Shown here piece by piece: positions 1-64,000 of a stretch of DNA of 64,000 bases. The first letter of the stretch is position 1, and each line of letters begins with the position of its first letter. Source of the DNA: Zygnema cylindricum (Eukaryota > Streptophyta > Zygnematophyceae > Zygnematales > Zygnemataceae). Position numbers and translations under genes: made by a program. The notes under the pieces are model-generated. The model was not told where the DNA came from. It ran no database searches and saw nothing but the letters and a program-made list of their open reading frames with translations. The DNA is taken from positions 1-64,000 of the forward strand of contig JBBHKE010001500.1 of NCBI GenBank assembly GCA_037447655.1, read 5' to 3'.

Positions 1-240
1 CTCTCCCCCTCGCCCCCCCTCTCTCCCCCTCTCTTCCCCTCTCTCTCCCTCTGTCCCTTTCTCTTTCCCTCTCTCTCCCTCTCTCCCCTTCCCTCCCCCT
101 CCTCCTCCCTCTTCCCTCCCTCTTCCCTCCCTCCTCCTCCCTCTTCCTCTCTCCTCCTCCTGCCTTCGCCTCCATCCTTCTCCCTCTTCCCTCGTCCTCC
201 CTCCTCCTCCTTCCTCTTCCTCCCTCCTTTTCCTACACGT
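1..240. repeat. CT-rich low-complexity tract
   Basis: Nearly pure pyrimidine on the plus strand, built of CTCTCCCCCT and CCTCCTCCCT-like units. No coding signal; any frame here is a by-product of composition. The following 241-600 holds AT-rich sequence in which I see no gene. Confidence 0.9.
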
Positions 241-599
241 CAAGGTCATATTAAACTTCATATTAAACTCTCCCATCCTTCCAGTATATATTTTTTTCCT
301 TCGTGTATTTGCCCTACAGGGTAAACCTTTCACAACCCATCCCATATAACACCATTAGGTCGAAAAAAAATAAAGGGAAAACAACAAAAAGATGAAAACA
401 ACATGTCATTTTCCAAAGTTTGTCCACACATACATTCACCATAAGCCAAAATGATCAAATTCAATCAAGAAAACTGCCATTTTCTTCAAATTTTTCTTCA
501 AAAACACAAGAGAGAGAAGTTATTCATTAACAAATCTGTACAAAGTGGCCAATGATTCGATATAGGAAACTTCTCCTGAGGTCAACTATCTACCCAAAG

Positions 600-760
600 T
601 TCCTTCTCTCTTCCACCCATCTCCCCCTCTGCTCTCCCTCTCCTCTGTCTCCCTCTCCTCTCTCCCCTCTCCCCCTCTCACCCTCTCTCCCTCTCCTCCT
701 TTCCCTCTCCCTCTCCTTCTCCCCTCTACCCTCTCTCTCTCTCTCTCTCTCTCTACCTAT
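600..760. repeat. CT-rich tract with (CT)n microsatellite
   Basis: A second pyrimidine tract, ending in a (TC)n run at about 733-755. Both strands show open frames made only of Ser/Leu/Pro or Arg/Glu/Gly, which are compositional artefacts. A short CT-rich patch also lies at 895-945, beside the end of the 310-aa frame. Confidence 0.85.
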
Positions 761-944
761 ACTATTTTGTTTATTTCCTACTCGAAGCCTAATAATACCC
801 ACTTATATATTTATATATATAACGGGCTCCACTTGACTCCATAAACTAAAGCCGTAGCTTCTATAAATTCCCTACAATTATCTCTAAAATTACTACCCTC
901 CTCCCCCTTTTCCCTCCCTCTCACCCTCCCTCCGCTCCTTTCTC

Positions 945-1877
945 TCATTCCAAACGTTTAGTACTAACATATGCTATAAACTCCAAGTTAGTGTTTCCTC
1001 CACACAACTCTACCACATCCCCCAATGTATTTTGTTCGAAATAAAACCCAGCTCTATTTTTGCAAGTTAAAATCAAATCTTTCGGTTGTACCTCCCACCT
1101 TGTGTGTTCGACAAAATTAACTTTCAAATCTATCGCCGTTGTCGAACAATTTGCTTGAAACAAACTTTGATAGGATCCACAAAAAGATTTGACATTAGCC
1201 ATAACGTGTTTTTCTCCTCTTCTTCCAAAAATCGGAGGTTTGAAACTAATTAATTGAACTTCTTCAACTGTTAATTCCGATGGCAATTTGAACGCCGGTT
1301 TGAGAACGCATTCAAAACAAATAACCGGTTTTATATTATCTTCCAAGTTTCCGATCTCATTCAATTTATTCACACGATATCGTACTCCTCGAAAACAGTT
1401 ATCAAAAGCTTGGAGAGAGAATCCAGGAAGTACGAAACACAAAAAATCGTCATTTGCCTTGTTGGAATTGTCTCCCACATCAAACAACGTTCCATTCAAC
1501 ATAAGTTCAAAACCGTTTAAATCCACTTTCTTCGCAAAAACAACGGTGAAAAGCCCTTTATCCATGACCAAATCTTGCGGAATTGAAGCCCAAGGTTTAA
1601 AACCACATCCCCTTTGTCCGTAATCCACACCATGATGGAGATCATACGGCTCATGTTGGGACGCGAGCATATACGCTTTACAAATGCGACGCGACAACTT
1701 GCAAAATCTGAGCATAGATGTCTTGGAATTGTCCGTAAAAAAAAACTTACTCGGGGATAATCCAGAAATGAAAAAGACGCCGTTTGTGTTTACCAAAGCA
1801 TTTTGAATTGGGTGAAGCCAATCCTCGAGGTCCCATTCATTTTGAACAACCGGAGGTTTTTTTGTCGAAGTAGACAT
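945..1877 (-). CDS. hypothetical protein, 310 aa, intact frame
   Basis: An uninterrupted 310-codon frame from ATG at 1877 to a stop at 945, by far the longest intact frame here that is not part of a transposon. The amino-acid composition is balanced, with 8 or more Cys scattered through it, no signal peptide at the N-terminus (it starts MSTSTKKPPV) and no obvious membrane segment. I recognise no domain or catalytic motif. The start was chosen because it is the first ATG and the DNA just upstream (1880-2036) is a GGAAATT-type repeat unlikely to code. It could be a single-exon host gene, one exon of a larger gene, or an open frame of an unfamiliar element. The length and lack of stops in AT-rich DNA favour real coding, past or present. 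Function unknown. Confidence 0.55.
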   Translation of the reverse strand: MSTSTKKPPVVQNEWDLEDWLHPIQNALVNTNGVFFISGLSPSKFFFTDNSKTSMLRFCKLSRRICKAYMLASQHEPYDLHHGVDYGQRGCGFKPWASIPQDLVMDKGLFTVVFAKKVDLNGFELMLNGTLFDVGDNSNKANDDFLCFVLPGFSLQAFDNCFRGVRYRVNKLNEIGNLEDNIKPVICFECVLKPAFKLPSELTVEEVQLISFKPPIFGRRGEKHVMANVKSFCGSYQSLFQANCSTTAIDLKVNFVEHTRWEVQPKDLILTCKNRAGFYFEQNTLGDVVELCGGNTNLEFIAYVSTKRLE

Positions 1878-1879
1878 CG

Positions 1880-2036
1880 TAAATTGGAAAAGTTTTGGAA
1901 GATGTGAAAAATCGAATTTCCAGTTGGGAAATTGGAAATTGGAAAAAGGAAGTTGTGAATTGGAAATAGGAATTTGGAAATTAAAAATTGAGAAATGAAA
2001 AGTCGGGATTGGAAATTGGAATATGGAAATTGGAGG
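1880..2036. repeat. degenerate GGAAATT minisatellite
   Basis: About twenty imperfect copies of a 7-8 bp unit (ttggaaa, ttgggaa, ttgaaaa) directly upstream of the 310-aa frame. It may form part of its 5' leader or promoter region, but nothing in the sequence shows a function. Confidence 0.75.
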
Positions 2037-2950
2037 GAAATGCGGTAAAATGTTTGAGATTTGTTGTTTTTTTTATTTAACCTAAAAAAAATTAAGAGCA
2101 AAAAGGTTGTTCTACACAAAGGCAGGGGTCGAAAGGTTCCTCCTGCCACAAAAAAATAAAATTAGAGATAAAAGAATAAATGAACAAACAACGAAACAGA
2201 CAATAAAAACAAAATAAAAGTAAAAAGAGACACTTGATTATGAAAAAAAGTCCAATTCCAAAAATTGTTCTAAGAAAACAATGTAAAAGGCACTCACGAA
2301 TTTCTGTTTTACTCTTTTTCCCCTTTTTGTCTTGTTCCTTTTTCCCCCATACTCTCTAAAAAATGACGCGTGTCAAAAAAAAACATCCAAATCCACATTC
2401 CTGACTTCCTAAACCTTAAAAATTATAAAACTCTAAAAAAATCAATGAAAGGAAAAACCATTGCATGCCACGTCTCAGTTGCTCTCACCCTTATCAAATT
2501 GGAAACCATGGTTGCAAAAGAGGGAGAACATAAAAGTTGAATGTGAATATCGTCCTCTCTTTCCAGCAAATTGAAAATTCAAGCTTCCAAATTCTGCCTG
2601 CTAGGAAACCCTAAAAGCGAGAGTAACTTCGGAAACTTCCGAAAGTCAACCATTTTTAGTTTTTTACAGCATTTCAGTTAAGAAGAACTTTGAACGCGGT
2701 GAATAAATTTTTAAAAATCCACGTGTTTGAATGTGATTGCTGGCATGTGCGTAGAGAAACAAGGACTATAAACTAAACAACACAAGGAATCCGGGGATTC
2801 CGGGCAGACTCGAGCCTCTCGTCTGTTCCGTAGTTTAGTTTCAAATTTTTAATGTGCAAAAAACATTTGGAAACGCTGTTGTTCAAATCGTGCGATTTTT
2901 TCCTTTTTTGCAATTGCTACGTATAAGACGTGCCTGTTGAAAAAATCGCA
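2037..2950. other. AT-rich stretch, no gene seen
   Basis: A-rich sequence with short homopolymers. I find no coding frame, TIR pair or RNA gene. Confidence 0.6.
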
Positions 2951-2964
2951 AAAAATCGTGATGT

Positions 2965-3215
2965 ACTTACTGTCCGGTAAACTGAACGGGAAATTTACAT
3001 CACTGTACGGTATCTTATGGTAAATGTTCGATTTTGTACGAAAAATTTACGGACTTTGATGAAAAGATACGTTGCACTTCGTAGTACTTCCTGTCCGGTA
3101 AACTGAACATAAATTTTACGGGAAACGTACGTAATTGTACCGAAAATGTACGGACTATGACGAAAAGAGACGGGAACTGTACAAAAAATGTACAAACTGC
3201 GGTATATGTAAAATT
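2965..3215. repeat. tandem duplication, 120-bp period
   Basis: CTGTCCGGTAAACTGAAC occurs at 2971 and again at 3091, and the following ~100 bp (TACGG/GTACG-rich) align imperfectly. A related CGGTTAACTGAAC...TTTACGGCGACGTACG segment is at about 54468-54510, so this is a dispersed repeat that was locally duplicated. Overlapping minus-strand frames in it are repetitive and not supported as genes. Confidence 0.65.
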
Positions 3216-3240
3216 CATTTTTGGTTACATGTACGAAATA

Positions 3241-4838
3241 GTACGGACAAATTAATTAACGATTTTCAAAACGTTCAATGCGTTCGTTACGCATAATTCG
3301 TCGCGATTGAATTGTTCGCACTAAACGGTGTGAACAACAATGTTTGGAAACGATCTATTTTGTCAAATTCATACTATACGTTCACCGTTAAATTAAGCGT
3401 GCAACTCATAGTTCAAAAGTAAGCGTTTCTATTGTAGGCCTTTTGTAGGCGCCTTTATCGTAAGTTGTGTTATGGGCTTTTCATGTGATCTTCTTAAATC
3501 GCTACTTTGATCAGCGACCGTCCGATCGTCCGAATCTGACGGTTTAAATAAAAAATACCTCAAAACTCACAAAAAAATAATTTTTTGTCCGAATGTTTTT
3601 CAAAATTTAGACATGACGTTTAATTCTCTATCGATCGATGTGCAACTCAACCTTGTTACTATTTTTTTTCATTTTGCGACCAATACAATATGGGTCTTAA
3701 GGTCATATTGTATGGTTTTGCGTACAATAAGCATATTGTATGGGCCTACTTTCACCTACTTTTGAACTATGGAGCAACGAAACATGCATTGACCACATAT
3801 AGGGTTTCCAGTTGTTTTCGTACATTCAAAAATTTGAAATTTTGTCCGTATTGTTAGAACTTTGGAAACTGATGACTACAACGGACAAAATTTGAAGAAA
3901 ATATTTGATTCTATCAAAGTACAGTATAAATTTTAAAGTAGAAAGTCAAACTTCTAATGTGTTCCATTTAATACCACACCTTTTATGTATGTCCAAGCTT
4001 ACGAGAAAATCTTATGCCACGTGGCACGCATGTAAACCTAGCTCAAGAATCATAGATCATGATCCAGTCATGCATTAATACATTTTCACTTTTCATACAA
4101 AAACTTCAAAAAGTTGGCTTCCTGTTCAGCTTCTTGAGGACCATATATCAAAAGTGCAGTATTTTTAAAATTAGAACTGCGATTTAGTGCGCACGTGAAA
4201 TATGCAATAAAGTATTAAAATAGGTTTAGTGCGAAAAGGCCCATTAGAAAAGCAAAACTCAAAATATTGGAGAAGATTTTCTTTCCAAAGGACGCGACGG
4301 TTAAACGATTAGGTACAACCGCACAATCATGCTTCAATTGTAACAATTTTGACGACCACAAAATTCGTACGGACTACAAGCATAACAAACGCTAAGCAAC
4401 AATAAAAAAGTAAAAATTCGAAACTGAAAACTACGAAAACAAAGACAAATCTATACTAGCACTAAACACTACACCATACGCTAAAAACAATTGAAAATGC
4501 GAGCCCTCGCCCGCCAAACCTTAAGGCCATGCCACACTAAAAGCTCACAAGTACGAATATCCTCTATATGCACGTGGCAGTACGTTACGAACCACGGTCG
4601 TCATTCGCCGTCATGCGCTGTCGAATAAAGGCCGAAGATTCCGCAAGTTCAATGGCGAGAGAGATACTCTGAAACTAGAAAGCCAACATGAAACATGGAA
4701 AAGGATTACCACTTTTACCAAGTCCTCTTAACTTCCAAAGATTGTTTAGTTCGATTACGTAAGCTGTCGAATGCCGATTTGAGGATTATATCGGCATGAA
4801 CAGCACATCAATACATTCAAAATTGGGAATATAAATTG
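3241..4838. other. AT-rich intergenic DNA, no gene seen
   Basis: No frame longer than about 60 codons, and no structural RNA or paired termini that I could recognise. Some stretches (e.g. around 3300-3560) have GTACG-rich motifs like those in the MITE-like sequences elsewhere in the window. Confidence 0.55.
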
Positions 4839-4851
4839 TAGTGTTGGGTAT

Positions 4852-5071
4852 TGAAACTCTGAGACCTCCATTGGCCCTCAGAGTATGAAGATCCAAAAGA
4901 AGCTAATCTAGATAGTGCCGACTCCAAGTTGATATAAACCCAAATGACTTACCCCTTGACAGTCAGAACCCCAATATAGATTCACCCCTGTGAAATAACA
5001 CTTTCTGTGTGCTCAGTTCCACCACAGAATGCAAAGTTAGAATATGAGATTTGGACACATTCACCCACTTT

Positions 5072-5075
<4 letters not shown>
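4852..5075 (-). repeat. fragment of a B/I-type copia LTR (3' end)
   Basis: The minus strand matches the last ~220 bp of the LTRs at 24350-24569 and 33180-33401: the stretch with 'ttgcattctgtggtggaactgagcaca', then 'ggggtgaa...tattggggttctga', ending in an imperfect palindrome and ...TTTCA. It lies inside element J directly after its left terminus, so an LTR probably inserted there and was then truncated at the (TA)n side. Confidence 0.7.

Positions 5076-5076
<1 letters not shown>

Positions 5077-5158
<82 letters not shown>
5077..5158. repeat. (TA)n microsatellite
   Basis: About 40 uninterrupted TA units. The minus-strand frame across it (Ile-Tyr repeats) is an artefact. Confidence 0.95.
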
Positions 5159-5162
<4 letters not shown>

Positions 5163-5937
5163 CTATCAAGTAGAATCCTCGATATACCGTAACGAGACCA
5201 ACATAAACCATCGCGATATATATCGTGATATATAGTATTTTTTTAAATTTAATATTTTATATTTTTATGTAATATGTTATTTTAGCGAAAAAGACAAATT
5301 GTCTGATACGCCACGTACGACGTGATTTTCGTTCCGTGACTTAAAGGTAGACGCCGCAAATGTAACCGACAAAAAAATACTAATTCTGTAATTCATATAA
5401 TTACTTATTTGGGGTGTGATTACATCAGGAGGTCTCTGTAATAGTACGGACAACAAAATTTATATATTACAGAGGCCTCGGTTACATCGCGTATCGTCTG
5501 TAAACAAGTTTTTAGATACGTGTTTTGATTTGAGTAGTTCCTTGTAAGTTGACGATCAACTCTCTAAAATCGTCAGAGATTTGAAAACCGACCATTTTCG
5601 TATGGAAATTCGTACTTGCGTATTACGTAGGTGTACTTCGCAAGTGTACCGCGTCATTGTACCTCAGAGATCTCCTTCACTCTGCTGACTTTCAGGAAAA
5701 AAACGTGTTTCTTTTCGGCAATGATTTTAGTGTCACCTTGTCCGAAGGCACGTGACTTTGGAGACCTCTGAAAATTTTCTTTTTTTTTAAATGCCTCGAT
5801 ATATTGGCGATACGATATATCGGAGATATATCGCGATATTTTGATTTTCGATATATCGAAACGATATATTGATTATCGGGTACCTGAAACTCGATATATA
5901 TCGGATACCGGCAAAAGTTCCTTGATACCCAACACCA

Positions 5938-6544
5938 AAGGTCGTAGACGGTCAACCGAAACCGTGACCTACTGTTGACCGGCCGCCCGCACCGTATCCG
6001 GAACGGATTCGGTTGCCAAGTTTTGGGGGTCGGGCGGTTACAGTCGGTTGATTCACCAGAAAAAAAAAAGTCGGATACGGTTGACCAACCAAAAAACAAA
6101 AAAAATGAAAATTTTGTTCTGTCCCTATAATCCAACATTCTTGTACTTTGTACTCTTTGGTATCGTGGAAATAAGTGACATCACGATTAGAGTCGCAAAT
6201 CTGACATGGTGCTCTAGTAACACTATTCATTTCGCAAATCTTAATGAACGCGACAAATCGTAATTATTGGCGTACTCATACGTCGTACATTATTGCAAAG
6301 TGCTAATTATGCATTTTTTACCGTGTTTCCACAAATATATCATATTATTATGTCAAAGTCATGCGACATGTAGTAATAATTGGTTAATAAATCAGTGAAA
6401 ATCAAACTATTACGTCAATTTCCCATGACTTATCCTAATTATTGGCTTACTCACATGTGTCAAACAATAAATCGATAAATTGAATTGCTATTTAAGTTAG
6501 AGAAACTCGACCACAATTCGAACAAAACTTAGTCATACACTAAA
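5938..6544. other. intergenic DNA upstream of the hAT gene
   Basis: Mostly unassigned. Positions 6138-6208 (tttgtactctttggtatcg...cgcaaatctgacatggt) recur in the same orientation at 10131-10201, so the hAT remnant is bracketed by this ~70-bp direct repeat about 4 kb apart. It may contain the promoter of the decayed transposase gene; no TIR was identified with confidence. Confidence 0.5.
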
Positions 6545-8755
6545 ATGGAGAAAAACATTCTCGCTTCCCTTAAAGGTACAATCCAAAACGAACTTCGAAA
6601 ATAAAAAAATGGTGAAATTGCTCAGTATTACTTAGTGAAAGAAAGCATGGACACTTCAAATTGTTGGAAAAAAATTGAACATATCTATGAAGTTAAAACA
6701 TCAAACAAATACATGGTAAAGGGGGCAAGTTTTGTGGCTTGTAATACGTGTTTCATACTTTATCAATACAAGTCAGCAAACGGTACTTCAACAATCAACA
6801 CTCACACATGTTTAGATTTGGCCGACATGGATAATTCAAGAGGACTTCTTCGTAAGTTTCTTTCAAAAATAGACGAGAAAATGCGTGACAGAAAAAAAAA
6901 TGCGAAAATGGAAGCGTTGATGTGTTGTGGGGACCTTCGACCATTTTCGATAGTCGGCGGTTCAAGTATGATATATTTTAAATTTTATTTAAGATGGCTT
7001 TAGTGTATATGTCATTGTAACTTGTTTTCTTCATAAATTTATATATTTGAGCTTAGTTTGTCATGATGTGGTTTTTTATTTGTCTTTCCATAAAAAAAAA
7101 CATTTCGGTATAAACCTTATTTATTAATCATGGTTAATAATTGTGTGATATTTTCTTGTTGTTTTTTTAGTTTTTTTCCCCAGGTTTTCAAGCATTTTGT
7201 CAAGCGTTGTTTGATGTTGGTGTTTCGTCCAACAAAAGTGTTGACATCGACCAACTACTCCTGTCTGTCAATAGCATAAAAAACTACATTATATCTTCTG
7301 CGAAAGATATTCGTAGTTTGATCATCCCAAAATTTAGAGAAAATATTGATATCAATACTTTTGTCGCATTCACGACCGATCTCTGGACCGAGACAATAAA
7401 AAGAACCTCATTCATGTCAGTAACTGCTCATTTTATCGACAAATAATTTAAACTTCATGCATGGCCGCTTCAAGTCGATCATTTTCCGGAGGAAAAACAC
7501 ACCGCGGAAAATGGTTTAACGGCTTTCAAAAATTGTTTGACCAATTTTGATATGTCCAATTTTGATCTCTGCGTTGTCGTGACTGAAAAAGGCTCTAACA
7601 TTCGTCCGACCGAAAGTCTACCGAGTGTGTTTACTTGGATACCTTGCGCAGACCATAGAATTGCTATAATTGTGACAACGATTTTCAATAAGAGCGAAAT
7701 TTCCAAAAAAGGCAAATACGATGTGGAAGTTCCTGATTTTTTTGATTTAATTGACGCGTGTAAATCATTGGTCACTTTTTCAAACAGAGTAATTTACAAA
7801 ATCTTTTGAAAAACACTTTAAAACAAGAAAACGCAACGCATTGGAATTTTTTACTCTGAATGCTTAAGAGTATTTACGATGCATTAAATGAGATAGGACC
7901 AATCGCTCAAGCAAAAAATAGATTGATACTTTTTGCTTGTATCGATAAGACTCACCTTACCGAACTTATACGATTTTTTGAAAGGTTTCAAGAAACGACC
8001 CTAAAGTTGGAAAAATTATAAGAACACACTTTACATTTGGTTTTGTTAGAACTATCGTCTCTCCATAAGAATTGTAAGATAAGAAAGACATCTTACAATG
8101 ATGGTGAAAAAGAATGCCCCGCCGATTCCCCAAACTTGCAAAAATTGAAACAACTTTTTGTGAAATTTGCACTACTGAAGTGGGGTTTTCATGAGTAGCA
8201 TACTGTCGCTGCTCTCTTAGTTCCCCGAAAAAAACAAAAGCTTGAAATAATTGGGGTACCAAAAACCGAAATTGAAAGCGCAAGGGTCAAACTTCGAGAA
8301 CTCGCAAACGACCTCGGTGATGACGTTGATTTCGACAGTCCTCAACGTATCAAAAAAAAAAACGAAAAACATCGCAAAGTAAAGACGGTTTCCACATTTT
8401 TTTTGGTGAGAGCGATGACGAAAATGAGGTTCGTATCACCACCGAAAAAAAAAACGCTCGTTAAGGACAAAATGAAACGTTATTTTTATTTAAAATTAAC
8501 CAACGACGAAAGATTGAACTTTAACATACTTGAATGGTGGAAAAAAAATCAAATGTACGTGCGAAAGATGGAGGATTTCCTATTATACCCTGTGTTGCTA
8601 GATCTATTCTAGCTATTCCGACTTCTAGCTCCATGTCTGAATGCAATTTTTAGGATGCCGGTAACACGATAACAAAGAAGAGGAGCTCACTAGCGGCTTC
8701 AATTGTTGATGATCTTTTGTGTGTTAGATCTAACCGAGATCTTTTAAATGCATAG
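6545..8755 (+). pseudogene. hAT-family transposase pseudogene with intron
   Basis: Order of remnants: a degenerate BED-type zinc finger at about 6735-6815 (C-x2-C ... H-x-C), then the start of the RNase H-like domain (FVAFTTDLWTE...SFMSVTAHFID, 7350-7443), the CADHRI motif (7648), a frameshifted TLKQENATHWN-like block (about 7810-7870), and the C-terminal dimerisation domain from about 8505 (NFNILEWWKKNQ, then ARSILAIPTSSSMSEC, then KRSSLAASIVDDLLC). An intron at 6966-7183 (GT...TTTTTTCCCCAG) joins GGSS to FQAFCQALFDVG in frame, as expected for the family. Lesions: stop at 7444, stop at 7807, frameshifts between 7810 and 8400, and a stop inside the hATC block near 8654. hAT transposases excise and insert DNA in the nucleus; this copy cannot encode one. 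Confidence 0.85.
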
Positions 8756-9476
8756 TTTTTTTTATTTTGTTTTGTTTTATAATTATTGTTATTTTTTAGT
8801 ATAACTTAGCTTGTTTTTTCTTCCTTTGAAATTTTTGTTGTATTTTACAATTTTCCAAGTGTTATTTTGTTTTTTTTTTTTTAAACCGGAATGCTTATTT
8901 TTATCAAATTACCAAAGCGTCGTATGTGTACCAAATTCAAATTTATAGATTTTTGTGTAGTTTTCAGTTTGAGGTTGAGAATTTGTACAATAATGTCAAA
9001 AATAGAACGAGGTTGTTATTTGCTTATTTTCTATAGTTGATACTACATTTTTTTTTGTTTTTTTTGCTCATCACACTGTGTTTTTTTTCAATTGATTTTA
9101 TGTGTGAAAACTATGATTTTTATTTTAAACATACATAATTAAAACTTTACCTATTTTGCATAACTCATAACATAGTATCGTAGTCGAAAGACAAACTGTC
9201 TGAAAATTGTAGCGAAATAATTAGATTTGCGAGAGAATAAACATTAATTTAAGGGTTGAAGCATTAATCTAATAGTTACACCCAAAATTCGGAACAAATC
9301 TCTTGAAGGAGGTGACTGTTGAGGAAAAAATCTATTCGTAAAGGGAGATTGCAAAACGACAAAATAGTAAAAAGAAAAGGTACACGAGCTGCTTTTTTGC
9401 AAATGAAGATGTACCACTACACCACTCATTGTTATTAGTATTAATAAGTCACAACTACTTATAGCCAAAAATCACA
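8756..9476. other. T-rich stretch, no gene seen
   Basis: Long T runs (8870-8882, 9050-9065) and no conserved frame. The 74-codon minus frame at 9244-9468 has no recognisable feature. The right end of the hAT element may lie here, but no inverted terminus was found. Confidence 0.5.
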
Positions 9477-9870
9477 AAATATAGTTAACAACATTATTTA
9501 AATACGTGGACAATAACTTGCCACGTCTCCTTGCATTAAATAGTATTATTAATCTCAATTTTCCATTAACACTACACCGCGAATCGTAATTAGCGTTATT
9601 AACGCTAATTCCGGCACCACATATTCTGACCCAAAATCTTAAAAAGAGTAAATAACTCTAAATTTTTCTTTACATTATTCAAGGTACTATTTGAATCAGC
9701 GTTAACAACTCTACACAGGGAATCGTTACTAGTGTCAAAGTCACTAATTTGGGTTCTTTTTTTTTTTTTTTTCCGCAATTAGTATACATGATCTTTGAAA
9801 ATAAATTAGCAACGCTATTTAAGGACGTGGACCATAATCTGCCACGTCACTCACACTAAATTAGAATCGA
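9477..9870. repeat. direct repeat of ~70 bp flanking a MITE
   Basis: A segment with 'atttaaatacgtggacaataacttgccacgtc' (9477-9543) recurs as 'atttaaggacgtggaccataatctgccacgtc' (9795-9862). The second copy lies inside the palindrome-bounded unit 9571-9930. Confidence 0.5.
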
Positions 9871-9930
9871 TAACACTATTTTTTTTTACGATATTTAAAC
9901 TTTGACACTAATAACGATTCGCGGTGTAGT
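9571..9930. mobile_element. MITE with CACCGCGAATCG termini
   Basis: Left ACTACACCGCGAATCGTAATTAG (9571-9593) and right CTAATAACGATTCGCGGTGTAGT (9908-9930) are inverted repeats with one mismatch. A TA dinucleotide lies just outside the CACCGC motif on both sides, as for Tc1/mariner-type MITEs. The same left motif occurs at 10199 and 35987, again after TA. No coding capacity. Confidence 0.6.
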
Positions 9931-10130
9931 ATAGTGTCGTTTTAAATAGTGTGGCTGGCGTACAAAATTGTACCGTATTAACGAAAAAAAGTACAAAAAA
10001 AAGATTTAGTACATGCCGTTATGATGTAACTGCGCTTTCACAAACCGCGTAGTGCAAACGTCATAATGACGTGAAACTGTACGTTTTGACAGAATGCGTC
10101 TTTAAAAACCGCGTAGTGAAAACGTCATAA

Positions 10131-10400
10131 TACTTTGTACTCTTTGGTATCGTGGAAGTACGTGACATCATGATTAGCGTCGCAAATCTGACACGGTACA
10201 CCGCCAATCGCTATTAGCGTTATATATGCTAATTCCGTCCCGCTTTTTTTATTATTATTCTCCATTAATATAGTTCATTATATTTTTTCTTTACTCTATT
10301 TAGGGTTAATTTCCAGAACGAAAGAACGTTTTCGCATAAATAGTGTGGTGTACGGTCGGTGTCAAACCGTACAAATTTGTACCTTTTTAAGTGAAAAACT
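10131..10400. mobile_element. MITE-like copy plus repeat from 6138
   Basis: 10131-10201 repeats 6138-6208. Directly after it TACACCGCCAATCGCTATTAGCG (10199) opens a short unit ending in AAATAGTGTGG (10339-10349), followed by a tail (gtacggtcgg...accgtacaaatttgtacctttttaag) also found after AAATAGTGTGG at 9945 and 36145. The three loci define one dispersed small-element family. Confidence 0.5.
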
Positions 10401-11083
10401 TTAATCAATGATTTTTAGGAACCTCGGACGCATGAGAATATGCGCTCTAAAAAGTTGATGAAAACGGGTCATCAAATATCACGTTCGAACATATTCGTCC
10501 AACAACCACGTTTCGACAATGTGAATATCAAACATATTCGCACGTGCAATGTCGTTTAACTCAGTAAATAACATAACTGTGTCAAATGTTGTGTGGGCGT
10601 ATAACTGTAAACTTTGATATTAACGGTTTCAACTCCAAGTAAGCTCCTAGTAATTAGTTAGAGTGATTATTAATGCTATTTTGTGGTTTTGGGTAATTTG
10701 GCTTAAATGTTTGTGCTATTAAGGTGATAATTGTTCCATTTAGTATAAAAGTCTATTGTAAAATGGTGCCGAACATAAAATATAGTAAATGTTTATGTTA
10801 ATATGGGTTGATATGCCAAAAAAACCTCAATTTGGGGTTATTCAATGAATTAAATAGAATACAATAACAACATTTGGCGTTAGTGATATTTGGGGCGACG
10901 AACCGCCAAATGCGGATAGGCCGCAAAAAAAAGGGGCTCCTTATTGACGAATCACAACCAACCGTTTTTTGAACCTTTGGGATCTGGCGCCTACGTCGTC
11001 GCCTACGTCGTCATTCACATCCCAAAAATCACTTTATGTTAACAAGAAAAAGTATAGTATGATATAGCAATACCAATAGACTT
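10401..11083. other. AT-rich stretch, no gene seen
   Basis: No coding frame or paired termini recognised. It may include the promoter of the small frame that follows. Confidence 0.5.
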
Positions 11084-11134
11084 TTGTATCAAGTTGTTTT
11101 AAATTTGGATCTCCCCATTGGTCCAAGTATTAAT

Positions 11135-11443
11135 ATGGTTTTCTTTGGTTCGCTAATATGTATACTTATTTGTGCCAGTTCAATGCAAAAATTGGAGTGG
11201 ATCAACTCTTTGAATGCACACGTGGTACTTGGAGACAATGCGGAGGGTTTTCTAGACGGAAATGTTTCGGATTATAAGTCATCCGGTTTACTTCAAACGG
11301 ATTGCCATTACTCTCAATTTATCCGATCCGATAATCGGAATGTGAAAACGACAAAAGCAATTGAGATAACGACACCCAAAGTCACAAACGACAAAGAAGT
11401 AATTGTTAGTAAATCGTTGACTAGTCGTAGGTTGCTCGCTTAG
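11135..11443 (+). CDS. hypothetical small secreted protein (~102 aa)
   Basis: A frame is open from 11084, but the Met at 11135 is the better start: it begins MVFFGSLICILICASSMQ, a short hydrophobic run with small residues before a plausible cleavage site, as in a signal peptide. The mature part would be about 85 residues, polar, with one Cys, ending in a basic -SLTSRRLLA tail. No family is recognised, there are no paralogues in the window, and the frame could be chance in AT-rich DNA. If real, it would be exported to the cell surface or apoplast. An AATAAA lies about 120 bp downstream (11560). Confidence 0.3.
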   Translation: MVFFGSLICILICASSMQKLEWINSLNAHVVLGDNAEGFLDGNVSDYKSSGLLQTDCHYSQFIRSDNRNVKTTKAIEITTPKVTNDKEVIVSKSLTSRRLLA

Positions 11444-11761
11444 GATCAATTAAATCGATGGCTAAAAAATAGAAAATAAGAAATTTTGGTCTTTACTTAT
11501 TTGAAATGAGATCGTGTAATTTTTGTAGCATGTTGTTATTAGTCTTGTGATTTGTTTCCAAATAAAGCCCCCCTTATGACGAGAACACCTTTATACAAAT
11601 GGTGTCAATGGATTTTTGTATTTTACAAATGATTTTTTACATAACTACGATTTATTCTGACTGCGTAAACGATGAATGAAATCATCAACTCCGATAAAAA
11701 AAGTACATGTTATTCTTGTTTTAAGTAGTAAAAAGATGGCCTTAAATTTGAGTGTCTGTAC

Positions 11762-12814
11762 TGTTGTTCTACAACCACCGTTGCAAGAGGAGAACCAGCA
11801 GTAGTAGTGGAAGTAGACATGAACACTAACAGAAACTATCAAAGTACCTACTCAACAGCCAACTTTGAACTGACACAAAATATGACCCAGAAACCCAATA
11901 TGCTTCAAATTTTCCACAGCTATACAAAATACAGTAAACTGACAATTCCCAAAATTGCAGCCAAAATGACTTAGTAAACCATAAGATATGATATTTGGAA
12001 GTTTCCCAAAAACCGCCCTCATAAAATCATATTCCTAAAACTGGATACTACAAAATTGGCGAAGTCCTAAGTTATATACTCACAGTGTGTATCTACTGAT
12101 CTACACTAATTTGGGTTACCGTTACTACGGTTATTATCCTGACTAACGACAAAGCATCCTACCTGTACGTCACTGTACCTTAAAAACCCTAATTATTATT
12201 TTCTAAAAACTTGATTAATAGAACACTATTTTTTATTACACTAAACTACAAACCAATGTTATTCAGATATTTACAGATATTGAACCGTACACAAAACGTT
12301 CCAACTGTACACAAAACGTTCCGAATGCTTAGTCAGCGGTAATCGCTAAAGTCCAGCCGAATGTGGTCGTGTAGTACGAAGCACCTGAGTGCTTCGTAAC
12401 TTGTGGTCCCACGCGAATCATGCTTGTGGTCCCTCGTGAATCACGCTTGTGGTCCCTCGTGAATCACGCTTGTGGTCTTGGGTGAATCGCGTCCGTTGGA
12501 GAAAATTCGATCGACGATGGTAACGTCGAACTGTACCATATGTTTTCGGAATACCCGTGTCAGATCCCGTTTTTCCGATCATGTGAATCGAATCGTCAAC
12601 TGTTTTGACACGTATGGCTGACTGTCGGCGCCACTCCAAAAAACCTGCATACGTTCTTTCGCCAACACGTGTCCTTGCAAAAGTACGATACACTATACTG
12701 TACTATTTGCTATTGCAACGCTAATAAAGGTAAGTATTACAGTAGACTACTAGGAAAATATCCTAAGTTATTTTTACCCCTATTTACTGAAATAAAGATT
12801 TATAAATTACAACA
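11762..12814 (-). repeat. 3' LTR of copia A (complete, 1053 bp)
   Basis: Minus-strand termini are TGTTGTAATTTATAAAT (12814) and ...GTAGAACAACA (11762), so TGTTG/CAACA bound it. A gag start codon lies inside, at 11820, 59 nt from the LTR end, encoding MSTSTTTAG-like residues. Compared with the 5' LTR it has two extra copies of a ~27-bp unit (cttgtggtccctcgtgaatcacg) at about 12420-12480. Confidence 0.9.
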
Positions 12815-12837
12815 CTCCCCTAAATCTTTAGACTCAG

Positions 12838-15800
12838 TTACTCACTTAGTTCAATAGCATCTCTGCAAAATTGTAACTTAGGATCACGAAGGGCTTTTGT
12901 TAACATGTTAGCCACCATTTTCTCATCCGGTAAATAACACAGTTTAACGACTTTTGCAAGTATTTTTTCTCTAACAAAGTGAAGTCTAACATCCATGTGT
13001 TTGCTCTTAAAGTGATGGCTAGGGTAAGAGGCAATTGCAATGGCTGCGTGGTTGTCACAGCAGATAGCTTGAGGACCAGTTTGCATATACCCAAGTTCTT
13101 GTAAAATGGACTTGACCCATAGGACCTCTTTGAGGGCGAAAGTTGCTGCAAAGTATTATGACTCCATTGTGGATTGAGCCGTAACCTTTTGAAATTTGCT
13201 ACTCCAGCAGCAAGTTCCATCTCCAATCTTCACAAAAAAGTCGGTCGTAGATTTCCGGCTTGGCATGTATCCATAGCTAGCATCACTCCATGTCTGTATT
13301 TTCACCTCTTCTCCTCCGAGAAAAAGCTTGAGATTTCAAGTACCTGCAAGATATCTCAACAACTTTTTTGCTGCTTCCCAATCTACCTTTTTAGGATTCT
13401 GCAGACTTCTACTCTGGATTCCCATAACTGTTGCAATGTCGGGTCTCGTACAGTTCATAAAATATAAAAGACTTCTAACTACATGTCTTAGTGGCTTTGA
13501 AGCCATAAACTCTTCCTCCCGTGTCTTTAGATTCTCACAAACCATTATGCCTGAGTCTAACTCAATTCCTTCCAATTTCTGCCTGAATTCCATGGGAGTT
13601 ATAGATCCTTTCACATCTTTCATTTCAAATCTTTCCAGTATGTTACCTATTGCTTCTTTCTGAGTCAACATAATCAACCTTTTGTTTTTGTCTCTTTCTA
13701 CCTGTAAACCTAAGATATACTTGGCCTATCCGAGGTACTTCATCTGAAACCTAGACCTTAAAGCCGCTTTAATGCGGTTTATTTCATACATTGACTTACT
13801 TATCAATAATGGATCATCCACCTCTATAGCAATGTAAATTATTCCATCCTCCTCTTGTAGAATATATACAGAATGATGTGAGCTAATTCTCTTAAAACCT
13901 AGCCCAGTCAAAAACTCATCTAACTTCAAATTCCATTGTCTCGGGGCTTGTTTCAGCCCAAACAAAGATTTCATCAGTTTGCACACCAATTCCTCCTTTC
14001 CTTTTTCTATTTACATATCGGGCTGTTTCATGTAGATGGTCTCTTCAAATTTTCCATGGAAGAAAGTAATTTTAACATCCATTTGTTGTATTTCCATGTT
14101 TTCTATAGCCGCTAGACTTAACAAGATTTTGACAGTGGGAAATCTAACAACTGGAGAGAAGGTTTTTTCAAAATCAATATCTTCTTTTTGATTATACCCC
14201 TTGGCCACTAGTCTGGCCTTGTACATTTCAATGGTGTTGTCCGGGTTCAACTTCACCTTGAATACCCATTTGTTGCCGATGGCTTTTCTGCCTGGTGGAA
14301 GATCCACCAGCTCCCACGTCTGTGCCTCTATAATAGATTCCATTTCATCGTTCGCCGCCTCGATCCAATGATTTCTCTCAGGTGATGATAAAGCCTCCTG
14401 AATTGTTAGAGGATCCTCTGTAGCTGCAAAAAAAGAAAAGTGAGAGCTTGCTTGCAGACGGCTGCTAGATCTCTTTCCCCCCGAAAATTCTGAGGCTGAA
14501 ATTGTTGGCAGTCTCCGATTTGAGAGCCTTTATTGATCCGCGACCTGTGGTGTAACCGTTTGTTCCGCTTAAGCTAGAACTTGTGGTGAAGCCTCCTGTG
14601 AAGTCACTAAAGGAATTCAAGGAGGAGTAGTCCCATTTGGCTGTGGAAAGTAAACCCGCTGTGTGTGGTGAAAAATGACATATTCTTGGTTTGCCTTTGC
14701 CGGTTTGTCTAACACTTGAAAAGAGTCAACCGAATCCATCTCATCTTTAATCTAGATATTTCTAGAAATAACCACTTTCTGTTTCTCAAATACAAAAACT
14801 CTATAACCTTTTGCATTATCATCATACCCCATGAAAATTCCTGGTAAGCCGTTAGCATCCATTTTCCATCTATCATGTGAAGTATCTAGAATAAAACACT
14901 TGCTGCCAAAGATCTTAAAGTGACAAACACTAGATTTTTCTCCTGTCCAAATCTCAAAGGGTGTAGTGCTAATAGATCTAGAAGCAATTCTATTCTTAGT
15001 ATAAACAGCGCAGTTAAGTGCTTCAGCCCAGAATTTCAAATCTTGCCCTTTATCTGCAAGCATGGACCGAGCACTTTCGGTCACTATCTTGTTTAATCTC
15101 TCAAAAACACCATACTGCTCCGGTGTATATAGAACTGTGCGATTGTGAGTGATACCTTCTTGAAGGAGAAACTCTTCGAATTCCTTTGATGTATATTCTC
15201 CCCCAGTGTGTGATCTTTGCACCAAGATTGGAACTCCATGAAGCTTTTCCGCCCACGCTTTGTAGTGTTCGAAGTGAGTAAACACTTCACTTTTATGTTG
15301 CATGAAATAAAATTTGGTATATCTCGACTAGTCATCTGTAAATGTAACCATATAGTGGACGCCTCCAGCCGAAGCCACTTGTGAAGGACCGAAAACATCA
15401 AAATGTATTCGCTACAAAACTTTCTCCGATCTGTGGTCTGTTTCCTGTGGAAATGGCAATTTGTCGATCTTGCCAAGTGAACAACCATCACCTGATTTTA
15501 TAGAATGGGAACTGAGAGAAACTCCTTCAACTTTTCCCGAATTCACCATTTTTTTTAAGTTATTATAATTCATATGTCCTAATTTTTTATGCCACAACTC
15601 ATAATCCGATTGGACACTGGAGTAGAGAACATCATTTTATTTATATTCAGCCATGTCCATCTGATACATTTTGCTAGCATCTGTAGTTCATGTTACTGTT
15701 ACTTTCTCTTTCTTGCTAACAACCTGTCTACCTCCTTTCAGAATGAATTCAAAGCCTTTGCTCACCACTAATGATGTAGAAAAAAGATTTTTCTTAAAGT

Positions 15801-16400
15801 CTGGAACAAACAAAACATTGTGAAGGGTTCTTTCTACCGACTTTCCCCCCACATCTACCATCAAAGATACCTCACCGTGAGCTGAGGTTTGAACACTCAT
15901 GCCACAGGCATAGTAAATACTCTTTCGAGATGTTTGCTGCAGATTCGTAAAAGCCGCCTTGTTCCAACACATATGGGCAGACGCTCCCGTTTCCATGATC
16001 CATCCTGCATCCTTAGAACCCTCCATGGCTGCCGCCATAGCAAATAATGTCGTATCCTCTGTCTCATTGAAGCTTAAAGACTCATCTGCATTAGTCGCAA
16101 AAGTTGAAAAAAGAGCATTTCCACGGGTATGATTACTAGAGAAGCCTCTGTGATATTGGCTTTGTTGCCAACATGGCCAGTATAAACTTGTCTCATTAGC
16201 CTTTTTCAGCTTAGGACAATACCTGTATCCATGACCCTTCTCAGAACAATAAAAGCAAGTAATAGAAGATGGCCCATTCTGCCTCTGATTATACTGAGTA
16301 AACTGATTCTGATTTTGGTTAAACAGACTCTTGTTTTATTAATCTGATTTCTTTTGTCAAAGCTTGTGGAAAAATCTTCAACCCTTCCTTCTCCTTCAAG
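12838..16400 (-). pseudogene. copia A gag-pol remnant
   Basis: Read on the minus strand. Gag zinc knuckle at about 16250-16205 (CFYCSEKGHGYRYC). Protease motif near 15997, GWIMETGASAHMC, where the catalytic Asp of D-T-G-A is Glu. GAG-pre-integrase 15597-15412 (MWHKKLGHMNY). Integrase 15303-14752, with the Asp of the usual RSDNGGEY loop replaced (RSHTGGEY). RT 14343-13336 in three frames, with the YVDD box altered to EVDD at about 13835. RNase H end 13086-12838 (CDNHAAIAIA, KSKHMDVRLHFVREKI). Stops and frameshifts separate every block. Copia polyprotein would form a cytoplasmic particle, copy RNA to DNA and integrate it; this copy cannot. Confidence 0.9.
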
Positions 16401-16412
16401 GAGTTTAGTATA

Positions 16413-17117
16413 GTCCTAAGTTATATACTCACAGTGTATATCTTCTGATCTACACTAAATTGGGTAACCATTACTACAGTTATTATCCTGACTAACGACA
16501 AAGCATCCTACGTGTACGTCACTGTACCTTAAAAACCCTAATTATTATTTTCTAAAAACCTGATTAATTGAACACTATTTTTTATTACACTAAACTACAA
16601 ACCAATGTTATTCAGATATTTACAGATATTGAACCGTACACAAAACGTTCCAACCGTACACAAAACGTTCCAAATGCTTAGTCAGCGGTAATCGCTAAAG
16701 TCCAGTTGAATGTGGTCGTGTAGTACGAAGCACCTTAGTGCTTCGTAACTTGTGGTCCCACGCGAATCACGCTTGTGGTCTTGGGTGAATCGCGTCCGTT
16801 GGAGAAAATTCGATCGACGATGGTAACGTCGAACTGTACCATATGTTTTCGGAATACCCGGGTCAGATCCCGTTTTTCCGATCATGTGAATCGAATCGTC
16901 AACTGTTTTGACACGTATGGCTGACTGTCGGCGCCACTCCGAAAAACCTGCATACGTTCTTTCGCCGACAGGTGTCCTTGCAAAAGTACGATACACTATA
17001 CTGTACTATTTGCTATTGCAACGCTAATACAGGTAAGTATTACAGTAGACTACTAGGAAAATATCCTAAGTTATTTTTACCCCTATTTACTGAAATAAAT
17101 ATTTATAAATTACAACA
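16413..17117 (-). repeat. 5' LTR of copia A, truncated
   Basis: Matches 12089-12814 at high identity, starting TGTTGTAATTTATAAATATT at 17117. It stops abruptly at about 16413, where LTR sequence is fused to gag (…ggagttta|gta). The missing part is the U5 end with the gag ATG, the primer-binding site and the first part of gag. Confidence 0.88.
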
Positions 17118-17122
17118 TGTAC

Positions 17123-17598
17123 CTAATGGCCTCACCTTCTACCAATATTAGAGTTAAACTCAATCAAAATACTCTAAATCAAAATTTTGTCTTATTTCGA
17201 TCGTGTGATGTCACGATCGGATGATACGACCTTACCTCCCGATTGCTTAGAGAATTCTATGAGACTACAAGGAATAAGCTTTATTAAAAATGTGCGATAA
17301 TAAACCAAAACGACAATAAAGCGAAAAATAAAGTTTGGGAAGCGTTTCTGTTCTGAAATAAGTTATATTATAAGCTACAATTGAAATTGTGGAGCTTTTC
17401 ATACCGTTTAATCGTTGAAATGGTAAAATGGTTTCTCGTTTTAATTCGTTTTTTTGTTGAAGGTTTTTTATACAGCATGTTGGCTGGTGTGAATTTGTAA
17501 GTCAATTTAGCGCCTTACACTTACAACTTTATCGAATAACAAGAGTGAGTTTTGTCGAGTTTTATTTACTAAGGGAGTCGTATTTTTGGAAAAAAAAG

Positions 17599-17632
<34 letters not shown>

Positions 17633-17820
17633 CCATGAGTTTTGTTTGTTTATGGAGTCTAGTTATGGTGATTGGTAAAAAGAAAAAAATGAATTGAAAC
17701 TTTTGGTCTTAGTTTATTTTGAATTCCCAAAAACTTGAAAAGGTTTTAATGAATAAGATGTGTTGCTAAATACTTTTTGTTTAGATTTTCGATTTAACAT
17801 GATAGATTAGTGTACATTAC
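17123..17820. other. AT-rich filler with a (TA)n tract
   Basis: (TA)n at 17599-17632. Nothing else recognised. Confidence 0.6.
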
Positions 17821-17869
17821 CTTGTTTTGTTTTTTTTGTTTTGTAATTGTTTGTCACGTTGCGTATCAT

Positions 17870-18800
17870 CCATGAATTCCATTTCATGGACGTCATCATT
17901 CCCTTCCTACTTCCCTTTGCTCACGCCATCCGTATTTCTCACCCTCCTCCTCATCTTTTTTCTACTTATCGGTTTCTACATCTCTTTTTATCTCTCACAA
18001 ATTCGCCATTCCTTTCTTACCTCTCACTAAGCTTTGTTTCCTCTCTATCGACTTGCCATCACTTCCTCCACCCACCTTGTCTCCTCCATATCTCCCTAAA
18101 TCTATGGTGAAAAACGCTCCCTCTCCCGGTTTGCCTGTCCCTCTGCGTCGCCATATTTCTCGCCTCCCCTCTCCCCATAAGTTTGCTTCACCTCCCCCTC
18201 CTTTTCCCTTCTCTCTCCCTGCCTCTGCTACCTTTTCTCTATTCCTCCTCTCCCCCTCTTGCCCTCTCGGTCTGCCTCTCTTTATTAGTTAATCCCTTTT
18301 CTCCCCTTATATTTTTATCCCTTTTTTTTCTCTTCTTTCCCTCGTTCTCACTTTTCTCTATTCCTCCTCTCCCCCTCTTGCCCTCTCGGTCTGCCTCTCT
18401 TTATTAGTTAATCCCTTTTCTCCCCTTATATTTTTATCCCTTTTTTTTCTCTTCTTTCCCTCGTTCTCACCTCTCACAGAGCCAATCCCGCTCACTCTTA
18501 ATCTGCCTCCCACTTTTATTTTTGATATCACTTCCGTTCTCCCCCTCCTCTTCTATCTCTCCACCCTGCCTCCCTCCCTCTCAATCTGCCTCTCCCCCTC
18601 TCTCCCTCTTAATCTTCCTCTCCCCCTCTCTCCCTCTTAATCTGCCTCTCTCTATGCGTGAATCCCTCTCTCTTCCTATATTTTTACCCCTTCCCCTCCT
18701 CACGTTGATGAAGCCGATCGCACCCCTCTCAAAGTTCCTCCCCCCCCCCCCCCCCCCCCCCCCTCTTAAATGCCGCCCCCTCACCTTCGCTCTATCCCAC
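17870..18800. repeat. CT-rich low-complexity block with duplication and poly-C
   Basis: A pyrimidine-rich block. Positions 18237-18355 are repeated almost exactly at 18356-18474 (119-bp period, 'ctattcctcctctccccctc' start). A run of 24 C occupies 18740-18763. Frames of Pro/Leu/Ser (plus) and Gly/Arg/Glu (minus) are compositional. Confidence 0.85.
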
Positions 18801-18969
18801 TCCCTTTTCCTAGCCATCCTGAAATTATTTCATTTTAGTTGTTTTGTTTTTTGTATCTTTTGTTTTATTATTTTTTATTTGTTTGTTTCGATTTGCATTT
18901 CATTTATTTTGTTTGTGGTTCCTAATTTGTTTCTCGTTTTTTTGTTATCTAATTTGCAGTTGTGACGTA

Positions 18970-19880
18970 CATTTTATTACCGCCACATTTGCAACCAAAT
19001 GAGAATGAAAGTGAGGTATAAAAGAAAAAGTTTTGAACGAGATGGAGAAAGTGAGGGAGGAGAGGAAAGAGGAAGGTGAGGAAAGGAAGGAGTAGAGGTG
19101 AGAGATGAAAGAGGGGAAAGAAAAAAATAGTGATTTTAAAATAGTGATAGTAAGAGTTGCATAGATTTATAGTGCGTTTGGTTTTTTATTCGAAAAATGA
19201 CAAAAGAAAATAGAATATAGAGAAATCTAGGAAGGAGTATTTTTTTAGTTTTTACTAGGTTTTTACATCGGTAATTTTCCGCGATAGGTTTGTGTTTATT
19301 CCGTTGTCAATTAATATTGTATTCGGTTCTATATCTATGGTTAAAATGTACATTTGCCAATTTTTGTACGATATTTATGTGCCCCGTGAAAGGAATATAA
19401 AAGAAAGCGATTTGTCGATTATGGTATTATTTTATGTCATCCACTTTTTTGTTTATATGTTTTATTTGTGTTTTTTGGGTTTTGTATTCTACATATGATT
19501 TTGATTTATGTTTATAAATTATGCTTTTGATTGTTAAAAAATTATGCTCCGATGTTATTTTGATAACGACATTAAAAAAAAAACGGTACATGAGAATTAA
19601 TTTACTACCGAAATGAAAAAAAGCAAAGACAATACAAAAAAATGACTGATGATTGTTGATTTTGAATTCGGTGGACCAAACAGAAGAGAAGAAGTGGATG
19701 TTTTGTTTACTATTTCGGAAGAAAAATATAAATCCGGAACACAATTTATTTTTGTATTAATAAATATAGAATACAATTCTCTGTGTAAAGACTACGCGTG
19801 CTTCACATCACAGAGAAGTATATTTACGGTATAGTCCATTAAATATAGCTATGTATGACTTCTATTTATAATATAGCTAA
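18970..19880. other. AT-rich stretch, no gene seen
   Basis: A purine-rich patch at 19030-19130, then AT-rich DNA. Short frames at 19292-19498 (hydrophobic) and 19649-19834 have no recognisable feature. Confidence 0.5.
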
Positions 19881-19892
19881 AGTTGCATCGTT

Positions 19893-20035
19893 CAGCGACG
19901 ACACATTTTCGTTGCTGAATGGTAAAAATTCTGTTTACCATCAGATTTACCATTCAGCGATGAGACCTTCTCGTCGCTGAATTGTGGTGCCGAATTTGTA
20001 AATTTCAGCGACGAGATTGTCTCGTCGCTGGAGCA
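19893..20035. repeat. subterminal palindrome array of L, left
   Basis: Units CAGCGACGAcacattttCGTTGCTG (19893), CAGCGATGAgaccttCTCGTCGCTG (19957) and CAGCGACGAgattgtCTCGTCGCTG (20008) are each near-perfect hairpins. Confidence 0.8.
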
Positions 20036-20377
20036 GTCTAAATGTCGGATCTGACTTAGCGATTCACGGCATTCGTCGCCCAACATGGAATACAACATGA
20101 AACACATGATTCCCAAAATACATTGAAAACATCATTAACATCCAATGTCATTCGAGTTTTTTTCCAATCGATCATTTTCAATATCAAACTTCAAAATGAA
20201 AAACAAAGAAGGATATGATTATATTCAACTTATCACGGATACAATTTATGTGACATACTTTGATCAACGCTAAGTACAATTACCACACTAACCACCGAAA
20301 ACTACTTAAAAAAAAATTAACTCAAAATTATTAGTTCTATAATTTTATGCTAACCTTCATTCCCACTTCACTAATTA

Positions 20378-22236
20378 AACCACTTCTCTATGAAAAGACT
20401 CAAAATCTTCGTTCTCCCATTCCGCGTCATCAAGGACTTCATCCTCCCGAGTGTTGGCGTCTTGAATGCCTCAGACAAAATCTCGTGCCGATGTAGAAGG
20501 AATCGGCACCTCATCGCCTTCGAAATGGCATAGCCATTTCATGGTGATGACTTGTAAATGCGGGGTGAGCATTTTCTCCTCCCATTTCCCGTCCTTCAAT
20601 GACAAGCCGCACTGAATCATAGATTTACGTGCGTAACCCATCCCTTGATTGTCCTTCATTGCGTTGACTTCGCGAATTCAACCGCGAGCCAACTTAAGGA
20701 AGAAAGCCTTCCCGGGTCAGAGTAGCTTCCCGGACCAATATTTGCCACTCGGATGGGACCACGCATGCTTCTCGATCCCGTTCATTTTCCAATCCTCCCA
20801 TTTCCGCGAACAAACCTCCTTAATTTTGGAAATGACGAACGTTTCAGCGGGTTGCACGAGGTGAGTCGCGCAAGGAGGGAAGAAGTGGAGCATAGTCCTC
20901 TTGGCCAGTAATATTGGCTCAACTCCTCGTAATTGTTGTGCCCGCCACAATTGTCGAGGAATATTATTTTTTCACGTCCAACTCCTCGGAATTGTTGTGC
21001 CCGCCACAATTGTCGAGGAATATTATTTTTTCACGTCCTTCGCGGTCTCCTTGGTAAGACCTCGGCTCTTCTATCCATTGCGGGAAAACGGTTTTATCAT
21101 TCCATCCTTTGGGGCCGGTTCGGTAGCAAACTCCTACAAAAGGAAAAAATAAATGATAGGGGGATAGGGCGAGTTACGTGAGGGGGAGAGAAAGAGGGAG
21201 AGGGAGAGGAAGCCGATAGGGGGCGGAGAGGGAGAGAGGAGAGGGGAAACTCATATTTTCATAGAGAGGAATACGTACAAAATATAGGAAAATAACGAAG
21301 ATGCAAAATATTTCAAAGATTAAAATGTAATGAAACTTACCCGGTACATTGTCGGCAAGGCCCTTTATCGGGTAATTTCGACCGCGGTTTTTGAATATTA
21401 TCACGTGCATTCGCTCCTCCCGTGAGTCGTACCATCAAGGTGATGGACTCTCCACCACCCGCAACGTCGGCGTATCTTACAACCTCGTCGCCGCAAAAGC
21501 CCAAAGTGTTCTTGTTGTCCATATTTACAATTAAGTGGGTTTCGTTCATGTTCTCGACCAAATCCTCGTTTAAACGACCTATTATCCACCAAAAAATATA
21601 TAAAAACACAAAAGAAAACATAACACAAGTAACTATAATGAAAAAAATGACATTCTTGGTTTACATTGTAGTAATCTTTAGAAAGTTAGTGGGTTACTAA
21701 GACAACAAATGTCCTTTACACACTCGCTTCCATCAACACGCACGAAAAAGATACTAAATAATAAATTTTATATGATAAGAAGCAACAAAGGGAAGGAAAA
21801 CACGAGGCTTACCCGCTAGAAATCCTCTTTTTAATACGCCCATGTGATATGCCACGGTCCTCTCGATGTATTCCTCCTTCTCCGAACTTAATTGTAGTTT
21901 GCCCTTTTGAGCTCAGGCGACAATGCTATGCTTTTTGAAAAAGTGTTGAATCCAACGCTGAGTGATTCTAATGTCGATCACTTCACCATTGTCGTCGATA
22001 AATTCCGGCGCACCATTCTTCTTCATTTCGAAAATGATGAAATTAGCCATTTTACCCAAAATTAATGTTGACATTTTCATGCCCGCCTTTTGGAATCGCA
22101 AAAATTCGTCCATTAAGTCGTTGTGAACCTTCGTCACCCATGGTAGCTCTTTCCTACCCCTTCCCGGTAACGCCTTCGTTACCGCCACGCTCCTCCTTCC
22201 AAAACCCGAAGTAGATAAGGTGAGAGTAGTTTCCTT
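20378..22236 (-). pseudogene. pogo-like DDE_1 transposase, three exons
   Basis: Exon 1 (to 21813) holds an N-terminal helix-turn-helix region (LPGRGRKELPWV ... ITQRWIQHFFKKHSIVA) ending at a GTAAGC donor. Exon 2 (21578-21341) carries MNETHLIVNMDNKNTLGF, GDEVVRYADV and MVRLTGG, and ends at a GTAAGT donor. Exon 3 starts at 21133 after a pyrimidine-rich TTTTGTAG acceptor. Splicing joins NYPIKGLADNVPG to VCYRTGPKGW in frame, then FPQWIEEPR, FLDNCGGHNN and PPCATHLVQPAETFVI, and a C-terminal block (MIQCGLSLKDGKWE, 20600). Lesions: TGA after HSIVA (21912), a 1-nt shift near 21405, a 59-bp tandem duplication over the second catalytic Asp (20921-21038) and a stop near 20470. The triad reads N-D-E where family members have D-D-D. 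Confidence 0.82.
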
Positions 22237-22369
22237 ATCCCTTTAAGTACCGCCACCTTTTCGACCCACCACCGCCTTGCCTTCTGGTACTCTGTAATTG
22301 GAGTAAATAAAGAAGAAATATTAGTCACTAAATATCTACATAAAAAACCATTGCATTTTAAAAATCGCT

Positions 22370-22615
22370 TCAGCGAAGAGGATTTGTCGTCGCCAAATTC
22401 AGCAACGACAAATCCTCGTCCCTGAATCAGCGTCGACTGCTGGTCGTTGCTGAATTAGGCGACGAAAATCTGTCGTCGCTAATTTTAGCGACGACCATCT
22501 GTCGTCGCTGTATCGACGTTTAGCTGTAAATTATGATTTCGGGAGAGTTATGGTTGAGCGACGACTAAAATTCGTCGCTTCTTTTGTTAGTTTGTAGGTT
22601 AGCGACGACAAAATA
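22370..22615. repeat. subterminal palindrome array of L, right
   Basis: Hairpin units built on the same core as on the left side: 22372-22425, about 22437-22480, 22486-22512 (TTAGCGACGAccatctGTCGTCGCTG) and 22556-22580. Confidence 0.78.
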
Positions 22616-22848
22616 AAAAGAGAAGGATAAATGAACAAATTCGGAAATCATTAACATACAGATTACCGCAAATTTTTTTGAGACAACTCCCGTGTGAGCC
22701 TCGTCACTTGTTATTGTTGGGCGGCCAGTTGGTTAGTGAGTGCCCTAATTATTCGTGGCCAATCCTCTTCTGTCGGTGGTGGAGGGGCGCTAATCGGACG
22801 GCGAACCCTTGGGATTTCGCATAGACGGGGTCGCCTCACTCGAAGATT

Positions 22849-23142
22849 TCAGAACTTATGTAGAACCGACGTACGAGCTGTTCGAAAAGCCATTAACTTG
22901 GGAGTGTTTTGACAATACTTGAGGACGGTGTATAGGCGGGGGTCCCACGGATGGCGAAGCCGCAATAACGCTGGAACATTCACCCGAAAATCGCGGTTGT
23001 CGTGAACAATCCACGTATGCCGTAGATCCGCCGGATCGAATTGCCGTATGTGGGCAAACGTCGAGCCTCCGTCGTCACCGTCGATAAAAAGCCACGTCGG
23101 ATGAGCGGGGACATACGGGGGGATGTGGAGAATTTCCACCAT
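22849..23142 (-). CDS. hypothetical frame, 97 codons
   Basis: An open minus-strand frame with higher GC than its surroundings and a non-repetitive composition (…HPTWLFIDGDDGGSTFAHIRQFD…). No domain recognised. It lies just upstream of transposon L on the same strand, so it could be an upstream exon, an accessory frame of L, or chance. No start context or splice signal decides between these. Confidence 0.25.
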   Translation of the reverse strand: MVEILHIPPYVPAHPTWLFIDGDDGGSTFAHIRQFDPADLRHTWIVHDNRDFRVNVPALLRLRHPWDPRLYTVLKYCQNTPKLMAFRTARTSVLHKF

Positions 23143-23517
23143 CTATTTCCCATGGTTTCCTTTCCTCCTTCCCATTTCCCCCTTCCTCTCTCTCTATCCC
23201 ATCCCATGCTTCTCCCTATCATTCAATGACCATGTCTGGCCATGCATCCTTGTCTTGGCTATAAGCTGTCCCTATCTTATCCACTCTTCGTTTCACCCCG
23301 GCTCAGTTCACGACGACCCTTAGGTTCCGGTTTGGCCTCCCTCACCCACCTTTGCTTGGCTCACTTTTTTTCTCCTGTGGCCACGTTCTCGAGCCCGAAT
23401 ATCTGAAACACATTAGTTTGTAGCGTAGCAAATTAAAATTTACTGTTCCACTAATAATATTTTTGTCTAGTAGTCAAAAAGGGTTTAGACGTACTCACAG
23501 TACAATATCGTACTGAT

Positions 23518-24569
23518 TGTTGAAAAGAAGTAATTAATATTCACTTATTTATTTAGACTCTAAAGTGAAGAGAGAGAGAAAGAGAGAGAGTCACCATGGC
23601 TGCCGCCATAGTCAGAAAGAAATAGGGAAATAGACAGGCATATTGATAGATTACCAAAATGTAGCCCTTAGCAGCATTTAAACCTGGGTCTACGGATATC
23701 TATGTAGACGTGTGCCTTATCCAATTAGGCGTTAACGAAACGATACAGGTATATCGTTCGGTAATTAAGTAAAGTGTTATAGAAACGTCACTTTGACTTA
23801 AACAGACCAAAATTGACGAAACGACATCTATAGTCATTCGGCGCTCGCGGACGCGAATCTAACTAAGTAAAATATATGATTGGACGACCGTCGTCGCCCC
23901 GGCCAAACTCGAATGAATCTTCGGCGTCTTCCAGACAGCGCGGCGCATTGCCACGTGGCGACACATCATTGGACACCAGTAAAGATGGGAGGACGAACGA
24001 TGGCTCCCAAGTTGACAAGTGTCAACCAGAAGGCCATGTTGTACAATGGTCGTACAAGAAGTACAATCGGCCACTGTACCTTCTTGTACTATACACTCTT
24101 TCGATTAGCCTAGGGTAGAGTAGTAGGTAGTTATGAGTAGGAGTTAAGGGACTTAGCGTATTTGAGGCGCCTCTCTCCAGGTGACCTTTTCTATTTATAG
24201 GCCATTTTTGGCCAGCCTTAACTTAATGCTCGGGTGAGCAAATTCAGTGATTCTTTTTGCTGCGTACTCAATGGGAGTCCAAGCTACACGGGGGTGTAGT
24301 CGGTCAGAGTCTTTGCGTGTTATGGTGGCACTTATTCAGTGGGAAAGTCAATGTGGGGAGTATTGTTCAAAATACATATTCAAGCTTTGCATTCTGTGGT
24401 GGAACTGAGCACATAGAAGGTCTTCTCTTCATAGGGGTGAAGGTGTATTGGGGTTTTGATTGTCAAGGGATCACTCATTTGGGTTTTTATCAACTTGGAG
24501 TCGCCACTATCTAGTTTAGTTTCTTTTAGATCTGCGAATTATATGGGCAATTGTGCCCATAGAATTTCA
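23518..24569 (+). repeat. 5' LTR of copia B (1052 bp)
   Basis: TGTTGAAAAGAAGTAATTAA...CCCATAGAATTTCA. Features in order: a purine stretch, CCATGGCTGCC, an antisense tRNA-like module (23665-23735), a CACGTG G-box (23952), a cluster of GTAC motifs (about 24035-24090) ending in TACTATACACT (possible TATA element), and near the end the gag start codon site. Here that codon is ATT in place of ATG. Confidence 0.9.
23665..23735 (-). promoter_or_regulatory. tRNA-like module in LTR (A and B boxes)
   Basis: Minus strand: CGCCTAATTGGATAAGGCAC resembles a tRNA A-box region (as in tRNA-Arg, CCTAATGGATAAGGC), and 30-40 nt further GGTTTAAATGC resembles the B box (GGTTCRANTCC). The same arrangement recurs at matching positions in the other B/C/D/H/I-type LTRs. 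Whether it recruits RNA polymerase III is inference. Confidence 0.6.
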
Positions 24570-24584
24570 GGTTATGGGCCCACC
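24570..24584 (+). promoter_or_regulatory. primer-binding site, initiator tRNA-Met anticodon arm
   Basis: GGTTATGGGCCCACC directly follows the LTR's terminal CA. It is complementary to GGUGGGCCCAUAACC, which I know as the anticodon stem-loop of plant initiator tRNA-Met. It is not the usual TGG-starting site matching a tRNA 3' end. It is also coding: V-M-G-P-P of gag. Confidence 0.82.
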
Positions 24585-25806
24585 CTCTAGGGTGCCCATA
24601 TTTAATGGATCTGACTTTCTTTATTGGGAAATGATGATGGAGGGAGAAATTTTTGAGAAGCACCTATGGGGCATAGTATCCGAGCAATTTCGATGTCCAC
24701 CTCTACCTACGTTTGGAGGAACACGTTTTTCTGGCGCCTCCACCACCACAGCCACCATCACGAACGATGACGAGGAAATGGATGAGATAATCATGGAAGG
24801 AGAAAAGGGACGAGTTGCTTCTCGAGGTACTTCATTATCAAGTACGATACCGACAGCAGCACCACCAGCAATGGTGACAAAGAGTCAGACCGAACGGTCA
24901 AAATATGAAAATTGGAACTATAAAGACAAGGTGGCTAAGCTACTAATTCTCAAAAGTGTAGTGAAGGGTATTGCCATTCCCTTTATGCATGTTAGATCTT
25001 CCTCTCAGATTTGGGTATCTCTTGTAAACAAATATAAGAGTGGGTCATTGCAGTTGCAACAACTGGCAGAAAATAAGATTTCAGCTTATAGTTACAAGGG
25101 AGAAAGTATGAATGATTATTGCAATGACTTAGGAGCATTATTTGGAGAATTAGAGAGTGCAGGTAACTCATGGTCTGAGAGACAAAGAGTAAATACACTG
25201 ATAATGAAACTACCTGAAGAGTATGAGAATATCATTAATCGGTTGCAAGATCTAGGTGATAGCAATTGGAATTGGGATGATACAGTGGGGATGATTTTAG
25301 TGAAAGAGAGTACCATAGAACTTAGGAGAGGAAGTCTGAGTGTTCAAGCATTGGCTGCAGGATCTGATTGGCGGAAGCGTGATGAGGAAAAGGGAAAGGA
25401 TCCCTATCGAAACTTTGGAGGAAAAGGACAAGGAGGTGGCAGATTTGATCGACAGGGGAGAGGAGCACCTCGAGGTGGATTATGTCACTTCTGCAAGAAA
25501 CCGGGACATTATATGGCAGATTGTGTCAAGCTTGCAGATCTCCGACTGAAAGATGGACAAGGTTCCTCAAAAGATGGAGGAAAGAAAAAGGCTTTTCTGA
25601 CTCAAGTTCATGACGAGGAAGAAGATGACGTAATCGAACTGGAAGAGGAGCTTGAGGAACTTCTTCTTAAACCAAAAATTACTGAGAAGCATGCTGACAC
25701 TCTACGGAGACAAAAGTGTGCTTTCGGAGGTAAGAGGGATCCACCTGAGGATGGGTGGATCATAGACTTAGGGGCCTCAATGCATATGTGCAAGGATAAG
25801 AGGTAG
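24570..25806 (+). CDS. gag: copia B Gag with start of protease
   Basis: Open from inside the 5' LTR (upstream of 24553) to a TAG at 25804, about 417 codons. The canonical ATG in the LTR has become ATT, so the first in-frame Met is the one inside the primer site (24574, MGPPSRVPIFNG). Order: N-terminal block with FNGSDFLYWEMMMEG, a UBN2/gag-type helical region (SVVKGIAIPFMHV ... QIWVSLVNKYKSG ... YNDLGALFGEL-like), a Gly/Arg-rich stretch, a CCHC zinc knuckle CHFCKKPGHYMADC (25483-25524), an acidic segment, then GWIIDLGASMHMC, the protease start with DLGA for DTGA. Gag packages element RNA in particles. This is the best-preserved gag in the window. Confidence 0.85.
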
Positions 25807-27290
25807 TGTAATAAATTAAGAAAAATTCCAACAGTTAAGATAGAGTATTGAGATGGTAGAGTAGAAACCACAAGTCTTGTTGGATCAATTGATTTAAAGG
25901 TTCTAGTTGATGGAAAGGCTTCAATTGAAACACTCTCAAATATTCTTTACATTCCAGAGCTTAGCAAGAATCTAGTCTCTACAACTGTTCTAGATGAAAA
26001 AGAGTTCAAAACCGGAACTAAAAAAGGAATCTTCACAGCTAGCTTTTATAATGAGGTTTATTTCATAGCTGAAAAGGGTAGTCAAGGAATGTTCAGAATT
26101 GTACTTTGCAATGAAAAAGGTGTGCTTTGGCACAAGAGGTTGGGGCATGTGAATCTAGATAGATTAAAGAAAATGAAGAAAAAGGGAATAGTGGATAGAA
26201 TTGAGTTTGGAGATGATGAGACCTCAGATGATTGTAGTGGATGTGCCCAAGGGAAGATTCATAGAATTCCATTTCCAAAGGCATCCACATTTAGAAGAGA
26301 GAAAGTATTAGATCTAGTTCACACTGATATTTGGGGACCAGCTAGGTATGCTTAACATGGGGGGAAAAGATGGATGCTAACCATAACAGATGATTGGTCT
26401 AGATACACTAAGGTATATTTTCTTAGACATAAGTCAGAGGTACTAAGATGTTTCAAAAAATACAAAGTATGGAGTGAAAAATTACATGAAACCTCAATAA
26501 AAGAGATAAGAAGTGATAATGGGAAAGAATACACCTGAAAGGAATTTGAAGAGTTTCTTAAAGAAGAAGGATAATGAGGATATTTTCATAGATATAATGG
26601 TGACAGAAAACTAGTCGAAAGATGAGACTTCAACCGAAGGGAGAAGTAAATCTAGAAGGAGCTTCGAAGTATATGGGAGAAGAGGAATATCTAATGAAAG
26701 GTTTAGGGGAGGAGAAATATTTTTTGGGAATTAAAATCGAAAGTGATAGTGGAAAGAATTCCATGGGAGAGAGTGAGGGAAGTTCAAAAAATGAGGTAAT
26801 TATCATGTACAAATATATGAGTACGAAAGATGTAGATTTTATGAGAAACTTAGTGGGCACTCGTGATTTAAAGAAAAATTTGGAGGGCAATGGATTTGAC
26901 ATCACTAATGGGAGGGATGCCATTTATGAAGGTATGACTGTAAAAGGGTTAATATCTGGGTATGTTGCAGGTCAAGGATGGGACTGGCTGTTTGAAATGC
27001 AAGTGGGAATTTGGATTTTGCTCGGATGAAAAAGGAATGAGGTGGATAAATCTTGCTAAAAGTCATTATGAAAAATGCATGTAAAATAAATGTGTCTGCA
27101 ATTATTATTCGATTCTTCAATACTGTTTAAATCGAATTTCACTTAGGCATGGGGAAAAAAAGAAAAAGGAAAAAGAAAAGTATATATATAACTGTGTTTT
27201 GTTATTAAGTGTGAGTTGAAAGAAAAGTAGACTAGAAAATAAAGGGAGTGTTAAAATGTGAGGACTTAAATTAAAAGTTGACTAAGAATT
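25759..27290 (+). pseudogene. copia B pol remnant
   Basis: After the stop at 25804 the frame goes on through the protease body, GAG-pre-integrase (VLWHKRLGHVNLDRLKK, 26125) and HTDIWGPAR, another stop at 26353, then the integrase core (TITDDWSRYTKVYF, EIRSDNGKEYT) to about 26575. There integrase, RT and most of RNase H are deleted. What follows (26622-27060) resembles a strongly diverged RNase H region (LVGTRDL...GNGFDIT...SGYVAG). The 135-codon frame there is not a separate gene. Confidence 0.75.
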
Positions 27291-27297
27291 AAGGGAG

Positions 27298-28340
27298 TGT
27301 TGAAAAGAAGTAATTAATATTCACTTATTAATTTAGACTCTAAAGTGAAGAGAGAGAGAGAGAGTCACCATGGCTGCCGCCATAGTCAGAAAAAATAGGG
27401 AAACAGACAGACAGATTGATAAACTACCAAAATGCAGCCTTTAGCAGCATTTGAAACTTGTTCTACGGGAGTCTATGTAGACGTGTGCCTTATCTTAGGC
27501 GTTAACGAAAAGATACACCTATATCGTTGGGTAATTAATTAAAGTGTTATAGAAACGTCATTTTGACTTAAACATACCAAAATTGACGAAACGGCATCTA
27601 TAGTCATTCGGCGCTCGCACACGCGAATCTAACCGAGTAAAATATATGATGGGACAGCCGTCGTCGTCCTCGCTGAACCCGAATGAATCTTCGGTGGCTT
27701 CTAGACATCGCAGCGCGCTTTGCCACGTGGCGACACATCATTGGTCACCGGGAAAGATGGGAGGACGAACGATGGCTCCCAAGTTGACAAGTGTCAACCA
27801 GAAGGCCATGTTGTACAATGGTCGTACAAGAAGTACAATCGACCACTGTACCTTCTTATACTATACACTCTTTTGATTGGCCTAGGGTAGAGTAGTAGGT
27901 GGTTATGAGTAGGAGTTAAGGGACTTCGCGTATTTGAGGCGCCTCTCTCCAGGTGACCTTTTCTATTTATAGGTCAATTTTGGCCAGCCATAATTTAACA
28001 CTCGGGTGAGCAAATTCAGTGATTCTTTTTGCTGCGGACTCAGGGGAGTCCAAGCTACACGGGGGTGTTGTCGGTTAGGGTCTTTGCGAGCCAGGAAGGC
28101 ACTTATTCAGTGGTAAAGTCAAAGTGGGGAATATTGTCCAAAACACATATTCAAGCTTTGCATTCTGTGGTGGAACTCAGCACAGAGAAGGTCTTCAATT
28201 CACAGGGGTGAAGGTGTATTGGGTTTCTGATTGCCAAGGGATCACTCATTTGGGTTTTTATCAACTTTGATTCGGCACTACCTAGTTTAGTTTCTTTTAG
28301 ATCTGCGAATTCTGTGGTTAATAGAGCCCATAGAATTTCA
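27298..28340 (+). repeat. 3' LTR of copia B (1043 bp)
   Basis: Same termini and modules as the 5' LTR: tRNA-like module 27440-27512 (minus), G-box 27724, GTAC cluster. Ends CCCATAGAATTTCA at 28340. The gag start position reads ATA. Confidence 0.9.
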
Positions 28341-28748
28341 GATTCGGTACCTTGTCGTAGTATAGTACAGTACTGTTGTTCCAGGTGCAGAAATCTGATT
28401 AGTTAGTTTTTCAGTAGATACTCTATGTGAGTATTAAAGTTCAGGACTTAGTCAAATTAGGACAATCCAGTATTGAGATTTAACTCTCTATGGGACAGTT
28501 TTTGGGAAACTTCCAAGTGTTGTATCTTATGGTATACTTGTTCAATTGGGCTGCAATTTCGGGAATTGGCAGGCTGCATGTGATACTGTATTAGTGTGGA
28601 TTTTTGTGTTATTCGGAAACTGTGAGTACTTTCTGTGTTGTATTATATTGGTTGTTTGATAGGATTTCTGGAAGCTTTTGTTTAAGTCTATGTCTACACC
28701 TACTACTGGTGGTGGACCTCCACTTGCAACTATGGTTGTATAACAACA
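28341..28748 (+). repeat. 3' part of an A-type copia LTR
   Basis: Resembles the R-U5 portion of the A-type LTRs ('tttttgggaaacttcca', 'attgggctgcaatttcgggaattg'). It carries ATGTCTACACC...GTTGTATAACAACA: a gag start at 28690 exactly 59 nt from the LTR end at 28748, with one stop (TAA for GAA). The left part is missing where element B begins. Confidence 0.75.
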
Positions 28749-28784
28749 GCTACTTCATTTTGTTTATATGGACTTAGATGGTTT

Positions 28785-28900
28785 ACCATCAGTGACTGCG
28801 ACAAGTTTGAGTGTTGGAGAGAGAAGTTAGAGGTAGACTGCCTCGGCTTCTTTCTATATTTCTATTTAGACCTAGAAAAAACTTTAAACGGACCATTAAT
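28785..28900 (-). repeat. 5'-terminal fragment of a D/H-type LTR
   Basis: Minus strand begins TGTAGAAATTAATGG and matches the first ~115 bp of the LTR ending at 55797. Flanked by an inverted TATATGGACTTA / TAAGTCCATATA pair. Confidence 0.65.
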
Positions 28901-29111
28901 TTCTACAATAAGTCCATATAATTAGTGTTAGTGCAGTTACTAACACTGTATAATTAGTATTAGGACAGTTTTTAGACATGTATAACAAGTATCAAGACTG
29001 TTAGTATATAAGCATAGTTTTTACAGATGTTTGTCTGTATAATTAATACTAGCTCAATTTTTTGTATTTATAACTAGTAATTTTACAGTTGTTAGGTTGT
29101 ATAATTAATAT
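28901..29111. repeat. AT minisatellite, part 1 (~31-bp unit)
   Basis: Degenerate units of the type TATAATTAGTATTAGTACAGTTATTAGTCTG. The array continues at 30143-30908 and 33402-33587, split by foldback element M and solo LTR I. Confidence 0.8.
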
Positions 29112-30134
29112 GGGAATTAATCATGACAGTGAGTGTTTTGGTTTTGCACAGTCACTTACGTCATTTTGTCCAAAAATGTACGTTTGACGTACACGCTGGT
29201 ACAAATAAAGTACCGTTGAGTCTAACTGTGACGGTCAATCGGTTGAACAACTTTGACTTTCAAATATTGTCTCAACCGGTTAAAAAAATTTCGCGCTTGC
29301 GAACGTTGATTGTCATTATAAAATCAACATTTCACACGGTCGGCGAACGTTTACGGTGACAAAACTGCGACGACCACATGTAAATAAAAGTGTTGCAGAC
29401 AGTCACTTTTTGTCTTTACGTGAGTTCCACGGTGAGAGCTTAGCGGCAAAATTGAAATATAATTGTCTAAGGATTACATTGAACTTAAGCGCAAATTGAA
29501 ACGAAACCTATTTGAACTGAAGTAGTATAAGTTTTGTACGGAAATATTAAAACGCACGAAACGAAATAATTTTTTTACACTATAATAAAACGAACCAGCG
29601 TAAAAAATATCAATTGAAATTAAATGAAAAAAATATGTGTCGTCACGCGCGACGAAATCGAGCCACACTATCTACAGATCCACATTCTTAGGGTTAACAG
29701 CAAAATGAAAAAAAATTAGTGTCGTCACGCGCGACGAAATCGAGCCACACTATTTACGAATCCCCATTCTTAAAGTTAACAGCGAAATGAAAAAAATGAG
29801 CGTCGTCGCGCGCGACGAAATTGACAATAACACAAAAAGTGACTGTCTGCAACATTTTTATTTACATGTGGTCGCCGCAGTTTTGTCACCGTAAATGTTT
29901 GCCGGCCGTGTGAAATGTTGAATTTACAATGACGGTCGACGTTCGCAAGCGCGATAAAATTTTAATCGGTTGAGACAATATTTTGAAAGTCAAAGTTGTT
30001 CAACCGATTGACCGTCACATTAATACTCAGCGGTACTTTATTTGCACCAGCGTGTACTTCAAACGTACATTTTTGGACAAAATGACGTAAGTGACTGTGC
30101 GCAACCAAAACAATCACTATCATGATCAATTCCC
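29112..30134. mobile_element. long-TIR foldback element M (1023 bp)
   Basis: The two ends, GGGAATTAATCATGACAGTGAGTG and its inverted partner ...TCATGATCAATTCCC, pair over roughly 270 bp on each side. An 8-bp target duplication ATTAATAT is exact (29104-29111, 30135-30142), pointing to a hAT or Mutator-type transposase. The centre (29641-29880) holds three 81-82 bp repeats starting CGTCACGCGCGACGAAAT. No coding capacity. A right-end relative is at 50640-50987. Confidence 0.85.
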
Positions 30135-30142
30135 ATTAATAT

Positions 30143-30908
30143 TAGTACAGTTTTTAGTATGTATAATTAGTGGTAGTACACTTTTTAGTTTGTATAATCA
30201 TTATTAGCACAGTTACTAGTATGTATAACCAGTACTGGTATGCTTATATGTATAAATAATTAGTATAAGTACAGTTACTAGCCTTTATAATTAGTGCTAA
30301 TGCAGTTGTTACTCTATGTAATTACTGTTGTGTAATTAGTGTTAGTACAGTTATTAGTAATGTAAAATTAGTGTTGGTACAATGGTTATTAATATATAAT
30401 TAGCAGGTTTGAGTAATGTATAATTAGTATTAATCCTACTATTCGTCTGTATCATCAGTAGTAACACAATTATTAGTCTGTGTAATTAGTAATAATATAT
30501 TTATTTGTCTGTACAATTTGTATCAGTACAGTATTTAGTATGTATGATTAGTGCTAGTATAGTTATTAGTCTGTAGAATTGATATGAGTGTAGAATTGAT
30601 ATGAGTACAGTACTTTGTCTGTATAATTAGTATTAACACATTATTAGTTTATGCAATTAGTATAAGTACATTTTGTATAATAAGTATATTTAGAGTTATT
30701 AGTCTGAGTTATTAGTCTGTATAATCAGTGGTAGTACAGTTATTATTTAATTAGTATAAGTACTCATGGAAAGAATACATTGACTGTCCTAATATTTATT
30801 AAACATTACAAATAATTGTAGATTAAACACTTTACTAATACGAGATATGCAGGCTAAGCACCGTATCAATACTAGATATACAAACTAACAATTGTTCCAA
30901 TTAATAAT
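30143..30908. repeat. AT minisatellite, part 2
   Basis: Same degenerate TATAATTAGT...ACAGTTATTAGT units, over twenty copies, decaying towards 30800. Confidence 0.8.
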
Positions 30909-31124
30909 TGTTGAAATTCATGTATTTTCTACGTCTGTATTGGAAAAATAAATAAAGTAAGTCAGCAAAGGCAACCTGCTTCTTGCTCAAACTCTCCAGT
31001 CCCCATACTTGTTGCAGTCACTGAAGACCGGAGAGAGAGCTAGAGCCATGGCTGTTTATAATGTCAAAGGAGACAGAGAATAGGCTAATACTTAGTTTGT
31101 ACCAAAAAGAGACAGTCGGAACAA

Positions 31125-31187
31125 GGATTTGATCCTTGTACCTACAAGACGTTGAAGGACTTAAAGTTAGCTTTAGCCATTAGACCA
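31125..31187 (-). promoter_or_regulatory. tRNA-like module 1 in solo LTR I
   Basis: Minus strand TGGTCTAATGG (31187-31177) fits the A-box consensus throughout, followed by GGATCAAATCC (31135-31125), one change from the B box. Confidence 0.65.
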
Positions 31188-31285
31188 AATCAACGTTGAG
31201 ATATTTTGGGTACAATAGGTATTTATAACTGTTATGGAGAGAATTACCAAACAGACAAACAAATAACTAAAAGCTACTCTAGACC

Positions 31286-31346
31286 AGATTTGAACCTCCA
31301 ACCTCTGGAGTTTATATAGACTAGCACTTAAACCATTAAGGAGCTA
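31286..31346 (-). promoter_or_regulatory. tRNA-like module 2 in solo LTR I
   Basis: Minus strand TAGCTCCTTAATGGTTTAAGTGC (31346-31324) resembles an A-box arm; GGTTCAAATCT (31296-31286) is one base from the B box. A second, separate module next to the first. Confidence 0.6.
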
Positions 31347-31492
31347 CGAAATACACAAGACGGGTTTTAGAGATTCATAAACAAAAACCTAACACCTAAT
31401 TAACACCAGACTAACAAAGAGGAACAATTCATGCATCTAAGCGAATCTCAACAGTGTAAAATATGTTTTGATCGAACGGTCGGTTTTATAGC

Positions 31493-32729
31493 TGTTGTTT
31501 TTGAAGATTTAGTTTCGTGCTTACGTGAAATTTGGTGCGCACGCGACGTTTCGTGCGTATATATTTTACATGATGTACTGTGGAGTTTATAACAGATTTG
31601 CGGTTCGGGGAGTTAGTGTACGAGTGAAATTAATGTGACGTAAGGAACAAGTTGAGTGGTGCTGAATGAGTTGGGAAATGGACGGTGGATCGAGAAGCAA
31701 TCCGATGTTAAATGTACGAAATGTTTAAAGATGTAATTCGGTCGTACAAAACATAATGCAACATGCGGCATTTATTGCAATGGACGTGATTTTGGTACGG
31801 AAAATATTTGGAAGGTACGGATTAATTTCGGTAGTGGTTCGAGTTACACATGGAGGGCGGACGACGTCCGCTGATATTTTCAAGGGATCGTATTATTTTT
31901 AATGACGTATTATTAGGTGGACCGTACAAATGCGATGTCGGTTCACTACGTGGATTTATCTGCAAGTGACTAAGCGAGTTGTCGCTTATGACGCGTATTT
32001 TGCGGACGCGTCGGTGAAAATATTTGAAATAACATTGTATTGTCTTATGTGTATTATTAATTTAGTATTGATTATGACATTTTTATTTAGGTGATTATTT
32101 AGGGTTTTGGCAATTTTATTTGTGTGTGTGTAGTGTCGTACTTGCAGACACGTGTACTCTTATGATTGGTCGACTCTCAGGTGTACACTTACACTGAGGA
32201 TTTTTGTCGTAATAGGATTTTATGTTTTAGTGGAAGTTATGTTGGATATTTTGACAGTTAGTGATTTGTTGACAGCTCACAAGTGTATATATAGATTTGA
32301 GCTTCATTAGGAAAATCATCAATGTTTGTTAGAAAAGTAGGGACCAAAGATGTAGTATTTTAGGGTTGTCGATTAGGTCATGCACTTTGAATGATATAAT
32401 GATTATTTGATTATACTTTGATTGTACTTTTGTTTATGTGTGATGCATTTGTTTGTTATTCTTTATTTATGTTATTTTATATATGTTTGATATGCATTGT
32501 TTATGCATTTGTCCTAGGGTTTGTTTATGCCGATTATTCCATCAAACCTTAGATGTTGTCATAGGGTTTATTTATGTCGATTATTCCATGAAACCCTAAA
32601 TGTTGTTTGTTGCGTCTGTGTACGCATATGGAGGATGCATTTCAAATGATTGTTCATTGGCCTAGCTTTGCTTAGCTTCTTGCATGATAGTTTGGGTTGC
32701 TTCTGCGGTATATTTTAGACCAAAGAACA
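31493..32729 (+). mobile_element. solo LTR-like insertion N (1237 bp)
   Basis: TGTTGTTTTTGAAG...CCAAAGAACA inside LTR I. Flanks ATAGC / ATAGT match at four of five bases, a decayed target duplication. Its last ~400 bp recur at 36527-36929, ending at the same CA. No coding frame. Confidence 0.65.
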
Positions 32730-33401
32730 ATAGTAGCCGCCACGCGAAGTGAGATTTTGGCGGCATTCGGAGATAGCGTCACGAGGTGCCACGTGGCGTC
32801 ACATTATTTGATACCGGAGAAGATAGGAGGAACCATGGCTCCCGATTTGACAAGTGTCACCTTGTAGACAATGTCGTACAATGGTCGTACAATAAGTACA
32901 TCTCCCATTGTACCTTCTTGTACTATATAGTGTTTTTATTGGACTAGGGTTTAGTAGTAGGTAGTCGTGAGTAGGCAGACCAAGACTTAGTGATATTTAG
33001 GTACCTCTCTCTAAGAGAGTTTGTAACTATAAAGGTCATCTTTGACCAGCCATAACTTAATGCTCGGGTGAGCAAATTCAGTGATTATTTTTACTGCGGA
33101 CTCAGGGGAGTCCAAGCTACACAAGGGTGTAGTTGGTCAGAGTCTTTGCGTGCCAGGGTGGCACTTTTTCAGTGGGAAAGTCAAAGTGGGGAATATTGTC
33201 CAAAACACATATTCAAACTTTGCATTCTGTGGTGGAACTGAGCACACAAAATGTCTTCTCTTCACGAGGTGAAGGTGTATTGGGGTTCTAGTTGTCAAGG
33301 GATCATTCATTTGGGTTTATATCAACTTGGAGTCGGCATTATCTAGATTAGCTTCTTTTGGATCTGCGAATTCTGTGGGCAATGGAGCCCATAGAATTTC
33401 A

Positions 33402-34003
33402 ATAATCATTCAAACTGATAATTGTACTTCTACTAGATATTCATACTATTTTTTGTGTATTATCTATATTAGTCCAGCTATTATTACGTATAATCAGTAT
33501 AAGTGAAGTTTTTAGTATGTATATTTAGTGTTTTATAGTTAGTAGTTTGTATAATCAGTATTAGTTCAGTTATTAGTCCTTATAATTAGCATTAAAACAA
33601 TAAAAGTCAGTATAATAAGTATTGATACAATGATTAGTCAGTATAATTAGTGTTAGTAAATTTAATAATAGTGTTTAATTAGTATTAACATGGTTATTAG
33701 TCTATATAATTAGTTTTATAACAGTTATTAATATGTATTAGTTTTTTTTTTCCATCGGTGTTTTGCTTTTCTTTTTTGACATTACATGTTCTCTTAGCAT
33801 TAAAACAATAAAAGTCAGTATAATAAGTATTGATACAATGATTAGTCCGTATAATTAGTGTTAGTAAATTTAATAATAGTGTTTAATTAGTATTAACATG
33901 GTTATTAGTCTATATAATTAGTTTTATAACAGTTATTAATATGTATTAGTTTTTTTTTCCATCGGTGTTTTGCTTTTCTTTTTTGACATTACATGTTCTC
34001 TTA
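33402..34003. repeat. AT minisatellite part 3 with 208-bp tandem duplication
   Basis: 33588-33795 is repeated nearly exactly at 33796-34003 (start AGCATTAAAACAATAAAAG; both copies contain ccatcggtgttttgc). Confidence 0.85.
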
Positions 34004-34169
34004 TCTGTTTGGTCATCTGTTTGTTCATAGGTTTGCAAGGGAATGAATTCTTGTACGGCTCATGTCCACGAGCTTCGTTTTCGTAATTAGTATATAAATC
34101 ATAGACCTTCAGTCTCCTTCAAGGAAAGCTTTATATTGGCGTTGTGTCTGTCTTGGTTTTTTCTGTCCG

Positions 34170-34460
34170 TCCGCAGTACAGAATGGCGTACCGCTGGGAC
34201 AATGTTACGCTGCCGTCCGTCACCAGTAGAGACCTTCGTACCGCTGGTACAATGTAGCGTTGCGGCGACCGCCGTATTCCTGGCATGCCGAGACCGCCGT
34301 ACCGTTGGCACAATGTAACGTTGCCGCGGCCGCCGTACCGCTGGCACAATGTCACGTTGCCGTGGCCGCCATACCGTTGGCACTATGTTAGGTTGTCGTC
34401 CGTCCGAAATACGGATCGGTGTACCGCTGGCACAATGTAACGTTGTCGTCAATTGAAGCC
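34170..34460. repeat. GC-rich minisatellite (~33-35 bp unit)
   Basis: At least seven units of the type CCGCCGTACCGCTGGCACAATGTAACGTTGC. Frames on the minus strand (repeated IVPAVRRPRQR) follow the repeat and are not supported as genes. Confidence 0.8.
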
Positions 34461-34470
34461 ATCGTTCCAT

Positions 34471-35330
34471 TGTGTCGGGCCAATAACAACCATTTTATTT
34501 ACATGGTATACTTTGATTGGTCCACGTAATAGATAAATACAATTCTGGTAATCTTTAAAGAATCTCTGACAGCTAATTGTGGCCACATATTTGTACAAAC
34601 GAAGGTAAAGAGTGACTCGTACGACGTATTGAATAAAATCTGTACGGGTGGACGAAACTTAAGATTTGTAATAGCGTAAAAAAATGTCAAAATGGTAAGT
34701 GACTGGGAACAGAAGCGTGAAACAATATCATTTGTTAAAGATTTTCTTGCAGCTTCCGGTGGCGTCTCATCCTCTTTGGCGGAAGACACATGTCATACGC
34801 GACGTGTACCCACCTGATCTTGCAGTCGTCGAGGATATTTGTTCACTTTTCCTTGAGGCACGATGCTTTTCGTTCAGGCGCTAAAAATTGACTTACTGCG
34901 GGTCACTTGTTGCCAACTGGAAATGTCAGACGATGGCGTATCCGATTAAGCATCCGACGGTCCACGTTTACGACCATAAACGTGGAGAATCAAACCCCTC
35001 ATTCAGTAGGCTAGTTTTTTTTGACTTTTTTTTTGTTATGACACTGTACGAAACAGTGCGGCTTTCAGTAAACAACAACATTTTTTCCCTAATGGAACCT
35101 TACCCTGACTCTACGAACGATTACAAGAAAAGGTACGGGACCATCCAGGGAAAAGGTACGGGTGTTCGTTTTTGTAACTGGCAGGAAAAAACCAACGATG
35201 TCCTATGCACATAAAACTCACGGAGTAAACCAACGATTACTAGGTACAATGCGCATTAAACAATTTCAAACTTTTAAAATTCGTATATAAAATTCATACT
35301 TTTTTAACAAGTATTAATAAAAATTTAAAT
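34471..35330. other. unassigned DNA with a dispersed repeat
   Basis: 34720-34810 (…aaagattttcttgcagcttccggtgg…) matches 51385-51475 (…aaagattttctcacggcttttggtgg…). On the minus strand both can be read as similar peptides (PPEAARKSLTNDI / PPKAVRKSLQDDI), so this may be a coding remnant of an unrecognised element. No intact gene. Confidence 0.45.
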
Positions 35331-35382
35331 ACTCAATTCCATAAAAAAACTGATAAATGCAACGAACTAGCGGCGAGCGCCG

Positions 35383-35690
35383 GAGTTTACGGTGTTTCCA
35401 ACGGCGGCTTCCTTCTGAAGACAGAGTGGAGGACAGATGAAAATACGCGCGCGCAAATGAAACAAAACGGCTCAAGAGACGCCGTAAATTGCGCGGCTCG
35501 CAGCTCGGATAAATATACGCGTGCGAGACGCCATAATTTTCTCGGCCCGCCGCCCAGATAAAAATACGCGCGCGCAAATGAAGCAAAACTGGACAAGCGG
35601 TGAGCGGCGGAAATTACGGCGTCTCCAATGGCGGCTTCCTTCTGAAGACGGAGTGGAGGACAGAAAAAATACGCGCGCAAATGCCGCAAC
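35383..35690. repeat. GC-rich direct repeat, ~234-bp spacing
   Basis: The segment with CGGCGGCTTCCTTCTGAAGAC and GGAGTGGAGGACAG...AATACGCGCGC occurs at 35402-35457 and 35630-35685, with a related GATAAA(A/T)ATACGCG copy between. Confidence 0.65.
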
Positions 35691-35984
35691 GTTTTATTTT
35701 TTATGTCCGTACAATTTCCGTACATTATGTGACGTAGGAAATTTACGAAAGCTATGAAACAAACGAATACTACATAGTTTTCGTAAAAAAGTCCAAATCC
35801 GTACGAATTGGACATCTATGGGAAAAACACGGTCGAAAATAAAAATGCTCCAAAATAAAAAGCCACGTGGCGCTGCAATGACGTCAAAATGAACCCAATG
35901 AATCTGGAGAGTGCAGTTACATCTAGCAAAAAAAAAAGTTAAACATCTCGTCGCGTATAATTGTACCTTTTGGATCGTAAGGTA

Positions 35985-36230
35985 CACCGCGAATCGTAAT
36001 TAGAGTAAATTACTCTAATTCGGTCGCTCGAAATTTCGACTCTATCACATCAAATAGAGTAATTGATTCTAATTTTTTCATTATTCTAATTTAGGTGAGG
36101 TTTTTTTAGCGTAAAAAATTCTAATATAGGTTATTTTTAAATAGTGTGGAATACGGACGACATCTGACCGTGCAAAATTGTACTTTTATAAGTAAAAAGG
36201 TACAAATAATGATATAATAGAATCGCGCTC
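35985..36230. mobile_element. MITE-like copy (CACCGCGAATCG family)
   Basis: TACACCGCGAATCGTAATTAGAG (35987) to AAATAGTGTGG (36143-36153), plus the shared tail (accgtgcaaaattgtactttta). Third copy of the family seen at 9571 and 10199. 36231-36516 shows nothing further. Confidence 0.55.
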
Positions 36231-36516
36231 GCACGTGAAATCGCACTAAACAAAAAAATCAATCACATCTAAAAAAGCCATTCGCATAACTCTCGTCCGT
36301 CGACAGCATCGTCGTCAGTGTGAACATTAACTGACATTCAATGCGACAAATATTATTAGCGTCATTATGACGTCAATACTTTACCGGACTGACACATTTT
36401 GTACATTTACGTAATTTAGTGTTCATAATTATCGCGCACATAATTATCGCCGACATAACCCAATATAGAATAACTAAATAAATTAGAGTAAACTTCATAG
36501 TTAGAAAAGCTCTATC

Positions 36517-36526
36517 NNNNNNNNNN
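36517..36526. other. assembly gap (10 N)
   Basis: Ten N within AT-rich sequence. It lies at the left edge of the N-type LTR copy and near the missing 5' half of copia C, so the real distance and content are unknown. Confidence 0.99.
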
Positions 36527-36929
36527 TGTTTACGTAATTGTTACGTATTGTTTGTATGTATTTTATTGTATTTATTTATTATTGTTTTCGTACGTAGTGT
36601 GTATTTGTTTACATTATTTGATTATACATTTGTTTATGTGTGATGCATGCTTTTGTTATTATTTATTTATGTTATTTTATGTATGTTTGTTATGCATTGT
36701 TAATGCATTTGTCCGAGGGTTTGTTTATGTTGATTATTCCATCAAACCTTAGTTGTTGTCATAGGGTTTATTTATAATGATTATTCCATGAAACCCTAAA
36801 TGTTGTTTGTTGCGTCTGTGTACGCATATGGAGGATGCATTTCAAATGATTGTTCGTCGACCTATTTTTGCTTAGTTTTTTGCATGATCGTTTGGGTTGC
36901 TTCTGCGGTCTATTTTAGACCAAAGAACA
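36527..36929 (+). repeat. 3' part of an N-type LTR
   Basis: Closely matches 32330-32729 and ends at the same ...CCAAAGAACA. It abuts coding sequence of copia C (GTGGGATATGATGAGG, integrase end). Left part lost at the gap. Confidence 0.75.
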
Positions 36930-36934
36930 ACACT

Positions 36935-38955
36935 TTGTGGGATATGATGAGGATGTTAAGGGGTAAAGAGTCTATGACTTAGCAAGAATGATATCATTCT
37001 GGTCAAACACCTAATTGTCATAGATGAAGGAAAGTCATTTGATCCTTTCAAATATACAAAGAAGGAAAAAATCAGATTCGAGTCCGAAGTGAGGAGAACT
37101 CGGTCGTTCCCAAAAGAGACATGAGTGAAATCGTGATTGCAGATTCAGGGGAGATCCTCACTAGAAACCTCACATACTCCTATGGACCTCGAGGAGATAA
37201 AAGAAGCTAGACAAGAACCGTTTTCCATAGACAAGGGAGCCGATGAGACAATGAGAAGAAACCCAAGACTTCCATCCATTCCAGCTTCGGAGTTTGAGAA
37301 ATGAAGGAGGTGCAGCAAAAAGATACAAGAAAAACAGGTCGCTCATAAGGTAACTAAGCTATCTCACCCACATGAGCCTCAGTCTTACTTGGAGGCAATA
37401 AATAGTCCAGAGAAAGAAAGAAGGATTAGAGCCATAAATGATGAGATGGCTTCTATCATGGAAGCAAATACTTGGGAACTATCGGATTGTCCTCCAGACA
37501 GAAAACCTATTGGGTGTAAATGGGTATTTAAACTAAAAGTGAACCAGATAATACCATTAAGAGATATAAGGCTTGATTGGTAACGAAGGGGTTCACCCAA
37601 AGAGAGGGAATTGACTATGAGGAGACCTTTGCTCCAGTTGTTCGATTCCCATTAGTAAGGATTCTCCTCAGTCTGGCAGCAGCAGAATACATGGAAATAC
37701 ACCAGATGGACATTAAGACTGCTTTTCTTAATGGTGAGTTAGAGGAAGAAATGAGGCAACCTAAGGGGTTCGTGAAGAAAGAGAAGAGAGCAAAGTCTGC
37801 AGGCTCATAAAGTCCTTATATGGACTGAAGCATGCTCCTCGATAGTGGAGTAAGAAACTAGATGAGATTCTCACCGATCTGGGATATATCCGTATCAGCT
37901 CTGACCATTCTATCTATATGTTTGAAGATGAGAATGGTGTCATTTTTATTGCAATTTATCTCGATAATCTGCTTATGTTAAGTAAGTATTTGGACAAGAT
38001 CAATAGGCTAAAGAAAGATCTTAGGGGCAGATTTGATATGAAAGATATAGGGGAGGCAAAATATATTTTGGGGATCCAAATGGAGAGAGATAGAGGGAAG
38101 AAGATTATCAGACTTATTTAGAAAGAAGCAATAAGAAATGTGCTTGAGAAGTTCCAGATGGAAAATGCTATTAGTTGTACCACTCCTATGGACTTGAAAA
38201 AAGTAAGTGATGGGAGTGTAGAAAAAGTGATGATCTTAGACGATCAGATGAGTCTAGAGGAGAGAGAGTTTATAAAGTCTATCCCTTATAGACAGGTCGT
38301 AGGAAGTTTAATCTATTTTATGAACTGTACCAGGCCGCACATAGCGGTAGCAGTTGGAGTACTCAGTAGGAGTCTTAATGATCCTATGAAGAGAGATTGG
38401 GAGGCAGCCAAGAGAGTCATTAGATATCTCGTTGGAAACAGAGAATTATGGTTGCATTTGGGAGGGGAGCACACTGATATCACCACTTGGAGTGATGCCC
38501 GTTATGGGGATGCACCTATCAAAAGATGCACTTCTGGATATTTTTTGTATGTGGGGGAAGGTGCTTGTTGTTGAAGCAGTAAGCAACAAAAGGTGGTTGC
38601 TCAGTCTACTATGGAGGCTGAGTATGGGGCGTCTTGTTCTGGTGTAAAAGAACTAATGTGGGTGAAGTCATTGTTGCAAAAAATGGGATATATGAAGGAG
38701 GGAGTACATGAAATATTTTGGGAAAATCAAGCTGCAATCGCAATTCCAGCCAATCCAAAACACCATATCAAAACAAAACATATAGACATAAGATTAAGCT
38801 TCGTAAGAGAAAAAGTTGAAAATAAAATTTTAAATCTTGTGTATAGACCTGATGAAGAAATGGTGGCTGACATGATGACCAAACCTATGCCCTCTCCTAA
38901 ATTAAAATATTGTCGGGAAAAATGCGGGTTGGAAGAAAAATTAAAATTAGATTAG
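36935..38955 (+). pseudogene. copia C pol remnant (IN end, RT, RNase H)
   Basis: Starts FVGYDED at 36935. The RT opens at about 37440 (SIMEANTWELSDCPPDRKPIGCKWVFKL), then [15 protein letters not shown] and [16 protein letters not shown]. The catalytic box reads YLDN where active RTs have YVDD (37957). The RNase H end is well kept at 38593-38955 (STMEAEYGAS, KTKHIDIRLSFVREKV, YRPDEEMVADMMTKPMPSPK) and stops just before the polypurine tract. Stops near 37808, 38119 and 38572 and several shifts break it. Confidence 0.88.
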
Positions 38956-38968
38956 AAAATAAGGGGAG

Positions 38969-39281
38969 TGTTGAAATTAATAGATTTCTAGAGTATTTTC
39001 TAGGTTTAAATATGTTAGTATGAAAGAAAAGAAAAGGACGGGCAGCCTGCCTCCACCTCCTCTCTCTAGCCCCTATACTTGTTGTAGTCACTGAAAGATA
39101 GAGAGGGTGGTTAATTCATGGCTGCCTTAGTTCAACAAGCACATATTTTTAGTAGATTACTAAAAATATACCTGACGGACCCAAGATTTGATCCCGGTAT
39201 CTGCATTTCGTTAAGTTGGCCGATAGCGGTCAGCTTTATCTTATTAGACTATGACCAATGCTAAATGATATAGTATGTGAT

Positions 39282-39324
<43 letters not shown>

Positions 39325-40032
39325 GGGAAGAACAAATCCATTTAACTACAATTGTATACGGCATGCATAGATACAATTTTATAAAAGTACGAAGTACGAT
39401 TCTATTTCAAAGCGGATACCACAGATTTTGTTTCGACTATGAAACAAATGTTGCGCAAGTATTTATAACGGCTAAGATTGCTTCTCGCTGTAAATCCAAC
39501 GGCGCACATCATCGCCGAAATCCCGGAGTGGTCACTTTGGCGTTTTGTGACGTGGCATGACCTAGAGCCACGTGGAGAGATGACATTTGGTCATGGGAAT
39601 TCCGAGGAATTTACGGACGAGTGAAAAGCAGACACGCTTCCACTTAATAGCCTTGTCGTACATAGGCCGTACAAAAGGTACACCGGCAGTAGTACTATTT
39701 GGTACGGTACAGTAATTTGATAAGTCCGTACTTCAGTAAATAGAAGTTATTACAGGGAATCAAGACTTAGAAAAAAATTTGTTGGTAGTCACCTCTCCCT
39801 TTAAGAGTTTGTACAAATTGGCATTTTTACTGCCTCATAACTTATCGGCTAGTTGTCTGTTTTCAGTGATTTTTTTTGCTACGAACTCAAGGGAGTCCAG
39901 GCTGCATAAGGGTGCAGTCAAAATGTCATTTTGTCTTCTTGGACAGCAGTGGTTGTGGCTTTAATTGGGTTAGTTAAATAGTATCTCGAGGCTTCCTCTA
40001 TTCTGTGGTCCAATGTAGGACACAGAATTGCA
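38969..40032 (+). repeat. 3' LTR of copia C (1064 bp)
   Basis: TGTTGAAATTAATAG...GACACAGAATTGCA. Contains CATGGCTGCC, an antisense tRNA-like module (B box 39184-39194, A-box region 39236-39250), (TA)n at 39283-39322, a G-box (39569), a GTAC cluster, and the gag ATG at 40013, 20 nt from the end, followed at once by a TAG. Confidence 0.88.
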
Positions 40033-43000
40033 CCATATATTTAGCTTCCATGGTAGATTGAGCAGTCACATTTTGAAGCTTGCTCGTCCAGCAGCAAGTA
40101 CCATCACCGATCTTCAAAATGAATCCAATGGTAGAGCGTCGGCTTGGCATGTCACCATAACTCGCATCACTCCAAGTGCTAATTTTCACTTCATCTACTC
40201 CGAGAGAAAGTGAGATATCCCGTGTTCTTACAAGGTATCTGAGAACTCGTTTTGCTGCCTCCCTATCTGATCTTTTCGGGTTCTGAAGGCTTGGCTCAGA
40301 GCTCCAACTAACGCTGCAATATCAGGACGCGTGCATTTCATGAAATAGATAAGACTCCCAACAACTTGTTTGTAAGGAATTGTGGACATGAACTGTGACT
40401 CCCTTGGTTCAATGTCATCCTCGAGTAGCATTCCTCCATCTGTCTCCTTTCCTTCCACTTTGTGCCTAAACTCCATAGGGGATGCACTCCCATTTGCCTT
40501 TACCATGCCAAATCTTTCAAGTACATTTCCAATGGCCTCTCTCTGAGTGAGATAAATTACCTTCTGATTCCTATCTCTCTCTACCTCAATGCCTAGGATA
40601 TACTTTGCCTCGCCTAAATCCTTCATTTCAAACCTGGCGTTCAGAGATGCTTTTCTCTTATTTATCTCATTTATAGACTTACTAATAAGCAGCAGGTCAT
40701 CTACATACACTACTACATAGTTCACACCATCCTCTCCTTCCATGACGTAAACACAATGATCTAAGCTGATCCTTGTGAAACCTAGACTAGTAAGAAACTC
40801 ATCTAATTTCAGATTCCAGTGACGTGGAGCCTGTTTTAATCCATACAGTGATATCAACAGTTTACATACTAGATTTTCCTTTTCTTTTTTTTGTATACCC
40901 TTCAGTTTGTTTTATATAAAGTACTTCCTCTAAATCTTCATGCAAGAACGCAGTTTTAACATCCATTTGATGCAGCTCCATATTCTCTATTGCAGCTAAA
41001 GACAACAAGACAATGACAGTGGGAAAATTGACAACATTAGAAAAGGTTTCCTTATAGTCTATTCCTTATTTTTGACTAAAGCCCTTTGCAACCAGACGAT
41101 CTTTATACCTTTCAATAGTGTTGTATGGGTTCAGCTTCACTTTGAAGACCCACTTGCAGCCAATGGCTTTCCGATCAGGTGGAAGCTCCACAAGCTCCCA
41201 CATCAGAGCTTCCAGAATCGATCTCATCTCATCATTTGCAGCTGCTATCTAGTGATCCATTTCAGGAACACAAAATGCTTCCTGGATGGTAAGAGGCTCC
41301 CGGTGCTTCCAAAAAAAGCATATTGAACATGTTCTCCCCTCAAGTGAGAACTTTGTCTTTTTCCCCCGACAAATCTGAGGCTAGAACTGTTGGATCTCGA
41401 CTTCGATTTTTGGTTCGAGGAAGATTAGTGTCAGCTGTTCTTTGTTGTTCAGTTCTTGAAGGTATTTGAATATTTTGCACTCCAGGAGAAGAAGAAGTTG
41501 AAGTTGTAGATGACTGAAACGGGATCTGATCCAAGATGACATATTCCTGCAGTTTTTCGTTCTTCTCACTTTCATCCATACTAAATACATCTATGGATTC
41601 ACTCTCATCTTTCACCAAAATGTTTCAGGCAATCTGAATGGTATGTTTCTGAGGACAATATACTATGTATCCTACATATTCATCATCATATCCCATGAAG
41701 GTTCGAGGTTTGGACTTTGGGCTTAGTTTCCAGTTTGGTAAATTATCTAGTATAAAGCATTTCCTACGAAACACTTTGAAGTGACTAACATCTGGTTTTC
41801 TACCTGTCCACACTTTATAAGGTGTTTTTCCTTGAACAGATCTAGTTTCTAATCTGTTCCTAATATATGCTGCAGTTTGATAAGCTTCAGCCCAAAACTT
41901 AATATCTACTCCTTTATCAGCCATCATAGATTTAACACTCTCAGTTAGAGTTCTATTCAACCTTTCTGAGACTATATTCTGCTCATGAGTATATGGAACA
42001 GTAAACTGATGAGAGATACCATTTTCTTTTAAATAAGCAGCAAATTCATTGGAAGTATATTCACCTCCATTATCAGATCTTAGAGAAAGAATTGATCTGC
42101 CGTGAAGCTTTTCTGCCCAGATCCGAAAATGTTGAAAGTGGGTGAAGACCTCTTTTTTCTCCTTCATAAAATAGATCCGGCTGAATCTGGAAAAGTCATA
42201 TGTGAATGTAACAAAGTATTTACTCCCATCTCCCAGCCAAAGATGGTATTTTGGAGGGTCCTTACACATCTGAATGGATAAGTTCCAAGAGATTAGTTGC
42301 TCTAAAATCTGCGGTTTGAGGTAAAGGAAGTTTATGAAGCTTACCAAGAGCACAACCATCACAAATATTTGACTATTGCTGACCAAGTTTAACTCCTTCT
42401 ACCATATCATTCTTTACCATCTTTTCGAGCCTGTCGCTATGACATGACCCAATCTTTTATGCCACAAAACATTATCAGATAAGACACTGGAGTAAGCAAA
42501 AGAATTTGTATTCACCAGGTCCATCCAGTACAAGTTGTTAGGGCCTCTAGTTCCCATTACAGCTACCCTTCCCTCTTTGCTGACTATTTTCTTTCCTTGC
42601 TTCTGAAGTATTTCAAAGCCTTTACTTTTTGCAACTTATGTAGAAAACAAACTCTTTTTAAACTGAGGGACATACAACACATCATAGAGATTTCTAGGAA
42701 CTTCCTTGCCATCTATCTCACACATAAGGATGACAGTCCCTTGGGCTTTTGCGTCAACTGTGGCACCACAAGCATAGTAGATCTGTCTAGTGGGGATAGG
42801 TTGCAGATTTTTGAAAGAGGCCTTGTTCCACCACATATGAGAAGAGCTTTCGGAATCCATGATCCATCCGTGGTCTTTGTCTCCCTCCATCAGTTTAGCA
42901 AGAGCGAAGAACTGTTTGTCGTCAGTTTTTGGAAAACTGACAACATCCAGCACATTTTCCTAATTGACGACTCCAAATGCGGTGCGTCAACTGAAAATGC

Positions 43001-43941
43001 CTCAATTTTGGAAGGGGGTGGCGGTGGTGTAGAAGGTGGCATTTGTGGTGTGTAGATTCCTTTTGGCCCCCATCCATTTCTGAACACACCTTTCTCACAA
43101 GCTTTGAGAAACTTAGGACAGTGTTTGTACAGATGTCCTTGACTGTAACAATAGAAAAACTTGTTGTAAGATTGAAAACCTTGATAACCCTAAGATATGT
43201 TTCCTTGATACTAAACATTAAAAGCTACAGAAGACTTTCCTTGATTAAGAGCTATAACTGTTGACTCTTCCTATAGCAGTAGTTCTATAGCTGTTGCTAG
43301 ATTCTAGATTGACTTATCCAATTTTTTTAAACTTGCTGAGGCTCCTTTATATTCTTTAGAAATTCCTTGCATAAGAATCATAGCCTGATGGTAAGGGGAG
43401 AAGTTCCCCCCTGAACATGCATTCTCTGTTAGTAAAAGCCGAAGTCCATTACAGTATTCTGCCATACTACCACCTGTATACTTATAGTCCCAAATGTTTC
43501 CAGCTGTAATAATCTCATGGTGAGCATAAGCTTTTAGGTAGATGTTTTTCAGTGAAGTCCAAATTTCTGACGCCTTTTTCATCTTAATATGTGACATAAG
43601 CAAATCCTCTGAAATCATTAACTTTAAGAGATGCAAAGCCTGCTGATTTTTCCCACCATAGGATCCATCCCTTTCAGCAAGACTGCCATCAACTACATCA
43701 AATAGTTTAACTTGAGTAAAATAAGACTCAACCAAATCAGACCAATAAAGGTATTTCCTTCCATCAAAAATTGGTATCCGTGAGGGTGGGCCCGTAACCT
43801 GTTGTTTTGTGGATACTACACCCACTGAAGATAAAGGTATTTCCTTCCATCAAAAATTGGTATCCGTGAGGGTGGGCCCGTAACCTGTTGTTTTGTGGAT
43901 ACTACACCCAGTGAAGATGAAGATGAGGCAGGAGTAGTCAT
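40033..43941 (-). pseudogene. copia E gag-pol remnant
   Basis: Gag start at 43941 inside the LTR (MTTPASSSSS). An 86-bp tandem duplication (43745-43916) breaks the frame, then gag continues 43825-43304. The zinc knuckle near 43150-43110 lacks its first Cys (FYCYSQGHLYKHC). Protease reads WIMDSESSSHM (D-S-G changed to D-S-E). Integrase 42386-41625 keeps LRSDNGGEYTSNEF and SERLNRTLTES. RT 40857-40228 is the best in the window, with an intact YVDDLLLIS box (about 40710). RNase H runs to STMEAKYM at 40033. Frameshifts at 42390 and 41050 and several stops remain. Confidence 0.88.
43785..43885 (-). promoter_or_regulatory. duplicated primer-binding site of copia E
   Basis: Minus strand GGTTACGGGCCCACC at 43885-43871 and again at 43799-43785, each after ...CAACA. 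One base (C for T) differs from the exact match to the initiator tRNA-Met anticodon arm. The doubling comes from the 86-bp tandem duplication. Confidence 0.75.
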
Positions 43942-44717
43942 CACAGAATTAAAACAAGCAAGAAGCTCTAACAGGTGATCAGAAAAACATACAGCTTTGG
44001 AACACAGCCAAAGACAATTTAGGCAACCAAATGGCCTACAAATCTACCACAATGCCGAGAATACAAAGAGGAACACAAGAGCAAATTTACACAGAAATCT
44101 GCAAACAGATCTGAGAAATACTCTCAGTCAAAGATATCAAAATGCTAAAGCATAATTTGATACAACAAGTTCCTAACTTCTGAAATGGTTAAGTCTTACT
44201 CTTATACCTTAAAGATCTAACCTTGTGAAAGCTAATAGCCACTCACTAACCTAACCAAGGTAAGAAGGCATATCAGCCATGCATCGATAATACCTACTTG
44301 AGCTAAGGACGATACCTGAATATGTCAAGGTATGTCATACAGAATGAATCTAAACTGAGTGCTTCATCAAACAAAACACGCCTATGTACAAAACAAGGAT
44401 ACGTTACGTCACACCGTAATCTAGAAAATACGTCGGATAATCATAGAAGTGGTCTCGGTTAATCAGCGTTTGTCAGTTGCAAATCTCCGCCGTCCATCTT
44501 TCAGAAGTTTCATCCAAGATGATACTTTGTGTGACACCTCGGTCTTCTGGTGAATTTGAGTCGTAGAACCGAGTCTATCGTAGTGTCTCATCTCAATTTG
44601 CTGACGTGTGTCCCGCTAATGTGATACAGAGTGTACTCTCTCGCTGTTCATTGTCACACTAATTTTGGTACATATTGAACCAGGCTTCCACAAAATAAAC
44701 CAAGTACCTAGAAGACA
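43886..44717 (-). repeat. LTR between copia E and copia F (832 bp)
   Basis: Minus strand TGTCTTCTAGGTACTTGG (44717) to ...TTTTGTGG-complement AAACAACA (43886). On the E side it is followed by a primer site; on the F side it is preceded by GTGAGGGGAG, a polypurine tract. It thus acts as 5' LTR for E and 3' LTR for the F-side remnant. Confidence 0.75.
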
Positions 44718-44754
44718 CTCCCCTCACATAAGAGGCTTAGTGAGGACTAAAGCT

Positions 44755-47195
44755 TTCAAAACAACAAGTTTGAGGTCTTTAGTTCTTGCCAAATATCTAA
44801 GGACTCTCCTTGCTGCATCAAAATCAGATTTTCTCGGATTCTCTAGACTCCTTCTCAGTACCCCAACTGCTGCAGCAATGTCAAGACGGGTACAGTCATG
44901 AAATATATTAAGCTTCCCACTATTTGTCTGTAAGGTATTTGTATCATAAAATCATTCTCCCCTAACTCTAAATACTCGCTAACAATGACACCTGGTTGTG
45001 TCTCTTCTCCCTCTAACTTTTGCCAAAACTCCATTAGAGTTAGACATCCTTTTGCCCCCCGCATTATATACTTATCTAACAAGTTTCCAATAGCCTCTAT
45101 TTGAGTCAATTTTATTACTTTTTTATTTATGTCTGTAACAGGGTTACAGAATTGGGTACTTAGTAGCTAAGGCTAGGCTGCTATGGTTGCGATTTCAGAG
45201 CAGGATAGCTCCCAAAATTCCGGATCCACATTTTTATCTGCGAGCATGGACCTAGAGCTCTCTATGAGAGTTCTATTTAATCTCTTCGACTTCCCATTTT
45301 ATTCCGGTGAATATGGAAAAGTCAATAAATGACTTATACCTTCCTAGAGTAAAATGGTTTCAAATTCCTTCGATGTATATTCACCACCATTGTCCGATCT
45401 GAACTGCAAAATAGGGAAATTATGAAGTTTTTCAACCCATGTTTTATATTGTTTGAAGTGACCAAACACTTCACTCTTTTCCTTCATGAAGTAAAATTTT
45501 GTAAACCTAGAGAAATCATCTGTGAAAGTGACTATATATTTCATCCACCCGGCGGATGGATATATTTCATCCACCCGGCGAATGGAACCTTCGCAGGACC
45601 AAAAACATCTTAATGAATTTGTTGTAAAAAAATTGTCGACCGATGCTCAGACTCTTAAGGAAATGGCAATTTGTGGATTTTGCCTAAAGCGCAGCCATCA
45701 CATGTTTTGACCGGTTGATTTGTGATTGATACACCCTCTATTTTTCCAGCAATGACCATGTTTCTTACTCTATCATAATTTACATGGCCTAATCTTTTAT
45801 GCCACAGCTCATCTGAGTGCATTACACCGGAGTACAGAACATCATTCTCCTTGGTATAAGCCATATCCATGCGGTACATCTTGCTATTATCTCTAGTACT
45901 TGTAACCACAAATTTTCCATTTATGCTAACAACCTGCCGACCATTTTTCAAATTAACCTCAAAGCCTTTACTCTCTACCAAAGACGTAGAAAACAGATTT
46001 TTCTTAAAGTCAGGCACAAATAAGACATTGTGAAGAGTTCTTTCAATTGCCTTGCCCTCCAAATCCACTAGCAAAGACACATCACCCAGAACACGAGTTC
46101 GAACACTCATTCCACAAGCATAATAATTTTTTTCTCTGGCGTTTTTTTCAAATTTTTGAAGATGGCTTTGTTCCAACACATATGGGCTGACGCTCCCGTA
46201 TCCATTATCCATCCAGCGTCCTTCGCGCCCTCCATCGCTGCTGCCATAGCGAATAGATCCGTTTCATCTTCCTCATAAAATGTTAAAGTCTCATCCTAGA
46301 GTGATGAAGACGCTGAAAACAGTGCATTTCCACAAGGTGTATACCCGGTGAAGTTTTTGTAAAACTGACTTTGTTACCATCCCGACCTATATAAACCTTT
46401 ATCTTTAGCTTTTTTAAGCTTAGGACAAAATTTGTATCCATAACCTCTCTCACTACAATAAAAACATGCATTGTTGGATTGTCTAGTCCCACCCTGATTA
46501 AACTTTCTGAACTGATTAAACTAATTTCTTTGCTGATTAAACTGTCCTTTCCTCTCAAAGTCTGAATTAAAAGCTTTTACCTTCTCAACATTGAGAATAT
46601 TAGATGTAGCTTCCTCTTCTAGCAAAATATTGATAGCTAACTGCAAAGTCCAGCTAGCTTTATCTTTCTGTTTGAGCATATCAGATGCTCCTTTCATACT
46701 ACGAGGGAGACCCATCATTAGCAACGCTGCCTGTTGAAACTGAGGAAACTCCCCACTTGCACAAGCATGTGCATCTACAAGGATGCGAAACTTGTTAGAA
46801 TATTCAGCCATTGTACCGCCAGTGTACTTATAGTCCCAAATTTTTCCAACCAATAAGAGTTCTTTTAGCTTTTTCATACAAATTTTAAGAGACTTCCAGA
46901 TATCAATTGTTTTTTACATTTTTATCCGAGACATAGCTAAGTCCTCAGATATACAAAATTTCAGAATAGAACGAGCTTGCGTATTTTTCTTAGACCATGA
47001 CAGATCAGATTCATCCAGCGAACCATCCAATATATCCAAAAGATTGACATTCTCAAAATGTGTCTCCACCATATCCGCCCAGTAAACATACTTATCCCCG
47101 GAAAAGATAGGAATTCTAGATGATAGGCCCATAACCTGTTGTTCTACGACCACCGGTGCAGGTGGAGGAGCAGCAGTAGTAGTAGAAGTAGACAT
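44755..47195 (-). pseudogene. copia F gag-pol remnant
   Basis: Gag starts at 47195 in the LTR (MSTSTTTAAPPPAPVVVEQQ) and continues through VMGLSSRIPIFSGDKYVYW, with a stop near 46915 and a second part at 46877-46521. The zinc knuckle at about 46475 reads CFYCSERGYGYKFC (His to Tyr). The protease MDTGASAHMC is intact but in a frame shifted from the open one (about 46205-46170). GAG-pre-integrase LWHKRLGHVNYDRV follows at 45810. Integrase 45574-45344 keeps TFTDDFSRFTK and FRSDNGGEYTSKEF. A 24-bp duplication (tatatttcatccacccggcg, 45533-45584) lies at its start. RT survives only as 45109-44760 (QIEAIGNLLDKY, YRQIVGSLIYFM). Confidence 0.85.
47122..47136 (-). promoter_or_regulatory. primer-binding site remnant of copia F
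   Basis: Minus strand GGTTATGGGCCTATC directly after the LTR end CAACA. The first 11 bases match the initiator tRNA-Met anticodon arm; the last four have diverged. Confidence 0.65.
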
Positions 47196-48105
47196 GATAC
47201 ACTCTCAGAAGCTATCAAGAATCCTACCATACAGCTGTTCTTAAGTGCTTGCCAATTCTTATACAAGCATACAAACCTCACAAAACTCTATCAAAATATA
47301 GAGTAGCATAAACACTGAGAACTCCCAAAGTTTCAACACAATTCACCCGACAACACTCAAGATATAATACTCAGAAATTTCCCAAAAACTGTCTGCAGTT
47401 TTACTACTTGGAAGTCAGGATACATAATATGTTATGAGTCCTAAGTCTTATACTTGTGTTGAACTGACAATACTAGTGTACTTGAGTGGTACGTCAAACC
47501 ACCAAGCTACCACTAATCTGAGCTACCACTGGGCTATCACTAAGCTACCACTGAGCTATAACTAAGCTACCACTGAGTTTACCCATTAAGTTACCACTGA
47601 GTTACCCACTAAATTGACTAGAATCATATCTATCGCAGTTGCTCTATTCTGTAAAGAATCACATTAAGAATATCAGACGCTGCGTTGTCTGTACGGACCA
47701 TATCAAATATAATCGTGGTTGCGTTGTCCTCTCTGTGTTGTAGCTTTGCTGCTGCGCTGCTTTGCTGCTGCGCTGCTTTGCTGCTGCGCTGCTGCAGTGC
47801 TCTATCTGTATAGCAGCTGCACTGCTCTGTCTATATAGCAGCTGCGCTGCTGCGCTGCTTTGAGACTGAAAGATTTCCAAAAGACAACAAGGGTGCGTCT
47901 CCATGTACTTGAAACTTAGAGATAACACTTTGTTTTTTAGCGCAGATCCGGCGAACCCGGATTTCGGGTGTCCTTTGTTGAGATTTGAAATTTTCAGTTA
48001 GTAAATAGAGTAGACTTAGAATAGTTTCTAAAAAGTGGTATATAAGACTTACCTTTATTAGTGTAACAGTAAGCAAAGTACAATAAAGTTTATTGTACCT
48101 CTACA
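47137..48105 (-). repeat. 5' LTR of copia F (969 bp)
   Basis: Minus-strand TGTAGAGGTAC...GTAGAACAACA with gag ATG 59 nt from the end. Contains two short tandem arrays: (AAGCTACCACTGAG)-like units at 47500-47590 and GCTGCGCTGCTTT-like units at 47745-47860. The latter explains the Gln/Ala-rich frames there. Confidence 0.78.
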
Positions 48106-49929
48106 GGTTTTACGGAGTGACGTTTACATGCGTCACGCAGCAGGCAATTGGAATCGCCAGATCAAACGGACGGAATCTAATCCGGATATCTCGGAAAATA
48201 TATGGTACGGCTATTTTTGGAGTCATACAGATATTTTGGAATTATATGGTACAGAATATTTTTATGATCATTAAATAGAAACGTCTGGATATTTCGGAAG
48301 TGACTTATGATCATTGATTTTGAGAGACATCGACGGACGCGATTCACATGGGACCGCAAGTGACGAGGCGAGATTTACGTGGGACCACAAAGTGACGAGG
48401 CGTGATTCACGTGGGACCACAAGTGACGAAGCACTCAGGTGCTTCGTGTTGTTTTTAAGAAAGCTTTAGTCCTCTCTATGCCTCAGTTGTGAGGGAGAGA
48501 GAGCTGTTCAGGACTTAAGTTATTTTTGGTTGAGTTCGGTTCAGTACTTACCAAAATTAGTGTGACAGTGAAGTTGGGAGTTCACGGTTCATTCACACTT
48601 GGGACACGCGTCGTCACTTGAGAGAAATGCGTGAGTATGTCCTTCGTGGACGTACGGGAATTCGGCAGGACCACCGGAATTCGTGAAGTCAATTCTAGGG
48701 TCCCAAATCCTCTAATCGGACGGTTGACAGCCGGCGCCAACAAATACTGACAAGGCGTGACTAGATCACTATCGGCGAGACTAGATCACTATCACTTTAC
48801 GTTGTCTGAACTTCGGTGTATATAATTGGTAGAACAGAATTTTGTATGTACTGAATTAGTTGTTTAGTGTTGAGAATGTGGTTTATGACATACCTTCAGT
48901 ACACAGGTATACTCACAGTATTTGTTGTGTTAGAATGTTAGATGTACGGCTGGAATGCCTCCGTACAGCTTAGTGTAGTTTCGGTGTATAGAAGTAGGAC
49001 TTAGTGAATTTGATTCATTAGGAACAAATGATATGAAAACTGTACACTCAGTTTTATGTAATTTCATTTCTGCATATCTCATAGATCTGTGAGTAGAATT
49101 CACTGAAATTTTGTGTGTTTGTTCCTTTTTATGTTATCTACACTGTGTTTAATTTTCAGGACCATTGGGTTTTTTTTGGAAAGTAATAGTCTGTCAAAGT
49201 TGCTGTTCAGCCATCGGTATTTGTGGAAGCTTCCTCTTTTGATTTGTTATACGATGACTACTGCTGCATCTTCTTCATCTTCAGTGCCGGCAGTTGTCTC
49301 AGAACAACACTTCGTACTACACGACCACATTCGGCTGGACTTTAGTGGCTACCGCTGACTAAGCATTTGGAACGTTTTGTGTACGGTTAGAACGTTTTGT
49401 GTACGGTTCAATGTTTGTAAATATTTGAATAACATTAGTTTGTATTTTAGTGTGATAAAAAAATAGTGTTCCATTAATCAGGTTTTTAGAAAATAATAAC
49501 TAGGGTTTTGAGGTACAGTGACGTACAGGTAGGATGCTTTGTCGTTAGTCAAGATAATAACCGTAGTAACGGTTACCCAAATTAGTGTAGATCAGTAGAT
49601 AGACACTGTGAGTATATAACTTAGGACTTAGCCAATTTTGTAGTATCCAGTTTTAAGAATATGATTTTCTAAGGGCAGTTTTTGGGAAACTTCCAGACAT
49701 CAAATCTTATGGTTTACTTGGTCATTTGAGCTTCAATTTTGGGAATTGTCAGTTTATTGAATTTCATATCATTGTGGCGAATTTGAAGCATATTGGCTTT
49801 CTGAGTCATATTTTGTGTCAGTTCTAAGTTGGCTGTTGAGTAGGTACTTTGATAGTTTTTGTTGTTTTTCATGTCTACTTCCACTACTACTGCTGGTTCT
49901 CCGCCTGCAACGGTGGTTGTAGAACAACA
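48106..49929 (+). repeat. A-type copia LTR split by solo LTR G
   Basis: 48106-48446 and 49315-49929 together resemble the A-type LTR (…cgaagcactcaggtgcttcg | tactacacgaccacattcggc…). The left terminus is missing. It ends GTAGAACAACA at 49929 with a gag ATG at 49871, 59 nt inside. What follows (49930 on) is not gag, so it is a solo or truncated LTR. Confidence 0.82.
48447..49309 (+). mobile_element. solo LTR G (863 bp)
   Basis: TGTTGTTTTTAAGAAAGC...GTCTCAGAACAACA with perfect 5-bp duplication CTTCG (48442-48446, 49310-49314). Carries a gag ATG at 49254 (MTTAASSSSSVPAVVSEQ), 56 nt from its end, matching the copia E gag start. Confidence 0.92.
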
Positions 49930-50639
49930 TCCATATGTGTAACAACGACATAGTTACTTAAGCGTATGACGATTGTATACGCTGACAATGCCCGTGACGG
50001 TTGTCAACGTCTACAATCTCTGACGCAATATATTTTTTGTAGCAGGTTGTGACGTCGCATGAGTTTTGGTGATATTGTAGACGTACCGCCATCCAGCCTG
50101 TGCCGTTTCACGGTTGAAGAAGATGCTTTTTGCCTTTGCGTCTTTTGTCCGCGCGGTGGAAATGGCATCGGATCTTGAGACCCCTGGCGAAATAAAATCC
50201 GTACCAGGCGCAAACGGACAAAACCAAACAAATTGTGTAATTTGCTTTGTCGTACGTGAACGCAAACGGACATAACATAGCGGATCGTGCACTTTTCGTA
50301 GTCGCTTGAACTCTTTTGAAGTTTCATAGAATTTTCTTATGCGTGCGATTACGTGAGTTTATTTGTTTTTCGAAAAATCTTTGTTTTAAAACACATCTTC
50401 CCTGTGTTTTAAAGAAAAGTTTGAATATGACGTTTTTGGGCGTGGCCGTGGGTCTAAGAACACAAAACGACAATTTATAGTACATCTTAAATTCGATGAT
50501 TACGCAAAATGTACTTCTCATTTTTTCTTTTTTTCTGTACGGTTGAAACTTACGCGGTACGGCTCTAAGTTTTACAGGAAAACGACAAAAAAAAACCCTT
50601 ACTTAGGCACATGGAGACGCACCATTAGACGATTCAATT
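49930..50639. other. unassigned DNA
   Basis: Short frames on the minus strand (50004-50327, 50011-50292) overlap one another and show no domain. No gene supported. Confidence 0.5.
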
Positions 50640-50987
50640 TCAATTTTGCGGCTAAGTGCTCTCACCGTGGAGCTCACGTAACGACAAAAAGAGACTGTTT
50701 GCAGCCATTTTATCTACATGTGGTTGCCGCAGTTTTGTTACCGTAAACGTTCGCCGGCCGTGTGAATTGCTAATTTTATTATGACGGTCGACGTCCCCAA
50801 GCGCGACAAAAATTTAACCGGTTGAGATAATATTTTGAAAGTCAAAGTTTTCAAACCGATTGACCGTCAAATTTGTACTAAACGACACTTTATTTGTACC
50901 AATATGTACTTAAAACGTACATTTTTTGACAAATTGACGTAAGTGACTGTGCGCAACCAAAACAGTCACTGTCATGATCAATTCCCT
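50640..50987. mobile_element. right-end fragment of the M foldback family
   Basis: Matches 29830-30134: ...TTACATGTGG-like, CGCCGGCCGTGTGAA, AACCGGTTGAGA, ending ...AACAGTCACTGTCATGATCAATTCCC. Only one TIR arm is present. Confidence 0.75.
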
Positions 50988-52102
50988 TTGTAAAATCGTG
51001 CGCATATGTCGGATTTGTACGTATATCATTGTACGAACATTGCCGTCATATATAAAAGTGGTGTGTATCGAGAGCCTCTTTCCGATATTTTGATATGCAC
51101 CTTTTTTTGACTTACCGAAAATTAATGTATTTTTCCGATATATCGAGATTTCTAGTATCGCGATACAATTACGATAAATCGCAATGAGGTATTCGTTCGA
51201 TAACCATCATAATAGCTCTGTACGTTTTGTCTGGGAACAAATCCTCCGTACGACTACCCCTACATTATTCCCGTGCACAAGTTTTACGAACCCCCACCTC
51301 CCACCAAATGTGGCGATAATTTTCATTGGTTCCAAAGCGATCTATCTTGCTCTCTAACCGTTCGATAACGAGCATCAAATTGATGGCGATATCATCTTGC
51401 AAAGATTTTCTCACGGCTTTTGGTGGATATGCATCCACCCTTTCGGAAAGCATATGGCCTATAGGACGTGTAAGATTATCATCGCTTGTTCATTGTGGAT
51501 AATGTTTCTTTGGTGATTGCGTCGCGGATATGAAAAATCAAAAAATCAGTCACTCAAGTTTTAAAGCCATAAGCTTGGGGAATCTTGATTTATCTATAGT
51601 AAAGATGATTCCAAAAAATAAAGAAAAAAATTTGTCCGGAATTATGCAAAAATGTACGACGTCCATTAACCAATCTCACTTTTTTTTATAATGGGGTTCT
51701 AACATTAGTTTGCAATGACAAATTATTGACATCCATTACAAATCTACACGAAGGTATGCGTCCATTGGGTAAAAAAAAACTATTGTATTAATATGATTTT
51801 TCGGTGGTAACGAAGAGATATATGCAAGCGGCAAACTGATAAGTTAAAAAGTTAACGGAATTGTTAGAATGTTGAACCCAAAAAAAATAGGGGGATCATT
51901 AAGTATAAACTTTTACGGTAAAAAATAATAATAGTTAATGTAAACTGTAAAAGTGTGGAAAATATAAAATAAGGTTAACAAATTTCATGCCTCTTTTAAT
52001 TTCGAAACCCACTAGTAACCCACCCGGCAAAATGGTGTCAAAATAAGACATTCACACTTGAAAGAGCGTCTATACTAGCTAAGCCTTCACACAAAAAATT
52101 AG
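50988..52102. other. unassigned DNA with old repeat fragments
   Basis: 51075-51190 has GATATATCG-type sequence like elements J and K. 51385-51475 repeats 34720-34810. No gene supported. Confidence 0.5.
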
Positions 52103-52872
52103 TAGTGTTGTGTATTGGTTAAAAATTTATCGCAAGAACACCGATACCGATAGTTGTCGGTTATGGAACGACCAGAGGTCTCGATATATCAGTCAGAGAC
52201 CAACAAAATCCATATCGGCGATAACTTTTAAAAAATATAGTATGCATACAATAGTATTATATAACATACTGTATTATATTATTTACTTTATATAGCGTGG
52301 GATGCCATATAATGTATTTGTTGCGTATCTGTTTAATTAAAATCTATTACGCACAACGCAACAAATAAACGTCAACAAATTTAAAACAATAATTTAAAGT
52401 TATAAAATTATAGTATTGAAACGAACAAATTAAATTGCTTTGTAAAATTTTAAGTCAAACTTTTTTCGAAAAACATACGTTCAAATGAACAGATCAAACG
52501 AGCATATCATTCAGACTGTTGCCATTTACTGCAGCCTACTACCACCGTTTTTTGACGATCCAGGGGCACTTATTCGAGGAAATATTAGTTTTTTATAAAA
52601 GAGTAAAAATATATAGTTATTCATTGCGATTTTTTACCGGAATCAGGGAAAAGGGGGTCCGCGGCGCGGCCGAGGAATAACACGTACAATTGAGTGTACT
52701 GGCCATACATTTATCTATGCGGTCCGTACAGATATCGTTGATAGTTATCGATATCGGTTATTTATAGGCGATAACATCGATAACGATATATCATACCAGT
52801 ATATCGATTATCGGCTACCCGGAAAAAGGCCCATATCAGTTATCGGCAAATCCTTACCAATACACAACACTA
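52103..52872 (+). mobile_element. hAT-like MITE K (770 bp)
   Basis: Terminal inverted repeats TAGTGTTGTGTATTGGT / ACCAATACACAACACTA. Flanks AAAATTAG (52095-52102) and CAAATTAG (52873-52880) form an 8-bp target duplication with one mismatch, as for hAT elements. The interior has repeated CGATAT/ATCGG palindromes. No transposase frame. Confidence 0.8.
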
Positions 52873-52883
52873 CAAATTAGTAG

Positions 52884-53115
52884 TAGTCTGTATCGCTAAG
52901 GATATGCCGATAACCGATATGGGCCTTTTTTCGGGCATTGGTACGATTTATCGACATCGGTCTTATCGCCGATAAGTAGCCGATAATATCGGGTACTAAT
53001 CGGCAATAATGTCGATAACGATAACTATCGGCGATAACTTTACGGACCGTACAGATAAATGTACGGCCTGTACACTCAACTGTACGTCTTATTCCCCGGA
53101 CGTGTACATTGCCAA
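52884..53115 (-). mobile_element. K-family fragment in inverted orientation
   Basis: Begins TAGTCTGTATCGCTAAGGATATGCCGATAACC and follows the reverse complement of 52640-52872 through 'gataaatgtacggcctgtacactcaa'. It lies 11 bp from K, so the two form a large inverted repeat. Confidence 0.75.
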
Positions 53116-54195
53116 GGGCCTGTCGTTTTGGTACACGCGGACCAATAAGAGCGTCACAATTTGTCGTAGGAGTTACATGTACTTTTTCACGTATCAAATC
53201 CGTTTCCGGTAGTGTACGGATAATGAGAACAAGACAACGTGGCGTGATGTGACAGGATCGCACGCAAAAAAATGAAAAGTATGATACTATACGTTACTCT
53301 ACGGGTGTTGATAACACGACATTTTGGCGTGCCGACGAATTTGTCGGACTGTTTATTGTACCATTACAACCACGCGAAATACAACAAATAGGATTTTACC
53401 ACGTGTCTCTTTTCAATATAATCAAAATTGGAACATGACAAAGCCTGTCAAAACTCAAATCACTCAACTGCTCACGATCTTACACAAAACAATCGACAAT
53501 CAATTATCGTTGTCGCCAGAGACGCCAACCAAAACTCAAAACCCTCAACGGCTCAAGATCTTGCACAAAAAAACGACGATCAATTATCGTTGTCACCAAA
53601 GTTGAATGCCTTTTCTCCTTTAGAATCTAAAAGGGTAAAGCAAAAAACATTAACACTAAAACGGATACACGGTGTACTTCTACTCATTCCGTACAACAAG
53701 TGACTGTCCTCTTTGTGTTTTTATTGTTGGGGTACTTTCGCATGTAACCGAAACTTAATCTTGCTACTTTGTTTTTTAGCGAAGATTCTCTGTACAACTT
53801 TCAAGCATTCAGATGTAAACGCAAAAACATTTCACTTAAAAAAGTGACCTGCGTAGACGTGTACGAAGAATTCTGACATATGAAGTGGTACATAAAATGT
53901 GGCGAAACTTCCACTCGGCTTCAATTTGAGGCGTTTCTCCGCACGCTACACAATTTTTGTGAATTCGTAAATTCCGTACGCCACATTGTTGACGTGTCGA
54001 AACCTTAAAATACCTTTCGCTTTCGCACAAAATTTGCGGTTTCGTTTTACGTCTTCCCACTTCCCGACAAGTGGCCAATATTTTTCATACGCCGTATGTG
54101 TGAAGACACGTGTGTTTGAGAGAGACGACCCTTGTACCACAATCAACGCACGGAAAACAGCACGCACAGGCTGTAAACGTGCAGTGTGTTTTTTT
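53116..54195. other. unassigned DNA with an ~80-bp duplication
   Basis: 53450-53525 (CAAAACTCAAATCACTCAACTGCTCACGATCTT...) is repeated imperfectly at 53531-53602. Frames across it are repetitive. Nothing else recognised. Confidence 0.5.
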
Positions 54196-54440
54196 TAGTG
54201 TTGTGTATCAGTAAAAAACTTATCGCGATAACAAGGATACCGATAGTTATCGGTTATCGAACGATCAGAGGTTCTGATATATCGGTCTGGGACCAACAAA
54301 TTCCATATCGGCGATAACTTAAAAAATATATAGTATGCATACAATAGTACTTTATAACATATTGTATTATTTTATTGATTTTATATAGCGTGGCATGCCA
54401 CGTATAAAAATCTGTTCCGTTACCGTTTAACTGCAATTTG
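54196..54440 (+). mobile_element. K-family left-end fragment
   Basis: TAGTGTTGTGTATCAGTAAAAAACTTATCGC and the next ~200 bp match 52103-52330, including 'agtatgcatacaatagta'. The right end is not found. 54441-54780 holds a segment related to the repeat at 2971, otherwise unassigned. Confidence 0.75.
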
Positions 54441-54780
54441 TTACGGACAGCGCAGCATTGAAACGTTGGCCGGTTAACTGAACAAAAAATTTACGGCGAC
54501 GTACGCAATTTTACTAAAAAACAGGTGAACATGGAACTGGAAAAGGACGGCGGACACAAAAGTACAACGGACGCAAAATAACATTCTGCGCGTCGCCGGA
54601 ATCGAACAGACGACTTGGAATGAGAAAACACGAGCGGACGGGCCAGCGTGAGCGCCGACATCTTGCAATGGATCTTTTGGCAGCTTATGCCGAAAAAGTT
54701 GACTGATTGACACGTGGCAGGCCCCCAGTGGATCTCAAGGAATAAAGGGACAAAGACAAGGCGTTTGATGTGAAAGGTAC

Positions 54781-55797
54781 ATCGTTTCCAAGAAGCCTCT
54801 AGGATAACCCTAACCCCTTTGTGTTTCGGCAAAAACAACTACCACCCTGGCAGACAATATCTCTGACCCACTTCACCCTTGTGAAGGCAAGACTCCCGTG
54901 AGTCGATAGCAAAAAGAATCTATGAATTTGCTCCCGTAAGCAGTAGGTTATGGAGGGTCAAAGTTGACCTTTTGTACAGAAGCTCTATGGGAGAGAGGGT
55001 CCTATCTTCTAATTTTTCTAAGTCCTATCTCTCTCAAGATTCTATCTATTGATGTATGGAGCCAATCAGATTTCAGTTTCGTACACAAAAGTACAGCTGC
55101 CGGTGTACTTTATGTACGGACACTGTACGACATGTCCTAAATGTCGACACGTGGTATGTCCGGATTCTCTCCTTTAATCCTCGGAGATGCCGCGCTCCAA
55201 TGTGACATCGCCACGTGTCATCTGATGTGGCGATGCCCACAAACTGCCAAATTCTTCTTCCGCGATTTCGGCGCTAATTCCGGCCGTCTGATTAAACTCG
55301 TATTTGATCGTAGCCGTAATAAATACATGCGCGGTATTTGTTTCGCTTACGAAATCTATGCGCGGTATTGAATCTTTATCCGTACCGCAATTCGTACTTT
55401 TACATACCAAATCTATCTATCCCGTTAACAGTTATGGGTTAAATGATTTATCCTACTAATTAATGTTTAATTAATTTTCGTACTATATATCACGTAAGAC
55501 TACTTCTAGACCTAACGGCTAAGGCTACCGGCTATTTACTATCTGTCGGCCGGCAGGTACTAGGATCAAATCCTGTGGCCGGCATATACATTTTAGTAAA
55601 TAATCTCCTCCCTAACTTGTATAAATTTCTCGTACCCCTCAGGATAGCCTAGGTAGCCATGGCTCTATCTTCCTCTCCAATTTCTCAGTGACTGCGACAA
55701 GTTTGAGAGTTTGGAGAGAGAAGTTAGAGGTAGACTGCCTCGGCTTCTTTATTTCTATTCAGACCTAGAAAATACTTTAAAACCATTAATTTCTACA
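54781..55797 (-). repeat. D/H-type LTR, left arm of inverted pair
   Basis: Minus strand starts TGTAGAAATTAATGG (55797). It contains the plus-sense tRNA-like module (A-box region 55507-55518, B box GGATCAAATCC 55563-55573), the G-box (55212), GTAC cluster (about 55080-55140) and leader-like sequence, diverging beyond about 54781. Confidence 0.82.
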
Positions 55798-56780
55798 CCT
55801 AGGCTATCCAGAGGTTTACGGGAAAATATATTTTAGTTAGGGGTTTAATTTACTAAAAGATATGTGCCGGCCACAGGATTTTATCTTGGTACCTACCAGC
55901 CGGCAGACAGCCGGTAGCCGATAGCCTTAGCCGTTAAGTCTAGAAGTAGTGTTACGTATTATACGGTTTGATAATTATTTAAACATTTATACGTAGAAAA
56001 GTTCATTTAACTATAACTGATTACGGGAGACATATATCCAGTAAATGTAAAAGTACGGATTCCGGTACGGATAAGAAACCAATACCCCGCATTTATTTCT
56101 TCAGTGAAATGAATACCGCGCATGTATTTATTACGGCTACGATTAAATGTGAATTTAATGGGACGGCCGGAATTAACGCCGAGATCGCGGAAGAGGATTT
56201 CAGCGGTTTGTGGTCATTGCCACATTAGATGACACGTGGCAGAATGACATTAGATCGCAGCATCTCCGAGGATTAAAGGAGCGAATCCGGACATACCACG
56301 TGTTGACATTTAGGCCATGTCGTACAATGGTCGTACATAAAGTACACCGGCAGCTATACTTTTGTGTACGAAACTGAAATCTGATTGGCTCCGTACATCA
56401 GTAGATAGAGTCTGTGAGAGAGATAGGACTTAGAAAAATTAGAAGATAGGACCCTCTCTCCTATAGAGCTTCTGTACAAAAGGTCAACTTTGACTCTCCA
56501 TAACTTACTACTCAGGGGAGCAAATTCAGAGATTCTTTTTGCTATCGACTCAGGGGAGTGTTGTCTTCACAGGGGTGAAGTTGGTCAGAGTTTTTGTCAG
56601 CCAGGGTGGCAGTTATTTTTGCTAAAACACAAAGGGGTCAGGGTTATCCTAGAGGCTTCTTGGAAGCTGTCCACTCTGAGGACTTATGGAGGTCTCAGAG
56701 TTTTAATAAAGACCCTTAGGGGGCCTTGGTCCTTAAAATTGATCTCTCTCTCTTTTGTACAGCTTCTTCGGATCCTTCCC
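55798..56780 (+). repeat. D/H-type LTR, right arm of inverted pair
   Basis: Starts inside the LTR (CCTAGGCTATCCAGAGG corresponds to the region just after CCATGGCTAC), so its first ~130 bp are missing. It then runs through an antisense tRNA-like module (55876-55942), G-box (56233) and GTAC cluster to about 56780. Confidence 0.8.
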
Positions 56781-56979
56781 CCATCGGTTTCCTCGTGCAA
56801 CTAGAGCTTGGATGCTCTTTCCCCCTCTCTTGATCTCAATTGTTATCTTTTGCACAAGTATTATCCGAACCACTGTGTTCCACTTCCATCAACTGTCACT
56901 AATTTTTTGTACATGATACACTATGTTTTTCTACTCGTCGGGTTACTTCATGATGAGAGTGTTAACTTTTATCTTCATT

Positions 56980-57590
56980 TTACCTTTCCACCCAGGCACT
57001 TTCCATCTCCATATACAAACATGAGAGATCATTACAATAGTCTAACATCTTTTCGCCTTTGTAAGTATAATTCCCTAACTTTTGTTCGGCCAGCTTAAGC
57101 TCGTGAATCATACCAACACTATAGATTTCCACCAAACTCGCCCACAACTCCTCGGCCTCATGAATGTGAAGATGAGGGGTTGCCATAGCTTGAGTGACTG
57201 TCTTAGAATGAAGTTTTTCACAACCATCTTGATGTCTTCCCACGTTTGGGTGTTGTTCTCCGCGGTCTTCACGGTCGTCGCTCTAGGTGTCGTGGTAATA
57301 GGAGCAATATGAGTAAGAGGCGTCTCCTTCTTTTTCCCCTTTTCGGACACACTGCTGTCCCCATCATCTGCCTCCTCTACCGCAGCACATGCTGCTGTAG
57401 AAAACCTTATTTTACCAAACCTTGGTGGAGTTCCCTGAGGTGGACGTTTTACTTGTTTATTGAAAATACCCCAGTATCGTTTTTCGCACAAAGCCCTTGT
57501 CATCATGGCTTCCCAATAGATGAACCCAGATCCATTGAAGGTGGGTACCCTAGAAGGTGGGCCCATAACATGCAATTTTGTGTCCTCCAT
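56980..57590 (-). pseudogene. copia H gag fragment
   Basis: ATG at 57590, 20 nt inside the LTR: MEDTKLHVMGPPSRVPTFNG, then FIYWEAMMTRALCEKRYWGIF. A frameshift near 57200-57240 leads into MIHELKLAEQKLGNYTYKGEKMLDYCNDL, ending near 56980. It is close to copia B gag (FNGSDFLYWEMMMEG, YSYKGESMNDYCNDL). No zinc knuckle remains. Confidence 0.82.
57556..57570 (-). promoter_or_regulatory. primer-binding site of copia H
   Basis: Minus strand TGTTATGGGCCCACC directly after LTR end ...AAATTGCA: 14 of 15 bases match the initiator tRNA-Met anticodon-arm complement. It also encodes V-M-G-P-P of gag. Confidence 0.78.
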
Positions 57591-58577
57591 TGGACTACAG
57601 AATTTAGAAAGCCTCTAGGTAGTTTTTAACAAACTCACTTTCAGCCACAACCAGTGCTGCCTAAGCGGACAAATTCACAACTTGAATGCCACCCTGTGTA
57701 GTATAGACTCCCTTGAGTCCGTAGCAAAAAGAATCACTGAAAACGGCTAACCAGCCAAAAGGTTATGAGGTGGCAAAGATGCTAATTTATACAAACTCTC
57801 AAAGAGAGAGGTGCCTATCAAAATAAATTATAAGTCGTACTTCCCTCTCAGAACCCCTATCTACTACAGTACGATCCAATCAAAAAACTGTAAAGTACAG
57901 AAAGGTACTACGGCCTATGTCCTTTCTGTACTGCCTGTGTACGACAAGGCCATTGAGTGGATGCGTGTCCACTTGGTACTCGTTCGTATGTTCTCCAGAA
58001 TTCTCGCAACCAAATATTATCTCTCCACGTGGCGCCAGGTCATGCCACGTCCAAAAAACGCCAAAGTGACCATTCCGGGATCTCGGTAGCGATATGTGTT
58101 GCTGGATAAAAATCGACATTAAATGTTAGCAGTCGAAACAAATATCCGATTCATTTGTTTCGTGTAGGATCACGTTCGCACTAAATGTTAACTAGTTCGA
58201 TGTCCCTTCATTCATATGTCCGTTAATCAGATGAAAGATCATAATAAAGTTTAAGTAACAATCAAACCTTATATACTTTAACGAACTCCTACGAGAGACT
58301 AGTTAGAGCTGACGGCTACGTCGCGCTTTGTCGGTCGGAGGTTCGAGTCCTGCCGGACTGAACCTTTTTGTTGAGAGTGACTTATGTCACTCTTTAGTCC
58401 TGCCTATGGAGCTCAAGCGGCCATGGCTCCACCACTCTCTTTCTCCTTCATTGACTACAACAAGTATCAGGGATAGAGGAAAGAGGTGGAGGCAGATTGC
58501 CTGCCTTTTTTTTTTCTTTTTCTATTAAGCTATTCAGACCTGGAAAATACTCCATAAATCTAGTGATTTCAACTGAT
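57571..58577 (-). repeat. 5' LTR of copia H (~1007 bp)
   Basis: Minus strand starts ~GTTGAAATCACTAG (58577, first bases altered) and ends ...GAGGACACAAAATTGCA. G-box at 58026. The tRNA-like module is on the plus strand: A-box-like TAGAGCTGACGG (58304-58315) and a perfect B box GGTTCGAGTCC (58340-58350). Confidence 0.82.
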
Positions 58578-60375
58578 TCATCCGTAAAACCCCTAGTTCC
58601 AACTCCAACCGAAGCGGAAGACGTGGTGGAAATAGACCCGGAATCAAAAGATAGGGGAAAAGTCAAAACTGTTTGAAAGAATCCACGAGAGCCATCTATT
58701 ACGGCATCAAAGTTTGAGGGTGGAAGGAGAAGCAGCAAAATACTGCTAGAGAAACAAGTTAACAACAAGGTAACCAAAGTGTCTCACCCCGATGAACCCA
58801 AGACTTATGGTGAGACGATGAATTGTCTTGAAAGGAACCGGTGGAAGACAGCTATTAATGAGAAGATGTTTTTGATTATGGCAGCCGATACATGGGAATT
58901 GGTGGTCTGTTCTCCTAACAGAAAGCCAATCGGTTGTAAGTGGGTATTTAAATTGAAACTCAACCCAGATAACACCATTGAGCACTACAAGGCTTGGTTA
59001 GTGGCGAAAAAGATTTACCCCGAAAAAGGGAATTGACTACGAAGAGACATTTGCCACGGTCGTCAGGTTTCCCTCCGTCCGGATACTTCTCAGTCTGGCA
59101 GTAGCAGAAGTCATATAAGTACATCAAATAGACATCAAGACGGCCTTCCTACATGGAGAGTTAGAAGAGGAGATCTTTATGCGACAGCTCAATTAATTGG
59201 TGAGCAAAGGAAGAAGAGCAAGGTTTGCCGATTGATCAAATCTTTATATAAGCTGAAACAGGCGCCCGGCAATGGAATAAGAAGCTCGATGAGTTTCTTA
59301 CAAGTTAGGGATACATTCGGATCAGCTCCGATCACTCAATTTATTTGTTTGAAGATGAGGAATGAATTATATTTATTGCAATTTATGTTGATGGTTTGCT
59401 TGTTTTAAGTAAATCTATGGATAAAATAAAAAAGTTGAAAAATGATCTAAAGGAAGATTTGAGATGAAAGATATTGGAGAAGCAAGGTATATTTTGGGAA
59501 TTCAGGTAGAGAGAGAAAGAGATAGAAAGATAATAAGATTAAGTCAAAAAGAGGCCATTGGAAACATGTTAGAAATATTCCAAATGGTCAAGGCTAATTG
59601 TTGTACCACTCCTATGGAACTAAATAAGGGAGGTGAGGGGAGTGTGGATGAGGGAGTTATAATCTTCGATAATGAGGTAGGCTTGCAAGAGAAAAGATTT
59701 ATGCAGAGGATCCCTTATAAAGAAGTAGTGGGCAACCCAATATATTTTATCAATTGCACCCCGCTAGATATTGCCGCAGCTGTAGGAGTACTAAGTAGGA
59801 GTCTGAATGCTCCAACTAAGAAGGATTCGGAGGCAGCTAAAAGGGTCCTCACATACCTCATAGGGACTAGATATCAATGGTTGCATTTGGGTGGGAACGA
59901 TACCGACATCACAATTTGGAGTGATGCCAGCTATGGGGATGCTCGTATGAGGACATGCACGTCTGGGTATCTACTCTATGTGGGTGATGGGGCTATCTGC
60001 TGGAGCAGCAAGTAGAAAAAGGTCATTGCTGAGTCCACCATGGAGGCTGAAAACATGGCCTCTTGTTCTGCTGTAAAAGAATTAATATGGGTCAAGGCCT
60101 TGCTTGGTGAGCTTGGTCGTCTTAAGAGTGGTGTCCAGAAAGTGTTTTGTGATAATCACGGAGCCATTGGCCTTTTTACCAATCGAAACACCACTTTAAA
60201 GCCAAACATAGGAACATTAGACTTAGCTTTATTAGCAAGAAGGTAGAAGACAAGATAATCAGTTTGGAGTATAGACCAGATAGTGAAATAGTAGCAGATA
60301 TGATGACCAAACTTGTACCTTCCTCTAAACTAATTTTCTGGAAGGAGAAGTGTGGCCTTAAATTGAAGAGTGACT
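58578..60375 (+). pseudogene. copia D pol remnant (RT, RNase H)
   Basis: RT from about 58860 (MAADTWELVVCSPNRKPIGCKWVFKLKLNPDNTIEHYKA), a frameshift at 59010-59040, [20 protein letters not shown], the catalytic box reading YVDG (about 59385), then 59464-60015 (MKDIGEARYILGIQVER, IPYKEVVGNPIYFINC, ITIWSDASYGDA, GAICWSSK). RNase H end in two frames to about 60375 (ESTMEAENMASCSAVKELIWVK, DNHGAIGLF). Stops at 59117, 59192, 59308 and 60013. Confidence 0.87.
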
Positions 60376-60390
60376 AGAAAATAAGGGTAG

Positions 60391-61460
60391 TGTAGAATTT
60401 AATGGTTCTTTTAGTATTTTCTAGGCCTTAACAGGAAAAATAAAATGGAGAAAAGAAGTAGAGGGAGTCTACCTCTAACTCCTCTCTTCTGCTCCCACAA
60501 TTGTCGCAGTCACTTAAAGTTAGAGAGGGAGCTAGAGCCATGGCTGCTTATGATGTCTAGAGAGAGAGACACGCAGTAGATTTTGGATGGTTTACCAAAA
60601 TGTATTTGACAAACCCACGATTTGATCCTCATACCTACCGTGCGTGAATTCAACAGTAGTCGTTATCTTTATCTTATAGTCTAGGATCAGTGCTGAGTTT
60701 TATAGAATTCGATAAGTATTTAAAGATGCACGTATACATAAATTCATTTAACGTCGCGAATAGACTTGTAACATAGACACAGTTAGAATATACGTACGGC
60801 TTACTTTACTTCGGGAAACAAATACACGCATTTGTTTCGACGGCCAAACAAATACCGCCCATTGATATTCGACAGCTAGAATCAAAAGTCGGTTTTGATC
60901 GAACGACCACGATAGGTGTTGAGATCGCGGAATAGGTGATTTGGCGGTTTTCGATCACCGCCACGTCAAGCGCCACGTGGCACGACATCATTGGCTTGCG
61001 GCATCTCCGAAGAATATGGGAAATAATTCAGATAAGGCAACCGTCAACATTTCAGCCATGGCGTAGGATGGACCTATAGAAAGTACTTCGGCACTTGTAC
61101 CTTTCTATACAACACACTCTTCTGATTGGTGTCGTACTCTAGTAGTAGAGGGTTTAGAGAGGGATATAGGACTTAGAAAATTTGGTAGGTAGCTGCCTCT
61201 CTCCCAAAGTGCTTCTATACAAAAGTTCAACTTTGACCCTTCATAACTTACTGCGTAGGGGAGCAAATTTAGACAATATTTTTGCTATCGACTCAAGGAA
61301 GTCTTCTCTTCACAGTGGTAAAATTGGTCAAAGTTTTTTTCTGTTAAGGTGGCGGTTATTCTTGTCCAAACACAAAGGGGTCAAGGTTATCCTAGGGGCT
61401 TCGTGTGAGTTGTCGATTCTGATGACCTATGGAGGTCTAAGAATTGTAGTATTAAGGTGA
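60391..61460 (+). repeat. 3' LTR of copia D
   Basis: TGTAGAATTTAATGG start; CCATGGCTGC (60538), antisense tRNA-like module (B box 60618-60628, A-box region 60666-60685), G-box (60974), GTAC-type cluster weaker than in the other LTRs. The 3' end with the gag start is missing. Confidence 0.82.
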
Positions 61461-61691
61461 TGGACCGTCGTCGTGTTATAATGCGTATACTTTTCTATCC
61501 TTGTTTCGTTTGATATTAAGATGATGGACCATTGTCATGTCAGAATGCATCTGGGTGTTCCTCCTTCTTTGATTTTTTATTTGGGCAATGGATCCAATTG
61601 TTTTTTCAAACCTCCCACGACTGCTCCTAGCAATGCATGGAATTTTACGACTTAAAGTTCCACTTTTATAGAGCTTGGTTGTGTTAGCGTT
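61461..61691. other. junction segment before the tandem array
   Basis: Contains two ~50-bp imperfect repeats (ATTAAGGTGATGGACCGTCGTCGTG at 61452, ATTAAGATGATGGACCATTGTCATG at 61515). No gene. Confidence 0.5.
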
Positions 61692-64000
61692 AAGATTTAG
61701 TGAAAAAAACATGATGGTGTACAATTTTGAGTACATGTTAAGAAAGATGAAAATAGCAAAATAAAAATGAAAAGGTCCCACAAATAGAAGCTCATGTTAC
61801 GTATAGGTTTGGTAGTTTTACTAGGCTATAATGTTTTATGTATTTACTACCACTGTTTTTTTTTTAGGGTTTTATTGTTGTCTTATCCTTTTGTCCTATA
61901 AGTTTCGCCAGTCCTCGGTTTTCTGTAGTTTGATTTCATGTGACATGTCCATTTTCAATTCCTCTACTCACATTATTGGTCGTCTCATTTTTTTACTTAA
62001 GCTCAAAAGGAAAAACTTTGAATTGTGAAAAGGTATTGTTTAACGTAACCTTTGTGGTTTGTTAAACGATTGGTGTTAAACTGGTATATGTTCCACAACT
62101 TAATTTATTGGTGGTTACATTGTTTATCGTTTAAATGGGGTAAATACATTAGTATTGTAATGGAAAACTCTAACTGTCAATATAGCTTTACATGATTATT
62201 AAACTGTTGCTTTGATGGAGAGGGTAAACACAGCGTTTTGTTTCGACACTAAATTACATGTGCGGCACCATTCTTAGTGTTGACATCCCATTATACTATC
62301 TCATATTGTGATCGCCAACTACATTTGGGAGATCGCATTTGATAAGTTTACCAAACTAGAAATCAACATGGTTTAATTGTTTAGGGCATGTATTATTTTA
62401 TCTTCATGACATCCCTCTGTGTTAACATCTAGTTAGGAGTCATCGATTTGACGACAAATGAGATGTTCTCATGTCATGATTGCTTCAACCTGATTTTGTC
62501 CCTTAGAGTAAATGCTAAAATAAGAGTGTCATATTTGAACTTGCTAAAGGTTTTAGTGAAAAAAACATGATGGTGTACAATTTTGAGTACATGGGAAGAA
62601 ATAAGAAAATAGCAAAATAAAAATGAAAAGGTCCCTCAAATAGAAGCTCATGTAACGTATAGGTTTGGTAGTTTTACCAGGCTATAATGTTTTATCTATT
62701 TACTACCACTGTCTTTTTTTTAGGGTTTTATTGTTGTCTTATCCTTTTGTCCTATAAGTTTCGCCAGTCCTCGGTTTTTCTGTTGTTTGATATCATGTGA
62801 CATGTCCATTTTCAATTCCTCTACTCACATTATTGGTCGTCTCATTTTTTTACTTAAGCTCAAAAGGAAAAACTTTGAATTGTGAAAAGGTATTGTTTAA
62901 CGTAACCTTTGTGGTTTGTTAAACGATTGGTGTTAAACTGGTACATGTTCCACAACTTAATTTATTGGTGGTTACATTGTTTATCGTTTAAATGGGGTAA
63001 ATGCATTAGTATTGTAATGGAAAACTCTAACTGTCAATGTACCTTTACATGATTATTAAACTGTTGCTTTGATGGAGAGGGTAAACACAGCGTTTTGTTT
63101 CGACACTAAATTACATGTGCAGTACCATTCTTAGTGTTGACATCCCATTATACTATCTCATATTGTGATCGCCAACTACATTTGGGAGATCGCATTTGAT
63201 AAGTTTACCAAACTAGAAATCAACATGGTTTAATTATTTAAGGCATGTATTATTTTATCTTCATGACATCCCTCTCAATTAACATCCAGTTAGGAGTCAT
63301 CGATTTGACGACAAATGAGATGTTCTCATGTCATGACTGCTTCAACCTGATTTTGTCCCTTAGAGTAAATGCTGAAATAAGAGTGTCATATTTGAACTTG
63401 CTGAAGGTTTTAGTGAAAAAAAACATGATGGTGTACAATTTTGAGTACATGGGAAGAAATAAGAAAATAGCAAAATAAAAATGAAAAGGTCCCTCAAATA
63501 TAAGCTCATGTAACGTATAGGTTTGGTAGTTTTACCAGCCTATAATGTTTTATCTATTTACTACCACTGTCTTTTTTTTAGGGTTTTATTGTTGTCTTAT
63601 CCTTTTGTCCTATAAGTTTCGCCAGTCCTCGGTTTTTCTGTTGTTTGATATCATGTGACATGTCCATTTTCAATTCCTCTACTCACATTATTGGTCGTCT
63701 CATTTTTTTACTTAAGCTCAAAAGGAAAAACTTTGAATTGTGAAAAGGTATTGTTTAACGTAACCTTTGTGGTTTGTTAAACGATTGGTGTTAAACTGGT
63801 ACATGTTCCACAACTTAATTTATTGGTGGTTACATTGTTTATCGTTTAAATGGGGTAAATGCATTAGTATTGTAATGGAAAACTCTAACTGTCAATGTAC
63901 CTTTACATGATTATTAAACTGTTGCTTTGATGGAGAGGGTAAACACAGCGTTTTGTTTCGACACTAAATTACATGTGCGGTACCATTGTTAGTGTTGACA
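61692..64000. repeat. tandem array, ~857-bp unit, at least 2.7 copies
   Basis: Unit starts at about 61692, 62548 and 63405 (GTGAAAAAAACATGATGGTG at 61700, 62556 and 63413), giving periods of 856-857 bp; the third copy runs off the window. Copies 2 and 3 are nearly identical; copy 1 is slightly more diverged. Contains no conserved long frame. Confidence 0.93.

Follow-up and report, generated by a model that had tools for sequence, protein, structure and literature searches.

The Ty1/copia elements of a 64,000-nucleotide stretch of DNA (the window) appear to start minus-strand DNA synthesis from the 5′ half (nucleotides 1-39) of the initiator tRNA-Met (tRNA-iMet) of a streptophyte algal host, a reading to which we assign a probability of about 0.9. 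The primer-binding site (PBS) of element B, GGTTATGGGCCCACC, was found to be the exact complement of linear nucleotides 25-39 of the host tRNA-iMet. In the proposed course of events, tRNA-iMet would be cut after nucleotide 39, in the anticodon stem, and its 5′ half would anneal to the PBS; reverse transcriptase (RT) would then extend the 3′ end of the half into U5. The same RNA would also serve for Gag synthesis, with ribosomes reading across the PBS.

To locate this motif, the window was searched for the 15-mer with up to three mismatches, and six places were obtained, against a mean of 0.57 in shuffled sequences; none of the 100 shuffles reached six. Elements B, F and H held one of these places each and element E two; the remaining one, with three mismatches at 52159-52173, was treated as chance. 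In each of the four elements the PBS stood directly after a ...CA end, that of B reading ...GAATTTCA, and the matches that had earlier been given for H (14/15), E (14/15) and F (the first 11 bases) were all recovered (Table 1). The LTR end of E was set by likeness only, because no LTR partner was found for this element. An 86-bp tandem duplication at 43745-43922 doubles both the PBS and the gag start of E.

Table 1. Long terminal repeats (LTRs), primer-binding sites and coding regions of the elements in the window
Feature	Position	Strand	Remarks
A 3′ LTR	11762..12814	-	LTR end F-like, ...GTAGAACAACA
B 5′ LTR (TG...CA)	23518..24569	+	Pair 90% identical to 3′ LTR
B PBS GGTTATGGGCCCACC	24570..24584	+	15/15 complement of host tRNA-iMet nt 25-39
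B gag open frame	24574..25803	+	First in-frame ATG is the ATG within the PBS
B 3′ LTR	27298..28340	+	Same end bases as 5′ LTR, then GATTCGG, not the motif
E pol pieces	40231..42959	-	Protease-like (Pol_BBD), integrase, reverse transcriptase
E second PBS copy	43785..43799	-	14/15, inside 86-bp tandem duplication
E PBS	43871..43885	-	14/15, ATG to ACG
F PBS	47122..47136	-	13/15 overall, first 11 bases match
F LTR end	47137-47218, 83 bp	-	Adjoins F PBS
H PBS	57556..57570	-	14/15, first base G to T

The 3′ LTR of element A (at 11762) and the LTR copies ending at 49929, 33401, 4852 and 40032 were followed by unrelated bases without the motif. Since these five LTR ends and the 3′ LTR of B all continue without it, the motif is internal to the element, and its being a part of the LTR was ruled out. 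A 5-bp target site duplication (TSD), GTACA, with the matching flank at 17118-17122, was observed for A, and none was found at the LTR ends of B.

We determined the sequence of the presumed primer from the genome itself. A 21-mer of the iMet anticodon arm had six exact places, and all six were called tRNA-Met(CAT) by ARAGORN. These genes carry the plant-type stem CCCAC. The earlier note had described the site of B as an exact complement of the plant iMet anticodon stem-loop, with the plant and not the animal stem, and both points held for the six host genes. In Drosophila copia and yeast Ty5, iMet is the primer through a 15-nt stretch ending after nucleotide 39, in the anticodon stem; the same tRNA and the same stretch are matched here, with a different stem base, as the stem is the plant-type CCCAC. 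The D loop of the host iMet seems to be one base short, so that its linear nucleotide 39 would be position 40 in standard numbering, in agreement with the half-tRNA 3′-OH at nucleotide 40 given for hemiviruses in PMC1181622. The duplex predicted between the PBS and the iMet 5′ half ranged from -33.2 (F) to -45.7 kcal/mol (L015) in seven elements, against a mean of -15.5 and a minimum of -32.1 kcal/mol in 500 null windows.

In the genome as a whole (352.8 Mb in 2,689 contigs), 5,974 perfect matches to the 15-mer were counted, a figure that includes the six iMet genes, compared with six for the reversed control. A 12-mer of the conventional 3′-end iMet site gave 389 copies against 10 for its control, which means that the 15-nt half-tRNA site is about 15 times commoner than the shorter conventional one. 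Chance similarity as the source of the motif was ruled out by these control counts together with the window shuffles. Loci were taken from the first 100 of the 5,974 places listed, a non-random draw: the first 20 were fetched with 10-kb surroundings (two were cut by contig ends), and from the 52 that followed, 40 were taken with 275 bases each. The 12 passed over mostly lay close to a further site, and the final 28 of the list fell outside the sample. In these 60 loci there were 67 sites, which comparison over 215 nt reduced to 59 distinct ones.

For 10 of the first 20 sites an LTR partner was obtained whose end is no more than 12 nt away from the motif, and the other 10 had no such partner. 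When the LTR pairs were re-aligned without the motif (L030 was omitted, its match being short and 74% identical), the alignment ended at the first motif base in eight of nine and stopped 10 nt short in L023; the re-aligned LTRs were 87.7 to 99.8% identical. Perfect 5-bp TSDs were present in five of the six loci with readable outer LTR ends (L015, L019, L022, L028 and L031, with none in L016), and CA made up the two bases preceding the site in 55 of the 59 distinct sites. At one locus (L018), open frames resembling, by eye, Ty3/gypsy RT and integrase lie beside the half-tRNA copia site.

Between -5 and +100 of the 67 sites no 3′-end iMet site (TGGTATCAGAGC-like) was found, the best candidates having 5 or 6 mismatches out of 12, as random windows do. 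A conventional 3′-end iMet PBS was thus ruled out for these elements, just as had been claimed for the site of B. A TGG located 5 nt into the site makes a tRNA ending in GGUGGGCCCA a formal alternative, the 3′-end comparison having covered iMet only; we know of no tRNA with this ending.

In all four elements of the window (B, E, F and H) the site was also found to be part of the gag frame, a point absent from the earlier note. In B the frame across it reads CAG GTT ATG GGC CCA CCC (QVMGPP) and continues as gag, with a match to Retrotran_gag_2 and a zinc knuckle below cut-off. The gag frame of H, MEDTKLHVMGPPSRVP, has its ATG 20 nt upstream of the PBS, that of E, QQVTGPPSRIPIFDG, runs over the PBS, and in F the gag ATG (47193-47195) is situated within the LTR, 59 nt before the PBS. 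In 50 of the 59 distinct sites, the LTR contains an in-frame ATG at a distance of exactly 20 nt before the site, with no stop up to the junction codon, and the PBS thus doubles as gag codons. This was the nearest such ATG in 49 of them, one site having an additional nearer ATG, and the junction codon itself was a stop in two of the 50 (L051 and L069). In the other nine sites, and likewise in B, the frame from -20 was closed or the ATG absent, and the first in-frame ATG was that of the PBS. A stop at the junction or within 38 codons past it was counted by eye in 19 of the 59 sites, as expected of decayed copies; two fetched copies had open frames of 1,444 and 1,500 codons through the PBS, long enough for gag-pol. 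A genome pattern for the encoded motif gave 4,382 matches against four for the control. Among 100 listed places of this pattern, inspected by eye, the first PBS base was A in 13, while GTA was read in three and GGT in one; the first-base A could have arisen after insertion, by C-to-T decay at a CHG site.

Given this coding role, the motif might be only a conserved Gag motif (QVMGPPSR) which resembles the tRNA complement by accident, with priming taking place elsewhere. Such an account fits the coding position of the motif, which is shared by the four window elements and most of the genomic sites, as well as the conservation of SR[IV]P just downstream, and because the same bases encode the conserved QVMGPP, protein constraint could keep part of the motif. 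The codons flanking the PBS (TCT and AGG) were nearly as constant as the PBS among the 100 listed places, whose families are closely related, so that protein constraint and PBS constraint are inseparable here. Nevertheless, we consider a purely coding motif very unlikely, for its first base directly follows the LTR, in the place required of a PBS, and an exact 15-nt match to iMet at that border would hardly occur by chance. Moreover, pairing to the tRNA stopped at base 15 in 40 of the 59 distinct sites; it reached base 16 in 17 sites and extended beyond it in two. Neither a 3′-end iMet site nor a self-primer was found.

Still less credible is that an intact tRNA-iMet binds through its anticodon loop as a packaging or dimer bridge, with priming at another place or at a nick introduced by the RNase H associated with RT. 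Folding leaves the loop of the tRNA single-stranded, and the cut in the tRNA is something we infer, both of which leave room for such a bridge; however, the match starts at linear nucleotide 39 in the anticodon stem, on the 3′ side of the tRNA, which is the copia/Ty5 position, and the elements showed no further site that would pair with the acceptor end of iMet. Self-priming from the LTR in the manner of TAR elements, for which nothing but the absence of a 3′-end iMet site speaks, can practically be dismissed, as the longest complement to the element's own 5′ LTR did not exceed 7 nt in any of 10 elements, against the at least 10 nt required by Neumann et al. (2019; PMC6317226).

Priming from the tRNA-iMet half thus appears to be by far the best reading of the site. 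It had been proposed in the earlier note and is strongly supported by the exact complement, the LTR-flush position, the 5-bp TSDs and the lack of both a 3′-end iMet site and a self-primer. Against it count the A at the first base (13 of the 100 listed places), which would mismatch the last base of the primer, the two mismatches in F, the lack of a TSD in B, and the half of the 20 sites that lack an LTR partner near the motif.

Two of the fetched loci, L019 (~1178-5676) and L031 (~1244-5607), were much reduced in content, with ~1.88 kb between LTRs that are 99.5 and 99.1% identical, respectively. Each contains one long frame, beginning after an early stop in L031, in which the only matches were copia Gag and, at a score under the curated cut-off, a zinc knuckle; no protease, integrase or RT was matched in the domain search. 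They look like recent gag-only, non-autonomous relatives. Elements of the TR-GAG type are terminal-repeat elements coding only for Gag, and L019 and L031 are alike in having two LTRs and Gag only, but differ in that their gag retains the half-tRNA PBS.

The assignment to Ty1/copia was examined with the coding regions. On the minus strand of E, whose pieces were searched apart, the domains followed the order Retrotran_gag_2, Pol_BBD, rve and RVT_2, which is the gag, protease, integrase and RT order of Ty1/copia (Pseudoviridae). In an RT tree, six pieces from A, E and two further elements formed one clade with 100/100 support; the other 35 rows were picked from the best 120 of 4,172 RT matches, and B, F and H had no row. 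As these best 120 matches were at most 46% identical, the search neither pointed to a close relative nor allowed the lineage to be named. A PDB search with the RT piece returned no match, and a Gag homology search accepted 0 of 4,951 candidates at E 0.001.

In order to place the host, we took a single gene that lies beside an iMet gene on contig C384 (19 kb), spliced it by eye and searched with it. Among the matches listed, the best was 96% identical; the following ones did not exceed 69%, whether they came from Mesotaenium, Closterium or land plants. In a 40-row tree (the query and 39 of 120 listed matches), the gene grouped with Closterium, Mesotaenium and Klebsormidium, and a 100/100 split separated it from 29 rows holding named land plants, among them gymnosperms and the moss Physcomitrium. 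Its place beside Closterium and Mesotaenium had weaker support (83/76 and 84/82), and the Klebsormidium branch was long. For psaA/psaB, the assembly yielded short fragments only. The host is thus probably an alga of the streptophytes, and it may be a zygnematophyte, although this placement comes from one gene and could be wrong; the land-plant setting assumed in the earlier note found no support.

Half-tRNA use by hemiviruses of the copia/Ty5 type is supported in PMC1181622 and PMC10886601, the latter also giving anticodon loops, including the iMet one, as used by fungal copia elements. The ICTV sets Hemivirus apart by a short tRNA segment as primer (PMC8515867), and the present elements agree with it, by sequence only, in an initiator-tRNA segment of this kind. 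The earlier note knew of no described land-plant lineage with such a site. However, in Neumann et al. (2019; PMC6317226), a 1/2tRNA-Met PBS is already given for the plant Ty1/copia lineages Osser and Bryco and for some of Gymco-II, next to a 1/2tRNA-Ile PBS for Bianca, and Bryco is from mosses and Gymco from gymnosperms. Bryco shares the PBS type with our elements, but its hosts are mosses, whereas here the host gene groups with streptophyte algae; Gymco-II differs in its gymnosperm host, the same single gene being split from the gymnosperm-containing rows at 100/100; Osser, known from the green alga Volvox, agrees in PBS type, the one feature by which it was likened. Yeast Ty1 also has its PBS within the GAG ORF but, according to PMC4974528, primes from the iMet 3′ acceptor end with a bipartite PBS. 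In searches of the open-licence literature, covering the top of the longer result lists, neither elements of this sort from zygnematophytes nor a half-tRNA PBS inside gag came to light. The elements are thus of a known kind, and what is added is the probable algal host and the embedding of the PBS in gag.

As a speculation that we hold to be rather unlikely as a whole, a hemivirus-type copia clade apart from Osser, Bryco and Gymco-II may dominate a zygnematophyte genome, its PBS (gag codons 7-12) being merged with the gag start so that the PBS AUG pairs with the CAU anticodon of the primer and acts as first gag start where the upstream frame is closed. Occupancy of this AUG by the tRNA half or by the ribosome-borne initiator tRNA could then switch the RNA between copying and translation. 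More generally, the sequence evidence places half-tRNA-iMet priming in an apparent streptophyte alga, which may belong to the closest algal relatives of land plants, and supports it as old or recurrent in the green lineage and not an oddity of mosses and conifers. The young copies, with LTRs ~99% identical, make the mechanism testable in the host, and the overlap of PBS and gag start offers a simple system in which one RNA is shared by translation and reverse transcription.

Some further features of the window were recorded. A 375-codon open frame at 948-2072 on the minus strand had no Pfam match, and a 208-bp tandem duplication at 33586-34003 was 99% identical. A large imperfect palindrome, 73% self-complementary over ~436 bp (52667-53102), is perhaps a foldback element. 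From 61696 to the end of the window at 64000, and on to ~65099 of its contig (C1123; locus L076), four copies of an 857-bp unit were arranged head to tail, the second to fourth being 93-97% identical to the first.
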